Assembly: GCA_963971425.1 (NCBI GenBank)
Contig: OZ020526.1
Span: 2,570,180-2,634,179, forward strand
DNA: 64,000 nt
Reading direction: 5' to 3'
Source: Bryoerythrophyllum caledonicum
Lineage: Eukaryota > Streptophyta > Bryopsida > Pottiales > Pottiaceae
Below, piece by piece: positions 1 to 64,000 of this stretch; position 1 is the stretch's first letter; each line of letters opens with the position of its first letter. Both the position numbers and the translations under genes were made by a program. The notes under the pieces were generated by a model that worked only from the letters and a program-made list of their open reading frames with translations, was not told where the DNA came from and made no database searches.

Positions 1-325
1 CCGCAGCCCCTCCCCTCTCAAAAATCCACAGCACCCCCCACACATTGCAGAACCTCAATCACGTATTAGAAACCCCAACCCGACTAGAACTAGACTCCCC
101 TCACAGACTCAGATCTTACGAGTACCCCCCCCACACCCTCTCTCGGATCGAACCAGATTTCCCCGAACCCCACCCCCTGCTGCCCTCCCTCGTACACAAT
201 CCCTCTGCTCCCTCCCTGTCCAAGCTACACTCCCCTCCCCACCCCGAATTGCCTCCTCCTCTCACAGTCCAAGTACCTCCTCTCCTCGGCCCAAAACCTC
301 CCCTCTCAATACCCCCCCTCACAGA

Positions 326-2599
326 TTGAATGCCCCCCCCTCCCGGCTCAAAACCCTCCCTCTCAATACAGGAACCCCCCCACTCTGCTCAGAAATCCTC
401 CCTCACCGAAACTTAAAACTCCATCACGAAACTGTTAACCCACTCCCCCCGAATCTGCTCACGGGAAGACCCATTACAGTCTATAGCCCCTCACACCCTT
501 CTGGGAAATCTAAACCCCAGCCCGCAGCGACCTCCCTTTTTGCAGCGACCTCCCTTTTTGCAGCGACCTCCCTTTTTGCAGCGACCTCCCTTTTTGCAGC
601 GACCTCTCCCGAGCCCAAACCCGACCTTCCCAACGACACCAAAAACGAGGGTTGTGACCTACCTAATCCCCCCTGCGACCCCCCTGTAGGCAATAGCGAC
701 CTACCTCTCTTCAAAAGAGACTCCTCTAACATCCTCAGAGACCCCTCTCCCTCACATAACGACTTCCCCCCTCCCCATAGCGACATTCCCTCCTCCCATT
801 ACCTCACAGTAGACAAAGCAATGAAGGGTAACACCAGGGATAGCTCCAGCGCCCACATGGAGATAGAGGCCATGGAGGACAACTCCACAACTACCCCAAA
901 CACGAAAACACCAAGAAGGATGGACAAGGAAGGTGGGAGCAGCAAGAAAAGCAAGATATCCCCGAGACAAAAAGGTAAGATAATCTCCACACCAGAACTA
1001 TGCTCCTTCAAATTTTGGATGGGCTTCCAAGCCATGGAAGCAATTGCAATTGAAGAGGGAGCTGAACCTCTATTTAGTGGTGAAACGGTGGAAGACATGG
1101 TCACTAGAGGGCTAAAACCGGAGGAGGCCAAGGAGGTAAGCATTGCAAGGGTAGCATTCCCCCGAATCCCACAAGTGCTATACCCGATGTCAAGGAAATG
1201 GGAGGTTGGACAACACTACAACCTCACCCAAATTCCTTTCGACATCCCCACAAACGAGAACTCAGGTATGTCACTAGACTTTCATGTTGGAATTCACTTT
1301 GAAATCCCAAAAACCCCTATTATGCATGATGAGGTAAAGGAGATGGTCATTGCAAGGTTAAAAATGATGAACATTTCTCTTGGCAAGCAATTAATTGACC
1401 CTATAGCTATTCAATGTTTAAGCATCAAACAAGGGAAGATTAAGGGGGTATGGGCGGGAAGCGTTAAGTTACACTTGCTCAAACCCGAAGTTGATGGGTT
1501 GATGTTACTAAAAGGCATTAGACCCTTTATTCTTAAAATTGAGGAAGAACTAGTTGTTGGCAAAGTTTGCAAGGCCTACCAAGGTATTTCTAAAGGTACT
1601 AACCTCTCCGTGAAAGTCAAAAGTGATGCATTGAAGGATATCACGGCCCAAGCACTCTTCAAGGAAGTGCTCGAAGATAGTTTCCGCCGAGGCTTCGAAT
1701 TCGAGCTAACGGGAGTACAAAAGAAATATGAGGACTCCCACGCCTTCCTCATCACCACCACCCCCAAGCAAGTGAAGAAAATCCTCCTCCACCAAGCGAC
1801 CGCCCAACATGAAGTTTTGGAAACAAGACAAGTGCTCGAAGTCAATGGGCCAAAAGGTAAACTCGAAACCAAAGCTAAAAAAGATGCACTAACCTTAACC
1901 TTATCTCCCCTCCCCATTCACTTGGATGTAGTGCACACCACCCACGAAATTTACAAAGTCATGGGTGGTGCAAATGTCCGCTCCATATGGTTCCACAAGG
2001 ATAACGGCACTAGCCATAATGGCAATGCCAATATTTTATGTGCTAACCCTATTGTGTATAGGACCTTTGTGGGGAAAACCCACATCATTGGAGGTAACTA
2101 TGTGGATTTTGCACCTCACCGACGTAGCTTGGAAGGAGACACCCCTCCCACCATGGAAGAAATCAAATCCTTTGGATTTGATGACATCAACACGGCCATT
2201 GTCAACACCATGACCACCTTCCAAACACAAGACAAGACCAACAATGTGACCAAGGAAGAACTAGTGGCAATATTGGAAGAAAATAACAAGAAAATTCGGG
2301 AGGAGAACAAAGAATACGCCGATATGAAGAGCGAGGAGTTGAAGAAACAAATGACAAGCGTGCAAGACTCCATGAAGGCCGCCCTTGCTACACTACAAGC
2401 CATGGCAAGCACTATGTCCACCCCAATGCTTGAAGATGGAAGGCCAAACAAATTGTGGTCTAGAGGTGGCTCTCAATGGCTGAGTAGAGCTCCGAAATTT
2501 CTGGTGAGGAGGGGTGAGGGACTCAGTCTCAGAGAGTGGAGACACGAACAACAGGAGGTTGCTGGCCCGTTGTATGTCCCTAGTGTGCTTCAGATTTGA
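326..2599 (+). CDS. LINE ORF1-type protein, upstream divergent copy A
   Basis: An open frame whose conserved core (from about 1000 to 2440) matches, residue for residue at roughly half the positions, the C-terminal part of the second ORF at 2893-6585. Shared blocks include FKFWMGFQ/LKFWMGFQ, AFPRIPQ-LYP, TQIPFDIP, LKG-RPFILK, TLTLSPLPI and VDFAPHRRSL. The N-terminal third is Pro/Ser/Asp-rich low complexity with an 18-bp tandem repeat. A likely initiator is ATG 821, just before the shared MEIEA/MEVEA motif; the ATG at 326 lies in the low-complexity part. The C-terminus ends in a Lys/Glu-rich coiled-coil-like segment. After about 2455 the frame runs about 48 codons into unrelated sequence. I know no named fold for this core. 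It is either a remnant of a related LINE or a second ORF1 of the same element. Confidence 0.6.
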   Translation: MNAPPSRLKTLPLNTGTPPLCSEILPHRNLKLHHETVNPLPPNLLTGRPITVYSPSHPSGKSKPQPAATSLFAATSLFAATSLFAATSLFAATSPEPKPDLPNDTKNEGCDLPNPPCDPPVGNSDLPLFKRDSSNILRDPSPSHNDFPPPHSDIPSSHYLTVDKAMKGNTRDSSSAHMEIEAMEDNSTTTPNTKTPRRMDKEGGSSKKSKISPRQKGKIISTPELCSFKFWMGFQAMEAIAIEEGAEPLFSGETVEDMVTRGLKPEEAKEVSIARVAFPRIPQVLYPMSRKWEVGQHYNLTQIPFDIPTNENSGMSLDFHVGIHFEIPKTPIMHDEVKEMVIARLKMMNISLGKQLIDPIAIQCLSIKQGKIKGVWAGSVKLHLLKPEVDGLMLLKGIRPFILKIEEELVVGKVCKAYQGISKGTNLSVKVKSDALKDITAQALFKEVLEDSFRRGFEFELTGVQKKYEDSHAFLITTTPKQVKKILLHQATAQHEVLETRQVLEVNGPKGKLETKAKKDALTLTLSPLPIHLDVVHTTHEIYKVMGGANVRSIWFHKDNGTSHNGNANILCANPIVYRTFVGKTHIIGGNYVDFAPHRRSLEGDTPPTMEEIKSFGFDDINTAIVNTMTTFQTQDKTNNVTKEELVAILEENNKKIREENKEYADMKSEELKKQMTSVQDSMKAALATLQAMASTMSTPMLEDGRPNKLWSRGGSQWLSRAPKFLVRRGEGLSLREWRHEQQEVAGPLYVPSVLQI
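524..606 (+). repeat. 18-bp tandem repeat in ORF1 copy A
   Basis: About four and a half perfect units of GCAGCGACCTCCCTTTTT encode the repeating hexapeptide AATSLF. The perfection of the units suggests recent expansion. Confidence 0.9.
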
Positions 2600-3660
2600 G
2601 AGGAGGGGAGGCTATCAGTTACATGTGTTGGGCAGGGACGTTTTGAACACTAGATCTGCAAAAGGTGAACCGTGGAAGAGCTGCTGAAGTCATTTTTGAG
2701 TGGTGTTTAGATCTGAAGCGGGGAGACACACGTGTTGGTACACAGATCTGTACTTCTCAGCTCATCATACGGTAGGATCTGGAGTAGATCTAGAGAGGGT
2801 TACCGAACCTGAACGCCCCCCCCCCTTGAGTCCCACCGCCCTTCTCCAATCCAGACCTCGTCAACACCATTGAGAACAACAACGAGTCAAGAGTGCAGCG
2901 TTGCTGCCATTGCATCAACGCCCTTCATCACCTTCAGGCCACCTCTTATCCCCCCCTCATCTCCTTATTTCTTCCTTATTGCATCATTGTTAGACTCACG
3001 TTATCATTTTGCTCTCTTAGTAACACATACAAAGTACAAAATAGATCTAACATCGCTTGTATAAGTTGTTTGTGCATCAGATCTGAAAGACAACACTGCA
3101 GAACAACCTCTGAAGTGAAGGAAGACACGATATACCTTACAGATCTGCCCCAAGGCAACATCAACGCACCATATCAGGCTATCTCTACTCACTTCCATCT
3201 CTATTTTGCACTAGTTCAGCTGATCCATAGCAACACTACACACTTCAGCACATCCACACACACTAGAGGTAGTACACAGAAATCTCACTATGTATACACA
3301 TGCACAAAGCTCTACATCATAATACTAACAGAACACTTCAATAAGCTTGTGTGTATAGATCTCGGGCGGAAGCGCTCAAAATCTTCTCCAGATCTGAATC
3401 TACCTTCGCTCCAACAACAAGGAAGCACACCATCAACACCGCAACAAACGACACGGCAACAAGAGCGGACGAAAATACAACGCAACAGCCAACACATCTG
3501 CGACAACCCCATCTACAGCACAACAGGACCTCACAGCAAAGATTCGACAATACAAGGTGACAACAACAACATACAACACGCAACGGAGAGCACCTCCAGA
3601 CCAGAGAAGACAAAGGTGGACTGCTGCCCCTCCACAACAAAGATCTGCAACCGACGTCAT
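2600..3660 (+). promoter_or_regulatory. Leader with clustered AGATCT palindromes (putative LINE 5' UTR/promoter)
   Basis: Between 2652 and 3646 the exact hexamer AGATCT occurs ten times (2652, 2709, 2744, 2786, 3043, 3079, 3141, 3357, 3390, 3641), six of them followed by GA or GC as AGATCTG. One AGATCT per about 4 kb is expected by chance. The cluster lies between the two ORF1 copies, just where an internal LINE promoter would be. An open frame runs through the later part, but its residues look non-conserved. Regulatory function is inference from position and repetition only. Confidence 0.45.
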
Positions 3661-6585
3661 CCCCGCACCAAGATCGCAGCACGCAACAACACTGCATCTG
3701 GAAGTGAAGTGCAACAACTCCACAACAAAAACCGATTCAACTCATCATCGAACCGAGGATCAACCCTCATCTACACAACAGGGAGTACACTCAACACACC
3801 TTCTCCTCTCACTTCCTTCACTCGCATTCCTTACCTCCATCTATCCCCTACTGCAGCCCTCCCTTCCCCTCCCCTGTTTCTTCCCACGCCCTCACCACTC
3901 CGCCCACCCCTCCCACCCCTGTCCATCTCCCCCTCCCTGCCCCTCCCACTACTCTCCTCACTCACTCTGTTTCCCTCCCCTCTCTCCTCTTCCTCCCCGA
4001 ACACCCCCTCCCCACTACTCTCCTCACTCTCCATAGACAACGACCATACTGATCAGTATACAGTCCCACTCGATCCCTGCAGCGACAGTGCTGGTCAGCC
4101 CACAGACCCCACCGTAACCCGTAGCGACTTAGCTAAAACAGATAGTGACCCCGTCGATTTGTATAGCGACCCTGCTAACATCCGTTACGACCCTATCAAG
4201 TCTCACCCAAACCCTACTGCTCGTGCCAGCGACCCTGCTGCCCGAGGCAACGAACCTGCTACCTGTGCCAGCGACCCTACTGATTATACTAACGACCCTA
4301 CTAATTGTGCCAGCGACTCTGCGAATTATACTAACGACCTTGCTGATAAAACCAGCGACCTTGTTGCTCACTTCAGCGGCCTTGTTGATTGCTCCAGCGC
4401 CCCTGTTGATCGTTCCAACAACCTTGTTGATCGCTCCAACAACCCTGTTGATCGCTCCAGCGACCCTGTTAATCGCTCCAGCGACCCTGTTGATCACTCC
4501 AGCGATCCTGTCAATCGCTCCAACGACCCTGTTCCTTATGCTAACGACTGTGTTCCTTGTGCTAACGACTGTATTTCTTGTGCCAGCGACCCTATTCCTG
4601 ATGTTAGCGACCCTGCCGTTTGTACCAGCGACCCTACTGACTGTGCCAGTGACCCTGCTACTGGTGTTAACGACACTGCTGCTTGTACCAGTGACTCTGC
4701 TGATTATGCCAGCAACCCTGCTGCTCGTGCCAGCGACCCTGCTGCCCGTGTCAGCGACCCTACTGCTCGTGCCAGCGACCCTGCTGCCCGTGCCAGCGAC
4801 CTTGCTGCTCGTGCCAGCGACCCTACTAATCCTCATAAACACCCTGCTGATTGCAACAGAGACCAAGGTGATCCCTGTAGCGACCCAATAACATTTCAAT
4901 ACGACCTCCCCTCACAGGACAGCACAAGTATGGACCAGTGGAGTAGTAGACGCACTCTCATGTATGGAGACGCCATGGAGGTAGAAGCAAGCGGTGAGAC
5001 ACACAAAAGATCCCCGAGCATTGCCCCCACAACAAGCCAAGACGAAGTATCCCTTTCCAACAAGAAAAAGAAGAGTTCCAACAATGAAGGTATGATGCAC
5101 ACTCTTGACCTAGATGCATCCTCCCTCAAATTTTGGATGGGCTTTCAAGTGATGGAAGATATGGCAAAAGAGGAGGGACTTGAGCCACTAACTTGTGATG
5201 AATCCATACCTAGCATGATCACAAGAGGAATTAGAGAAATGGAGGCCAAGGAAATCTCCTTAGCAACTCCGGCATTCCCAAGAATCCCCCAAATCCTCTA
5301 CCCTTGTGCAAGAAAAGGAATCGTGGGCCAGCACCTCAATGTAACACAAATCCCATTTGACATCCCGGTTAATGACACTACGGGGCTTGCCCTAGATTTT
5401 CATGTTGCAATTCATTTTGAGTTATCTAACCTTGTACTCATGCATGATGATGTCAAAGCTATGGTGATTGATAGGTTAAAGTTCATGGAGATTGAAGTCG
5501 GCAAAAAGGTAATTGATCCCATCTCCATCCTTTGTATGAGTTTAAAGAATGCCGGGAAAAAGGGAGTATGGGCGGGGGTAGTCAAATTGCACTTGCATAA
5601 GCCAGAGATAGATGGCATTGGACTTCTCAAAGGTCTTAGACCCTTCATTTTAAAACTAGACAAACAATATGCTCTTGGCAAAGTTTGCAAAACATACCAT
5701 GATATATCAAGAAACTCTAACCTCTCTATCAAAATAAAAAGTGAATCTCTTAGAGGCATGACCGCTAATGATCTTTTTGTGGAGATCCTTCACAATGGTT
5801 TTAACCGTGGGCTTGAGTTTGAAGTAACAAGTGTGCAGAAAATCAAAGAGGAATCCCATGCCTTCATTATTGCACCAACCCCACAACAAGCGGCAAAAAT
5901 CAAGCTCCACAAAGTGGCAACCAACCACGAGCTTTTGCAACCAACGAACATTGTTGGAACTACATCGAAGGGCATCAACCGTGAGAGTAAGGCAAAGAAG
6001 GACGCCATTACCTTAACCCTATCACCACTACCTATTCGTATGAGCATGGTTGACACTAGTGAAGAGATTCACAAAATCATGGGAGCGGGTAATGCCACTC
6101 ACATTTGGTTCCATCGGGATGATGGGATTAGACACAATGGTAGTGCTAATGTTCATTGCATCAACCCTATAATCTATAGGAAGTTTGTAGGGAAAGTTAT
6201 CAAGATGGAAGGACATTACGTGGACTTTGCACCACACCGAAGAAGTCTTGATGGAGTAGAGCCACCGACCAAGGAGCAAATTGTGGAATTTGGATTCCTA
6301 GATGTTAACAAAGCTATTGTTAACACCGTGGAGGCCTTCAAGATTGATGAGCCAACAAATGTCCTCACGAAGAATGACATCATTGCCATCGTGGATTCCA
6401 AGGTGGAAGAAAACAACAAAAAAATAAGACTAGAGACGCAAGCATATGCGGACAAGAAACATGATGAGTTGAAGGCCCAAATGATCACCATCCAAGAGTC
6501 AATGAGCACGGCCCTCGCATCCTTGCAAGCCATCACCAAAGTTATGACCACCCCAAGAATTGAAGGTGAGACGTCAAACATGTGA
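2893..6585 (+). CDS. LINE ORF1-type protein, copy B
   Basis: A 1230-codon frame ending in TGA at 6583-6585. Parts seen: a non-conserved 5' part over the AGATCT leader; a Pro/Ser/Leu-rich CT-rich tract (about 3790-4030); a long heptad array built on SDPAARA-like units (about 4090-4830); and a conserved core from about 5115 that matches copy A and ends in a charged coiled-coil-like segment. The functional start may be ATG 4930, just before the MEVEA motif that matches MEIEA in copy A. In LINEs, ORF1 proteins usually bind RNA and form the ribonucleoprotein; that role is by analogy, since no RRM or CCHC knuckle is visible here. The frame ends with ATG-TGA, and ORF2 continues immediately in another frame. 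Confidence 0.65.
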   Translation: MQRCCHCINALHHLQATSYPPLISLFLPYCIIVRLTLSFCSLSNTYKVQNRSNIACISCLCIRSERQHCRTTSEVKEDTIYLTDLPQGNINAPYQAISTHFHLYFALVQLIHSNTTHFSTSTHTRGSTQKSHYVYTCTKLYIIILTEHFNKLVCIDLGRKRSKSSPDLNLPSLQQQGSTPSTPQQTTRQQERTKIQRNSQHICDNPIYSTTGPHSKDSTIQGDNNNIQHATESTSRPEKTKVDCCPSTTKICNRRHPRTKIAARNNTASGSEVQQLHNKNRFNSSSNRGSTLIYTTGSTLNTPSPLTSFTRIPYLHLSPTAALPSPPLFLPTPSPLRPPLPPLSISPSLPLPLLSSLTLFPSPLSSSSPNTPSPLLSSLSIDNDHTDQYTVPLDPCSDSAGQPTDPTVTRSDLAKTDSDPVDLYSDPANIRYDPIKSHPNPTARASDPAARGNEPATCASDPTDYTNDPTNCASDSANYTNDLADKTSDLVAHFSGLVDCSSAPVDRSNNLVDRSNNPVDRSSDPVNRSSDPVDHSSDPVNRSNDPVPYANDCVPCANDCISCASDPIPDVSDPAVCTSDPTDCASDPATGVNDTAACTSDSADYASNPAARASDPAARVSDPTARASDPAARASDLAARASDPTNPHKHPADCNRDQGDPCSDPITFQYDLPSQDSTSMDQWSSRRTLMYGDAMEVEASGETHKRSPSIAPTTSQDEVSLSNKKKKSSNNEGMMHTLDLDASSLKFWMGFQVMEDMAKEEGLEPLTCDESIPSMITRGIREMEAKEISLATPAFPRIPQILYPCARKGIVGQHLNVTQIPFDIPVNDTTGLALDFHVAIHFELSNLVLMHDDVKAMVIDRLKFMEIEVGKKVIDPISILCMSLKNAGKKGVWAGVVKLHLHKPEIDGIGLLKGLRPFILKLDKQYALGKVCKTYHDISRNSNLSIKIKSESLRGMTANDLFVEILHNGFNRGLEFEVTSVQKIKEESHAFIIAPTPQQAAKIKLHKVATNHELLQPTNIVGTTSKGINRESKAKKDAITLTLSPLPIRMSMVDTSEEIHKIMGAGNATHIWFHRDDGIRHNGSANVHCINPIIYRKFVGKVIKMEGHYVDFAPHRRSLDGVEPPTKEQIVEFGFLDVNKAIVNTVEAFKIDEPTNVLTKNDIIAIVDSKVEENNKKIRLETQAYADKKHDELKAQMITIQESMSTALASLQAITKVMTTPRIEGETSNM
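4090..4830 (+). repeat. Degenerate 21-bp (heptapeptide) array in ORF1 copy B
   Basis: About 35 units of 21 bp encode variants of S-D-P-A-x-R-A (for example SDPVDRS, SDPTDCA, SDPAARA). The 3' units are most alike, the 5' units most diverged. Because 21 is a multiple of three and the unit carries no stop in several frames, long meaningless frames arise on both strands. The array is a disordered, acidic/serine-rich linker if translated. Confidence 0.85.
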
Positions 6586-9500
6586 AGAAGGAAGACCGCA
6601 AGACAAAAGGTATCATACACATACCATCCCTTCTTATACACAAGACCCACACATTATACAATAGAAGACAATACAAGGTAGAATACTTGATAGCCTACAT
6701 AGTAGAATACATGGTAGAATACATGGTATTGAACAAAATAGTCTACATGGCACAATATATAAGAAAATACTTGGCCGTATACACAGACGTACACCCCCTA
6801 GGATACACATACTTCAATACATACACCCTACCCTCATGTTGTATTAAAAATAAATACATAAAGTATACCAAATATATACTATCTTGCACAAAAATACCTG
6901 GTATGAATACTGATACACACACATGTACAATTACGGATACAAATACTGATTTGCATACAGATATAAATACTGATCAGAATACGGATACGAATACTACTCT
7001 GAATACGAATATAAATACTGATATGTACATCAATACTAATATTGATACATATATAAATACAAGTACTAATACCAATACCAATACCCATACGTATGCTAAA
7101 ATAAAAATGGGGACACGCACTAATATAAACATAAACATAAACACTAGTACTAAGCCAAACACAACTATACACACATACACAAAGACAACTACACACCACC
7201 AAAAAATAATAATACACATACACACATACAAAGACAAATATACACAACCAAAAGAAAAGTACAAAACAAAACACCAAAACCACACACAAAAACAAGCAAT
7301 CCTAAAACAAAATAAAAAATCCCTCCTACTACAAACTACTCATACTCAATGGAGAAGACAAATACACATCCACCCTATAGTATACCATGCTACACAAAAC
7401 AACATAGATCTTCTTACTAGTATTTACTATGTAGCAAGTAGAAAAGACATACACATGCTTTCAAACAAACACAACCTCAACAACATAAAAATAATAAAAG
7501 CTCTAAAATTCACACAAAAATCAAAAATTATGAAACACAATATCAAACCCACACATTATAAACTTCTACTACTTGTAGGCGGAGAATTAGAAATAAATCC
7601 GGGACCGTATACGATCAAGTATACAAATACAGCTTCATATACATGTACGGGGACAGATACATATATGGATACATATAAAAATACATATCAGAATACGGAC
7701 ACAAATACATCTACAAGTACAGATACAAATACAAGCATAAACACATATACGGAAAAAAATACTAATGTAAATACAAATACAAGTAAGGATATGGACACGG
7801 ATACAGATACAGGTATAAATACTCAAACAAGAACTTATCAACCATTGCAAAAACCAATATACAAAATAGAAAGAATGATAATAATAATATACTACTTCTC
7901 ACACAAACTAAGTAAAAATTCCAAAAAGAAAAGTATCAAAACCAAAATAAAAAATAAAAGGAATAAGAGAAAAGATGGGATTAAAATAAATAATAGAAGG
8001 AAAAAGAAAATAAGTATCATAACTACATATAACAAAATAGGAAACAATATAAATGAAAACAATCATAAATTTTTTGTAATAAAGATACATAAGGGTAGAA
8101 GGGATTCTAAACCCAAAAACCATCAAAAGGCAAGGAATACTAGAATGGCTAAAAATAGAAAAATGAAGGAGAGTAAAAAGGGATATAATAAATTAAATAG
8201 AAAGAAGATAGATATTTATAAAATTTCAGAAGTCTTAATTAGAGCAAGTAATATTAAAAATAAAATAACAAAAATGGAGCGGATATGTAAGAAGAAAAGA
8301 AAGGGTAAAGTAGAAAACCATTATCATAAGAAAAGAAATAAGAAGAACATAACAATAAACAGTAGTACTAAAAATAGAAAATGCTCCCTAAGAAATTCAA
8401 AAATAAGGGATGGAAAATGCACGAAATTAGTAATGGGAATTAGTTATAATAAGAATACAAATGTGAAGAACATATCTATAAACAGCAGTACTAAAAATAG
8501 AAAATGCTCCCTACGAAATTCAAAAATAAGGGATGGAAAATGCACAAAATTAGTAATGGGAATTAGTTATAATAAGAATACAAATGTGAAGAACATAGCT
8601 ATAAACAGCAGTACAAAAAATAGAAAATCCTTCCTAAGAAATCAAAAAATAAGGGATGGAAATTGCACCAAATTAGTAATGGGAATAAATAACAATAAGA
8701 ATACAATTAGGAAGAATATAGCTAAAAACAGCAATACTAAAAATAGAATATGCTTTCTAAGAAATGCAAAAATAACGGATGGAAAATTAACCAAACTTGT
8801 AATGAGAAACAAAAATGACAGAGTAAAATTAAATAGAGAAGATAGGGATAATAAAAGAGTACAGATTAAAAATAGAAATTGGAATATAAACTACATGGAT
8901 AAATGGAAAATTAATAGTAATATTAAAAACTATATATATAAAGTTGGGGAGAGTTTGCGATTAAATAGTAGAAATTTGTTGAGAGTATGTAGAATTATTA
9001 AAATAGGAGGTGGGATTTATGTTTCGCCGGCCGGTTGGGCGCCGAAGGTGCCAAAAATAGACTTTCTAAAATTAGAAATTCTAATCAAAGTAAGAATATA
9101 TACGAATCTGATTGAAATAAATATCAATCTGTTTTTAGAAATCATAGTTTTAGACAAATTAGGTTTAGAAAGAAATCTTTTAGAAAACTCATTTTTTCAA
9201 TATACGGGTACATATACTGATACGTATTCTGATACGTATACTGATACATACACCGATGAGTATACTTATAAATATACTGATACAAATACTGGTATGTATA
9301 TAAATACAAATATTTATACTTGTACAAATGCAAATACCAATACAAATAGTGGTACGTGTACTCATACAAATACTAACACAAATACTAACAAAGATACTGA
9401 TACAAATACCAAGACAAAAACCGTGACTTATACTAATACAAACATACAAAAGAATACTAATATAATACCACATAAAACTTCATACACACACACAAAGACA

Positions 9501-11345
9501 ACCACACACCATCAACGAAACACATACATATACATACACACATACAAAGACAAACACACACAATCAAAAAAACACAAATACCAAAACCACATTCAAAAAC
9601 AAAAAATTCTAAAACAAAACAAGAAACCCATCTACTACAAACTACTCATATTAATTGGAGGAGACATGGAGACTAACCCAAGACCCATGCCGAACATATT
9701 AAAAAGACACCCCGCTTCGCACAAAAAGTATACCAAAACATATTTTATACCAAATACTAATACAAACATCAAAACAAACAATTGTACAAACCACAAAGTA
9801 TATAATAACACCGCATATGAAAAAAAGGATTTAAAAGCCACTTTAAAAACCAACATAAACCCACATACAAATAGTCTTAAACATAATAGTTACATATGCA
9901 CACGGACAAAAACAACCAAGGTAAAATACAACCAACTTTACATACATCCATACTCTACTAAAACAAAAACAACCACAAAAAACACATGGACTAAAAATAA
10001 ACTAAAGACGAAAACAACTACACCTACTATAAAAATAAATAAACCCACAACTCATACACAAAATACAAATATCCACCTACCCCCAAACCAACAAGTCATT
10101 AATAACACAATAAAGCTTTTAAAATACACCACTAAACATATATACCACAAACTTCTACTACTTCTAGGAGGAGACATTGAAACCAACCCGGGACCCATGC
10201 CCAATATACTAAAAAGACATCCTACACCACATAAGAAAAATGCCAAAATCTACTTTATACCTAATACCATAAAACTCCAACCAGAATATGAACACATTGC
10301 AAAACCCTTCGCACCATTTCTAAAAAACACACATACATTACACCACATACAAAACACTTCCCACCCAAACATTGCCCAATACATACAACAAAAAAATACG
10401 CATCCACCACCCCACATCTTATATGCACTAATAATCACTACTCATCCAAACATAGATGAATGTAACCAACTTCTAAATCCACAAAATTGGAACACAATTA
10501 CATGGACTAATACACTCCTACAAACCTTGCTAACCTTACAAAACCCACCAGAACGACACATTTACACTCCACACCCCTATACTGAATTCCTAGTAGACAA
10601 CCAAAATATTATAAACCATGAGAACTCAATACATAAAAGACTATACGACTTCTTACATAGTCAAGACATACCACCCTCAAATGATATAATAAAACTAAAA
10701 TTCCCTTACCTCCCTAACAACCTCATAAATGAATCACTAAAATGCCTAGACCCTATACCAGAATACACCCACCCACCCCCACCTCTTCCCTACATCCCTC
10801 CTCAAAACCAAAATCAAAACATTAGACCAAACCAAGAAAATACATACATAATCACATGGAATGCCTCCTCACTAAACACTGCCCTTCCTAGCTTACAAAC
10901 TCTAGTCGCAAACACAGACACACCACCGGCTCTTATAGTTATACAAGAAACAAAACTAACCGCCACAAAATCTACAAAATATATACAAAATATATTTCAA
11001 GACTATAAACTCATCTTTAACAATACACATGCACTTACAAGATGCATGCAACAAAGGAGACCATACACACCGGGCCGCGGTGGCCTCCTTACATTAATAC
11101 ACAAAAAATATACATTCCCTGACAACATCAACAAAATCCCTACCCCAATGCACATATCACCATACATTCAAATAATTAAAATCACTAATCACCCACTACA
11201 ATCGTGGTTAATCTTTCACATGTATATGCCATCCCATCCCGAAGATACTAGATTTCTCTTAGATATACAAACACTATTACAACCCATATTAATAATCATC
11301 CCAATCATACATACCTATTATGTGGAGACTTCAATAGAGACATAG
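6582..11345 (+). CDS. LINE ORF2, first part: Thr/Asn-rich leaders, 2A-like motifs, APE endonuclease start
   Basis: The frame opens at the ORF1 stop with no ATG until about 6711, so reinitiation or frameshifting would be needed. It holds three tracts of alternating Thr with Asn/Asp/Tyr (about 6900-7160, 7610-7830, 9200-9480), a Lys/Asn/Arg-rich basic block (about 7870-9180) with four 123-bp repeats, and three 2A-like sites (7560-7607, 9636-9686, 10146-10196). From about 10845 an APE-type endonuclease begins: ITWNASS, then IQETKL with its catalytic Glu. The frame is lost between about 11282 and 11320; the expected LCGDFN block follows in another frame, so a single-base indel (or sequence error) interrupts the nuclease. 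The + strand is strikingly A/C-rich and G-poor. Function: target DNA nicking by APE; the role of the leaders is unknown. Confidence 0.72.
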   Translation: MKKEDRKTKGIIHIPSLLIHKTHTLYNRRQYKVEYLIAYIVEYMVEYMVLNKIVYMAQYIRKYLAVYTDVHPLGYTYFNTYTLPSCCIKNKYIKYTKYILSCTKIPGMNTDTHTCTITDTNTDLHTDINTDQNTDTNTTLNTNINTDMYINTNIDTYINTSTNTNTNTHTYAKIKMGTRTNINININTSTKPNTTIHTYTKTTTHHQKIIIHIHTYKDKYTQPKEKYKTKHQNHTQKQAILKQNKKSLLLQTTHTQWRRQIHIHPIVYHATQNNIDLLTSIYYVASRKDIHMLSNKHNLNNIKIIKALKFTQKSKIMKHNIKPTHYKLLLLVGGELEINPGPYTIKYTNTASYTCTGTDTYMDTYKNTYQNTDTNTSTSTDTNTSINTYTEKNTNVNTNTSKDMDTDTDTGINTQTRTYQPLQKPIYKIERMIIIIYYFSHKLSKNSKKKSIKTKIKNKRNKRKDGIKINNRRKKKISIITTYNKIGNNINENNHKFFVIKIHKGRRDSKPKNHQKARNTRMAKNRKMKESKKGYNKLNRKKIDIYKISEVLIRASNIKNKITKMERICKKKRKGKVENHYHKKRNKKNITINSSTKNRKCSLRNSKIRDGKCTKLVMGISYNKNTNVKNISINSSTKNRKCSLRNSKIRDGKCTKLVMGISYNKNTNVKNIAINSSTKNRKSFLRNQKIRDGNCTKLVMGINNNKNTIRKNIAKNSNTKNRICFLRNAKITDGKLTKLVMRNKNDRVKLNREDRDNKRVQIKNRNWNINYMDKWKINSNIKNYIYKVGESLRLNSRNLLRVCRIIKIGGGIYVSPAGWAPKVPKIDFLKLEILIKVRIYTNLIEININLFLEIIVLDKLGLERNLLENSFFQYTGTYTDTYSDTYTDTYTDEYTYKYTDTNTGMYINTNIYTCTNANTNTNSGTCTHTNTNTNTNKDTDTNTKTKTVTYTNTNIQKNTNIIPHKTSYTHTKTTTHHQRNTYIYIHTYKDKHTQSKKHKYQNHIQKQKILKQNKKPIYYKLLILIGGDMETNPRPMPNILKRHPASHKKYTKTYFIPNTNTNIKTNNCTNHKVYNNTAYEKKDLKATLKTNINPHTNSLKHNSYICTRTKTTKVKYNQLYIHPYSTKTKTTTKNTWTKNKLKTKTTTPTIKINKPTTHTQNTNIHLPPNQQVINNTIKLLKYTTKHIYHKLLLLLGGDIETNPGPMPNILKRHPTPHKKNAKIYFIPNTIKLQPEYEHIAKPFAPFLKNTHTLHHIQNTSHPNIAQYIQQKNTHPPPHILYALIITTHPNIDECNQLLNPQNWNTITWTNTLLQTLLTLQNPPERHIYTPHPYTEFLVDNQNIINHENSIHKRLYDFLHSQDIPPSNDIIKLKFPYLPNNLINESLKCLDPIPEYTHPPPPLPYIPPQNQNQNIRPNQENTYIITWNASSLNTALPSLQTLVANTDTPPALIVIQETKLTATKSTKYIQNIFQDYKLIFNNTHALTRCMQQRRPYTPGRGGLLTLIHKKYTFPDNINKIPTPMHISPYIQIIKITNHPLQSWLIFHMYMPSHPEDTRFLLDIQTLLQPILIIIPIIHTYYVETSIET
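6900..7160 (+). repeat. Low-complexity Thr/Asn/Asp tract 1
   Basis: Period-6 degenerate sequence of the AATACT/GATACA type encodes alternating NTDTNT-like residues. It is followed by a TKTTTHHQ...KQNKK block that recurs after the third tract near 9495-9630, so leader plus downstream block form a duplicated module. Confidence 0.75.
7560..7607 (+). other. 2A-like ribosome-skipping motif 1 (ELEINPGP)
   Basis: Residues read KLLLLVGGELEINPGP in the ORF2 frame, with N-P-G-P at 7596-7607. Canonical 2A peptides carry D-(V/I)-E-x-N-P-G-P after a Leu-rich helix. Here Asp is replaced by Glu and V/I by Leu, so activity is less certain, but the essential NPGP is present. Confidence 0.65.
7610..7830 (+). 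repeat. Low-complexity Thr/Asn/Asp tract 2
   Basis: A second period-6 tract encodes T-D-T-Y, N-T-S-T and D-T-D-T strings directly after 2A-like motif 1, starting the putative second product. Confidence 0.7.
8343..8834 (+). repeat. Four 123-bp tandem repeats in the basic region of ORF2
   Basis: The marker AAGAACAT (or AAGAATAT) recurs at 8343, 8466, 8589 and 8712, an exact 123-bp (41-codon) period. Each unit encodes a basic block with STKNRK, SLRN-KIRDGK and CTKLVMG. Units 1 and 2 are nearly identical and unit 4 is most diverged. The phase-preserving period shows the block expanded while translated, or at least kept its frame. Confidence 0.9.
9200..9480 (+). repeat. Low-complexity Thr/Asn/Tyr tract 3
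   Basis: A third period-6 tract (T-Y-T-D-T-Y, N-T-N-T) is followed by the same TKTTTHHQ and KQNKK block as tract 1 and then by 2A-like motif 2. Confidence 0.75.
9636..9686 (+). other. Degenerate 2A-like motif 2 (DMETNPRP)
   Basis: Residues read KLLILIGGDMETNPRP. The Gly of NPGP is Arg (AGA at 9681-9683, one transition from GGA), which should abolish skipping in known 2A peptides. The flanking PMPNILKRHP is shared with motif 3, so the two are a duplicated module of which this one has decayed. Confidence 0.75.
10146..10196 (+). other. Canonical 2A-like ribosome-skipping motif 3 (DIETNPGP)
   Basis: Residues read KLLLLLGGDIETNPGP, a full match to D-(V/I)-E-x-N-P-G-P, with N-P-G-P at 10185-10196 and a Leu-rich upstream helix as in picornaviral 2A. 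Skipping would occur between Gly 10191-10193 and Pro 10194-10196, releasing the APE-RT polyprotein with an N-terminal Pro-Met-Pro-Asn. 2A-like sequences are known in several APE-type LINEs of trypanosomes and animals. Confidence 0.88.
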
Positions 11346-14300
11346 CGCTAATTGGCCGCCAAAATGGAAACCATCACACCCCCCCTCAAAACATTGATTA
11401 CCAATGGCGCCGCTTCACAGAAAACTTAAACTTCACTTACATCAATACCGATACACAATTCTCTAGACAAGGTGGCTACAATTATAGTGATTGGAGTCTA
11501 ATAGATGGTTTCTATATAAATACAAACAACAACACACAATACACCTCCACAACAAACAAAGATATTATTCTCAATTCGGACCACTCACCCGTACAACTGC
11601 ACATCCCAAATAACACACTAATTAGTAGAACTCCTACAATCCCAAACAAAGACACTATACGCATACTCAACCCCATCCCAAAAACCAACATAGAAAAATT
11701 CAACACAAAATTCTTCGAAGAAAACACCGTACAAATAGACTCCCTCATAAACACTCTTGAAATCAATAGTCAATTAACACAAACACAATGGCAAGAAGCA
11801 TGCCACTCTCTAGACAAACTCATCAATAAAATCTCTGATACACTAGAACAAACTTGTAGAGCACACCCAATACCCCAAATGACAAACAAAACCTCTCAAC
11901 AAGGTGGGTATCTACCCCGCAAACTTTCTAAAACTTGGAAACAACACTTAACCACATACCATACCATACGTAAAACCATTAGAATTGTAAAAAACAACCC
12001 TCAATGGCGGAACCACCCCATACACAACGAACTACTAAATATACAACACATCCAAATCCCTACCCCGCCGCCTCCGGACCTTCCCCACGATACATGGATA
12101 AAAGATATCGCGATAATTGCAAAAAATGCCAACATACAAGCCCGGAAAATAATCACAAAATACACAAAAGAAAACATTAAAAAAGCCATCTCAAAATACA
12201 GAAAACTATACGAAATCAGCCCCAAAAAAATTAACAAAAAAGTCTTTAAAAACCTTGAATCTCCACCAATGGATTGTATCAAAGATCAATATAATAATAT
12301 TCTAACTAGCCCCGAAGACATTGCGAATGAAATATTTAACCAACAAACAAAAACCAATAGACCAACAGTACCAACATGTAATTACCAGCCACAACATACA
12401 ATAGAATGCACATGTGCAATACGCCAATACCCTTGGCACGACCTGGACGGATATACCCTTGACAAACGGGGCGAACCAAAAATTCCACTACATAAATACC
12501 TCAACAGAGCCACATACGACACATGCCTCCAAAATCTTGGAAATAATAAAGCCCCAGGCCCAGACCGCATACCAAATTCAATACTGAAAAACATGCCTCC
12601 AAGATTTCATAAACTACTATTCCTATTCTTTTCTCACTGCTATAATCAAAAACAAATACCAAATTCATGGAAAACAAGTGCAACAATTCTACTATACAAA
12701 AAAGGCGATCCATTCATGCTACCCAATCATAGACCAATTGCACTAGCTAACACAATATATAAGCTTTTTACCAGTACACTCACCCACATACTATCCTCAT
12801 ACGGCGAAAAATTCAAAATACTACATGATAGTCAAGAAGGATTTAGAGCGGAGAGAAGTACCGCACGGCAAATACAAACTATAATAGCCGCATTAGAAGA
12901 CGCAAAATTTACTAACCAAGATATATACATACTATACGTGGACTTCAAAAATGCCTTTGGCTCAATTGATCATGCCAGACTTCTAGCAATAATGTCAGAC
13001 CTTGGCTACCCAAAAGAGGCAACTACACTTGTTGGAAACATCTATTCCCAATCATCTACTTGCAATATCGGCGAACACTTTGGAAAAACAAAACCTATAC
13101 CCATCCAAAGAGGAACTATACAAGGGGACACCCTTAGCCCATATTTATTTATTATATTTTTAGAACCACTACTTAGATGGCTAGAAAGAGGTAATAATGG
13201 ATATACTTTCGGCACATCACAAGTCACAATAAACTCCGCCGCATACGCAGATGACCTAGCCACCATAACTAACAAAATCAAATCAATCCAAATACAACTC
13301 CATAAAATTGATAGATATTGTAAATGGGCGGGCATGGATGTGGGAGTTCCAAAATGTGCGGCTACCGGATGCCCAAACAAATCTAAATTGAACCCTACCA
13401 CTTTCAAAGCCCTAATGCAAACCTCCAACATCAACTACCGCAACCAACCAATCCCTATACTACACCAAAACGAACCATACATATACCTAGGTACAAATCT
13501 TGTTCCCTCACTAAAATGGAAAATCCAAATCCACACTACAACCACAAAGCTCATCAAACAATGCAAAGAACTAACAACATGCCCAGCCACCATGAAACAA
13601 AAAATAAAAATGGTTGATACCGTCCTACGCCCAGGTGTGGCATACAGTTTCTACGGTGTACCATACTCTATGCCAGCTATCAAAAAACTTGATAAAAAAA
13701 TAATAGCCATACAAAAAACCATATGTGGATTACCAAAATGTATGTCAAACGCAATAACCCAACTACCACATAACCTATTTGGACTTGAAGCTTTCTCCCT
13801 CAAAAACGCATACCTCCGATGTATAGGTGAACAACTGCAAAATGCTTTAAACGATAAAGGAAGACTTGGGAAAATATATAATGGATTAACTCACTATGTC
13901 CTTGCCCGATATGGTGGTGCTGAAAACATACCGAGAATTAAAAAAAGTGACTGCATAAGATCACCAATAACACGAACATTTTTCTTATTAAAACATATAG
14001 CTAAAGCCCATCTTAAAAGTACGATCCCGAACTTCCTCACTAATCCTACGACACTAGAAATACTATGGCGCCAAGAAACATTAAATCATAACACACTCAA
14101 TGCCCAACTCTCCCAAAAGCTTCTACAAAAACTCCTCTCAAAAAATATTTTTGAACTAAACCAAATTACCTTACCTAACGGTACACACATCATGAACAAT
14201 GAAGACTTCAAAACCTACCACTTCACCCCATCTAAACTAATAAAGAGTGCCCTAAGTGTTGCTAAACAACTATTTTGCCACATAACATGCCCCACTATAT

Positions 14301-15832
14301 GTCATACCCCTTGCAACATACACCCATATTCTCATACACTTAAAGATCCATTCATCACCCTCAACAATAACATCATCCCAAGAAATATTCTCACACCAAC
14401 CAATCCCCCTAACCCTCCACATACATACCACCCCCGCCCCCCAACATACATCCCCAAAAACCCTACCACATACCCCATTAATAATATCATAAACCATAAA
14501 CATATCCAACACACAGACACAAATAACATACAAAATACCTACACAAAATACCTATGCCAATGGCAACACAATGATAATACATACAATAAATGGCTCCCCC
14601 AAAGAGACCTTTTTCCACGGCATGACGCCAACACCTCCACACATAACACTGAAAAATTAAAACAATACTACCGAAAGATCCAAAACAAAATATACTCAGA
14701 TATCATCCTTGCCCACCACCCACAAGAACAATCCTCAGACTCAAGGTCCGTAACACCACCCATAATTATCCCACTCTTAAACATCTACACAACAGAATGC
14801 AACCCCGAAAATGATATCTGTACATCCTCAAACACAATTCAAATACATAACAATCAAGCACATCTATACGAAGAAAATGGCCGACATTTACACACCATAC
14901 CCATTACCCGGCTCCAATGGTTATGGAACCAATATCATACAAAATTACAATCCCCTACAAACATTGAACCAACAACCCAACCCTTTGAAACCGAACTAAT
15001 ATGGCTTTACCAAAGATATAAATATCGAATACCAAAAACTGACCCCCTCAAAAATGCGCAATACACAATACCCACCCCCATTTTAGACTCACTCATATCA
15101 TCCTTTAACATCGAACACTCATACTTTTCCTCCCCGATCACATGTCCTACCAAACTAAATAAATTCTACTCACCGTACGAAAGAGACAAAATATTTGGAT
15201 CCCTAGGCAAGGCCTTTGAACACAAATGGATCGGAAATGGAATAGCTCACCCCCACAACGAGAAAGACATAGAACAAACCATACATTGGGCTAGACTTGC
15301 CGCCAAACACGATCCAAATAACACAAAAACAATCATCGTCACACCGAACAACAATTGGTACCAAAACAACAACCAACATTCAAACCCATTCCCAGATTCC
15401 CACATCATTGCAGTATTCGAAGCAGACACAATACCATACGAAGAACCTAATATCCCACCCGAGCTAAAAAAACCCCGAATAGAGCCATCTACATTACAAA
15501 TACTATGCGTCCATCATCAAAATCAAAACCTGGGCTCCCTAGAACAACTTGCGGAACTTACCTCCATAACAGACAATCTAGACATACAACGACCATACAC
15601 AAAACCGGCCCCACCAACACCCATACAAACCCCCGTAAACAAAAGTAAAAATTGGTCAAAATTAAACTATGACAACAACACATTAAACTACTCCGTCATA
15701 CCTCCCCCTCTCCCAGACTACCCAACTTATACCACACCAAAATTTAACCCTACATACAGTTATTACACCGACGGCTCCTTTAAACCACCGGAACAAAACA
15801 CTACAAATCATCACAACAAAATACAAAAATGA
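11282..15832 (+). CDS. LINE ORF2, second part: end of APE nuclease, reverse transcriptase, start of RNase H
   Basis: Continues ORF2 in the next frame. First comes the rest of the APE nuclease: LLCGDFNRD (about 11315) and NSDHSPVQL (about 11575), carrying the Asp/Asn and Asp/His catalytic residues. Reverse transcriptase motifs follow: NNKAPGPDRIPN (about 12540), HRPIALANTIYK, ILYVDFKNAFGSIDH (catalytic Asp, about 12930), IQRGTIQGDTLSP (about 13110), AAYADDLA (catalytic Asp pair, about 13240) and YLGTNLVPS (about 13480). A thumb and a long linker follow. The frame ends just after YYTDGSF (about 15760), the first RNase H catalytic Asp. RT copies the element's RNA at the nicked target. All RT catalytic residues are present, so decay looks recent. 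Confidence 0.88.
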   Translation, partial: THINNHPNHTYLLCGDFNRDIALIGRQNGNHHTPPQNIDYQWRRFTENLNFTYINTDTQFSRQGGYNYSDWSLIDGFYINTNNNTQYTSTTNKDIILNSDHSPVQLHIPNNTLISRTPTIPNKDTIRILNPIPKTNIEKFNTKFFEENTVQIDSLINTLEINSQLTQTQWQEACHSLDKLINKISDTLEQTCRAHPIPQMTNKTSQQGGYLPRKLSKTWKQHLTTYHTIRKTIRIVKNNPQWRNHPIHNELLNIQHIQIPTPPPPDLPHDTWIKDIAIIAKNANIQARKIITKYTKENIKKAISKYRKLYEISPKKINKKVFKNLESPPMDCIKDQYNNILTSPEDIANEIFNQQTKTNRPTVPTCNYQPQHTIECTCAIRQYPWHDLDGYTLDKRGEPKIPLHKYLNRATYDTCLQNLGNNKAPGPDRIPNSILKNMPPRFHKLLFLFFSHCYNQKQIPNSWKTSATILLYKKGDPFMLPNHRPIALANTIYKLFTSTLTHILSSYGEKFKILHDSQEGFRAERSTARQIQTIIAALEDAKFTNQDIYILYVDFKNAFGSIDHARLLAIMSDLGYPKEATTLVGNIYSQSSTCNIGEHFGKTKPIPIQRGTIQGDTLSPYLFIIFLEPLLRWLERGNNGYTFGTSQVTINSAAYADDLATITNKIKSIQIQLHKIDRYCKWAGMDVGVPKCAATGCPNKSKLNPTTFKALMQTSNINYRNQPIPILHQNEPYIYLGTNLVPSLKWKIQIHTTTTKLIKQCKELTTCPATMKQKIKMVDTVLRPGVAYSFYGVPYSMPAIKKLDKKIIAIQKTICGLPKCMSNAITQLPHNLFGLEAFSLKNAYLRCIGEQLQNALNDKGRLGKIYNGLTHYVLARYGGAENIPRIKKSDCIRSPITRTFFLLKHIAKAHLKSTIPNFLTNPTTLEILWRQETLNHNTLNAQLSQKLLQKLLSKNIFELNQITLPNGTHIMNNEDFKTYHFTPSKLIKSALSVAKQLFCHITCPTICHTPCNIHPYSHTLKDPFITLNNNIIPRNILTPTNPPNPPHTYHPRPPTYIPKNPTTYPINNIINHKHIQHTDTNNIQNTYTKYLCQWQHNDNTYNKWLPQRDLFPRHDANTSTHNTEKLKQYYRKIQNKIYSDIILAHHPQEQSSDSRSVTPPIIIPLLNIYTTECNPENDICTSSNTIQIHNNQAHLYEENGRHLHTIPITRLQWLWNQYHTKLQSPTNIEPTTQPFETELIWLYQRYKYRIPKTDPLKNAQYTIPTPILDSLISSFNIEHSYFSSPITCPTKLNKFYSPYERDKIFGSLGKAFEHKWIGNGIAHPHNEKDIEQTIHWARLAAKHDPNNTKTIIVTPNNNWYQNNNQHSNPFPDSHIIAVFEADTIPYEEPNIPPELKKPRIEPSTLQILCVHHQNQNLGSLEQLAELTSITDNLDIQRPYTKPAPPTPIQTPVNKSKNWSKLNYDNNTLNYSVIPPPLPDYPTYTTPKFNPTYSYYTDGSFKPPEQNTTNHHNKIQK

Positions 15833-17093
15833 ACCTGCACATATATTCACCGATTGTATAAATGCACTCTACCTACTAAACACTCAAATAACACACCCAA
15901 CCCTTCACAACAGTCACCCCGACCAAACCATGCTAACATCAATGGTACAAATGTTACAAAACCGTACACAAATCACAACCCTTCACAAAGTCAGAGCCCA
16001 TGCCAACATTGATGGCAACGAACAAGCAGACAAACTTGCAAAAGAAGGCCGAGAAAAAACACACAAAAACGCCAAAGACCCTCACGAACATGCTCATGCC
16101 ACCCCATACTACTTTCAAAAAGAAGATTGGCCTTCCAAAGAAGATACCCCCGACAAAGGCCCAATTAGATTTCTGGGCAAATATCTCAAAAAACAAGACC
16201 TCTACAACAACCTGGATACAATCTCAGAAAATATTCCTAACATAGAAAAATGGACTAACAATAACGACATAGACAATGAACTCTCTACAAACTTTTGGAA
16301 AAACCCCATCATCTCAGACTCACAAATAACGTGCCTCATCAAATTCCGTACGGGTCAGTACATGGGAAACGCTCGCAAACAACTCTTCTTTGGAATAGAA
16401 AGATTCCCATCCATAACATGCCCCATATGCCCCTCAACGGACCCCGACACATGGCTTCATGTGCTACTCAAATGCCAAAACCACCACATACACTCCCTAA
16501 TTGTTAAAAGACATAACAAAGCGGTATGGGAAGTCCGAAAACTAATCACCTCCTACAATAAATCGAGATGTTTCATACTTATGAACGCCGGCACTTTTAA
16601 TAGCAATCCACAAGAAAACACGGTCCCCCCATGGCTACTTCCATGCTCATGTATGACCCAAAGATGTCATTGCAACGCTAGGTTCAAACCGGACATTCTT
16701 TGTGTCAAAGGTTTACCATACAACGACCCACCACCCGAGAACATCAACCAAGACTACACCATTCAATTCATCGAATTTACATATTGCAACGATAGATTCT
16801 CCCCGGAAACAATACAAAACAAAATAGATAAATACCAACCCCTCATAGACGACATCATTGCCCTCGGCTGGAATGTGGACCCCCTTATTGTTATCACATC
16901 CGGCGCTCGTGCCACCACCTTTATCCCATCTATGAAAACTCTTGAAGATACCTTCAAGATACCCATCGATACAATTAAAACTACCTTTAAAAATATCAAC
17001 ACCATCGCTATTCAACATGCCATGTCTATTTTACTGCATAAACGCAAAATCGAAAACAACCAAGTCCTCCCCGATAGGCAAGACCCCCCTTAG
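15831..17093 (+). CDS. LINE ORF2, third part: RNase H end, CCHC finger, restriction-like endonuclease
   Basis: The frame resumes with FTDCINALYLL (third RNase H Asp) and HANIDGNEQADKLAKEG (His/Asp end). About 40 residues that normally lie between YTDGS and FTD, including the catalytic Glu, are missing at the junction. Downstream is a zinc finger, CPIC-x7-H-x4-C-like (about 16417-16470), as in R2 and Dualen elements. Next comes an RLE-like block: RFKPDILCVKG (about 16680), IQFIEFTYCND (about 16765), then NKIDKYQPLIDD and a Gly-Trp-x-Val-x-Pro strand. K-P-D ... E ... K-x2-K-Y fits the PD-(D/E)XK pattern of LINE restriction-like nucleases. I am fairly but not fully sure of the RLE call, as it rests on spacing and motif shape. 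Confidence 0.75.
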   Translation, partial: EPAHIFTDCINALYLLNTQITHPTLHNSHPDQTMLTSMVQMLQNRTQITTLHKVRAHANIDGNEQADKLAKEGREKTHKNAKDPHEHAHATPYYFQKEDWPSKEDTPDKGPIRFLGKYLKKQDLYNNLDTISENIPNIEKWTNNNDIDNELSTNFWKNPIISDSQITCLIKFRTGQYMGNARKQLFFGIERFPSITCPICPSTDPDTWLHVLLKCQNHHIHSLIVKRHNKAVWEVRKLITSYNKSRCFILMNAGTFNSNPQENTVPPWLLPCSCMTQRCHCNARFKPDILCVKGLPYNDPPPENINQDYTIQFIEFTYCNDRFSPETIQNKIDKYQPLIDDIIALGWNVDPLIVITSGARATTFIPSMKTLEDTFKIPIDTIKTTFKNINTIAIQHAMSILLHKRKIENNQVLPDRQDPP

Positions 17094-17345
17094 GAACTTC
17101 GTCACTCTGTCTCTTCCTGATTGGCTGCCTGTTTGGTTTTGCTTTTTGTTGTTTAGTTAGTTTGGTCGTGGTTGGTTGTTGTTGGGTGGCTTCTGGCTAC
17201 TCGTTACATAGTGTCTACCCTCGAAAGAGGGAAGTAGTTCCATTTCGCTAATTCCTTGTCCGGTGGGCATGGTCTTAGCAATGGAACGAACAGACACTTT
17301 ATTCACGCCGGTTCCCTTCGGGAACCGGCGTTCTTCTTCTTCTTG
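17094..17345 (+). other. LINE 3' UTR with two hairpins and (TTC)n tail
   Basis: Hairpin 1 is CCCTC-GAAA-GAGGG at 17218-17231 with a GNRA-type loop. Hairpin 2 is CGCCGGTTCCC-TTC-GGGAACCGGCG at 17306-17330, a perfect 11-bp stem. It is followed directly by (TTC)5 at 17331-17345. LINE 3' ends often carry a hairpin recognised by their RT and a short simple-repeat tail. Confidence 0.7.
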
Positions 17346-18600
17346 AGGGTGTCCACCCTCATACCCCTCCAAATTCCTAACTTTTCTCATCAAATGAAGT
17401 AGATGAAAACTAGCAAAACAAAAAAAATCGTCTATCTGGTTCGTTTCATCCATTTTAGCATTGATATAATCCAACAACAGTCTTCATCCAATAGCGATTT
17501 TCATCTGCTTCTACCGGATTCAAAAATACTACCAAACCACCTACAATCAACGTGGCAATAATTCGCCGGTTAACAACACAATCATGATGTTTTTGTGTTA
17601 TTAACCATAGTAACTTGATAAAGAGTATGAACAACTTCAGCAATTGAGTGATCAGGCCCTGTGATCAGGCAGTGTCGAGGGGCTATAATTAGTCTCATTT
17701 ATTGACTTGGTTCCATAATTATCCAATTTATTCATTCACAACTACAAATTAAGGTTCATATTGGCCACTATGTCTTACTCTTTGACGATACTTATGAAGG
17801 TACCTAGTGGCACAAATGGAGATAGACCACTTTGAAAATTTATAACTAATTCGAATTCTATTGGAAGAATATGAATTTCAAACCATTTAGGTTGAAATTG
17901 TCATATTCACTACTATCATTGATCTTTTCATAGAAAATGAATTATAGGTCTCATCCATGCGCATTGCTTATTTTGGTGGAAATAGGACAACTTACCTCAT
18001 AATGTAGGGTGTTTGTCTACAAAAAGTTTAGATGCAATAATTTAAGGTGTTTAGCTTATTCAAAATAATCTTGCAACATGAGGGGTTTAAACTCAAACCA
18101 AATACATTTAATATTTGTGAATTCAGTTCAGCATAGAATCCTAAATCAAAAAATTTATATATGTATTAAAAATCCAAGTACAATAGGGAAATAACAATGA
18201 AACGTCTTGAAACTTTGTATCCATTGATACGAAAGAAAGAAGGATTTTTTGAATAATTACCAAAAACTTTGGCTCCTCTTGAAGAGAAACTTTTAAAATT
18301 GGAAGGAAAATTTAATTATTTTTTCTTTCAAGGTAGAGCATTGTATTTAAGATCTTGGATGCAATCGTAGGGCAAGTACAAGTGCTTGAAATACCCACCC
18401 CTCTAAAATGAAGTGCTTTGGGAAGCATAATTTTTAATCTAATAAATGCCCAGTGCAAAAGAAAAATTGTTTTCATGAAGCTTTTAACCCTGGAACTTCC
18501 AAGGAGCCAAAATGTGGCTTTTTAGATGACTTTTGATGCATGATACTAGATGAAAAAATATAATTTTTCATCCATTTTTTGTTTTGCAAAAATTAAATCG
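17346..18600. other. AT-rich intergenic DNA
   Basis: No long open frame, tRNA-like fold or clear repeat seen. It looks like unannotatable AT-rich intergenic sequence. Confidence 0.6.
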
Positions 18601-18629
18601 AGATTTAACCTTTTAAGGGAAAATGACCA

Positions 18630-18885
18630 TATATGGGTCGATTTCGCAGAAGATCTTTGTAGCAAGTGCAACAGGCCACCTCAAAGGAAAAAATAAATCT
18701 ATGAATTAGAGGTGGAGGAAGATGGACATCTATCAAGACCATTCCCACGACGATCCGGGTGCAAGCATCAACGAGCTATAGTGATTAATGTGAAATGAGT
18801 TTGTAGATTCTTTGTTTTGAAATGTATCCACTATGTAGATGCCATTTCGCATGATCTAGAACACTTGTAGATTCTCATAGACTAG
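18630..18885 (+). repeat. Left arm of a distant inverted repeat pair
   Basis: The reverse complement of this stretch aligns with 25527-25790. Best blocks are GGTGGAGGAAGATGG at about 18711 and GATCTAGAACACTTGTAGA at about 18853. Between them the match is imperfect (roughly 60-70 percent by eye). Read on the minus strand, part resembles the right arm at protein level (IDVHLPPP against IDAHLPPP), so this may be a fragment of an old coding repeat rather than a terminal repeat. Confidence 0.6.
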
Positions 18886-20060
18886 AAAAGTTCACTTGCC
18901 TTAAAGAGTTAACCACAAGAACCACAAAGAGGACTCACATGCCAAAGCCGGCCACGTGACAGACAAGATAAACTGTTTAAATGATTCTTGTAGCCCAAGT
19001 CATATAATCACCTCGTCTATCAAACACAACCTCTAAACGGCCTCAATTGGTATCAAAACAAGTAGAGGCTTTTATCATTCAGTACCTACTGAAGAGTTCA
19101 TTGAATGTGTAAGCATGAGATGATGTTGAAACTGCCTCAGTAAGATAGTCATGTTCTTTCTTTAAAAAATAAAATATTAGTGACACAAATCTCAGTGTAG
19201 TGAATTTTGAAAATTTCTCTTGTTCTAAATCTAAATACGATTCATTAAAAGTTCTCTTGCTCGAAATCTGAATACAAGTCATTCAAATTATATTTTTTGA
19301 ATTTGAGCCCAACTCACAAAATGAAGCTTCTGAAGTCTTCTTTTCGTTCCATTTAAATTTTTTAAGAATTCACAAAATTGTATAAGCGTTGTGGGCCTAT
19401 AACCACAATTGATTGATTTTCTAGTTTAAGATAAACACAAAAGTTTCATTTACACCTTTTTTTTTGGTACTGTAACGTACACTTCTGATGAAATATTCAG
19501 AATTTTAAGCATATTTCGTATCTGGTATAATTTTCTTTACTATTTCTTCAGTAATCATAATAAGTTCAAAACTTCACCTAAAAATCTGTAATTTCTGTGA
19601 CATATACAAGAGATATCATTCCATACTTAGAAATGAAATAAGTTTAAAAAATTATACATTGATTTAATAAAAATTAGAGCACACGATACAATGGAAATTG
19701 GGATCCATGCTTAGATCATAAGCTATGACATTCCACTGTTAACCTTATATTATGTAGAATACCAAAAACAATCCCACATAGAATCAAAATTAAAATAACT
19801 GATCTTTACTTCAGTGGTAATACAATCCTATGTTTTGATCACTTGAATTTAATAATAGTATGACTTTACAAAAAAATTGAAATTGCGTTTTGATATGCTA
19901 CAAAGGGGCACAAAGGCACCAAACCAATGCCCTTTGATATGCTTGAACCTTAAATATATTTTTTAATCTTTTTATTTGATACATGCTACGTCAACAACCT
20001 TAAAAAGTAAATGTAGAAGAAACTAACATCAGTTACATTACAATCATACTACTAAAATCA
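18886..20060. other. AT-rich intergenic DNA
   Basis: No supported gene or repeat. One 67-codon minus-strand frame is compositionally random. Confidence 0.55.
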
Positions 20061-20074
20061 TAATCCGCGCAATG

Positions 20075-20160
20075 AACAACGCAACAATCGATTGCGCAAT
20101 CAACCGTGCAGTGAATTATAGGAACGGTGCAGTCAATTGCGCAGCCAACCGTGCAGTGAA
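20075..20160. repeat. Two-unit tandem repeat, about 43 bp
   Basis: The block TTGCGCAATCAACCGTGCAG and its variant with GCAGCCAACCGTGCAG recur about 43 bp apart, each followed by TGAAT. Confidence 0.7.
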
Positions 20161-20179
20161 TCATGTTACCTTTTTTAAA

Positions 20180-20905
20180 TGTAGTTTGTAATATAAAAAC
20201 TACTTTAAAATGGTTGGACTAATGCGTTGCAAAGCATTAGCTTGAGTTTTTGGGTGTGACAAATTTGCATTCGTGTGTTGCAATTTGTGCTCTTGATTCC
20301 AAATTTGATGTTCAAATTTTTTTTTGAGTTAAGCACTAAAAGATTGATTTGTAAATTATGAGTTGTAAACTTGGAGTGAAAAAGTTGTGAAGTTGGAGTT
20401 GTGATCTTGGAGGTTGGCATACAAAGTTGGAGTTGCAAAATTGCATATTCGAGTTGTGGAGATTGAAATTACAAGTTTTGAGGTGACATTGCAAGTTTTG
20501 AGATTGAAATTGCATATTGAGTTTGTGGGTGTGTGAAATTGAGATTGTAATTGCAAGTTGAGTTTGTACGTGTGTGAAATTTGCATTTGTGTGTTGCAAG
20601 TTGAGTTTGTACGTGTGTGAAATTTGCATTTGTGTGTTGCAATTTGTGCTTATCCAAAATAAATTTGAAACTCTTGATTACAAATTTGACGTTCATAACA
20701 TTTTTGAAATTCCATGTTAAAATGCAAAAAATCTAAAACCTAATTTTTTTTTCTATTTTATTCTATTACATTATTAAAATTCATGCATAGGTTTCAAAGA
20801 CATGTTTATATTTTATGTAGATTGTTGTTACCTTTCCTTTCTAATATATTGTGATATAAAAACTACATTAAAATGGTTGAACTGCTGCGTTGCAAAGCAA
20901 GCCCC
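20180..20905. repeat. Tandem and flanking direct repeats (GTGTGTTGCAA family)
   Basis: The unit TGTGTGAAATTTGCATTTGTG occurs twice in tandem near 20570-20640, with diverged relatives at 20255 and 20530. The stretch is flanked by about 70-bp direct repeats (about 20170-20240 and 20835-20905) sharing AAAATGGTTG and GCGTTGCAAAGCA. It could be a small element between duplicated flanks or an expanded tandem array. No coding potential seen. Confidence 0.65.
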
Positions 20906-20953
20906 AACTGCTAGTGATATATAAAAAAAAAACATCTTTTGAGTCCACTTTAA

Positions 20954-21900
20954 CCCCTAAAGGACCAAGTGTCCAAAACGGGCTTTTTGAAAATTCGGTC
21001 AGGTTCCTATGCTGTCAATTTCAAACATTCATCTTTGAAATTCTTACCATAGAAGGGCATTACCAAGACCTTAGTGGGAAAACAATTTTTTTTCCTAAAT
21101 TGGACATTTGATGAAAAAGTTATAGGGTTTTTAATTTCAAATGGGGAGGGCGGGCACCTCGTGCACCTCCAAAAACTTTTGATAGGACACTCTATTGAAA
21201 GTGAGATTTTCAGTACTCGCAAGTAATATTATTTCCCTTCATGTTGTCACAAAAAAGTTCTTGTCTTTAAAGAAAAATAGCATACCAACCCAAGTCAAAC
21301 ATTTTCACACATTGTCACTCATTGTCGGGCAAGGTACCAAAAAAACTTCTTATTTTCCACATAAAACCTAGAGATCTTCATATTTTTCACTTTTTATTTT
21401 TTTCACAACAATATGTAATGTAAACCTTCTTATTGACCATTCGGATTATCAATCGAATACATATTAAGTTCAAAAAAAATTAAAGTGTGAATTAACAAAT
21501 TTTGAGCCTCCACTCCTTGCACACTTGTTTTGAATATGCTACACCCTGTCTCTACCTCTAAAAATTGGTGTGTAAGGAGTTAACATCATGCTTAACAAGA
21601 TGGTAATAGATTTAGACCTTGTGTAGTGAAATGTTTTGACACCAAGTGAAGTCAAAGTCTGCTGATCCACTAAACGCAGGGAAGAAAATGAACCATTTGC
21701 TTGACTTCAAACACTATAATCTTTCAATCCGTGCGGTCAAAGTTTATGAAATTCTGAACATGTATTACTTAATAAGCCTTTATTGAGATCCTACGGTCAG
21801 AACTAAAAATCGAAGTTTTTGTTATCTTCTTTATTCATTGCACCAGAATCCATTAATTTTGAGGTGATTTTGGTGTAAAACTGCCTTGATACCCTAGGGG
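20954..21900 (+). mobile_element. TTAA-flanked piggyBac-like non-autonomous element, copy 1
   Basis: The 947-bp element begins CCCCTAAAGGACCAAG and ends CCCTAGGGG, with TTAA on both sides (20950-20953 and 21901-21904). TTAA target duplication and CCC...GGG ends are the signature of piggyBac-type DNA transposons. The interior is non-coding and similar to copies 2-4 (shared GTGCGGTCAAA, GATCCTACGGT and AGGACACTCTATT blocks). Confidence 0.7.
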
Positions 21901-22354
21901 TTAATCAAAGTCTACTAATCCACTTTAAGCAAGCTCAAAAACAACCTTCCTTTTCACTCCAAACTGTATTATAACACTTGGATTTCTTTAAATCTATAAA
22001 CCATTTTATTTCAAATAATTGTTTAATGCGTTATTGTTTTTATATTTCTATTTTTATATTTCTGTTTTTGTGTATCCATTTTCGTATTTTGTATTTTTGT
22101 ATATTCTGTAGACAGTCTCAATCAAAATCTTACAGTCAAAGATAGAATTAAAAATATGTTTCCTTTTCTCAAAACTGAATGGTGAAAAAGCATTTGTGAG
22201 TTGAAATAGTTAGAAGAGTTTAGAGGAGGAATTTCAACTCTTCTAGCAATCGATATCCAAAAACCAGCTTTTAATAATTAATGTATCATGATAAAAATAT
22301 TGTACAAAGATTTTATTCTTAAAAACACTTGGTGTTATTCCTTTTATTACTTAA

Positions 22355-23213
22355 ACCGGAGATTTCCTTGACAATTTCACACCAAAAACATCTCAAAATT
22401 GTAAAAAATAGTGCAATGAGTAAGGAAGGACACAAATACTTGTAATATTAGTTTCAACTGTAGGATCTTATTATACACTTAAAAAATAGCGTACTCTCAA
22501 AATTTCATAAATTTTGATTGCACGGATTGAAAGATTATAGTGTTTTAAGTCAAGATAATGGTTCTTTTTCATTCCCGCGTTGAGTGGTTCAACAAACATT
22601 GACTTCACTTGGTGACAAAGTTTTGCACTACACAAGGTCTAAATTTTATATCATCATGTTGATCATGATATAAACTCCTTGATCATGATATAAACTCCAA
22701 TTTTTAGAGGTAGAGAAGGGGTGTAGGATATTCAAAAAAATTGTGCAAGGAGTGGAGGTTCAAAAAGTACAAATTCGTGTTTTAATTTTTTGGAAACAAA
22801 ACATGTTTTAGAATGATAATCCAAACCGTTAGTAAGAAGGTTTAAACCATGTCTTACAACAGAGAATGTGGCAATGTGTAAAATTCTTTGACTTGGGATA
22901 AAATGCACCTTTTTACCAAAGGCAAGAAATGTTTATTGACAATATATAAGGAAACAATATCACTTGCTAGTATCAAAAATCTCAAATTTACTAGAGTGTC
23001 CAAGCAAAAGTTTTTGTAGTTGCCCAACGTGCTCGCACTCCAGAGTTTTCCTTTAAGATGGCATTACCTTTATTTTATAAGTGTGATGAGAATAAAAATT
23101 ATACTCCCACGTACCTCTTTACAAAATTTCAAAGATAGCAAATATAAATTGCACCCATGGAAACGTGCCCAAGAATTGCAAAAGCCCACCTCATGACGTT
23201 TTTCATTTAGGGG
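22355..23213 (-). mobile_element. TTAA-flanked piggyBac-like non-autonomous element, copy 2 (inverted)
   Basis: In reverse orientation to copy 1. On the minus strand it starts CCCCTAAATG at 23213 with TTAA at 23214-23217. The other end at 22355 is diverged (ACCGGAGATTTCC) but also abuts TTAA (22351-22354). With copy 1 it forms a large imperfect inverted repeat. Confidence 0.68.
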
Positions 23214-23955
23214 TTAATTCAAGGCTATTAATGTTTGTCTACAATTTATCAATGATTATCTCTGTAAGCAAAACTATACCCGCTTATTTGGGTTTTGATG
23301 CCATGGGAATAATCATATTTATTCTTCAATAAATGGCACCGTGCCCATACCAATATCTATAATGGATGAAAATGAGACGAATGAACTTACATTTGATGTA
23401 ACTTGGTTGGATGAACTTAGGTCAAATGAATATCAACGGAAAAATATATGCATTTTTATTCCACCTTCCTTGGATGAATCTCATCCATATACGTCACCAA
23501 CCTTAATCCATCAAACCCTCATTCATCAATCATAATTAGTCAAAGTTCTAAACACCCATAAATCTTATAGTATCCTCTCTAAAAATTGGCTCTTACACCA
23601 AATTTCTTCAAACTTAAATTTACAGTAAATAAACTCAATTTTCCATTCTTACTTCTTTTTTACTTCTTCTTTGTTTTCTTGCTAATATCATTTAATTGCT
23701 TACTAATAATTTTAATAATTAAGTTCTTTTAATTATGATACGACGACATTGCACTGCATGTACTATATAATATTGCATTGCAATTTCATTAAAATGGATC
23801 CAGTCTTGCACGAAGGTTTTGTTAAAAAGTGATGTATCAAATTCTTGATTTGCTATGGTAAAAAAAATTCAGTTATGTACCGACTGAATATCCCTCTACC
23901 CCTTTTGTATATAGAAAAGAAAAACTACACTGATTTAGTGTTACACTACATTTAA
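23214..23955. other. AT-rich spacer between elements
   Basis: Non-coding spacer between TTAA-flanked copies 2 and 3; no gene recognised. Confidence 0.5.
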
Positions 23956-24867
23956 CCCCTAAATTTCCAAGAGTTCCTCGGGTGTCAATTTATGACATTT
24001 TTCTTTAATTTTTTCACTGAAGATGGACATAACCAAAAGCGTTGTGTGAGACCATTTTTTTCCCTCATTTAACATTTAATGAAAAAGTTACACAATTTTG
24101 AATTTCAAATGGGGAAAGCGGGCACGGTGGGCAACTAAAAAAACTTTGCTAGGACACTCTATTAAATGTGAGACTTTCAGTTCTAGCGGATAATAATATT
24201 TCCATTCATAACGTCAAAAAAAATCTCTTGTCTTTAGTGAAAAAATAGCATATAAATCCAAGTCAAACATTTTCACATATTGTTACACATTGTTGGGAAA
24301 GGTACCAAAAAACTTCTTCTTTTCCATATTGAACTTAGAGATCTTCTTATTCTTCACTTTTTGTTTTCTCCGTAGCATTATGTGGTGTGAGCCTTCGCAT
24401 TGACCGTTTGGATTCTCATTCTAAAACATATCAAGTTCACAAAAAATTATAACATGAATTGACATTTTTTGAACCTCCACAACTTGCACAATTTTTTTCA
24501 ACATGCTACACCCCACCTCTACCTTTAAAAGTTGGTGTACTAGGAACTAGTATCATCCTTAATTTGATGGAAATGAATTTAGACCTTGTGTAGTGCAAAC
24601 ATTTAACACCAAGTAAAGTCAAAGTTTGCTAATCCACTAAACCCAAGGAAGAAAATAAACCTTTTTTCTACTTCAAACACTATAACCTGACAATCAGTGC
24701 GGTCAAAGTTTATCAAATTTTGTGGCTATGTTATTTAGTAAGTCTTTATTGAGATCCTACATTTAAAATTCTTAAAATATAAGTTTTACGTTTCTTCTTT
24801 ACTCATTGTACTAAAACTAGCAATTTTAAAGTGTTTTTGGTGCAAAATTGTCAAAGAAATTTAGAGG
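23956..24867 (+). mobile_element. TTAA-flanked piggyBac-like non-autonomous element, copy 3
   Basis: Starts CCCCTAAATTTCC after TTAA (23952-23955) and ends TTTAGAGG followed by TTAT, so the right end is slightly diverged. About 912 bp, same orientation as copy 1, with the shared CAAATGGGGA and CTAGGACACTCTATT blocks. Confidence 0.68.
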
Positions 24868-25526
24868 TTATTGTTATAAACTCTCTTCACCACATTAGTT
24901 GCAACACAGTACTTGCAAAAACGTCACGTGATATATGAAAAAGTTATATGGTGTATGAATAGGGCTGATATATTAGTACCGGATTTTTTGAAAATGTCAC
25001 ATTCAAATGTGACACTTTTATTAGTGTTCTGTTTGAACTCTAATTATGTTTCTCTAGAAAAAGGGTGTTACACTTCAATCACAAGATTTCTTTCATCACT
25101 CTCTGTACAATTTGTAATAAATTGTTGTTTCTCAATTTTCTACAAATGATTTCTTCATTAATAATACTAAATATAAAGGTATTAAAACTCCAAGGTTACA
25201 TTTCTCTCTATTTAGTGTTTGTATTGACATTTAGTGTTGTAACATTATCAGCGCTGTTGACATGTAGTTCTAGGGCTTGTAATTACTATACATACCAAAA
25301 TCAGTGCAGTGGATCCCCATTGTTCCCAACGGGCCAAAGGCATCCCCTAGTTATGTAATGTATGCCTATTATTCAAATCATATATCTATTTTACACTTGC
25401 GTTGCTTAGATAATATGATGTTAAATATATATCCTAAAAAGTGTAAAATCTTCCAAATACATATGTATGCTTCGTGCGACAAATGGCAATCTTTTCTTAA
25501 ACCCTTAAAGCCAACGAGTTTTTTTT
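24868..25526. other. AT-rich intergenic DNA
   Basis: Contains short random frames only; nothing recognised. Confidence 0.5.
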
Positions 25527-25852
25527 AGCCTCATAGAATCTACAAGTGTTCTAGATCATCCAGAACAACATCTACACTCAGAGTACATTTCTTCACAACC
25601 CTACTTCACGGAATTCACCGTAGCTAGCCAATGCTTGCATCAATTTCTGCAGCGACAATTTCAATAGATGCCCATCTTCCTCCACCTACATATCCTCATT
25701 TAATTATTTTAATGGAGGTGACCCACATCGTTTGCTATCTAGATTATCGTGCTGAAACAACCCAAAGTGGATTTAAATTTCCAACTGGTGTAGAAACTCG
25801 AGCCACTCTAGTCCACACTACCTTCAGTGTTGGGTGTACATGCGGATTATAA
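25527..25852 (+). repeat. Right arm of the distant inverted repeat pair, with a short coding-like frame
   Basis: Inverted relative of 18630-18885. A 73-codon frame at 25631-25852 reads IDAHLPPPTYPH and EVTHIVCYLDY. The left arm on its minus strand gives the related IDVHLPPP and EVACCTCYKD. This looks like two decayed copies of one coding fragment; the family is not recognised. Confidence 0.55.
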
Positions 25853-25938
25853 ATTCTCTGATTACCAGAGTCAATGACGCCCTTCGGTCACGCTACTGAG
25901 ACCTAAGACCGAAGCCCTGTACGTGGCCAGCCTGTCGA

Positions 25939-26130
25939 TACCACCGTGGTACCCGCCTAATACAACAGTGGTACCCGCCTAATACCACATTGGTACCCGC
26001 CCAACAGAAGCGGTGTACCCGCCTAATACCAGAGTGGTGCCCTCATATACCCGCTAGATACCCCCGGTTCACAGGACGTTGACAGCCCCGAGATACCCGG
26101 TAGATACCCGGGGTTACAGGACGGGTTTCG
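25939..26130. repeat. Short tandem repeats rich in GGTACCCG
   Basis: About four and a half 22-bp units of GTGGTACCCGCCTAATACMA lie at 25948-26040. They are followed by two roughly 31-bp units (TACCCGCTAGATACCC type) at about 26058 and 26095. No coding function is apparent. Confidence 0.75.
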
Positions 26131-26375
26131 ACGGTAGTCTGTCACAGACAGAAGAAGATAGAGCCAAAGTCATGTTTTGCTTTCATTTTCTATTGAAAAA
26201 GAGAATTTCTGACTTAAAGAAGTGAGGAGAAATTCTATCCGGAAATCGGCCAATCGAACCCAAGATGCCATCGTAAAAACCCCAACTATAAAAGTAAAAG
26301 TCCTTTTTTTTTTACCCCTGTAATAAAGCACGGTCACTGCGTAAAGCCCATGCCGACAATCACGAGTTCTCGTCC

Positions 26376-26377
26376 CT

Positions 26378-26409
<32 letters not shown>

Positions 26410-26481
26410 TGCTGTTGCTGCTGTTGCGAGCCGTGACGGCGCTTACGAGACGGAGGGCGCTCTGCCGACAGAGGCGTGTGT

Positions 26482-26512
<31 letters not shown>
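26376..26512. repeat. Microsatellites in the 5' UTR of the Agenet/ENT gene
   Basis: A (GTC)n run at about 26380-26408 and a (GT)n run at about 26476-26512 precede the ATG at 26528. Confidence 0.9.
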
Positions 26513-26527
26513 GAGTGGTGAGGAGGG

Positions 26528-27969
26528 ATGGGGAAGAAGCGGGAGATGGCGATAGACGAGGTCTTGTCGCGGATGCCGGGCGGGCCGGAGTGGTTGCAGG
26601 TGGCGGGGCGGGTGGAATTGCGGTCGGACGAGGAGGGGTATGCGGGCGCGTGGTTTGAGGTGGAGATCGGGGGTTTGTATCCGAACAGCAAGCAGGCGTT
26701 CGTCAAGTACGTGCACTTTGTGGACGAGGAGACGGGCGCGGCGGTCCAGGAGTTCGCGCGCGTCGACAACCTGCGCCCGCTGCCGCCCCGGGTGCCTCCG
26801 ACGCGCGTTTGGCGCCCGCGGGACTCCGTCGAGACGTACTACAGGAATGCGTGGTGGGTGGGCTACATCAAAAACCGCGTCGCGCTCAACTCCAGCAAGT
26901 ACCTCGTTTACTATGGCCTCGGCGAGCAGGACCTCGAAATCTCGTACCACCACATCCGCCCGCGCCAGAACTATGCCTTCCCCTCGCCCCCCCACGACCC
27001 CGTGGGCTCCTGGAGCCTCGCACGCCGAATGCAGGTAACCCCTCTTCCTCCCTCCCCAATTTCAGGCTCGCATGCAATATCGAGGTTTGTTTGCGAAATT
27101 TTTAAGCCAGCAATTTGAGGGTTGTGCGAGATTTGGCGCATTTTTTTGCTCATGCAGAGTTTGAGTGTCGTGCTTCGAAATTGAGCGTAATCGGCGGTTG
27201 TGTGATTTGCTGCGCGAAATTTGAGTGGAACTCAGCGATTTCATTGTTGTGGGTGGGCACTGTGGGACAGAACCCAGCGATTTGGGAGCGGATCGAGGGG
27301 GCGCCGCCGGTGGCCAAGCTCCAGCCGCGGAGGGAGGCGCCACTGCCGGTAGCCAAGACCCAGCCGCGGAGGGTGAGCGCGCCGACGTTGAGCGGGGACG
27401 AGTCAGACGGGTCGTGGGACTTGCGCGAGGAGGCGCGCAAGAAGAGGAAGAGCGCGAGCGCGAGCAAGAGTACAAGCAGAAGCGCGGAGCTGAAGCGGAA
27501 GATCAGGTTCGTGAGCGGCCCGAAGGCGCTCACCATCACGCACGCGCTCCCCGCCGTGGGCGCCAAGGCCGCGGAGCAGCAGTCGACGCTGGTGCTCACG
27601 CCGGGCTCGTCGCCGCCGCCTTTTCAGGACTGCGCCGTGTCGCCGAACTCGGACTCCAAGCTCCCCCCGACGTCGACGTCCCCCAACTCCCGCACCAGTT
27701 CCAGCTCGGGGAGCGGCACCAGCCGTGACTCCTCCCCCAGCAACTCCGGCGACGAGGACGAGCCCATCTTCCCCGACTTCTCCCGCGAGGAGCGCATCCG
27801 CAACCGCGCCGCGTACCACCAGCTCCTCCTCTGCTTCCGCCACGACTCCAAGGGCACGCTCGACTCCCAGCGCCACAACATCCTCACCGCCGTGCGCGGC
27901 GAACTCAACCTGTCCTCCAAGGACGTCAACGACGCGCACTGCGCCGTGTTCGGCATGCCCAGTTTGTGA
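26528..27969 (+). CDS. Agenet (plant Tudor-like) and ENT domain protein
   Basis: Two exons, 26528-27034 and 27271-27969, joined in phase 0, give about 401 residues. Residues about 20-145 form a paired Agenet/Tudor-like module (AGAWFEVEIGGLY; NAWWVGYIKN...YLVYYGLGEQDLEISYHHIRP). A basic Ser-rich linker follows (EEARKKRKSASASKS). The C-terminal 60 residues are an ENT (EMSY N-terminal) domain: REERIRNRAAYHQLLLCFRH then ILTAVRGELNLSSKDVNDAH. Agenet domains bind histone tails or other chromatin partners, so a nuclear chromatin-adaptor role is likely. Arabidopsis EML proteins have ENT first; here Agenet is N-terminal. Exons are very GC-rich compared with the surroundings. Confidence 0.82.
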
Positions 27970-28430
27970 ACCAGTAAATCTCTCTGTACAGCGGCCACTG
28001 TTTTTTGTAGATACAACACTTGCCCGCTCGGATCGTCAACCCCGTCAAAACGTTTCATTTCCCCTCTTGAGCCCACATCTGTCTGTGCTCCAAGTTCCTT
28101 TTCTCGGAGGAATCCTAACCCTAATTTGCCTTGTAGATACACATGGATGCACCCCAGGGCTACCTTCCACATCTGTAAGTTTTTTGAGAGCAATGCAAGG
28201 ACTTGCTGTGCACGAGTGAAATCACCATCTCCCTTTTGCAGACTGAATTGGTGGGCTCATTATTATTTTTATTTTCGCAATGTGTTGGTTGCAGACAAGT
28301 ACACGGATCTTTTCCAATACGACAAAACATCTTTCTGTGAGTATACTATGGACACGAACGAGACTCGCTACAGAAAAATCATGGTAGGAAAGGCGTCTGT
28401 CAGTTTGTAAGAATGAGAGTGTAATGTTGG
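27970..28430. other. Convergent 3' flanks of Agenet/ENT and RPI genes
   Basis: The two stops face each other 461 bp apart. The sequence probably holds both 3' UTRs, possibly with UTR introns on the + strand. No other gene is seen. Confidence 0.5.
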
Positions 28431-29488
28431 CTAAGCGGAGACTTGTTTGGAGGTTCTGAGCGTGTCCACGAAGTCGGCGAACTCCACCACCGAGGTCTCG
28501 TCGCCGTGCTTGGTGCCCACCAGCACCGTGTGCGCCACGTTGACGAACAGCCCGTTCTCTACCACGCCCGGAATCCTGTTGATCTGCCGCTCCAGCTCCG
28601 CCGGGTTCTGCACGCCCTCCGGGAACCTCACGTCCACCACCATGTTTCCCTGCACCACATCCAATGCGAGGAAGCATCTGTGATTTCACCCTGGGAGCGT
28701 GACGAAGGCGTATCTGATTGAGATGAGGGGGAGTGAGGGATTAGGGTTTGTTTATGGAGGGGCGGCACTCACGAGGTCGGATATGACGGGGCCGTCTTTG
28801 CGGAGCGCGGTGCGGATCTCGGGTTGGCCGCCCAGCGCGGCGAGCGCGCGCAGCACGGGCGCGAGCGCGAACGGCAGGACCTCCACGGGGACGGGGAACC
28901 CGAGGCCCAGCGTCTGCACCACCTTGGTCTCGTCCACGAGGATGACGCACCGCTTGGCGATCGAGTCCACCACCTTCTCCATGGTGTGCGCCGCGCCACC
29001 GCCCTTGATGAGGTTCATGCTCGAATCCACCTGGAAAAACACAACGCAACACGATGAGTTCACCGATCGAAGGGAGAGACGGTTGGGTCCCGGAGAGAGA
29101 GACCCACCTCGTCGGCGCCATCGAAGGCGATGTCGATGCGGTTGACGTCGTTGAGGTCGAGCGTCTTGACGCCGAACTGGCGCGACAGGACGCGCGACTG
29201 GTAGCTCGTGGCGACGCACTCCACGTCGCGGAGCTTGTGCTGCGAGAGCAGAAGACCCAGCTCCTCGATGAAGAACTGCGACGTGGAGCCCGTGCCCAGG
29301 CCCAGCACCATCCCCGACTCCACGAGCTCCACCGCCTTCCGCGCCACCGCGCGCTTCAAGCTGTCCTGCGCCGCCGGGTCCTTCAGCGCGCGGACCACCA
29401 GTCCCCCCACCCTCTGCGGCCTCACCCTCGCGCCCGATCTGAGTGCTACCACACCCGATGGATCCGCGACCCTGAGCGACGACGCCAT
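28431..29488 (-). CDS. RPI: Ribose-5-phosphate isomerase A, probably plastid-targeted
   Basis: Converts ribose-5-phosphate and ribulose-5-phosphate in the Calvin and pentose phosphate cycles. Three exons on the minus strand (29488-29108, 29030-28773, 28649-28431), all phase 0, give 285 residues. That is the plant RpiA length plus an Ala/Arg/Val-rich N-terminal extension of about 35 residues that looks like a transit peptide. Motifs: GLGTGSTS (63-70), the substrate-binding phosphate loop; DGADE (123-127) with the catalytic Asp; [11 protein letters not shown] (136-146) with the conserved Lys and catalytic Glu; [11 protein letters not shown]; and near the C-terminus [12 protein letters not shown] and [12 protein letters not shown]. 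All family residues are intact. It lies in tandem downstream of the RNF213-like gene. Confidence 0.95.
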
Positions 29489-30205
29489 CGATCACTCCCG
29501 CGGATCCGACCCGATCGATCAACCTCGTTACGAGCAGATAACTTCCAGGATCGACCGAGCTCCTGCAGACTAGAAGCTCGTGATGAGCACAAACACGTAG
29601 GTGACGAGGAATGATTCGTTCTGGATCTACGATGAGGAGGAATAGGAATCACCTCTTGTTGGTGGCGCGGAGAATGTGAGCCTCCTTGGCGGCCTCCACC
29701 TGGAGCCTTCATCTTTGGACCACCATCCATGTGACCCGCATTTCCACATTGGTACGATGACCACCGTTTACCTTTCAATACCTTGAATGGAAGGTTCGGT
29801 GTTGCTTATCTGAGCTTGGAAGACTGTGTTGGAATCGATCGCACACATTCCAATCAATAGATCCGAGAAATGACAGGGCTACATTTAGCAGATCGATGTA
29901 CATGAACTGTACATGTACATGAATTTCATGACACGAAAAAATACAACGCATTGCGAAGTTCTCTAGCTTTCTTTGCTATGTTTATCATCTTTGTGTAGTC
30001 GCTACACGAGGCATCTAGTACCTGGAAAGAATGGAAAGAACTCTTTGAGGAGCAGGTAAACGTCATTTGTTTCTACATTCTAGGAGTTGGTGTGGTTGAG
30101 TGTTGCTGGGATTTCCTGCTCGAAGAAGAGTTCTCCCTCCCCGAACAATTGTTACTTTACATACATACCTTCGGAAGAGCCCACAGACGCCATCGTCATC
30201 TCCAC
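29489..30205. other. RPI promoter region and RNF213-like 3' flank
   Basis: A 717-bp spacer between the two minus-strand genes. It carries nested TGTACATG palindromes near 29896-29925. No gene is seen. Confidence 0.5.
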
Positions 30206-33200
30206 TCACTTGGCTTTCCCATTCACCTTCAACAACTGCGTTCAAGAGTACACGTGAGTTTCAGCTTACGGCAAATGATCTAGGAAAGCTTTGGGAATTG
30301 AGAAGAGTAGAGAAGCGAGCAAATACCTCGGCTTCAAGGTATAAGTAAGTGGCAAAGGAGTGCTCCACTTTGAGGCTGGGTGGGAAGGCGTCGTCGACAT
30401 CATCGACGACATTCTCCGGCCAGCGAATCAACCGGGAGTCGGTGATGTAGATTGAGAGGACGTCCGCCGCGTTCAGTTGGTCGCTCATCAGGTAGCGGAA
30501 CAGGAAGCGGCGGAGCATGCTGTGGAACAGCTCGGCCGAGATTTTGCGTTGGGGAGAAGAAGAAGAAGAAGAAGAAGAAGAAGTTGTCTGCCATGGTGAC
30601 CTCTTGACCTCCACCGAGGATCTGAGCTCCTCCACCAGGGGTGGTGTCAAGGGCGTTCGGTATCGAGAGTTCACCAAGGCTTCGATACCGGCGCTGGCGG
30701 AATCCTCCAGCCCTTCGTACAAGCTCACAACGTGCTGGAGCTGCACGGCGTCGAAGGAGCGCATGCGCACGATGAGGAGCGCTTCGTCGCCGAGCCACCG
30801 CTTGCAGTAGCTGCCGAGGCTCTCACCAGGATCGCCTCCAGTTCGCCTCAGGAAGCCCAGACAGAGGTCCAGAGTGGCCAGGAACCGCCCCGCCCCCACT
30901 GTGCCCGTGACCTCGATCTCGCTCTGGATGCCCTGCAACGTCTCCGTTCCTAGCGGCGACTGCCGCACCAGGCTCTCCACATCCGAAAGAATCGTCATGT
31001 GCTTGTGGAACGCCTCGTGCTTGTACAGGAACGGCTCCCATGGCTGCAGCCACAGAAAGCATCGCCACCGTCAAACCATGTCCAACACTAATGTGGGTTA
31101 CTTACAACTGATGACATGAGTTACTTACGTCGAGGAGCGATTTCTGGTCCACGACGTGGTTCTGCAGATGCTGCGCGATTGTGCAATCATCGTAGTCTAT
31201 GTTTTGGCCCTGGCCGAACTGCAGGTTGGCCATTGCTGCATCACGTACGATTGTGTGCGGCCACTGCTCGTCCAAGTCGATCACCTCTTCGGCCTGCGGG
31301 CGGGTAGATGCGGGATGTTAGTACTCGAGTTAGCACCTTGATAACTTCAGTCTGAGAGAATTCAAGCACACTTACTGTCGAATAGACAAGTTCGCATCAC
31401 GACAATCAAGGTATCATTACACTACCTTGCACATCTGGACTTTTACGGATGAGTGGCTGCTCCCTGAATCCGTCGACGTTGTGGCAGCAACCTCGAGCAG
31501 GAACGAATTCTGGATTGTTCTCAGGTGATCCAGAATTGCTGCAAGGTAGATTCCGAGGTCCCGTGATTCCACCAAACAGAGGGCGAGAGGTGCATCGGCA
31601 TTCATTTCCGGAATCCCATTCCGAAACTCCGTGCATTCAAACGCGGTCACTTTGAGCCGCATCGCATTCCACGCTTCGGCAAAGTGCAGAAACCACTTGT
31701 GGATCATGTGCCTGCACGTAAAGCTAGGGCGTCAGTCCTAAGTTGCTGGCAAAGATGAACTTCTGGTTCAGTGGATAATATAGTACCTGTCCTTGACGCC
31801 AGCGAGGGAGGACAAATGTTCACCGATGGTCCTGGAAGCCGCCTCAGCGCGGGTGACTTTGGAGCACAGCTGCTCGTGCAGAGCTCTGGAGAATCGCACA
31901 AGCCCCATGAGGTGCTTGAGCTCACTCAAGCTCTCCATGTGCGCGAGGAACTTGTCGACAATTGGGAACCCTCGTCGTCTGCTCTCGTCCTGCAAGTACA
32001 TCGCCTGATAGTTCCTGAAACTCGGCGACACCGAGATTCGAGTGAACGCAGCTGTAGCGGCAGGAAATGGAGGGGCGCGGCGCTCTTCCAGCAGCTCGGT
32101 CAGTTCATGGCGCCCTCGGTGCGCGCCGACGTAATCCGCAATGCTCTTCAAGCTGAGCCTGTTCACCAGATGCCCGAATGACGTCTCCCATCGGCGCCGC
32201 ATCTCTGGAGTGGTCAAAGGCTCGGCAGGCAGAGGTTGAGTCGCCATGGCTACCACAACGCAGTGCATGAACTGGGTGGCCACCTCACGGTTGCAGTTCA
32301 GGAGCGTGCCGAGCTTCTCCAAGTCGTCTTCTATCAAGGCCTCCACCTCTCCCACGACCTTAGAAGGCGTGCAGTTGAGTTTCAGGGCAACATTCTTCGT
32401 ACTACTTTTCCCCAAATACACACCCAGCAGCATGCAGTAGTGTGCAACCAGTCGAAGGGAGCGGAAAGCTTTCATCTCCAGGCCTCGCACTGTGTACATG
32501 GTATCAGACCTTGCCACATGATCCAGGATGTAACCTGCACAGAATCACCAGTTTATGTGACAAGTGCATACTCACTACTACAATGTACAGTTTCTTAGCA
32601 GCGTAGCAATACATTGTTGTATCTGGCGTAGGGGCAGAGTAAGTACCTCTCTGTATGGTGCTGTCAAGAGACGAGTTGCCAGCGTCCAGTACGTGGTTCA
32701 GTCCACCAATCTTACCGCGACAATTAGGGCATGTGGCCCTTTGATTCGGGTTCTTGCAGTCTCCGATCACGTACACATACCCACACGAGTGTCGGTACTC
32801 ACCAAGCGCCTCCTTGCTGTTCAGCGCTCCACGAAGCGAAGCCAGCACGCTGTCTGGTAAGGCGAGCACATAATCTTCGACCTCCAGAGTCATATACCCC
32901 TGGGTAAGATCATTGTGAAAAATATGTCAGAAAACTACGCCTCCGTTACTTTCGTGACGGAATCTTATAAATCAGAGATTAATCTCCAGAAATTGAGATC
33001 ACTGTGCGTCCTGTAAACGACTTTGCACTCTTAGGTTAATGGAGGAACTCACCCTCAGTGGAGAACGAGGCGAAAGCGACGACACCACCAGGAGGATGTG
33101 AGCTGCAAGAGCTCTGAACTGCAACTCCTTCGAGGTGGTGGTGCCACTGCTGAGCTGCAGCGGCCCTGGACCTACGAGAGAATGGACAGTGTCCACCCAG

Positions 33201-36200
33201 TTTTGATCCCAGGACTGCAGAGTTCCTTCTTGTTGCAGCCAGTCTGTGAAACTCATTTCTTTCTCGGCGAGATTCCGTGAGGCTCGTGGAAGGAAAATCT
33301 CGCTTGCAACCGCGCTTGCCATTCCGCCTTGCTCGTCCCGGCTTAGGTCCCGAATCCTGGCTCTGAGTCTTTGCAGCTTCTCACCTTCGCTATGAACAGT
33401 ATTCCACAGAAGGTCGTCCATTGTCCTTTTGCAGCTGGGGAACAAGGTGGTGAAGGGATTGAAGCCAAGAGGATTGTCCACTTCCTTCAGCTTATCCCAA
33501 TCAAGGAGGAATTTGTAGAGCTTCAGTGCCTTGTTACCGTGGCAGTTGTTGGCCAAGTAGCCTACGTCGTGTACTGAGAGGCCAAGGTGGTAACGCAGTG
33601 TCTTCATCAGGTACTGCTTCAAGGCTAAGACGTTGGCATGACTCTGCTTGAAAAACTCACCCAGGGCTGTGGTGATGTCGGGAGCCAAGCGGGGTTTGAA
33701 AATGCCGGGATCCTTCCTCAGAACAGTCACCAGGTCTCGTGCGAGCACTTGCACGATGCTGCGAAGCACTGCGAAGGAACATGCAGCGCGGAGATTCAAG
33801 TTTCCGGAGGTCAGCAACAGCTCTTTCGTCATAAGACGCACACACGAGAGGAACCCCTCGGAACTGAACGCTTCTGTGTCCTTTCCCGACATAAGCTCCG
33901 GTGTGATGAAGGGCGTCACAGACTCATAGATGACGTCGCTGAGGAGGACGAATAGCGGATACGAGTCGCTCCCCCAAGCTTGTTCCCTGATGACGCTTTT
34001 AGTGGAGTTGGAGAAGAAGAGTTGTAGACAAGATGGAACAGCTTTTCTTGCTTCAGCTGGAACCAAGAGCTGCGTAGCTTTGTCCAAAAGGCGAGCCACG
34101 ACGCCCTTCATCAAGCACGTCGGGGATTTGAGGTTAAAAAGCACTGCAGTCATCGCTGAGAGCCCACCCTTCGTCACGCTTGGGGAATCCAGGAGCCGAT
34201 GGAAAATTGATGCAACGAACCGGAAGTACACATCTCGGTGCTCCCCCTGGAGCGAATTCATGTTCGGCACAATGCTTGTGATCTTGGTGATGAGCGACTC
34301 AAATTGTGGTGCAAATCTCTGGCGCTCGAACCAGTGTGCCAAACTGCAAAGTTCCTCCCACTCTAGTGATAACGGGCGGATGACCAGCTGCGCAAAATCC
34401 TGCAACACTCGCAGCATCAACATGATGGACTCGAACCTTGGACCTTTGATGCTGATGTTGGATACCAGCTTGATCAGGATGCTGAATTGGTGCAGCCACT
34501 TCTCCAAACCCCCTGCCTTCTTATCCAACGGTAGCATCTTCATAACACACTTGGAAGCAAACTTGTCGTCGAAATCCTCCAAGACCACGAACTTTGAGCT
34601 CCTGGTCATATTCACCTCCGCTAGGATCTCATCCTCCGTGAAGCATGAGCTTGCCAGAAGCGCTTGAGCTTTCAGAGTCCCCAGTTTCGTCCACACAAGC
34701 CTATGGAGCAGCAACGGCCTCAGTTCCGACTCGTTCTCCCTGAGAAGCCACTCAAACACCAGAGCTTCTGAAGCAGGTCGCAGGCTGGACTGGTATGGCG
34801 CATACAACACGGCAAAATCATGACAGTAGTCATGAGGATTCGCCAGCGCACATTGCTCTATGCTCTGCATCAGTTCATTCCCTTGGAGCGAAGCACTGAC
34901 ATCCTTTGCCATCTGCAGTGCAAGAGACCGGCCTGCTCCAGCGTCCGCAACACGGGCAACGTAGAGCTCCTGAAGCGTGTCCACATGCTCAGCGTACAAG
35001 GAGCTGAACGGTATACGGAGCTCCATGGGGTCCTTGATTGTGTACCCCTCCGGATGCATAGGTTGCGGCACATTCTCGATGCTGACCATCTCCCTTTCCA
35101 TCAACACCCTGCGCCACAGAGCCTTCTTGACAGGGTCCAGGTTGAAGTAGGACCCCAGCGCAGATTTACTCTCCAATACATACACTAGCCTTGCAATAGG
35201 CTCCCGGAACCTCTCCTCAACGTACTGCAAGAAGGCATAATGTAGGTTTGACGCAAGCGCTAAGCGGCCCCGGTTGCAAACAACGAAAGTCTGCCACACT
35301 CGTTCATTCTTGGCCTCCTCTTCCAACCAAGTGACTGCTCGTTGCATGAAGCAGTCACGCAAGTCCTCGTCGCTAGAAATCTGCTCCACCATTTTCTGGC
35401 AGTAGAACGCTGCCTGATATCCGCGTGGGTACTGGATGCACAAGAAACTCCATCTCATGGCTTTCACCAGAAGCTTGTTAGCTTCACAGACTTTCTCTGA
35501 TCGAACCAACTCAGGAATGCTCTTGTCGAGGTATTCCCTGCGCAACCGAAACAGAACAAGCGGCGGTTGAAGTCAGTCAAGCCAACAGCTTTTCACAATA
35601 TAGAACAGAGGTGACTCTTTCTTAAAACTCAGTCAAGTTCCGATGCGAACACTGTTCCGAAGATTTGCTCACAAGGAGAACACCCGTTTGTCTACAAAGC
35701 ATTGGGCTCCTTTTGAACTAGAAATTATACCTGTAATCTATGTGTTCGTGATGAAGTTGGTCCAGAGTGATTTGCTTCCATCCACTCAGGAATGAGAACG
35801 GTGATGCTGTATGTTGTTCTCCCCTGTGGCTGTGCAGGACGAACACTACATGCCTTGACTGGGGCTGGGCCTCAGCCAGCAAAGCAGCTCGTGCCCTCTC
35901 AACATGAACTTTCGCCAGCGGCAAGTGATCTCTGTCAAAGACAGTGTCTGATTGTACAATCAGAAGGTTGTTGTCGCTCTTTGACCACTGATGAATCGCC
36001 GCATTCAGCTGCCTCTCAGCTGTAAAGTCCCCGAGCTTAATTATCTGGATCTGTTAGGGAGGATAGACAATCCACATGAGTAGACTGAAACACAACACAA
36101 AAATCTTGAATCCCTTGCAGAAATGAATCAATACAGAACTTACTTTCACAGGAAGCTTCTCCAACAGCCATCTGATGTCGGTGTGAATGTTGGATCGAGT

Positions 36201-39200
36201 TGTGACTACCAACTTCACGCCCAAGTTGTCCTTCCAAAGAGCTTTATCACCAATCTGACCACAAGAGACGAGGATTAAAATTGCTCGCAAAAGGTGACAC
36301 TGACTTAAGTTGTAGTTAGTATCATCAAGCCCTAACGATATGAAAGCGCAACTTATTTTCCCAGAGTCATTCGGAGAGCATATCAAGTATTCATGAGAGG
36401 CTCTTACATGATGATGGATCTTGTATGCAAGAGTTTCTTGGTCGCCCGGCCTTCGAAAGTATTTATCAGTCCATTTCTTTGCGTCGGGAGCCTCCTGAAG
36501 GCATGTGTTGGAGTAGTGAGCTCGCATTATCCCATCTGGGTATGCAGTCACAAGGAGTTCCTCTTTGCACCTGTGCCACAGAAACCACTTGTCAGCAGCG
36601 ATTGGGGCTTCACTTCTACAGGAAAAAATGGTCTAAGCAGAAAAACACTGCACCTGTCAAGAAACGCCGAGGTGTTGGATGGAGCCATGGTCTGGCTGAC
36701 TACCAACACAAGGGATGCTATTGTGTCAGGCGAGAAGTTGGCGAACAGATCACTCTCGGAGAAAGAGAGATGCTTGGTATCCTCAGAAATGCATGCCATC
36801 GCTTTCACAAACTTCTTGAGCTGGTCTGCAATCTCCTTCAGCTGCGGTGTCAACATGGCTTCCCATGTCAACACTTGCTTCTCAAACCTGTTCAGGAATG
36901 GCGGGTCGAGATTCGACACTTGGCTTTGATCCACCACGACGATGCAGCGAAAATTCTCGTGCACAAAGCACATGGGATTGCTGAATGCACCGATTGCAAT
37001 TCGACAATTGCGCCGACCTGATACCACGGTGTAGTGCTGGTTCAACATGTCGTACAAGGAAGACCAAATTCGTTCCACTCCCTTGAGCACTATATGCCTG
37101 ATAAAGCACCGAACAAGTCAACACCATTAGTCTCAACGTCATGCCATGGGGTTGAGAAGCAGAGCTACACTCCAGAGAAGAATCGGATCTAAGAGCAAAC
37201 TTCACCTTCCATCTTCCATATGAAGAATTATGTTACTCAGCATGAGATAGGCATAGTCGTCACTGCAATCCTCTTTGTATTTGCTCCCGTGCACAATGAT
37301 CAACTTCTCTTGAGGCAACATGGATTCTACGATTCCAATGCCCGACTCGCCCTGAAACAATACAGTCTTTCAAGTTAACGCCATGTTGTAAATCAGCAAC
37401 ACCCACTAAAATCTGATTTCCCTGAGCTAGAATGTCATGAAGCTGGGCATCTTCTAAGCAACTGATAACGATCTAGATGCAGTGAGATGAACTCGAGTGG
37501 GACATTTTCAGAAGGCATCCGCAACAATCATAATACGAGGGATTTAGAAAGACGTACGGTGCTTATCAGCATCAAATGACGGGCATCTTTGTCGTCAAGG
37601 TTTGCCTTCACCAAGTCCAAGGCAGGAGGAGGATCGAAACGCAACTTTGGGAAATGGACACTCAGAATTTTTCTGAGTAAGTCAACATCGTTGGGAGAGC
37701 CTCCAAAGTTCCTCCACAACGCTTGCTTGAGGTCGTCCGCAGTCCATTTCTTGGGGTTGACTGGGTCTCCTCGCACGGACTTGATGAGGGAGTAAAAGTC
37801 ACGAAGACCGTGAAAATCCGCCTTGGACTGCTTTTCATGGTACTTGTGGTACACCTTGGCCAGCCCCTTCATCTCCAACATCTGGTCCTCGCCATAGATT
37901 TTGCGCATCCCATAGCTGTCGAGAATGGCCCCGCCTGTGGCCGCAAGATCGTCAACAGGAGGGTCCGGTTGCGAGATGTGGATTGCTCGGTTCATCTTCG
38001 CTGCATCCAACGACCAGTTGCTGATGCCCACCACTGCAACTTGCTGCTCTCCTTCCGGCTCCAACAGGGAATGCAACACCTGCACAACCACTCACACCAA
38101 TGCAGCATGAATAAATATGATCGAGAAAAAAAGAGTCATTTCAGCATCAGAGTCATGCGTAGAGTTTGCGAGTTACCTTTAAAGGGTTGTGGCTTGAGAT
38201 TTCAGCAAGACCGACCTCGTCTAGAACCACCACAACAACTGAATTCACGTTCTTCTTCTTGTTGTCTTCAACGCAGCGGTAGGCCTTCTCAAAAACCTTC
38301 ACAGCCAGTGCCGGAAACACACGTTAAATTGAGAAACTGATACTTAGCATACTTACATCTCGTCTTCATTAAAAAAGTGATACGCGAGTCAGAGAATCTA
38401 TGACGTTACCTTTAAGATACCTTCAGAGGTGGAACTCTCGGAGCCTTGATACGAGAACATGAACATCGTAGGTTTGGCTCGGAAGTATGGGTCCTTCATT
38501 CCACTTCCTCGTAGATTGCTGAAAAGCGATTTCAACGTCAGTTTGAGGTGGGACGAGTGATGAAATGCAATTGACGTTAATTTCTCTAACGAAAAGCACT
38601 GAACTGACATAATAAACATAAGACTCTTCCGTCTAGATCCAGATCCTGCAACGATACAGTGCCTAGGGATTCAAGGTCATCACATGGTCTAGTATAAGGA
38701 TAAAATATCATATTGCTACCATCAGCTAAGAGTTTACAAAGACGCATAAAAGTTACATTATCAACCACTCTTCTTTGTGCCCCAAAGGGGCAGTATGGAA
38801 AAGAATGAGTGCTCGACATACCTGAAGATGAGCTGCAGTGAGAGCGTCTTGCCAGATCCAGGCTTTCCCACCACAAAGAGAGGAATCTTTAGCAAGATGC
38901 ACGTAAGTGTGACAAAGACATTCTCTCGCAGTGCTTGATTCTTGGCAATTCCAGGTTCAATCTCCATGTGATCCAACAAAGTCATCTGCTCCTCAAACAG
39001 CTCTTTCTCAAACTTCGCCTCTGAGTAAGAACCCATTGAAATTTTAGACCTGCAAAGCCAAAGTAATAGCCCAAAATTAAAGTAGGACTCGATAACAAGC
39101 GCATTCGATATTTTCAGGAGCTCTATACCATTAACTAGCTCCAAATCCCCCTAATTGTTAAGTAAGGATTGCAAATCTCTCACAAGGACATTACCTCCAC

Positions 39201-42200
39201 TTCATGCTATTCATAATCTTGACGTATTCTGCCTTGAATTGCGCCCTCTCCACGTTATCTGCCAGACGGTAGTAGTAGCAATGCGCGAACGCAAGAAGAG
39301 CAGCTCTTCTTTCTCGACGCTCAGAAGAGAGGGGCCTGTTCGCAAGATCATTGTTGAAGAATTCAAAAAGATCGATGCACCGTCTAGCATCACGTAAACT
39401 AACACTTGCTTCACCACATCTCTCCTTCACAAACGCTTGCGACATCACAAGTAGTTTGACAAAAGGGAAGGACATGACTTTGTCCTTGGTGCTCCTGCGC
39501 ACCATAGCTGTAAGATACAGCTGCTCATCTTTCACATTGAGCACACCGAAATCTTGAACATTCTCCACGAGTGCCTCCGGGAGAGGATGAACCGTGTATG
39601 CCGTGTCTAAGTGCTCCAGATTCCCTGATTTCAGCATTCTGCGTGCAGACAAGCCTGCTCTTTGCTTCCTCGAGTCATGCTTGCGATAGGGGTTACACGC
39701 TGCTAAAATCTTCAGATTGTTGTGCAGTGGCTTGCCATCAAGCAGGTGGTGACAGACGACGCCGACAAGGAAACCGAGATGGTCACATGCGTTAATTTCG
39801 TCCAGAAACGCCCACACCTGCACAGCCAAGAGGTCAATGACGCACCAAAGCTGTAACATGTACTTGAATTTACAAGATGACCTGATGATGTAGCATTGAT
39901 TGTATAGTGTTCATGAGACAATAAAGTGTAACGTCTCTCAGTATTCTCAAAGATAATCCTTACTACGTTCAAATTTGCATTCAGGATTACGTGCAGTCAC
40001 AGAGCGATTAGCTAACTAGAAATGCCATAAGATACATGAGCAAGCGCAGAATACTAACCAAGTTTTTCGAAGCTTGCATCTCCGCATCATTTAAAAACTG
40101 CCGGATGTCGTCTTCAGTTGTTCCTGCATGTAGAGTAATGCTGCGAAAAACTACGCTGCAGTAGTAAGCCAGTTGGCGCAACAGGCTCGTTTTGCCACAA
40201 CCCGTCTCGCCCATGATCACAACCGGGACAGTGGCCTTCACCTTGGTGAAGATCAAGGCCATCTTGAGAAAATTGTCTGCAGTCAGGACGTAGGAGCTGT
40301 CCTGCGCTGGTGGCTGAGATTTGTGCAGTATGGGCCAAAGCTGATCATAAAGATCCTCAGACGTCAACGATCCATAATGAGGCAGCTTTCCCTTCTGTTT
40401 GCGGATCATGTCCACAAGAGCCATTGGAACGTGCCTCGGGTCCTTATACAGCACATTGATCCGTCCTGTCGTCTGGAAAAATATCATGACGTGCTTGCTG
40501 TCAGACCAGCGCTGCATGTTGTCCATCCTCGCCGACATCAAAGTTTCTGTGTTGCTAGACATGGTGAGTTCCTGTTGCTCATCCAGCCAAGCCTTCACTG
40601 AGCGCATTGCGAGATCACGTGAAACCTCAAGAATGGATCTCACAATCGTGGAGCGCGTGTTTGGCAGGGCTCGCATGAAAGCCAAATTCTGTGGAACGAA
40701 GAAAGGGCATCCACTGAATTCCCGCAGCTGATGAGCAAAGAATCTTGTAAAGGTTTGCAGCAACGAGAAGCTGATCGACCGCTTGTCCTTCAAGTGCTCC
40801 ACAAAGTGTCGGTGGAGAAGCTGTCGGCATTGAGCCAAGGGAATGGTAATCAGATTGCCACCCGATGCCACGTCTGGATTCCATGTGTCCACATTCCCTT
40901 CATTCAATTTTTGAAGGTAATTATACACAAGCTGGTCGTCGCTGGAATCAGGTACGAAGTTATGTATGTCCCAAACCAGATGCTCCGTCTTGAACCATCT
41001 GCAAACAGGAAGCTTTGAAGCCAGGAAGTTCTGATACGTGTTGGCCACTTCCACGGCCACATGCTGTGTTGTTAAGTGAAACAAACCAGCACTGGCAGAC
41101 TTCAAGCAGCCCAGGACAAGAAGCTCGAATAGAAGATCATTCAACGTCTCAGGGTTGCTGCAAACCGAAATATCCAGGTGCAGGAAAATGGTCGAGGCTG
41201 ACTCATTCGGAGGATCCATGAAGAGCTCCTTCAACCGCTGAATCAGCAAGTTTCGCGAGACATTTCCACTCACAGTCAGCGTTCTCATGCAACCAATCTG
41301 CAAGAGTGGCAAAAAAGTGGCGATTAGTAACTAAAACTTCATCTTAACTGGAGGATATGAATTTCCGACCACCTCTATCCAACTCCCCCTCCCGATTTCA
41401 TGTTAAAGTTAGCACAGCTGGAATATAAACAAAGCGGATAGGATAAAGGTGGTGCCACTTACATGATTGGTTTCTGCATGTTTCTGCACATGTCTTGTTT
41501 TTCCCATGCCAGGCAGATCTGAGGTAACCACCCACATTTTGCTGTATCTGCCATTTGCTTCGCTACCAATTGCGTCGGTGGTCACAGATGCCATATGCCG
41601 GACTTGAATCTGGATGTTCACTGAATGGATTAGGCAAGAAACAGACCTCATAAAGCAAATTGATATCGAGAATTGCAGAAAGGAATCACAAATCCTAGAT
41701 GGCAGATATATCGATGGCCACAGGTGGACGTAAGATGTATACTCCAAATGCATAGCCACAGCAAAGCGAAGCAGAAAGGAACATGATCGAAGGTTGAGTA
41801 GAATAATGTACCTGTAGGCGTTGCGACAGTGTTTGGAGGACCTTGCTGCGAGAGCAAGAAATTAATGCCAACTCATTCTCACACCACGGATAATCTTGAA
41901 CAATTGTTTGGAGCAACGGCAGCAACTGTGAGAGGCACTCAAATGACAGCTTCTCAATGCACGCGATACAGTAGAAGTAGTTTTTCTGCCCCACGTTGCT
42001 GAGGTACCGCAACGCCAGGAGGTAGATGTCCTCCCAAGCAGTGAGGGGGCTGCAAACAATGACATGGCTTGGGCTTCCGTGAAGATCCAGGTTCCGCTCG
42101 GCAAACAATGTCGCAACCGCATCGAGCTCATTCTGCGGATCATCCACATCAGCTAATATGATGCCCTGTCTTCCCTCCGAGGTATCGGTTGCAGATCTCT

Positions 42201-45200
42201 CAGAGAAATCGCGCTGAAAGATGAATCCCTCGATCACCGCACTGATGACGCGGAAGCAGTTGTATATCAGATCGTCTTTCCCATCGCGTGTGGTTGCAAT
42301 TTGTGTGATGAAACTGGGAATGCTTCTCCTGGTGGCCGATCTCCTCACAGCTTCTACATTTACGGAGGGAACCCCTGCCCACTTGAACAGATCCAAACAG
42401 TGCTCCAATTGGGTTGAGTTCTCATGCATGAGAGCTTCCACAATCATCCGGAGCTCCACAGAACGGAAGTAGTTGAGGCATAGAAAATCACTTCGGGCTT
42501 TCGCCATGGCACCTTCCCACGTACGAAGCTCAGACTTCAGAGCGTCGGCAAGGATCTGCAGCTCTGCGAAGCTAGGTACAACCCTCTGGAGCTTGGCGTA
42601 TGAAAAATGGCCGCAGTTGTGAAGCTTCGTCAGTACTGCAACGATTTGCTCCGCTACATCGATGTGGCTGATGAACAAGGCAGCGGACTTGTCAGAGGTG
42701 TCGATAGTTTCTTCGTCAATCCCTGCAGTCAGTGACAGGAAACATTAGACGAGACAAACAGCGAGGCAAATGAAAAGGCGTTCTTAATTCAGGTGAGAAA
42801 TGCGCACCAAAGGCTTCATGAGCAGCAGTCTTGGACTTCTTGAGATTTGCATTTGAGGTGAGGTTCCACCGTGCTCGGCTGCGAAGCTCCAGCAACCCCG
42901 GAAGATTGAAGGACTTCACTGCTTGGGAGCTAGCAGAAGCCTTTGACTTCTCTGATGATTCTGGTTCTGATGATTCTGGTTGTGATGCAGCACACTCGAG
43001 TTCCAAAAAACATCCAGCTTCGCTCAAAGTAAAATGATACTTGCCATTTTCCAAGATGATGGCAATCATATCATTGTCCTTGTGCGTCCGATTCGCCACG
43101 CCCTTGAAATACTGTTGTAGCTTGGCAGCTTCTTTGTTACAGGCCTTCAGCTTTGCGCAGAGGACACTTGAGCTGGACGTTTTAAGCTCCCCCAAGATGG
43201 ACGCTCGCAGGTCCTTGAAGCTCAGTACCACACTCGCACCAAGAATCGGACGAAAGATTCCTGCAAATACATGTTACTTCAAGAGCTGTCAGAATCCACT
43301 ACAAAGAGTGAGCCCACAAAACCTGAGATAGTTCAGAATAGATAGCATTCAATGGAAGCCTTAAAGTCAGTTGAGGACGAACTTTGGAGATCAATCAAGT
43401 CGTTGATAAGGCCTTCCCAGGACTGCGTCGCGTTAGTATCCTCCACGGCATCCAGCAAATGCCGAAGCTCCTCCTGGACAGTCTCCTTGAGAAATATTAT
43501 TAGATCCCCGGCCTTGGCAAGCACCTTCAAGGTGTCCACTTCCGATGTGGAGAATTCGGCCAAAAGCTCTTGTCCACCATTCTGAAGCACTTCCCGGAAG
43601 CGGCGGAGAGTACAGAGTGGTGTGCACTCAGAAATAACATTCCAAATTCGTGGCACAAGGCCATCACAGTCCTGGTCTCTCAGTTCTGGAAAAATAACAC
43701 TTGCCACCAACGGTAGGGTCACATGCATCTCCCTGAGAACATGAACACCCTTCCAAGCTTGCAGGTAGTCCATAAGATTGTTTTCCTTGTCAGACTTGAG
43801 AAGGTCATGACTCTTTGTGGAGCCCCAGCCCAGTTGTTTGCGTGCTAGCTCGAACTCAGTCTCCATAGCATCCCGGGCCACCTCGTGTAACAAGATGCAA
43901 ACTCGTTCCATGACGATCCGGTCGAAGTTGATGTCATTCGCAACAAAGATTCTCATGTCATCCTGGTACTGCTTCACGGCCTGCGGGAATACGACGCCTG
44001 CAACCGTAGAGAGGGACACCTCGTGACCATATACCGCCTCCAGGAGGACATTGAGAAAAATTCTCGAGCGGTGCAAGTCGATGACAAAATCAAGATACTC
44101 ATGTATCGCCTTGTGCACCTCGCCTGGCCAGTGATCTGGAGACGAATGAATCTCGCTGAAAGTAAAAGTCTCCCATTCCGAGGACCGCTTCGCAAACCAA
44201 TCCCTCCACTTCGCACATGCCTCAACCGTGATATGATTCTCGGTCAAAAACTGGAATATGTCGACTACTAGCACCTTGAACCCCTGTAAGCGCTTCTTGT
44301 AGAGTGTGAGCTCTCTGTGAGCTTTCTCCAGCGCAGGGAGGAAAGACGAGTTCCCAAATATCTGAAACACCTTCTCCCAATCTCGCCTGACTGGATCCAA
44401 GCCGATGTACCGCAAGCTCACAAGCCCAGACTTCAATGAACTTCCCAGGGTTTCGAACGCCTTGCGAATGCTCGTGTAGAGCGAATGCGACTTGACGCTC
44501 TGCGGGCACCTCTCAATTTGCATCAGGAGTGTCGCAAACTTGAATTCCACTACTGTTTCAATGGGCCGAAGCTCCAGCTCCTCTTGCAGGTTCTTGCATG
44601 CCTTCATGGTAGTGTCCAGAAGTTTGTCACAGAGCTGCTCCCCTATGCTGAACATGCCCCAAAGAAGAGATCAGCTTCTTCAGCTATAAGAGCTCACACA
44701 ATCGTTTGAGACAAGACTGTTAACATTTACGACAATAATGATAAGATTTGAGGTGAATAAGAGGCGAGTAGCTACTTACGAATTCAGGAATACCAACGTG
44801 CCACGATTGGTTTGTTGACAAACAGCTTGCAATGAATCAACAGCCATCCTCCCCACCTGGTTCCTAGGTGCACCCTTGAACTCAGCCTCCATCATGCCAG
44901 TCGCTGCATTTACGTAATGATACTGCACCAGTCGCGCTTGATTCGGAGTGATCTTCTTCGAGTCTTGAAGAAATGCAGGCAGACTGCGGCATTCATTTAC
45001 AGCCATGGACATAGCCATCTTCGACAAGCGAGACGCGAGAGATGCTACAAGACCTGAATCAAGAAGCTCTTCCAAAGCCGCGAGAAACGAATGAGGAGGA
45101 AGAGAGACTGAAGAAGCAGCTTTGCTTCGGGCAGCACCTTGAATCCAGATCCTCAAAACTTCATCGTACGAGCTCTGTCGATTAGCAAGAGCCACCAGTG

Positions 45201-48199
45201 CAGCTTTGCCCGCGTCATACCTTTTGGCATTCGTGGATGCAGCCAGAGACTGTATGAAGCGCACTTCACACGCCTGCAGCGGAGTGGAGAAGGCGTGAGG
45301 GGACGTGAACAGGTTGAAAATGGTATCTGTCATACTCCTCCCGCGCGACATGAAGGACAGAGGAGCTATCATGACTCCCTGAGGCTGCTCTTCAAGGTCC
45401 AGAATCTCCTGCAGCACCTCCAAAAGATGGGCTCGGAAACTTGCATCCAGAAATGAGTACACGCTGCTGGGATTCAACTCCAGCGCAAGCTCCAAATGTC
45501 GCTGCAGCCTTGCTTTCCGCGCCCCTGATTTCCCATACCGCCCTGTAATTCCAGAGAAGAACTCGTCGAATGCCTTCACCACATGTTGCTGTGTACGATG
45601 GTTTTCCAAAACCAGCCAACCTTTCTTTTCAAAAGTACGAGCTGCTCGGAAAAATTCTGGGACAGTCGGAGCTGCTCTCAAAGCGCTCTCTACTGAGGAG
45701 CTGAAGCGATCATCGCGGCGTAGCGCAAGAATAACATCTTCGTAGTTCCTTCCTACTCCAGAAACCTCATCGCTGCCCATGTCTCCAAACCTGAAGGGAG
45801 CCCATTCGTTTAAAAACTCCAAAGCAGGGTCAAAGTATACCAACAGGTCTAGGTGGTTCACCCAGTCGAATGTAAATGGGGAGACGCAGCTCACAAGGTG
45901 TCCCATTCTTGCCTGCAAAGCGTTGAGCACTTGTTCCTGCTGAAGAAACGATGAATCATTTCTCACGCCATAATGGAAACTTCGCAAAGGTCTTAGCGTA
46001 TCAAGGAACGCGCTCGCAAGATCCTCTTCTTTGATCGCAAGATAATCTGGCAATGTTCGAACTGCGACGAAGATATCCAGAAGCGCTACAGAAACAAGCC
46101 CCTGCTTCGCATGTAGTGCTTGCTCTAGGCGCCTGAATTCGTCTTGCAATTGCGATGCCCACTGGAGAACGAGCTTGAAAGATTCCGAGGTGTCCTTCCG
46201 ACGCGTGAACATCCACTCCAGATGCTCGGGTCGCTTACGAAAATACTCGGAGAACGTGTCGTGTAACGTATCTTTCTTGGTGGACGCTACCAAGGCCCTC
46301 AGCACAGCCAGCCACTCCATCAAACTGTATTGATTTGGACTCTTCACCTCTCCCTCATCGTCACACACATCCACGTGAACTCCGTGATCAGGCAAACGAG
46401 CTCTGCTTCTATTCTCCGTCCAAACTCTCCCAACCCCAACAGCATCAAGCACGCGGTTCGTCACATTGAAGATGGACATGTCCCCAAACGCCGAAGACCC
46501 AGGCTGATCTCTTTCCTCATACATACTCATGTATTCAACCCACACCGGTTTATGAGGCGATGACTTGACTTTCCCCCGACTGTACACGACAGAAAGTTTG
46601 CCATCGATCCCCTTCCCCAGAGAAACTCTCTCCACAGGCCAAACTGCCTGCAAAAATCAAAAGAAAATCAATAGAGGCGTTAGACGCCATCACCTGCAAC
46701 TGTTGACACCGACTCTATGAATTTATTTGATGACTACACCTAATCTTTTCCTGCACAAAAGTTCTCATAAACTCACAATAAATCCACATGTTGATAAATA
46801 AAAACCAAAGGTCATACCTGTCTTTCAGAATCAGGTTCAATCAGAATCTCTTTCACTTCAACCGACTTTTTAGCAATAACATACACTTCCATGGGAATCT
46901 CTTTCGAAATTGCTGAGTTTCTGCGGGGGAAGTGGACCATAGATGCACCGTCGGTCTTCCGAGGGTCAAAAAGGCGGTTACCAGGCATGTTTTTAGGCAT
47001 ACTGAAACCATCTAGAAAGGAATACGGTCCTAAACCTCGAGAGGAAGATGGTCCTGCATCTTGAAAGGAAGACGGTCCTACATCCTCCAAGGAAGATGAT
47101 CCTGCATCTGGAGAGGAAGATGGTCCTAAACCTTGAGAGGAAGATGGTCCTGCATCTTGAAAGGTAGACGGTCCTGCATCTTGAAAGGTAGACGGCCCTA
47201 CATCTTCAGAGGAAGATGATCCAACATCGACCGAGAGAGGAGACCATACACCTTCAGAGGGAGGTCCTACATCCTCGATAGAAAAAGGTTCTACATCATC
47301 AATGGGAGAAGCTTTCGCGTCCTCAATGAGAGGAGGCTCTACACCCTCAATGGGAGAAGGTTTTACGTCCTCTATGGGAGGAGATTCTACACCTTCAAAG
47401 GGAGGAGATTCTACAGCTTCGAAGAAAGGAGGTTCTAAAGCTTCGAAGAAAGGAGGTTCTACAGCTTCGAAGGGAGGAGGTTCTACACCTTCAAAGGGAG
47501 CAACAGGGAAGAACTCCACCGGAGAATCAGAGTTGAGTTTCTTAGGTGAACTACGGGGAGAATTGTCGGTTGAGGTACTTCCATCTGAGCTGTACGACGC
47601 GATGTCGGCATCAGGGAAGCTCCTTGGCGAGTCATAGGACGAAGAACCATCTGAACCATACTGATCGTCTGCACATGGCTGCCGGGAAGGCCCTACAAGC
47701 TCTATGGACATGCCCATACGTGAGCACCTCGGAGAATCATCACCGCTGGACGAACTCTCATCCTCGCTAAACTCCACAACACCCTTCTCACTCGGAGTAT
47801 GGCCAGAATCAGCATGTTCTCCATTGTTCCCTCCTGCCAAGACATCCCCACGATCACAGAGAGAACATTTTTTCGCTATTCTCCTATTGGCAATTGTGCT
47901 ATCGCTTTATAAACATTCTGGATCATGTGATAAAGCTAACATCTACACAATGGAGCCTACACAGGCAGCGTAATGACAGTAGATGGACAGTATTGTTTGA
48001 TAGTTTCTTCTAGCATCGGCAATTTAGAAGGCTATTTCTCAACATGAATATGTTGCTTACCGTTGCCTGACATTTTATCTTGCTGTGACTCCGTTAGGAC
48101 CTGGTGGCTTGTCGAAGGCGCTGATCTGGAGTCAGGATCATCTTCACATGAACTCGGAAAGTGCACCCAGTTACTAGCAGTGTCATTTGCTTTCTCCAT
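30206..48199 (-). CDS. RNF213-like giant AAA+ protein with RZ finger
   Basis: About 4835 residues in 25 exons: 48199-48061, 47833-46818, 46647-44780, 44647-43383 (or 43323), 43260-42808, 42722-41812, 41609-41463, 41297-40059, 39817-39195, 39049-38822, 38518-38410, 38296-38177, 38079-37558, 37351-37206, 37097-36654, 36570-36408, 36254-36144, 36050-35731, 35537-33053, 32899-32647, 32534-31787, 31711-31426, 31293-31129, 31043-30327, 30235-30206. Every junction keeps phase. Dynein-like AAA units: SDLPGMGKT (exon 7); VIMGETGCGKTSLL (exon 8) with VWAFLDEIN (exon 9); VVGKPGSGKT (exon 10) with VVVLDEVGLAE (exon 12). DPPFLNRFEKQ (exon 15) matches the RNF213 LINRLEK stretch. Exon 20 has the RZ finger (IGDCKNPNQRATCPNC, KIGG). 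No RING is visible. Human RNF213 is a cytosolic ubiquitin ligase in antibacterial defence and lipid biology; a ligase role here is inference. Confidence 0.88.
47030..47500 (-). repeat. 24-bp (octapeptide) array in exon 2 of the RNF213-like gene
   Basis: About 20 units of 24 bp. Upstream units encode EPPFFEAV/ESPPFEGV types, downstream units GPSTFQDA/GPSSSQGL types. This gives a disordered acidic/Ser-Pro N-terminal region not known from animal RNF213. Confidence 0.85.
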
Positions 48200-50245
48200 C
48201 TTTTTCTAATTGTGGGCGCACATCTGCAGTGGATAAAAACCAAAAAAATCACAGCGAGAATGCACATATTCACAAAACCGACAAACTAGCCATGACGAGA
48301 TTAACTTAACCGACAAACGACATCATTATACTAGTTAAAGCATCCAATCCCCACCAGAATGCATCAAGCAAGACCGACCAAGCACTTCACATAAACCTAG
48401 ACGGGGAGCGACAATCCTGGAATCGAAGTTACACCATAGAAAGCCGACGACGCGTCGACTTGACCCAAAAAGCAATCCGTGAACTATCCTCATCTGTCGC
48501 AAGACCAAACTCACATAATCGCGACCACAGACACAACGCGAAAGCCACAAATACGCAAACAACGCCGCCCCAGGTGCTCCATACCTTTAATCCACACGCA
48601 GCAACCAAGGTGATGTTCTCTCCCTCCAATCACACCACCGAATTGTGTCAATGTACCTGACTCTAGACCCTAAGATGAAAAAGCACACCATTAGCATTGA
48701 CACAACAATCTAATGGCCACCCCAATTGCCCATCGAGATTAAATAACTTGTGCGGGAGCATCAGGGTAGCGCATCACGCTAGTCGGCCGCAAGGATACCT
48801 TGGTTTGACGTGTTCAATCCCTCGACGCACTTGAATCCCTGCCGGCACTTGAGCAGACTGACTGACTGTCGGCAGACGACTAAAAAGTCAAGTTCAAAAG
48901 CCCTTCACGCGCGATGATCGCACGTTGGTAAACTATGGTAGGACAGTCGGGCGCGATGATCGCACGTTGGTAAACTATGGTAACAACTTCTCAAACGCAT
49001 TCGAGAGGAAAAGCTACCTGCGGAAGGCGTCGTGCTCCTCCGATCCTTCTCGCATCCTCTGAGGTGGGAATTATCCTTCCGGCCTGCTGGGAAACGAGGA
49101 GTTGTGAGGACAAACGAGGAGTTGCATTCTCTTTCAAGTGTCTGCAACAGACAGAGAACTTGTAGATTCTACCGCCCTGCCATGTACTTTCCCTCGAACA
49201 CTCAGATCAGGTTTGCGTCAACACCGGTTAGTACCCCGTTTGAGGATCGCTTGCTTGTGATCTCTCAAATCTCAGCAGTGGAAAACGATGGCCTCGAGAA
49301 CAAGACCTAGGAACACGTTCTGGAATTCTCTAACCTGGTTCTTGTCGCCGGGACGTTTGTTTGACGCTATCATGTTGAGTCTTCCCAGAAAAGAACCGCT
49401 TCGGACGACGCCGAATCCATGCTCTAACTTCATCGCCTCTGGGAAACACATGAGTTGATGATAGCCACACCTGAACCCAAAAATATTACACCACGAATTT
49501 CTTCAGGCAAGAAACAGATACACTCGCACTTTACCGCAGTTTAACTGCACATAGGAGGCACCCTTATCTCTAAACCCTAAACCCTCGCCTAAAACCCACC
49601 ACCACAGCGTCACGCAATGCTAGACAACACCTGATGAGAGGATGAACTAGTGTTGTAGTGGTTTACTTGAACAAGATCCATAATGGTAAGTGCTGGTTAT
49701 GAAATGGTGATCGGAAATCGTGATGGGAACCTCGGTCGTCACAATCTTGCATTCACAAGGCGTCAGCAGTCTGAAAGTGCCTCCAAACGCTGAACTTCAC
49801 TGTTTGCCAAGTAATTCGCCATCGAAAGCCGAATGCGCAAACCAGCAAATGATAGATTAGAACAGTCGGGCGATATGTTTGAAATAATCACAGACAAATC
49901 CTCCTCACACGCATACAGTCATGTGATCAAGCTCGCCCGAAATCACTGACTAGCATTTCAAGGATGAGTAGAAACGAAGAAGCTCTTTGGCAGGTACTTC
50001 GTCACTCTGCAACATGAACAGAACTTCGGACCACCTGCCCGCAAAGATAAAGCCATATCCATAAACTCAGACACCACGATGCCGTACAAATGTAGACATC
50101 CAGTGACCGGAGCCGAGTGGCTAAAATTGCACTAACCCACATCTCATTCTGTGTGCATTTCGAAAGGAAGCCAGCGAATGGTGCCGGTGTGATTTGCGAG
50201 TAACTCGAGGACCGAGGCTTTTCGCCGTACCTTGATCGAATAGAC
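48200..50245. other. Divergent intergenic region of the RNF213-like and dioxygenase genes
   Basis: About 2 kb shared upstream sequence. It contains a 32-bp direct repeat 42 bp apart (48909-48940 and 48951-48982, GCGATGATCGCACGTTGG core) and a telobox AAACCCTAA near 49572. No supported gene; some may be 5' UTR. Confidence 0.5.
49571..49586 (+). promoter_or_regulatory. Telobox AAACCCTAAACCC
   Basis: An interstitial plant telomere-type motif in the divergent promoter. Teloboxes are bound by TRB-type Myb proteins and often mark promoters of growth-related genes. Function here is inferred from the motif alone. Confidence 0.45.
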
Positions 50246-51830
50246 ATGACCATGGACGCAATCAGCACTTACACAGCAGCAGCTGTAAGTTCAATGTCGA
50301 GTCTAAACCCTGAGCGCATGGTCGTCCCCGCTGCGCGTTTCTCAGAGAGGAATCGCGTTGGTTCCAGTGCTGTAGCCATTCGCGCGGGGGATCAGCAGCA
50401 GTCGGATGCCATCTCGCTGCCCGTCGTGGACATGGCGGAGCTCCGATCTGGTAGTTCTGCCAGCCGCGCCCGGGAGACGCAGCGCGTCACCGCAGCTTGC
50501 CGAGACTGGGGTTTCTTTCAGGTTCAGGCTCCATAGCTCCATCTCATCTCTCACATTTCTTGTTGATGAATTTTGCCTTACGAGTGCAAGACTAAGGTGG
50601 AAAACAACTGTCGGTGTGATTAGTTTCTTGCCGGTGTTTGCTAGGTAGTGAACCACGGCGTGCCCATGGCGTTTGTGCACAAGCTGCGCGAGCAATGTCT
50701 GGACGTGTTCGCGCTCCCGCCTGAGCGGAAAGACAGAATCTCCAGGAGGTCTCAATTGCAGCAGCAGATGTGGGGGTACGACTTCCGCCCGCACCACGGC
50801 CCGCTGGAGGTCCTGCAACTCAACGCCTGGGATCCACGCCAACTTCACATCAATGCGCGCGAATTGTTCCCCAGTTGCAGCGGCGCAGATCATTTCCGGT
50901 ACGTCGACGTCATTTCAAGTTCGCGCCATGAACACGCCGCCTTTGTTCGAAATCCAAACAATCTTACAACATGAACTGGTTTAGTACGTGAAGGGTTAGA
51001 TTTTAGCCGTCGACTGCTGCCTGACTTTGCATGCAGAGGTGTGTACGAGGAGGCCGACCGTGTCCTCCGCGGCCTGGCGATGGAGATTCTGGACGTCATG
51101 ATACGGGGTCTGCGGGTGGACGCGAAGCACTTCCAGGCGCACAGAGAGGAATCGCAGGGCGTTCTGCGCGCGAACTACTACCACAAGTCGAACACAGCAG
51201 GCGAAGTGCTGGGGTTGAAACCGCACGTCGACGGAAACCTGCTCACCGTCCTGCATCAACAAGACGTCAGCGGCCTGGAAGTCCTCAAGGACGGAAGCTG
51301 GATCCCCGTCCTCCCGCGACACGACGCCTTCTGCGTCAACGTCGGGGATATCATGCAGGTAAACCCTAAACCCTAAACCTTCACTCACCCTCTCTTTTTA
51401 AGACTCAAAATGGTGAATTATAAATCATTAGTAGACCCTTGTGGTCCCTAAATTCGTCCCTAAATTCGTATATTAGTAACAAACTAATCTACGCTAATAC
51501 ACTACGATACGGAGAGGCAATCAACGTCAAGTTCCGTAACAAATTGGTTTTCTTTTTTGTATGTAGGTGTTGGCAAATGGAGAATATAGGAGTGTCCAAC
51601 ATCGAGCCGTGGTACCAAAGAGGCAAGCTCGCTTGTCTATGGCATACTTCCTTACTCCAGTTAAGGGAATTCCCTTAGTGCCAGCACCAGAGCTAGAGGA
51701 ATTCTCTCCAGTATTATATCGTCCATTTACTTGGGAGGACTTTTTGGAGGCTTCTCAAGGTGTCAACCGCCCGTATCCTAGTGTTCTTCCATTGTTTTTG
51801 GAGCAAAGGAATGCCATCAATGGGAATTGA
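50246..51830 (+). CDS. 2-oxoglutarate/Fe(II)-dependent dioxygenase (plant 2-ODD)
   Basis: Four exons (50246-50521, 50645-50898, 51037-51358, 51567-51830) give about 371 residues, the usual length; ATG 50252 is an alternative start. The N-terminal DIOX_N domain reads LPVVDMAEL, CRDWGFFQVVNHGVP. The catalytic domain has the iron ligands H240-x-D242 (KPHVDGN) and H296 (VQHRAVV), and the 2-oxoglutarate-binding R306-x-S308 (RLSMAYF). Cytosolic enzymes of this DOXC class oxidise hormones, flavonoids and other metabolites; the substrate cannot be read from sequence. Exons 1-3 are GC-rich, while exon 4 and its intron are AT-rich. Intron 3 starts with GTAAACCCTAAACCC, a telomere-like donor context. 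Confidence 0.92.
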
Positions 51831-51955
51831 TCATATTTTGACTTCCAATGAGATGAATTTTAAAACATTATTTTTGTATTGATAGCGTTCCATTCTATAG
51901 TAGTACTTGATCATGTCTTTTGAGAATCAAAGCCATTTGGATGTGATACATTTAA
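51831..51955 (+). other. Probable 3' UTR of the dioxygenase gene
   Basis: AT-rich sequence between the stop codon and the TTAA-flanked element, which lies just 3' of the gene. Confidence 0.4.
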
Positions 51956-52761
51956 CCCCTAAAGAACCAAAGTCCCCTCGGGAGACATTTTGAGTTTGGG
52001 TAAGGTACCACGTTCTCAATTCTAGGCATTATTTTCTGAGATTTTTTATTGAATGGACAACTTTTGATTAGCTTTGCGTAGAGACAAATTTCGTAGAATT
52101 CTAAATTAAGGTTCAAAAGTTACAATTTATTTTCACTTACATATACAAATAGTGCAGCTATTTAGTGTGACATATCACAAATATTGTCACTAACCTTTAA
52201 TAACTTCTAAATTCAATAGAAATTCGAGTTTTTGTCCATTTAAGAGAAAGAAAATGTCTTCTTGGAAAAGAAATTGAGATCTTTGCATCTACCGCACGGA
52301 TTCAGTCATTTCAAAAATTTGAGAAGAATATAATAAATCCAAATATAAAGTGTATTGTTGAATCTCAGCACATAGATGCGTTGGAGGATTTTTTAGGACA
52401 TCTTCTACACCTCTTCTACTTCTAAAATTTGGTGCACACATGCCTATCACGATCCTTTTCAAGTTAACATAATAAATTTACGGCCCGTAGTGCAAAAAGT
52501 TGCCATAGAAGGTGGTCGAAGTTTGTTGAAGGTGTTTAGTATGACTTCAAAAAGAGATTATGCCTCACTTCAAAGGCCGATATCTTTCAATCTGTGCGGT
52601 CAAACTTACCAAAAGTTTCACCACACACTATCATACAACTCTAGTACAAGATCCTACGGTTAAATTTTCAGAAAAACATTTTGTATCATTTCGTGTTGAA
52701 TGCGCTGAAAATGGCAGTTTTGAAGTGATTTTGAGGGGAAAATGTCTTGGTCGTTTAGGGG
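51956..52761 (+). mobile_element. TTAA-flanked piggyBac-like non-autonomous element, copy 4
   Basis: 806 bp, starting CCCCTAAAGAACC and ending TTTAGGGG, with perfect TTAA on both sides (51952-51955, 52762-52765). The termini are inverted repeats (CCCCTAAA plus a GACCAAG-like run). The interior shares CTTTCAATCTGTGCGGTCAAA-like and GATCCTACGGT blocks with copies 1-3. It has the best-preserved ends of the four. Confidence 0.75.
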
Positions 52762-52765
52762 TTAA

Positions 52766-54167
52766 TTGGTGAGCTACTGGAAGTTTTTGTGTGAAATTTT
52801 ACTTGAAAGGTTAAAATTCATTTCATAGGTGGAATTCAAGATTAAAGGTGGCTACAGATATTTCTACACTCACTGTGAAGAAAATGAACCTTTAAACATC
52901 TACAAAGGCAACAACTTTGCACATACATTAAAACATTAATCCCTAAAGTCCTTGTGGATCTTTGATAATCAATCATCTCAAAATGCAATTTAGGTTCATC
53001 ATGAGTAAGCATATACACTTGGTAAAAAAACAAATACGATGAAAATGACATCTTCAAATTTACTGTTCAAAATATAAATGTGTGTATACATCGGAAAGTG
53101 AGAGCCCACTATTTTGCCATCCATGATTTTCTCCTTGTAGGAAAGCCTTGCGTTGAATTATCAACGACAAATTGAAAATATACGTCCTCCGAAGGGCTCT
53201 ATGTTCACCCACATACATTTCCACCAAATACATTATGAAACACATCATGGAACATTTTAAAATTACAAACCGGCTATAGGAATAGGTTATAAAAAAATCC
53301 TCATACATCAAGGTTTCGGGATGTGGACAACTCAAACCAGACAAGCAAAACCTTTGTGAAAAATCACCAAAAGATAGAGGAAAGAGAAGGTGAAAACTTA
53401 AAGAAAAGTAGACCTCTAGATATTTTCCTACAAGGTAGCATCGCTGATCCCCTAGATCTTCAAAAGCCCTTCATAGAATCTACAAATACCCCCAGTAATT
53501 ATCAGGAATATTTTGTCTTCGTTCAACACTAATCACCAGCCCTTATTTTTTTCGTTTTAGTGGGATAGCCATAGTGGCTACAATGGTCAGGGAGCTGTAG
53601 CACTTTTGGCTTTCGTCTGAAACCATATGATACCAAATTTTCTCCACAAATATCCATTTTGGAGAATTCATCTCCATAAACATAGAATTGTACATCCTTT
53701 TTGATGATAAGATGGTGTCCCAATTGTTCATGAGTGGCAATATGGGGATATAGCATTGGCCACCAATGAGATTTCGCAACATGATATCATAAATTTTCCA
53801 CTTTTTTTCGGGAATATTTTTTTCCTGGAAAAAAATTCGCAATTTGGCTCCAGATCGACAAAAAAAAAAAAGGGCTGCTGAACACATTTGCCGCAAAGCC
53901 TGTTTCGAACACCTAAGGGATCGGCGCACAGGGAACCACTGGGAACACCAAAAGGAACATCGCGCACGCACGGGGAACCCCAGCATCCACCCCATTAGGG
54001 TTAGGGTTTAAGCCTCAAAACCCCCGGCGAAGCGTGGCGGGAGAGTGTTTTGGCCAAGAAGCTTATTGAAATTCTCCCAGAGTTTTCACGTCCCAGGGCC
54101 TTACAGTTCTCGCAGTGATCCCTTCCGCCAGTTCTAGGGAGCCGATCGAGGTTTTGTTCTAGTTGCG
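52766..54167. other. Intergenic DNA and promoter of the glycine-rich RNA-binding protein
   Basis: AT-rich, with only random frames. Near the gene, TAGGGTTAGGGTTT (53996-54009) is a reverse telobox pair typical of promoters of translation and RNA-related genes. Confidence 0.5.
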
Positions 54168-55095
54168 ATGGCGTTCCTTGCGAAGCTTGGGGGTTTGGTG
54201 CGCCAATCGGTTGCACGCAACATGTTGCAGCAGCACAGTGGCGCTGCTGCCATTCCGGCCTTGTACTTGGTGTCCCGGGGCATGGCTAGCTCCAAGCTCT
54301 TCGTTGGCGGTGAGTCTCTTGTTGGAATGCTGATTTCTTAGTTGCGTGATAAATTCCGCCGCCATTGCATCGGTGTTGTTCTGTAGGTGTGATCGTTCCT
54401 TCGCTTGTTTTTTAGTTCGCGGACCTGCGTCTGTGTTGGAAGTGATGTTTTGCTCATTGTACTGTAATCTCATTCTAGTCATCTTTTTATTCAGGCCTTG
54501 CGTGGGGGACGACTGATGCCAACATCAAGGAGGCGTTTGCTCAGTACGGTGAAGTGACTGAAGGTACGTGAAGGAATTTGGAGTGAATTCATTACTGAGT
54601 GATAGGGTTTTGCTGATCTTTCTGTATTTGATCGGCGTGTTCAAATGTTTAGTCGCGGGGACGGTTTTCCGGATGCGTGGATTTGTATTAACTGGTTTGT
54701 TCATTTGCACGCAGTCAAAATCATTTGTGACAGAGACACAGGTAGATCCAGAGGCTTCGGCTTCGTGAGCTTCACCAACGAGCAAGACGCTGAGGCCGCT
54801 CTCCAAGCCATGGACGGACGCGTACGTGGATTCTCATTCTAATTTCCGATGTTGTGATTTTTCCTCAATCCTCACTGTGATTGTTTCTTGGTGCTCACTG
54901 ACTCTTCCGTTTCGCGTTTTGCAGGACCTAGCAGGCCGCACCATCCGTGTGGACTACGCAACGGAGCGGTCCACCCAGGATAGACAGGGTGGAGGCGGCG
55001 GCCGCATTTACGGCGGTGGCTACGGAGGAGGCCGGCGTGATGGCGGCGAGGGTGGCAGCTTCGGTGGAAGCGGTGGAGGCTGGAGGGGTATGTAA
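54168..55095 (+). CDS. Glycine-rich RNA-binding protein, probably mitochondrial
   Basis: Four exons (54168-54309, 54495-54563, 54715-54821, 54925-55095) give 162 residues. An N-terminal basic, Ser/Ala-rich stretch of about 40 residues without acidic residues looks like a mitochondrial presequence. One RRM follows, with RNP2 KLFVGGL (43-49) and RNP1 RGFGFVSF (83-90). The tail (about 121-162) is Gly/Arg-rich ([17 protein letters not shown]). Plant proteins of this class bind RNA as chaperones or, in organelles, help RNA editing and cold responses. The exact target is not evident. Confidence 0.93.
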
Positions 55096-58000
55096 GCACA
55101 TGATTACATGCACATGACCCCAAGTTAGGATTCATTTTTCTCCCTTTTTTTCTGTTAAAGTTTTGATTCTTTTAGGTTAGGTTTTACGGAGGATCACTAG
55201 GGTCCAAAGCAGCTGAATATGGACCTTGGTTCAGGGTCCACACTATGATCGATTCAAATAGTACGAGCTTTCCAGAGTGATCGCACAATTCTCAGCTGTA
55301 CACGAAGGACCTACTTTCGCAATCCTTCCAAGAGAGAAACGTGTTGAAAACACGAAATCATTTCAAGTAATGTTAACCTTTTGCAGTTGTGTTGTTCTTA
55401 CGTTTGTGCGTGTAGCACCTTGAACTTACATTTGTAACTTTATCATGATTAGAAATTTCATACTATCCATATTCCCTTTTCCTGCATTTCCAGGTGTGTT
55501 TTCTGCGAAGATGGTTGCCTCTAGTTTAGTTTTTGATTTAAAATGTTCTATTTCTTTTTACCATCTTGACCTCATTTCTGTTGGACTGTAGCCGTTTAGT
55601 AATGAGTATGGTCTTGTTTGAGATACCAGTTCACTGCACATGTAGGTCGAATGTATCAGTGTCAGGTTCACTTTTCTTCATTATATGATCATCAAGCCTG
55701 TAGTGCAAAATTCAGCAAGAGAACACTGATATGGAATATGCTAGAGCTATACACAACAGGAGACTAAACTTCAGAGCTTAGTCGACGATCACGTGAAATA
55801 TCAGGTTTAGGAGCCCACATTCCACAATATCAAACACAAAACCGCTATCTATGACACGCGTACACCGGACACTCTGAAATCTACCAGTACGGTTTAGGGA
55901 GGTACGGCGATGAATTCGTAATTGCGTCCCCTAACGGAAACAGGCTGTACAACCTGCGACAAGGTGAAGGACAGAGGAGGGCGTCGCCCACCCCTGTCGC
56001 CACCGCATCGCAGCCGTCGATGTTTTAAATCGACGGCATGGATGCATCGTACTCCTCGGCGGGAAGGACTCAGAAGCGCAGAGAAGTGTCTTTCGCAGAG
56101 AAAACAACACAATCGCGACATGAAGCTCGCAGCGATGGCGATTGTTGCAGGAATCCAGCCGGGGAGTGTGTTACGGACAGGGAGTTGGAGTCTGAGCGCG
56201 CTTCCAGAGCGAGCCGTGAATTCGCGCCGTGAGTTGCAGTGCGCAGGGTGTGAAACCGAGGTAGCGCAGGGTTTTGTTGCAATGATTCTTCTCGGCGCTT
56301 TCGTGTGATTGGAATTTTGAAGGAATCGCGTGGCGCTTGAATTCCGAGTAGTTCGAGTAATGTCGTCATTATTTTCTCGTGTGAGGTTGCGTGAGTGAGC
56401 TGAGTAGATGACGCCGGGGGGAGGAGCCTTTCTTGTTTCCTTTTCCGTAGAGCGTGAGGCTGAGAGCTTTAGCTAGTGGTTTAGTTTGGAGGCTTGTGAG
56501 GAAATGTAGATAAGGAGGAGGCTAGTGAGAGAAGGATTGGTCGTGTGCAGAATCATCTGCTGGCGCGCCTTGATGCCTTGCGTGCGTTTGGGAATTTTAG
56601 GTTATAGCTTTGGAGCGTGGAAGCGGTAGGTGTTGTTTTTCCTCTTTTTTTTTTCCTTTTTTTTGCTGAAATTTCTCTCGGAATTGAACTTTTGCAGTTT
56701 TAGCGATTAGCGTGAATAGGAGTTTGACAATGTAGCCTTAGTAGATTCACGGGAGCGGTTTGCTAGAGGCATTGCTGCTCGAGGAGCCGGCTGGTTTGGG
56801 AGGAGGAACCTGTTTTGCTATTTTTATTGCACGTATATTGGAGTTGCGGCGTGGGAGGGAGACTGTTGCGGTGCGGGAGATTCACGACATGCCTTTGCAG
56901 GTGAGCTTCAAACGAAAATCTTGATGAACAATTGTTTCTATGTTGCGTACCGGCTGAAACTCACAAGAGAAATGGCATTTAGTGGTGGTGCATATTGCTC
57001 GTTAGGTCTCGCATAGCAGCTGTTACGAGCTTCAGTTTTTTGAGTTTAATGCTCGGTTTCCAGCGTTAGAATTCGGAAGAAATGGAGAACAAGGGATGAT
57101 TGAATATTTTACGCGGATGAGCTTCACTGAAGCGGTGATTATCGGTGTTAGCTTGATGATGTTTTAAGAGTGTGAGCGTCTCGTGCCGGGAGTCTTGAGT
57201 CGACATGCTTCTTGATCTTTAGCGGGATTTAGTGTAAGTCGTTACACAGTAGACGGTGTACACATCAATCGAGAACAGTGTGCAAATTTAGTTGTTCGCA
57301 TTCTGCAGTTCCGAATCGCAGATTTCCGTATTTGGTCGCAGGAGCCTTTTGAATACTTGTTGAGAAAGATTTCGAGTGCGGCATGCTTCTCAATGGCTGT
57401 CTTTTTCAATAGATGCAAGTAAAAGAGTTCCACCTTTTTCTACATGTGGCTTGCTTGATTAGTATTGTGCTGCTAAATGCCATGACATGAATGTAGTTGA
57501 ATAGGAATACATACACGAAGCATATAACTTACTGTGCGCTTTAATATTTGCCAATATGCTATGACTAGTGTGAAGAATTACATATGGATGAGCAGATTAA
57601 ATTGTTCGTGATTAAAATACTTGGTAGTATACATTGTTCTGGAGTTTTCGGGAATCTGTGTTTCTCCACTAAAGCATTGAAGTCTAATACCACCAGGCAA
57701 CATTCGGACAGGAAGCAAGAGCTCCTAACGTTGCGGAAGATGAGGAAGGTGCAACGGCCTTGACAAAGCACTTACAGAGTTGCGTAGAGAAGCATTGTTC
57801 AAGAGGTGCTTGCATTAGCCGCAGACTATGTCTCAAGCCCCAGTTTTACGATGTATTTTTTTAGGTTTGTTGAGGTGCTGTCCCTTACTTCTCATTACAC
57901 TAATTCTCATGGTTTTTTATTTGGCAGATGCTTCTGCTTATTAATGTGGATCTCCTTAATAATCATATCTCGGAGCTCTGGACACAGTATGTCTCTTCAA

Positions 58001-58724
58001 CTTTGACCATTGTACCAGGACGATTATGATGTACTTGCATGTTGAAAAACATAGCGACTCATATCTGTGAATTGGGGCTATTGTTATTGTTATTCTTATC
58101 CTAATTGCATGCTTTTTAAGTTTTCTTTTAGAAGCAGCAGTGAAAAGCTTTCTTCGTGGCATGCCATGTCTATGAACGTAGCAAATGTTTTGTCATGCCT
58201 TCGAATTGTGCTTGTGTGTAATTGTAACACTTGCAGGATGCATCGGATTTTGAGTTTTATGTGTAGGCAACGACTTCTTTGAAATTCCCTTATTTTTTTA
58301 TAGATTTATATCATGGAATCTAAACTAAGTTGTGTATGCACTGTTTTGGTATTTGTCATGTAATTCTTGGCTGCATCACTGCAGGCCGATGACTTTGATA
58401 GGAAGGCCAGGACTGTGCTATCCTGTACAGGCGGTTTTCCCACTCAATTATGGTAAGCTCTTCCTTATGACAGTGGATTACGTTTAATTCTACAATCGCT
58501 GTTTTTACTAGAAAATTAGCGGACTGAATAATCCTAACATGCGAACTGAGGGAGGTTATAGGTTATAGGTCAACTGCACGTCTTCGATTTTATGTCTGTA
58601 TTCCATCAGTGCTTTGAGTTTTGTAGAATTCAAGAGGAAGTGAGCTTTTCGGGGCTACCCATGATTTGGCTTAATCATCTGGGCATTCATGCTGAAGTGC
58701 TCCATTTTTCTCCCTTTGTTTCAG
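55096..58724 (+). other. GR-RBP 3' flank and long 5' leader/promoter region of the ASHR3-like gene
   Basis: No convincing protein-coding gene. A frame at 55922-56308 has no recognisable domain. Pyrimidine-rich acceptor-like and GT donor-like sites suggest untranslated leader exons, one at about 58384-58451 (CAG|GCCGATGAC ... TTATG|GTAAGC). That exon carries a short upstream frame and cannot join in a coding phase to the next exon. Confidence 0.45.
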
Positions 58725-58748
58725 GTTAGTAATCTATCAGGACAATTA

Positions 58749-61700
58749 ATGATCTATGAAACTTCACTGAAGAAATTGACTGAGAAGCAGGCTATGAATG
58801 GGAGGGGTGAAAAACATGCAACTTTAGCTGAGGTAATCTCTTATTTCTCAGCTAAGTCAATCTTTTCCAATTTTCTGGCCTAAATCTTCTGAAGATGTTT
58901 AAGTTTGTTTAAAAGCATACTGCCCTGGAGCTTTGAGCATCATCCAGGTAAGCAATTGTTATTCTTTCTTTACAACCAATGTTACCTATGTAATACATAC
59001 TTCATGCATCTTTGGTCCTGAGGACCAAAAGTTGGTGCTTCTGACCAGCTCCTCCACATGTGCTTTTGGCTAATTGTCTGTGATTTTATCGAGTAATTAC
59101 TTTGAGCTATTCTTTTCATTTATACAAACCTGTGATATTGATCATGGTGTTCATGCAACAGTTGGACCCATCCCTCTTGCAAGGCTGTGTCGAATGCCAA
59201 GCTTCTTTTGCACAACCTAGCAGTGTAAGTTCTGAAAACAAGCTGACAGCGATGTGTTCTGATGGGAATACGAAGAGCACGGACGATTCTTCTTCCGTTA
59301 TGCGGCATAGTGTTGGCTCTAAAATTTTAGAGAAAAGTGCAACTCCTGTCGGGTGTAATGAGCATTGGGTTCCCATTGGAACTGCACCTGCATCTGCGCA
59401 TTGCCAGAGTACGACTGCCACCGACCTGGTGAATGAGAGAGAGAGCTGCGTGACATCTCGAGAGTCTGAACATTTTACTGGTCAGCTTTTGGAACCCAAT
59501 GCGTCGCATTACAAAGCAGGAGGAGAAGAGGCCTCACCAATTGAATCAACAACTGGGAAGAACTTGTTTGTTGAAGAAAGGCTGCATACAGACCGGGTGG
59601 TTTGGCAATCAATTAAAGCTCAAGGAGGAAGTCCTACTCGACTTTTGAAAGCTCAGCGTATCTTTATTCAGGAAGAACTTCGGAGAGTAGCTGCTTCCTC
59701 GGGGCAGAAAGCGCGTTTTCTTAAGGGTGATACTGCAGACCTTGCGTGCGCTTTAGTTGATGTACAAATTGAAGATAGAATGGACCTGTCCTTGAGGTCC
59801 AATGCTTTGACATCCTACGTTGAACCGGATACTTATGTGGTCCGTGTGTCCCATGAGGAGACGTCGAGTGGATATTCTGATTCAGGAAACGATTCTGAAA
59901 ATAATGCTATGGAGTACACGGAAAGAGAAGCTGCTGGTAACTTGAGCGTCAGTTTAGCTGAAGACGAAGGGTGTGATGAACTTCATGCTCCTTCGACCTA
60001 TGAACATTTGAGAACACAAGCAACGGCGCACAATCAGAACTCTGTGTGCGTGGAGCCTCAGACTCTTCCCTTATTTATCAGATCAAAAATGGATATACAG
60101 AATCAAGCCTTAACAGTTTGCGAGGATCCCCTGTCACGTAACGGGTTTCTTCATATGAATTCAAAACAGCGCTGTACAAGTATGGTGTCTGTAAAAGGTG
60201 CAAAAGCGGAAGGAATTCCTCGAAATTTACGAGTGTGTGAAGCAGAAGAGCTGATTGACGGAAGTAGGAAGAGGAAGAGGCGTGAGGAAGATATATTTAC
60301 AATTGCGACTACAGCAACGAATTTGGAGGCTGGTCTAGTGCCTTCAATTTTTTCCTCAAACTATGTGGTTCGTACTCTTTCCTTTGTGTAATGGCATGAG
60401 CACAACGGGTTTTTTTCCTGGAAACCGATATTTTGTTCCTTCTCAGGAAACAAAATTGTAATACATTGTTGCACTGGATATTGAGACAATGTAATAGCAG
60501 AGCCGATACAAGTGTGTTGTTTGTGTGCAAACCATGTAATCACTCGGAACTGATGAAGGTGTTTTACAGGGAATGTGTTTTGAGTGCAAAGGCTCCCTTA
60601 CATCAGAGGAGAAGGTGGACTGCTCACGTCACGATTGTGATCGTATCTACCACCTCAGCTGCTCAATGGAGCTTTCTGATGCCTCTTGGAGCTATGAAGG
60701 CAAACTAGTCTGCCCTCAACATGTAAGCTAATCTGATGCCTTTTGATATATTTTTACTCTGCTGTTTCTGTTCTGTTTTTTGTTTTTAAATCATGTGAAC
60801 TAGAGCTCATATTATCCAAGTACTATGCAGTTCTGGATAGTTGCGGTGTCCTCTCAGGAGATGATCTAGTTAGATATCAAGTAGAGAGTTCTTCCAGAAC
60901 AGGACCCCTCTTGTGAGATCATTGTTGGCAGCCTCGCAGAGGGAACATAAATCTGTTCTAGAGTAAGGGATGATTAGGGAAGAATTGGGGAACATAAATC
61001 TGTGGTCTCTGTATGCTTTTAGATTGGATGACATGCAGCAGTCTATCGCTTTTACTCGTGATGTATGCAAATAGAGCTGATTAGATATAGCATGTAATTT
61101 GAAACGGAGCAAGAACCTCTGTCTCGTGGAAACAGGTGTGCTATGCCTGTGGGAAAAGCAGAGGAGCCAGGTTGTGGCGCTGTCAGAACTGCCCACTTGC
61201 TACGCATGACAACTGTATACCATGTCCGGAAGTCACTACTCTCTTCCACAAGAGGCCAGGCTGGGCTATATGCTGGAGACATGCTTCTGACGTAGATTAT
61301 AAGGTTTGCCAGCTTCTATCTCATTTATCGATTTGTTCGATTGATAGTACTCTCAGAACGTCGTGATTGCTTTTGAAGTGTGGCAGCCTGAATTCATAAT
61401 TAGCTCCCAATTTCTGTAATTAAAAAATACGAAGGTTAGAAGGTTGGATGCTGCTAGTCAGTAGTATTACAGACGGGTTGATTGATTGTATTCTGCACAT
61501 TTAATTTCTGTAAATTAAGTATAGGCACTATTGAATCATTGTTTTTTGAAAAAACACACCGGAGCTACAAAGTTCCGCTGTTTATTGTGAGTAATAGCAT
61601 AGAATTTGGATGGTTTTGACCCGCACATGGGCTGGGGTGCTGACACAGAGTGGTGGGTGCATCTCTCTCATATTCTGCAGCTGAAGACGCCTTCGTGGGA

Positions 61701-64000
61701 CTGTCAGGTCAGCTTCTTTAATCAGTCATAGCTTTTGACCAGTCTGCCTTAATGCAGTTACAAGAGAATGATTTGAGAGGAGTCGTGAACTTAGTATGTG
61801 TAAGCACCTGACTTGTGATTTTGACCTTTCCCTCTTTTGCAGGATATCTTTCGACACTTATCTGTGCCAGGCATTCCACAGGATTTTAGCTTATCACCTG
61901 AGTTTATAAAGGAGGTGATGGAGAATGAGAATGAACCACCTCCTTACTTCTTCATCAGGCGCAGTATCCTTGTTTGTCATCGCACTTTACATCTGAAATG
62001 TTGATTGCACCATTTAGTTTTTGCTCAGATTGTATGTTCCTACATATAGACGATTCATATTCTTTTCCATCTCTTCTTGGATTCTGATCATCTGTTTTCT
62101 GATACTGTAGTTTAAGTTTAGTAGTTTATATTTTGAATTTGTCTTTATTGTCGTGCCTGCTGCGTGTCAGCTAAATACGTGTATGGCATATAACACGGTA
62201 ACTTTTATTGAGGCTCTTGGAATGTTTTTCCTTGACAAAGCTAAAGATGTATTTCTAGTGAAGAAGAAGCGTGATGATGCGGATGATGGCGTTGGTTGCG
62301 CTTGCAACTCACAGGACGTGTGTGGGGAAGATTGTGAATGCAGGTACGCATTTTAGTTTGATGGGAATCTGTTCCATTATCTTGAGCTTATCATGGTGCA
62401 GAACGTAGAAAATGTATAAGTAATTGAGAACTCTGTGATTTTGTGGGGAGGTAGGACGCAGAGCATGAGCTGCTCCAAGGACTGTAAATGCGCAGATAAG
62501 TGCAGTAACAGGCCGTTCCGCAAAGACAAACGCCTGAAAGTTTGCAAGGTAAGGTGCTCTGCTCCACATTTAATTTTACAAGTACAGCAATATAATCTGG
62601 CCAATCAATTACATGTAGCAGAAGTCTTCGAATTTTTCCAATGGGGTAGCTTGACTCGGTCGATAATTATTAGACTCTCTTTGTTTCATGTAGGAGATGC
62701 TGCTACGGCGTCTTGCTTTCCTGAGAGGTCGAACAGAGTCCTGTGGTCATAAACTACATGTAAATATCCATAGTACGTTTTACTATTGAAAGGTTGGAGA
62801 GATGTAATGGCAGGAGGGGTCGTTGTGTTCTGCAACAAACTGTATCCTATCATTTCTAATTGTACATCGTATTCTGCTATCATGGATTGTTTACATGTGG
62901 TCTGGCCTCCAGACGGCGCATTGTGGCTGGGGTGCATTTGCAGCAGAGGCCATCAAAAAGGATGAATTTGTAATTGAGTACACAGGAGAAGGTAAGCAAG
63001 GAGTAGGAACACGTGGATTCAGTTTTGTTTGTTTCAGATCCGATTACGAACTATGTAATTTCATGCACGAGAGAGATTACGGTGGGTAGAGGGATTGGCG
63101 TAGCTACCCACCGAGTGCGGTAGCTACGCCAATCCCTCTACCCACCGTAATCTCTCGAGTGCATGAAATTACATGACGTGGAAAACTGCCCCGAACCGTC
63201 GAGCGCGCTACCCTGTGATTCGCGTGAGTAAGTGAGAGAGCGCGCTACCCTATGATTCGATGTGGTAGGTAGTTGACAGTTGAATTACGGTGAGTAATTC
63301 ACTGCCTCTCAACGAATCACAGCGCGAGACGGTTCGGGGCAGTTTTTTACGGTTTTTCAAGGCGTTTACTCTGCCTGCAAAGATCACTGTCCAACTCCTG
63401 CAAGTGACATTCGTGTTGTACATGTTTATCTGGCAGTAATTAATGATGCAATGTGTGAAAAGCGACTCTGGGAAATGAAAGGGCGGCGAAGCATTTCCAA
63501 TTTTTACATGTGTGAGATTGCGAAGGATTTTATCATTGATGCCACCAGGAAGGGCAATGCTTCCCGCTACCTCAACCACAGCTGTCGACCCAACTGCAGG
63601 CTTGAAAAATGGTCCGTCCTTGGTTCTATTGCTTTCTGTGCTGCTGTATCATCTCTGATCCATTGTGTGGAATCCAACTAGAACAAAAATATCATGTGCA
63701 GGCGAGTGGATGGTGAAACCAGAGTCGGCGTTTTTGCTGGGAGAAATATTGCCGCTGGCGAAGAGCTCAATTACGATTACAAGTAAGTTTTTTAAACCGT
63801 CCTCTGATATCTAGTCGAGTATGCAGTTGTAGGGGCTGTTTCCTACGTATTCACATCTAATGAATTAATCCCTGTTTGGAAATTGTGTAGGTACGTTGAG
63901 TTTGGGCCCAACGTGACGTGCCGCTGTGGAGCTCCAAATTGTCGGGGTGCTATTGGTGAAAGGTTTAACAGTAACCGAAAATCTAACGTCGTCAGCCTTC
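58749..64000 (+). CDS. ASHR3: ASHR3-like SET-domain histone methyltransferase with PHD fingers (3' end outside window)
   Basis: Exons: 58725-58832 (proposed ATG 58749), 59162-60367, 60570-60722, 61136-61303, 61681-61707, 61843-61963, 62247-62343, 62455-62548, 62913-62991, 63437-63611, 63702-63782 and 63891 onward. These give about 798 residues so far, with all phases consistent. Domains: a long Ser/acidic N-terminal region with a KRKRRE nuclear signal; a PHD finger (CFECKG...CDRIYHLSC); a second Cys/His cluster (CYACGK...CQNCPLATHDNC); EPPPYFFIRRN-VFLVKKKRD; an AWS/pre-SET Cys cluster (CGEDCECR, CSKDCKCADKC); SET (EYTGE, NHSCRPNC, ELNYDYK); and post-SET CRCGAPNC. The order and the VKKKRD block match Arabidopsis ASHR3/SDG4, an ASH1-class enzyme acting on H3K36 (with K4 also reported) in pollen and root. 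The N-terminus is longer than in Arabidopsis. The start codon is uncertain. Confidence 0.88.
63053..63174. repeat. Near-perfect hairpin with 56-bp arms in an ASHR3-like intron
   Basis: Arms 63053-63108 and 63119-63174 pair with only two mismatches around a 10-nt loop (CACCGAGTGC). The inner arm contains GGTGGGTAGAGGGATTGG. It could be a very young foldback/MITE insertion or a small-RNA precursor. It sits in the intron between the exons ending at 62991 and starting at 63437. Confidence 0.9.
63182..63346. mobile_element. Small MITE with 19-bp perfect terminal inverted repeats
   Basis: Ends are AAAACTGCCCCGAACCGTC (63182-63200) and its exact complement (63328-63346). Similarity of the ends continues inward (GAGCGCGCT..., TGTGATTCG). 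Inside, GAGCGCGCTACCCTGTGATTCG is duplicated with one change near 63239. No coding capacity. Confidence 0.75.

Follow-up and report, generated by a model that had tools for sequence, protein, structure and literature searches.

The stretch of DNA analysed here (64,000 nucleotides, hereafter the window) raises the question of whether a single LINE can carry two different types of nuclease together with 2A-like sites. Our best reading, which we consider probable, is that both nuclease types and 2A-like sites are combined in one Dualen/RandI-like LINE, and the sequence likewise makes it likely that a non-LTR retrotransposon of this Dualen/RandI-like kind, giant in size, lies on the plus strand as a broken copy. 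The features are collected in Table 1. Besides the long open frames of ORF1-B (2830-6582) and the first part of ORF2, two further plus-strand frames of ORF2 extend over 11252-15829 and 15687-17090. ORF2 contains, in order, a leader with three 2A-like sites, APE, reverse transcriptase (RT), a weak chromodomain-like segment, a PCIF1-family module which shares its open frame with RT, RNase H, a CCHC finger and an RLE-like block, and the scores for RT, PCIF1 and RNase H were above the curated Pfam cut-offs. A preliminary description of the window had reported a LINE with RT, which was borne out by the Pfam RVT_1 match, and a CCHC finger, which was also found. This copy has two breaks, a frame change within APE and a frame change with an apparent deletion within RNase H.

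Table 1. Features of the element, with positions in the window
Feature	Position	Strand	Evidence or remark
ORF1-A, partial, runs past window start; terminal domain related to ORF1-B	2..2596	+	open frame
Spacer between ORF1-A and ORF1-B	2597..2829	+	frame table, composition, stop table
ORF1-B: N-terminal part rich in repeats (21-nt units), C-terminal domain conserved	2830..6585	+	
ORF2 first frame: low-complexity leader, 2A-like sites, first APE half	6570..11342	+	
2A-like site 1, GGELEINPGP	7578..7607	+	E and L at first two core positions
Four in-frame 123-nt repeats (41 aa) in leader	8321..8808	+	
2A-like site 2, GGDMETNPRP	9657..9686	+	M at second core position, R for G
2A-like site 3, GGDIETNPGP	10167..10196	+	canonical
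APE endonuclease, across two frames	10836..11593	+	
Overlap of both frames (frame break within APE)	11252..11342	+	
Reverse transcriptase; AAYADDL at 13238-13258	12518..13810	+	Pfam RVT_1 2.4e-26
Chromodomain-like segment (weak)	14480..14617	+	Pfam Chromo 0.0049
PCIF1-family module, PF12237	14948..15352	+	44.9 bits vs cut-off 31.1, E 1.3e-11
RNase H; a frame change breaks it between YYTDGSF and HIFTDC	15761..16061	+	
CCHC finger CPIC..H....C	16419..16475	+	C/C/H/C layout similar in R2 chains
RLE-like motifs KRHN, RFKPD, FIEF; Cys/His-rich insertion between RHN and KPD	16506..16787	+	
3' untranslated region, structured; 12-bp hairpin (17305-17331) then TTC run	17094..17345	+	

Scanning the entire window in all six frames returned three 2A-like sites (7578, 9657 and 10167). 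The core (D/G/C/N)(V/I)ExNPGP, as defined in the available text of PMC12846837, is matched by site 3 only; site 1 departs from it at two positions (E and L in place of D/G/C/N and V/I), as does site 2 (M in place of V/I, and NPRP in place of NPGP), which is presumed to be inactive. The earlier claim of embedded 2A-like sites is correct for a canonical site among three, but had overlooked that the other two are non-canonical. From composition, 6e-6 canonical sites would be expected in the leader frame, and the polyprotein would be split at such sites. In L1Tc-type LINEs the 2A sits before APE, and APE-type LINEs with 2A are not known to carry more than a single nuclease. The present element differs from the L1Tc type in having three related sites, one of them canonical, the motif D(V/I)ExNPGP itself being known from L1Tc and other APE-type LINEs (PMC4981915, available text).

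For the first half of APE, no Pfam family was matched up to E 5, and three exonuclease III sequences were matched in the PDB (E 1.3e-4 to 1.4e-4); for the second half, Exo_endo_phos_2 was matched at 0.0016, under the curated Pfam cut-off, and a PDB search up to E 10 found no APE relative. The region contains WNASSL, IQETKL, GRGGLL, GDFN and SDHSPV, which we take to be the APE motif set. The N-terminal APE reported previously is indeed present upstream of RT, an arrangement shared with Dualen/RandI, but here it occupies two frames, with the second half below the Pfam cut-off, and the break had escaped notice. The same applies to RNase H, another Dualen/RandI trait: its downstream piece passed the Pfam cut-off (7.1e-7, 29.9 bits in comparison to 25.8), but the break inside it had been missed, and the piece with the catalytic E has apparently been lost in this copy.

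The best two PDB matches of RT were R2 proteins (1.2e-32 for R2 in comparison to 1.7e-20 for human L1). Three of five R2 chain sequences in the PDB outscored human L1 (116.6, 102.6 and 102.1 bits in comparison to 76.5 bits) and two, 8gh6 and 8ibw, scored below it (60.4 and 56.4 bits), and in the pairwise RT comparison the second R2 and one LINE RT of L001 were level at 110 bits. An RT tree of seven sequences, none of them from Dualen, set the window RT apart from the three LINE RTs taken from L001 and L002 with 92% support, but from R2 plus human L1 with only 57%. This phylogeny, which had been suggested for placing the element, gave no clear grouping with L1 or I.

The 3' end had been placed near 17345, in agreement with a composition shift at about 17 kb, the 12-bp hairpin and the TTC run, which is short; the border is based on one copy. 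The fold of 17091-17350 had a z-score of -4.83, and none of 200 shuffles was as stable. No Rfam family was found on 16800-18000 at E up to 1, and no tRNA by ARAGORN with the bacterial code. The poly(A) tail of plant L1 is absent, with the TTC run in its place, and the non-poly(A) 3' repeat of Dualen/RandI is present as this short run past the hairpin; as far as the table of PMC3747384 goes, all 8 green-algal RandI families have non-poly(A) 3' repeat tails, in comparison to poly(A) in 224 of the 233 flowering-plant L1 families.

The C-terminal block would be the second nuclease, and we regard it with moderate confidence as an RLE-like one. CCHC, RHN, KPD and E follow one another in R2 order within one ORF; the combined pattern, which was written after the sequence had been seen, occurred in 0 of 20,000 shuffles, and the shorter RHN...KPD pattern in 9 of 20,000. 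Of 793 ORFs ranked with a profile of three R2 sequences, the C-terminal one came first, at an E of 0.27, which is not significant, and with half profiles it took second (0.27) and third (3.1) place among the 793; no RLE match to the block was found in Pfam, PHROGs or PDB sequence searches, and a single-sequence AlphaFold model had a pLDDT of 34. For the reported pair of APE and RLE-like nucleases, the APE part is supported by each half separately, and the profile check proposed for the other part yielded R2-type motifs in order but no significant match. Such profile values and the empty database searches would be expected of an APE-type LINE of another clade, with one working nuclease and a C-terminal zinc finger that resembles RLE by chance. 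We consider this unlikely in view of the R2 motif order, the RT that is closer by score to three of five R2 sequences than to human L1, and the 3' tail, which is not poly(A). An even less likely explanation is that the PCIF1-like and chromodomain-like matches, both overlooked in the earlier list of domains, are compositional artefacts. The Chromo match (17.2 bits, E 0.0049) is below the gathering cut-off of 25.1, and a PDB search with the segment up to E 10 returned no chromodomain; with a profile built from two PCIF1 sequences of vertebrates, the PCIF1-family module was found at only E 0.18, behind another window ORF (0.15), and a single-sequence fold of the block had a pLDDT of 41, all of which would suit an artefact. 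Against it, the PF12237 match spans profile positions 8-144 of 176 and exceeds the curated cut-off by 13.8 bits, PCIF1 was the top match of the module among 177,635 PDB sequences, albeit at an insignificant E of 0.4, and neither PCIF1 nor Chromo was matched by control copies of the two segments (one reversed and two shuffled for each). The reversed chromodomain-like segment matched SelO at 0.3, and a search of phages with the PCIF1 segment gave no match. PF12237 matched neither in the genome of L001 nor in any of 14 control genomes, a comparison that therefore carries no weight.

The preliminary description drew a single ORF1 and a 5' boundary at 2457; the boundary was not supported, and ORF1-A, a second ORF1, had been missed. 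ORF1-A and ORF1-B share 49% identity over 597 aa and 56% over 480 aligned codons, with a dN of 0.33 and a saturated dS of 3.12 over these codons, and the pair is under purifying selection; ORF1-B matched no Pfam family above cut-off. The element may exceed 17 kb in length, because ORF1-A runs off the left edge of the window. Alternatively, ORF1-A could come from a separate member of the family, into or beside which an element of about 15 kb with one ORF1 was inserted from near 2457. We regard this as a serious possibility, although short of an even chance: the composition of 2501-3000 is unlike that of the ORFs on either side and the nucleotide homology of the two ORF1s stops near 2450, but tblastn (E up to 0.01) found no ORF1 or ORF2 remnant in 17346-64000, a comparison of 2380-2899 with 17290-17429 for a target-site duplication showed nothing beyond one 9-mer as the longest common word, and ORF1-A is open from base 2 with no stop within 865 codons while ORF2 is broken. 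Two elements would also be compatible with the dual-nuclease reading.

Among known systems, Dualen/RandI (APE, RLE and RNase H) appears to be the closest group, and the element may be called Dualen-like, membership being unproven because the RT tree lacked a Dualen sequence. The likeness lies in APE together with a putative RLE-like nuclease, RNase H and the non-poly(A) 3' repeat. In contrast, neither 2A-like sites nor a PCIF1 module, a chromodomain-like segment, a second ORF1 or a similarly great length were found described for Dualen in the available portions of the literature, and the host here is an apparent land plant rather than a green alga. Kojima and Fujiwara are said to have described a cysteine protease in Dualen in 2005; no protease family was found in the ORF2 pieces by Pfam, where the protease of Dualen may be absent or may escape detection. 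With R2-group LINEs the element shares the C-terminal block of C/C/H/C plus RHN...KPD...(D/E) and the best two PDB matches of its RT, whereas R2-group elements, to our knowledge, have neither APE nor RNase H. It resembles plant L1 with RNase H in having APE, RT and RNase H in a plant, but we know of no RLE in plant L1. Its PF12237 match links it to PCIF1, a cap-adjacent adenosine methyltransferase, from which it differs in the placement of the module inside a LINE polyprotein and in NPPF, the catalytic motif of PCIF1 methyltransferases, which is not conserved in an alignment with the human and zebrafish PCIF1 chains; an RNA-binding or cap-contacting module is therefore more likely than an active methyltransferase.

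In the available passages of PMC3636483 and PMC4640811, a single Dualen/RandI element carries both APE and a nuclease of the PD-(D/E)XK type, and R2-group elements have one ORF with RT and then the nuclease (PMC3636483). Those of PMC4640811 report RNase H in both Dualen/RandI and plant L1, and take the position of Dualen, with both nucleases, as a sign that APE-type LINEs arose through replacement of RLE by APE. Dualen/RandI is confined to green algae in the table of a 2015 survey (PMC4438587); it is annotated in cryptophytes as well as green algae. One sentence in the available text of PMC9033089 ties the centromeric location of CRM elements and some LINEs to an integrase-linked chromodomain, and we read the chromodomain as meant for CRM.

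Intact relatives would move via target-primed reverse transcription. ORF2 would be translated after ORF1-B, the stop of which overlaps the ORF2 frame, and StopGo at the third 2A site would free the leader and start a new protein with APE, RT, the chromodomain-like and PCIF1-like parts, RNase H and RLE. The nick for priming would come from one nuclease and the second-strand cut possibly from the other, the RNA template would be removed by RNase H, and the hairpin and TTC tail could serve as the start signal for RT. If the Dualen/RandI-like reading is true, the presence of a large Dualen relative in what seems to be a land plant would extend the range past green algae and cryptophytes, StopGo would be added to Dualen-type elements, a LINE would have acquired a domain of the cap-methyltransferase family, and the division of labour between two nucleases would become testable. 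A more speculative proposal, which we hold only tentatively, is that the element represents a lineage of land-plant LINEs longer than 17 kb, in which two ORF1 proteins under selection, two nucleases and StopGo are combined with a PCIF1 module, domesticated and catalytically altered, and a chromodomain-like reader; placed between RT and RNase H, these would bind capped RNA of the element itself or a chromatin target.

The combination of features was not described in the available portions of the open-licence literature searched (including PMC8226300, PMC3747384, PMC4640811, PMC12747079, PMC12846837, PMC7824862, PMC5348765, PMC3636483, PMC4981915, PMC4427930, PMC9033089, PMC5753468, PMC4438587 and PMC5408684). 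No relative or second copy was found in viral_contigs with RT, the C-terminal block and ORF1 as queries, nor any relative with the window-plus-R2 RT alignment. The same alignment identified two loci in genome_contigs (2 of 100 candidate stretches), which served solely as RT references; both come from bacterial MAG records, yet carry eukaryote-type LINE ORFs as judged by eye.

The element is a broken copy on the plus strand. The preliminary description had it as a LINE with two endonucleases, of which the APE is supported by its full motif set when both frames are combined and the RLE is probable. For the first half of the APE, the matches were PDB exonuclease III sequences at about 1.3e-4 and a PHROGs endonuclease family at 0.024; Pfam gave nothing up to E 5. 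The second half lies in a different frame and matched Pfam Exo_endo_phos_2 at 0.0016, under its cut-off, with no relevant PDB match. Since the two APE-bearing frames overlap at 11252-11342, the copy is broken there.

Open frames and segments of the element (ORF1-A a possible part)
Feature	Position	Strand	Remarks
ORF1-A	2-2596	+	open frame, continues beyond window edge
ORF1-B	2830-6582	+	open frame
ORF2 first frame	6570-11342	+	starts with low-complexity leader, internal duplications
Chromodomain-like segment	14480-14617	+	Pfam 17.2 bits vs cut-off 25.1
PCIF1 module, PF12237	14948-15352	+	44.9 bits vs cut-off 31.1

The RNase H was present as claimed but is interrupted between YYTDGSF and HIFTDC, and the short spacing suggests that the portion with the catalytic E was lost. 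Downstream of it lie CPIC-H-C, which agrees with the CCHC finger proposed earlier, KRHN, RFKPD and FIEF, in the same order as in PDB R2 sequences. Five distinct R2 sequences were retrieved from PDB, and a profile of three of them ranked the C-terminal ORF first of 793, though with an E of only 0.27, while half profiles ranked it second and third. The combined RLE motif pattern, composed after inspection of the sequence, occurred in 0 of 20,000 shuffles, and the shorter RHN...KPD pattern in 9 of 20,000; AlphaFold gave no usable fold for the block as a single sequence. The block is a probable RLE, not a proven one. A Cys/His-rich insertion at 16638-16673, LPCSCMTQRCHC, lies between the RHN and KPD motifs and is a possible extra zinc site.

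The reverse transcriptase was confirmed (Pfam RVT_1, 2.4e-26), and its best PDB matches were R2 sequences (9nl2, 116.6 bits; 9nl3, 102.6; 9dou, 102.1), followed by human L1 (76.5) and, below it, 8gh6 and 8ibw (60.4 and 56.4), which we take to be Bombyx R2. In a seven-sequence tree, the window RT was split with 92% support from three LINE RTs of two genome-contig loci (L001 and L002), and with only 57% from the two R2 plus human L1. In pairwise BLAST the two R2 reached 128 and 110 bits, against 110 for one L001 RT and 95 for L1. Together these results do not amount to a clade assignment. The L001 and L002 contigs are filed as bacterial MAGs (Sulfurimonas endosymbiont, Janthinobacterium) yet encode eukaryote-type LINE ORFs, and are thus probably eukaryotic contamination.

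Three related 2A-like sites, GGELEINPGP (7578), GGDMETNPRP (9657) and GGDIETNPGP (10167), were found in the ORF2 leader and nowhere else in a six-frame scan of the whole window. The embedded motifs proposed earlier are present, but only the third site matches the core (D/G/C/N)(V/I)ExNPGP (PMC12846837, in part), the others having two core mismatches each; in the same source the mutants D12A and N16A abolished activity. From leader-frame composition 6e-6 canonical sites are expected, and bare NPGP was present in 178 of 20,000 shuffles. Four in-frame 41-aa repeats at 8321-8808 of the leader lie in a C-poor, A-rich stretch that is unlike the remaining ORF2.

Two ORF1s are present in the window, sharing 49% identity over 597 aa; over 480 aligned codons identity was 56%, with dN 0.33 and a saturated dS of 3.12. 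Because differences reach 58% at third positions against 31% and 21% at first and second, both were under purifying selection. No Pfam family was above cut-off in either. ORF1-A may belong to this element or to another copy; simple nesting of one element in another is disfavoured, since 17346-64000 yielded no remnant of either ORF1 or ORF2. The 21-nt repeats at 4129-4899 of ORF1-B also hold open a 256-aa frame on the opposite strand, probably as a side effect.

The chromodomain-like segment, which matched no chromodomain in PDB, is only a lead. For the PCIF1 module the top PDB match was PCIF1 at an insignificant E of 0.4, and a two-sequence profile of vertebrate PCIF1 ranked it second among window ORFs, at an E of only 0.18; neither family was matched by the controls (one reversed and two shuffled copies per segment). 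Methyltransferase activity in this copy seems unlikely because the NPPF motif is not conserved.

At the 3' end, the fold of 17091-17350 was more stable than 200 of 200 shuffles (z -4.83), and a 12-bp hairpin followed by a short TTC run closes the region. This tail resembles RandI, in which 8 of 8 families have non-poly(A) tails, and differs from flowering-plant L1, in which 224 of 233 families have poly(A) (published table in PMC3747384, in part). An inverted repeat, GAGGGTG-TC-CACCCTC, lies at 17345-17360, immediately beyond the TTC run.

To our knowledge, Dualen/RandI is the only group with both nucleases. The window element carries an APE and a probable RLE; its C-terminal motif order follows R2, and its RT has R2 proteins as best PDB matches. 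Within the parts of the sources covered, Dualen/RandI is described with both nucleases (PMC3636483, PMC4640811), occurs in Chlamydomonas relatives and cryptophytes (PMC8226300, PMC12747079), is listed in green algae only in a 2015 survey (PMC4438587), and by term search is not named in a review of land-plant elements, one sentence of which is open to being read as a chromodomain in a LINE (PMC9033089). The part of the open-licence literature covered gave no report that places Dualen in land plants, pairs 2A with an RLE or puts PCIF1 inside a LINE; as coverage was partial and open-licence only, novelty of the combination is not established. In the best-supported account, intact relatives would move by target-primed reverse transcription with StopGo processing; that ORF2 would start after the ORF1-B stop, which strands the APE and RLE may cut, and what role the PCIF1-like module may have are steps that we infer.

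From base 1 to ~17.1 kb, the plus strand is traversed by long open frames, and A and C exceed T and G, a skew that stops at the element 3' end. The window looks eukaryotic from an Agenet domain at 26.5 kb (Pfam 1.2e-16) and a midasin/RNF213-like ORF (40011-41330, minus strand) with an AAA domain and PDB matches to midasin chains (2.5e-14) and RNF213 chains (3.8e-12); the Agenet gene points to a land-plant host. This ORF is perhaps part of a gene covering ~30000-47000, RNF213-like and in an apparent plant, to which adjoining minus-strand ORFs may contribute more exons. Two 300-nt direct copies at 21340-24606, 2967 bases apart and 78% identical, with inverted copies close by, are an unrelated repeat family.
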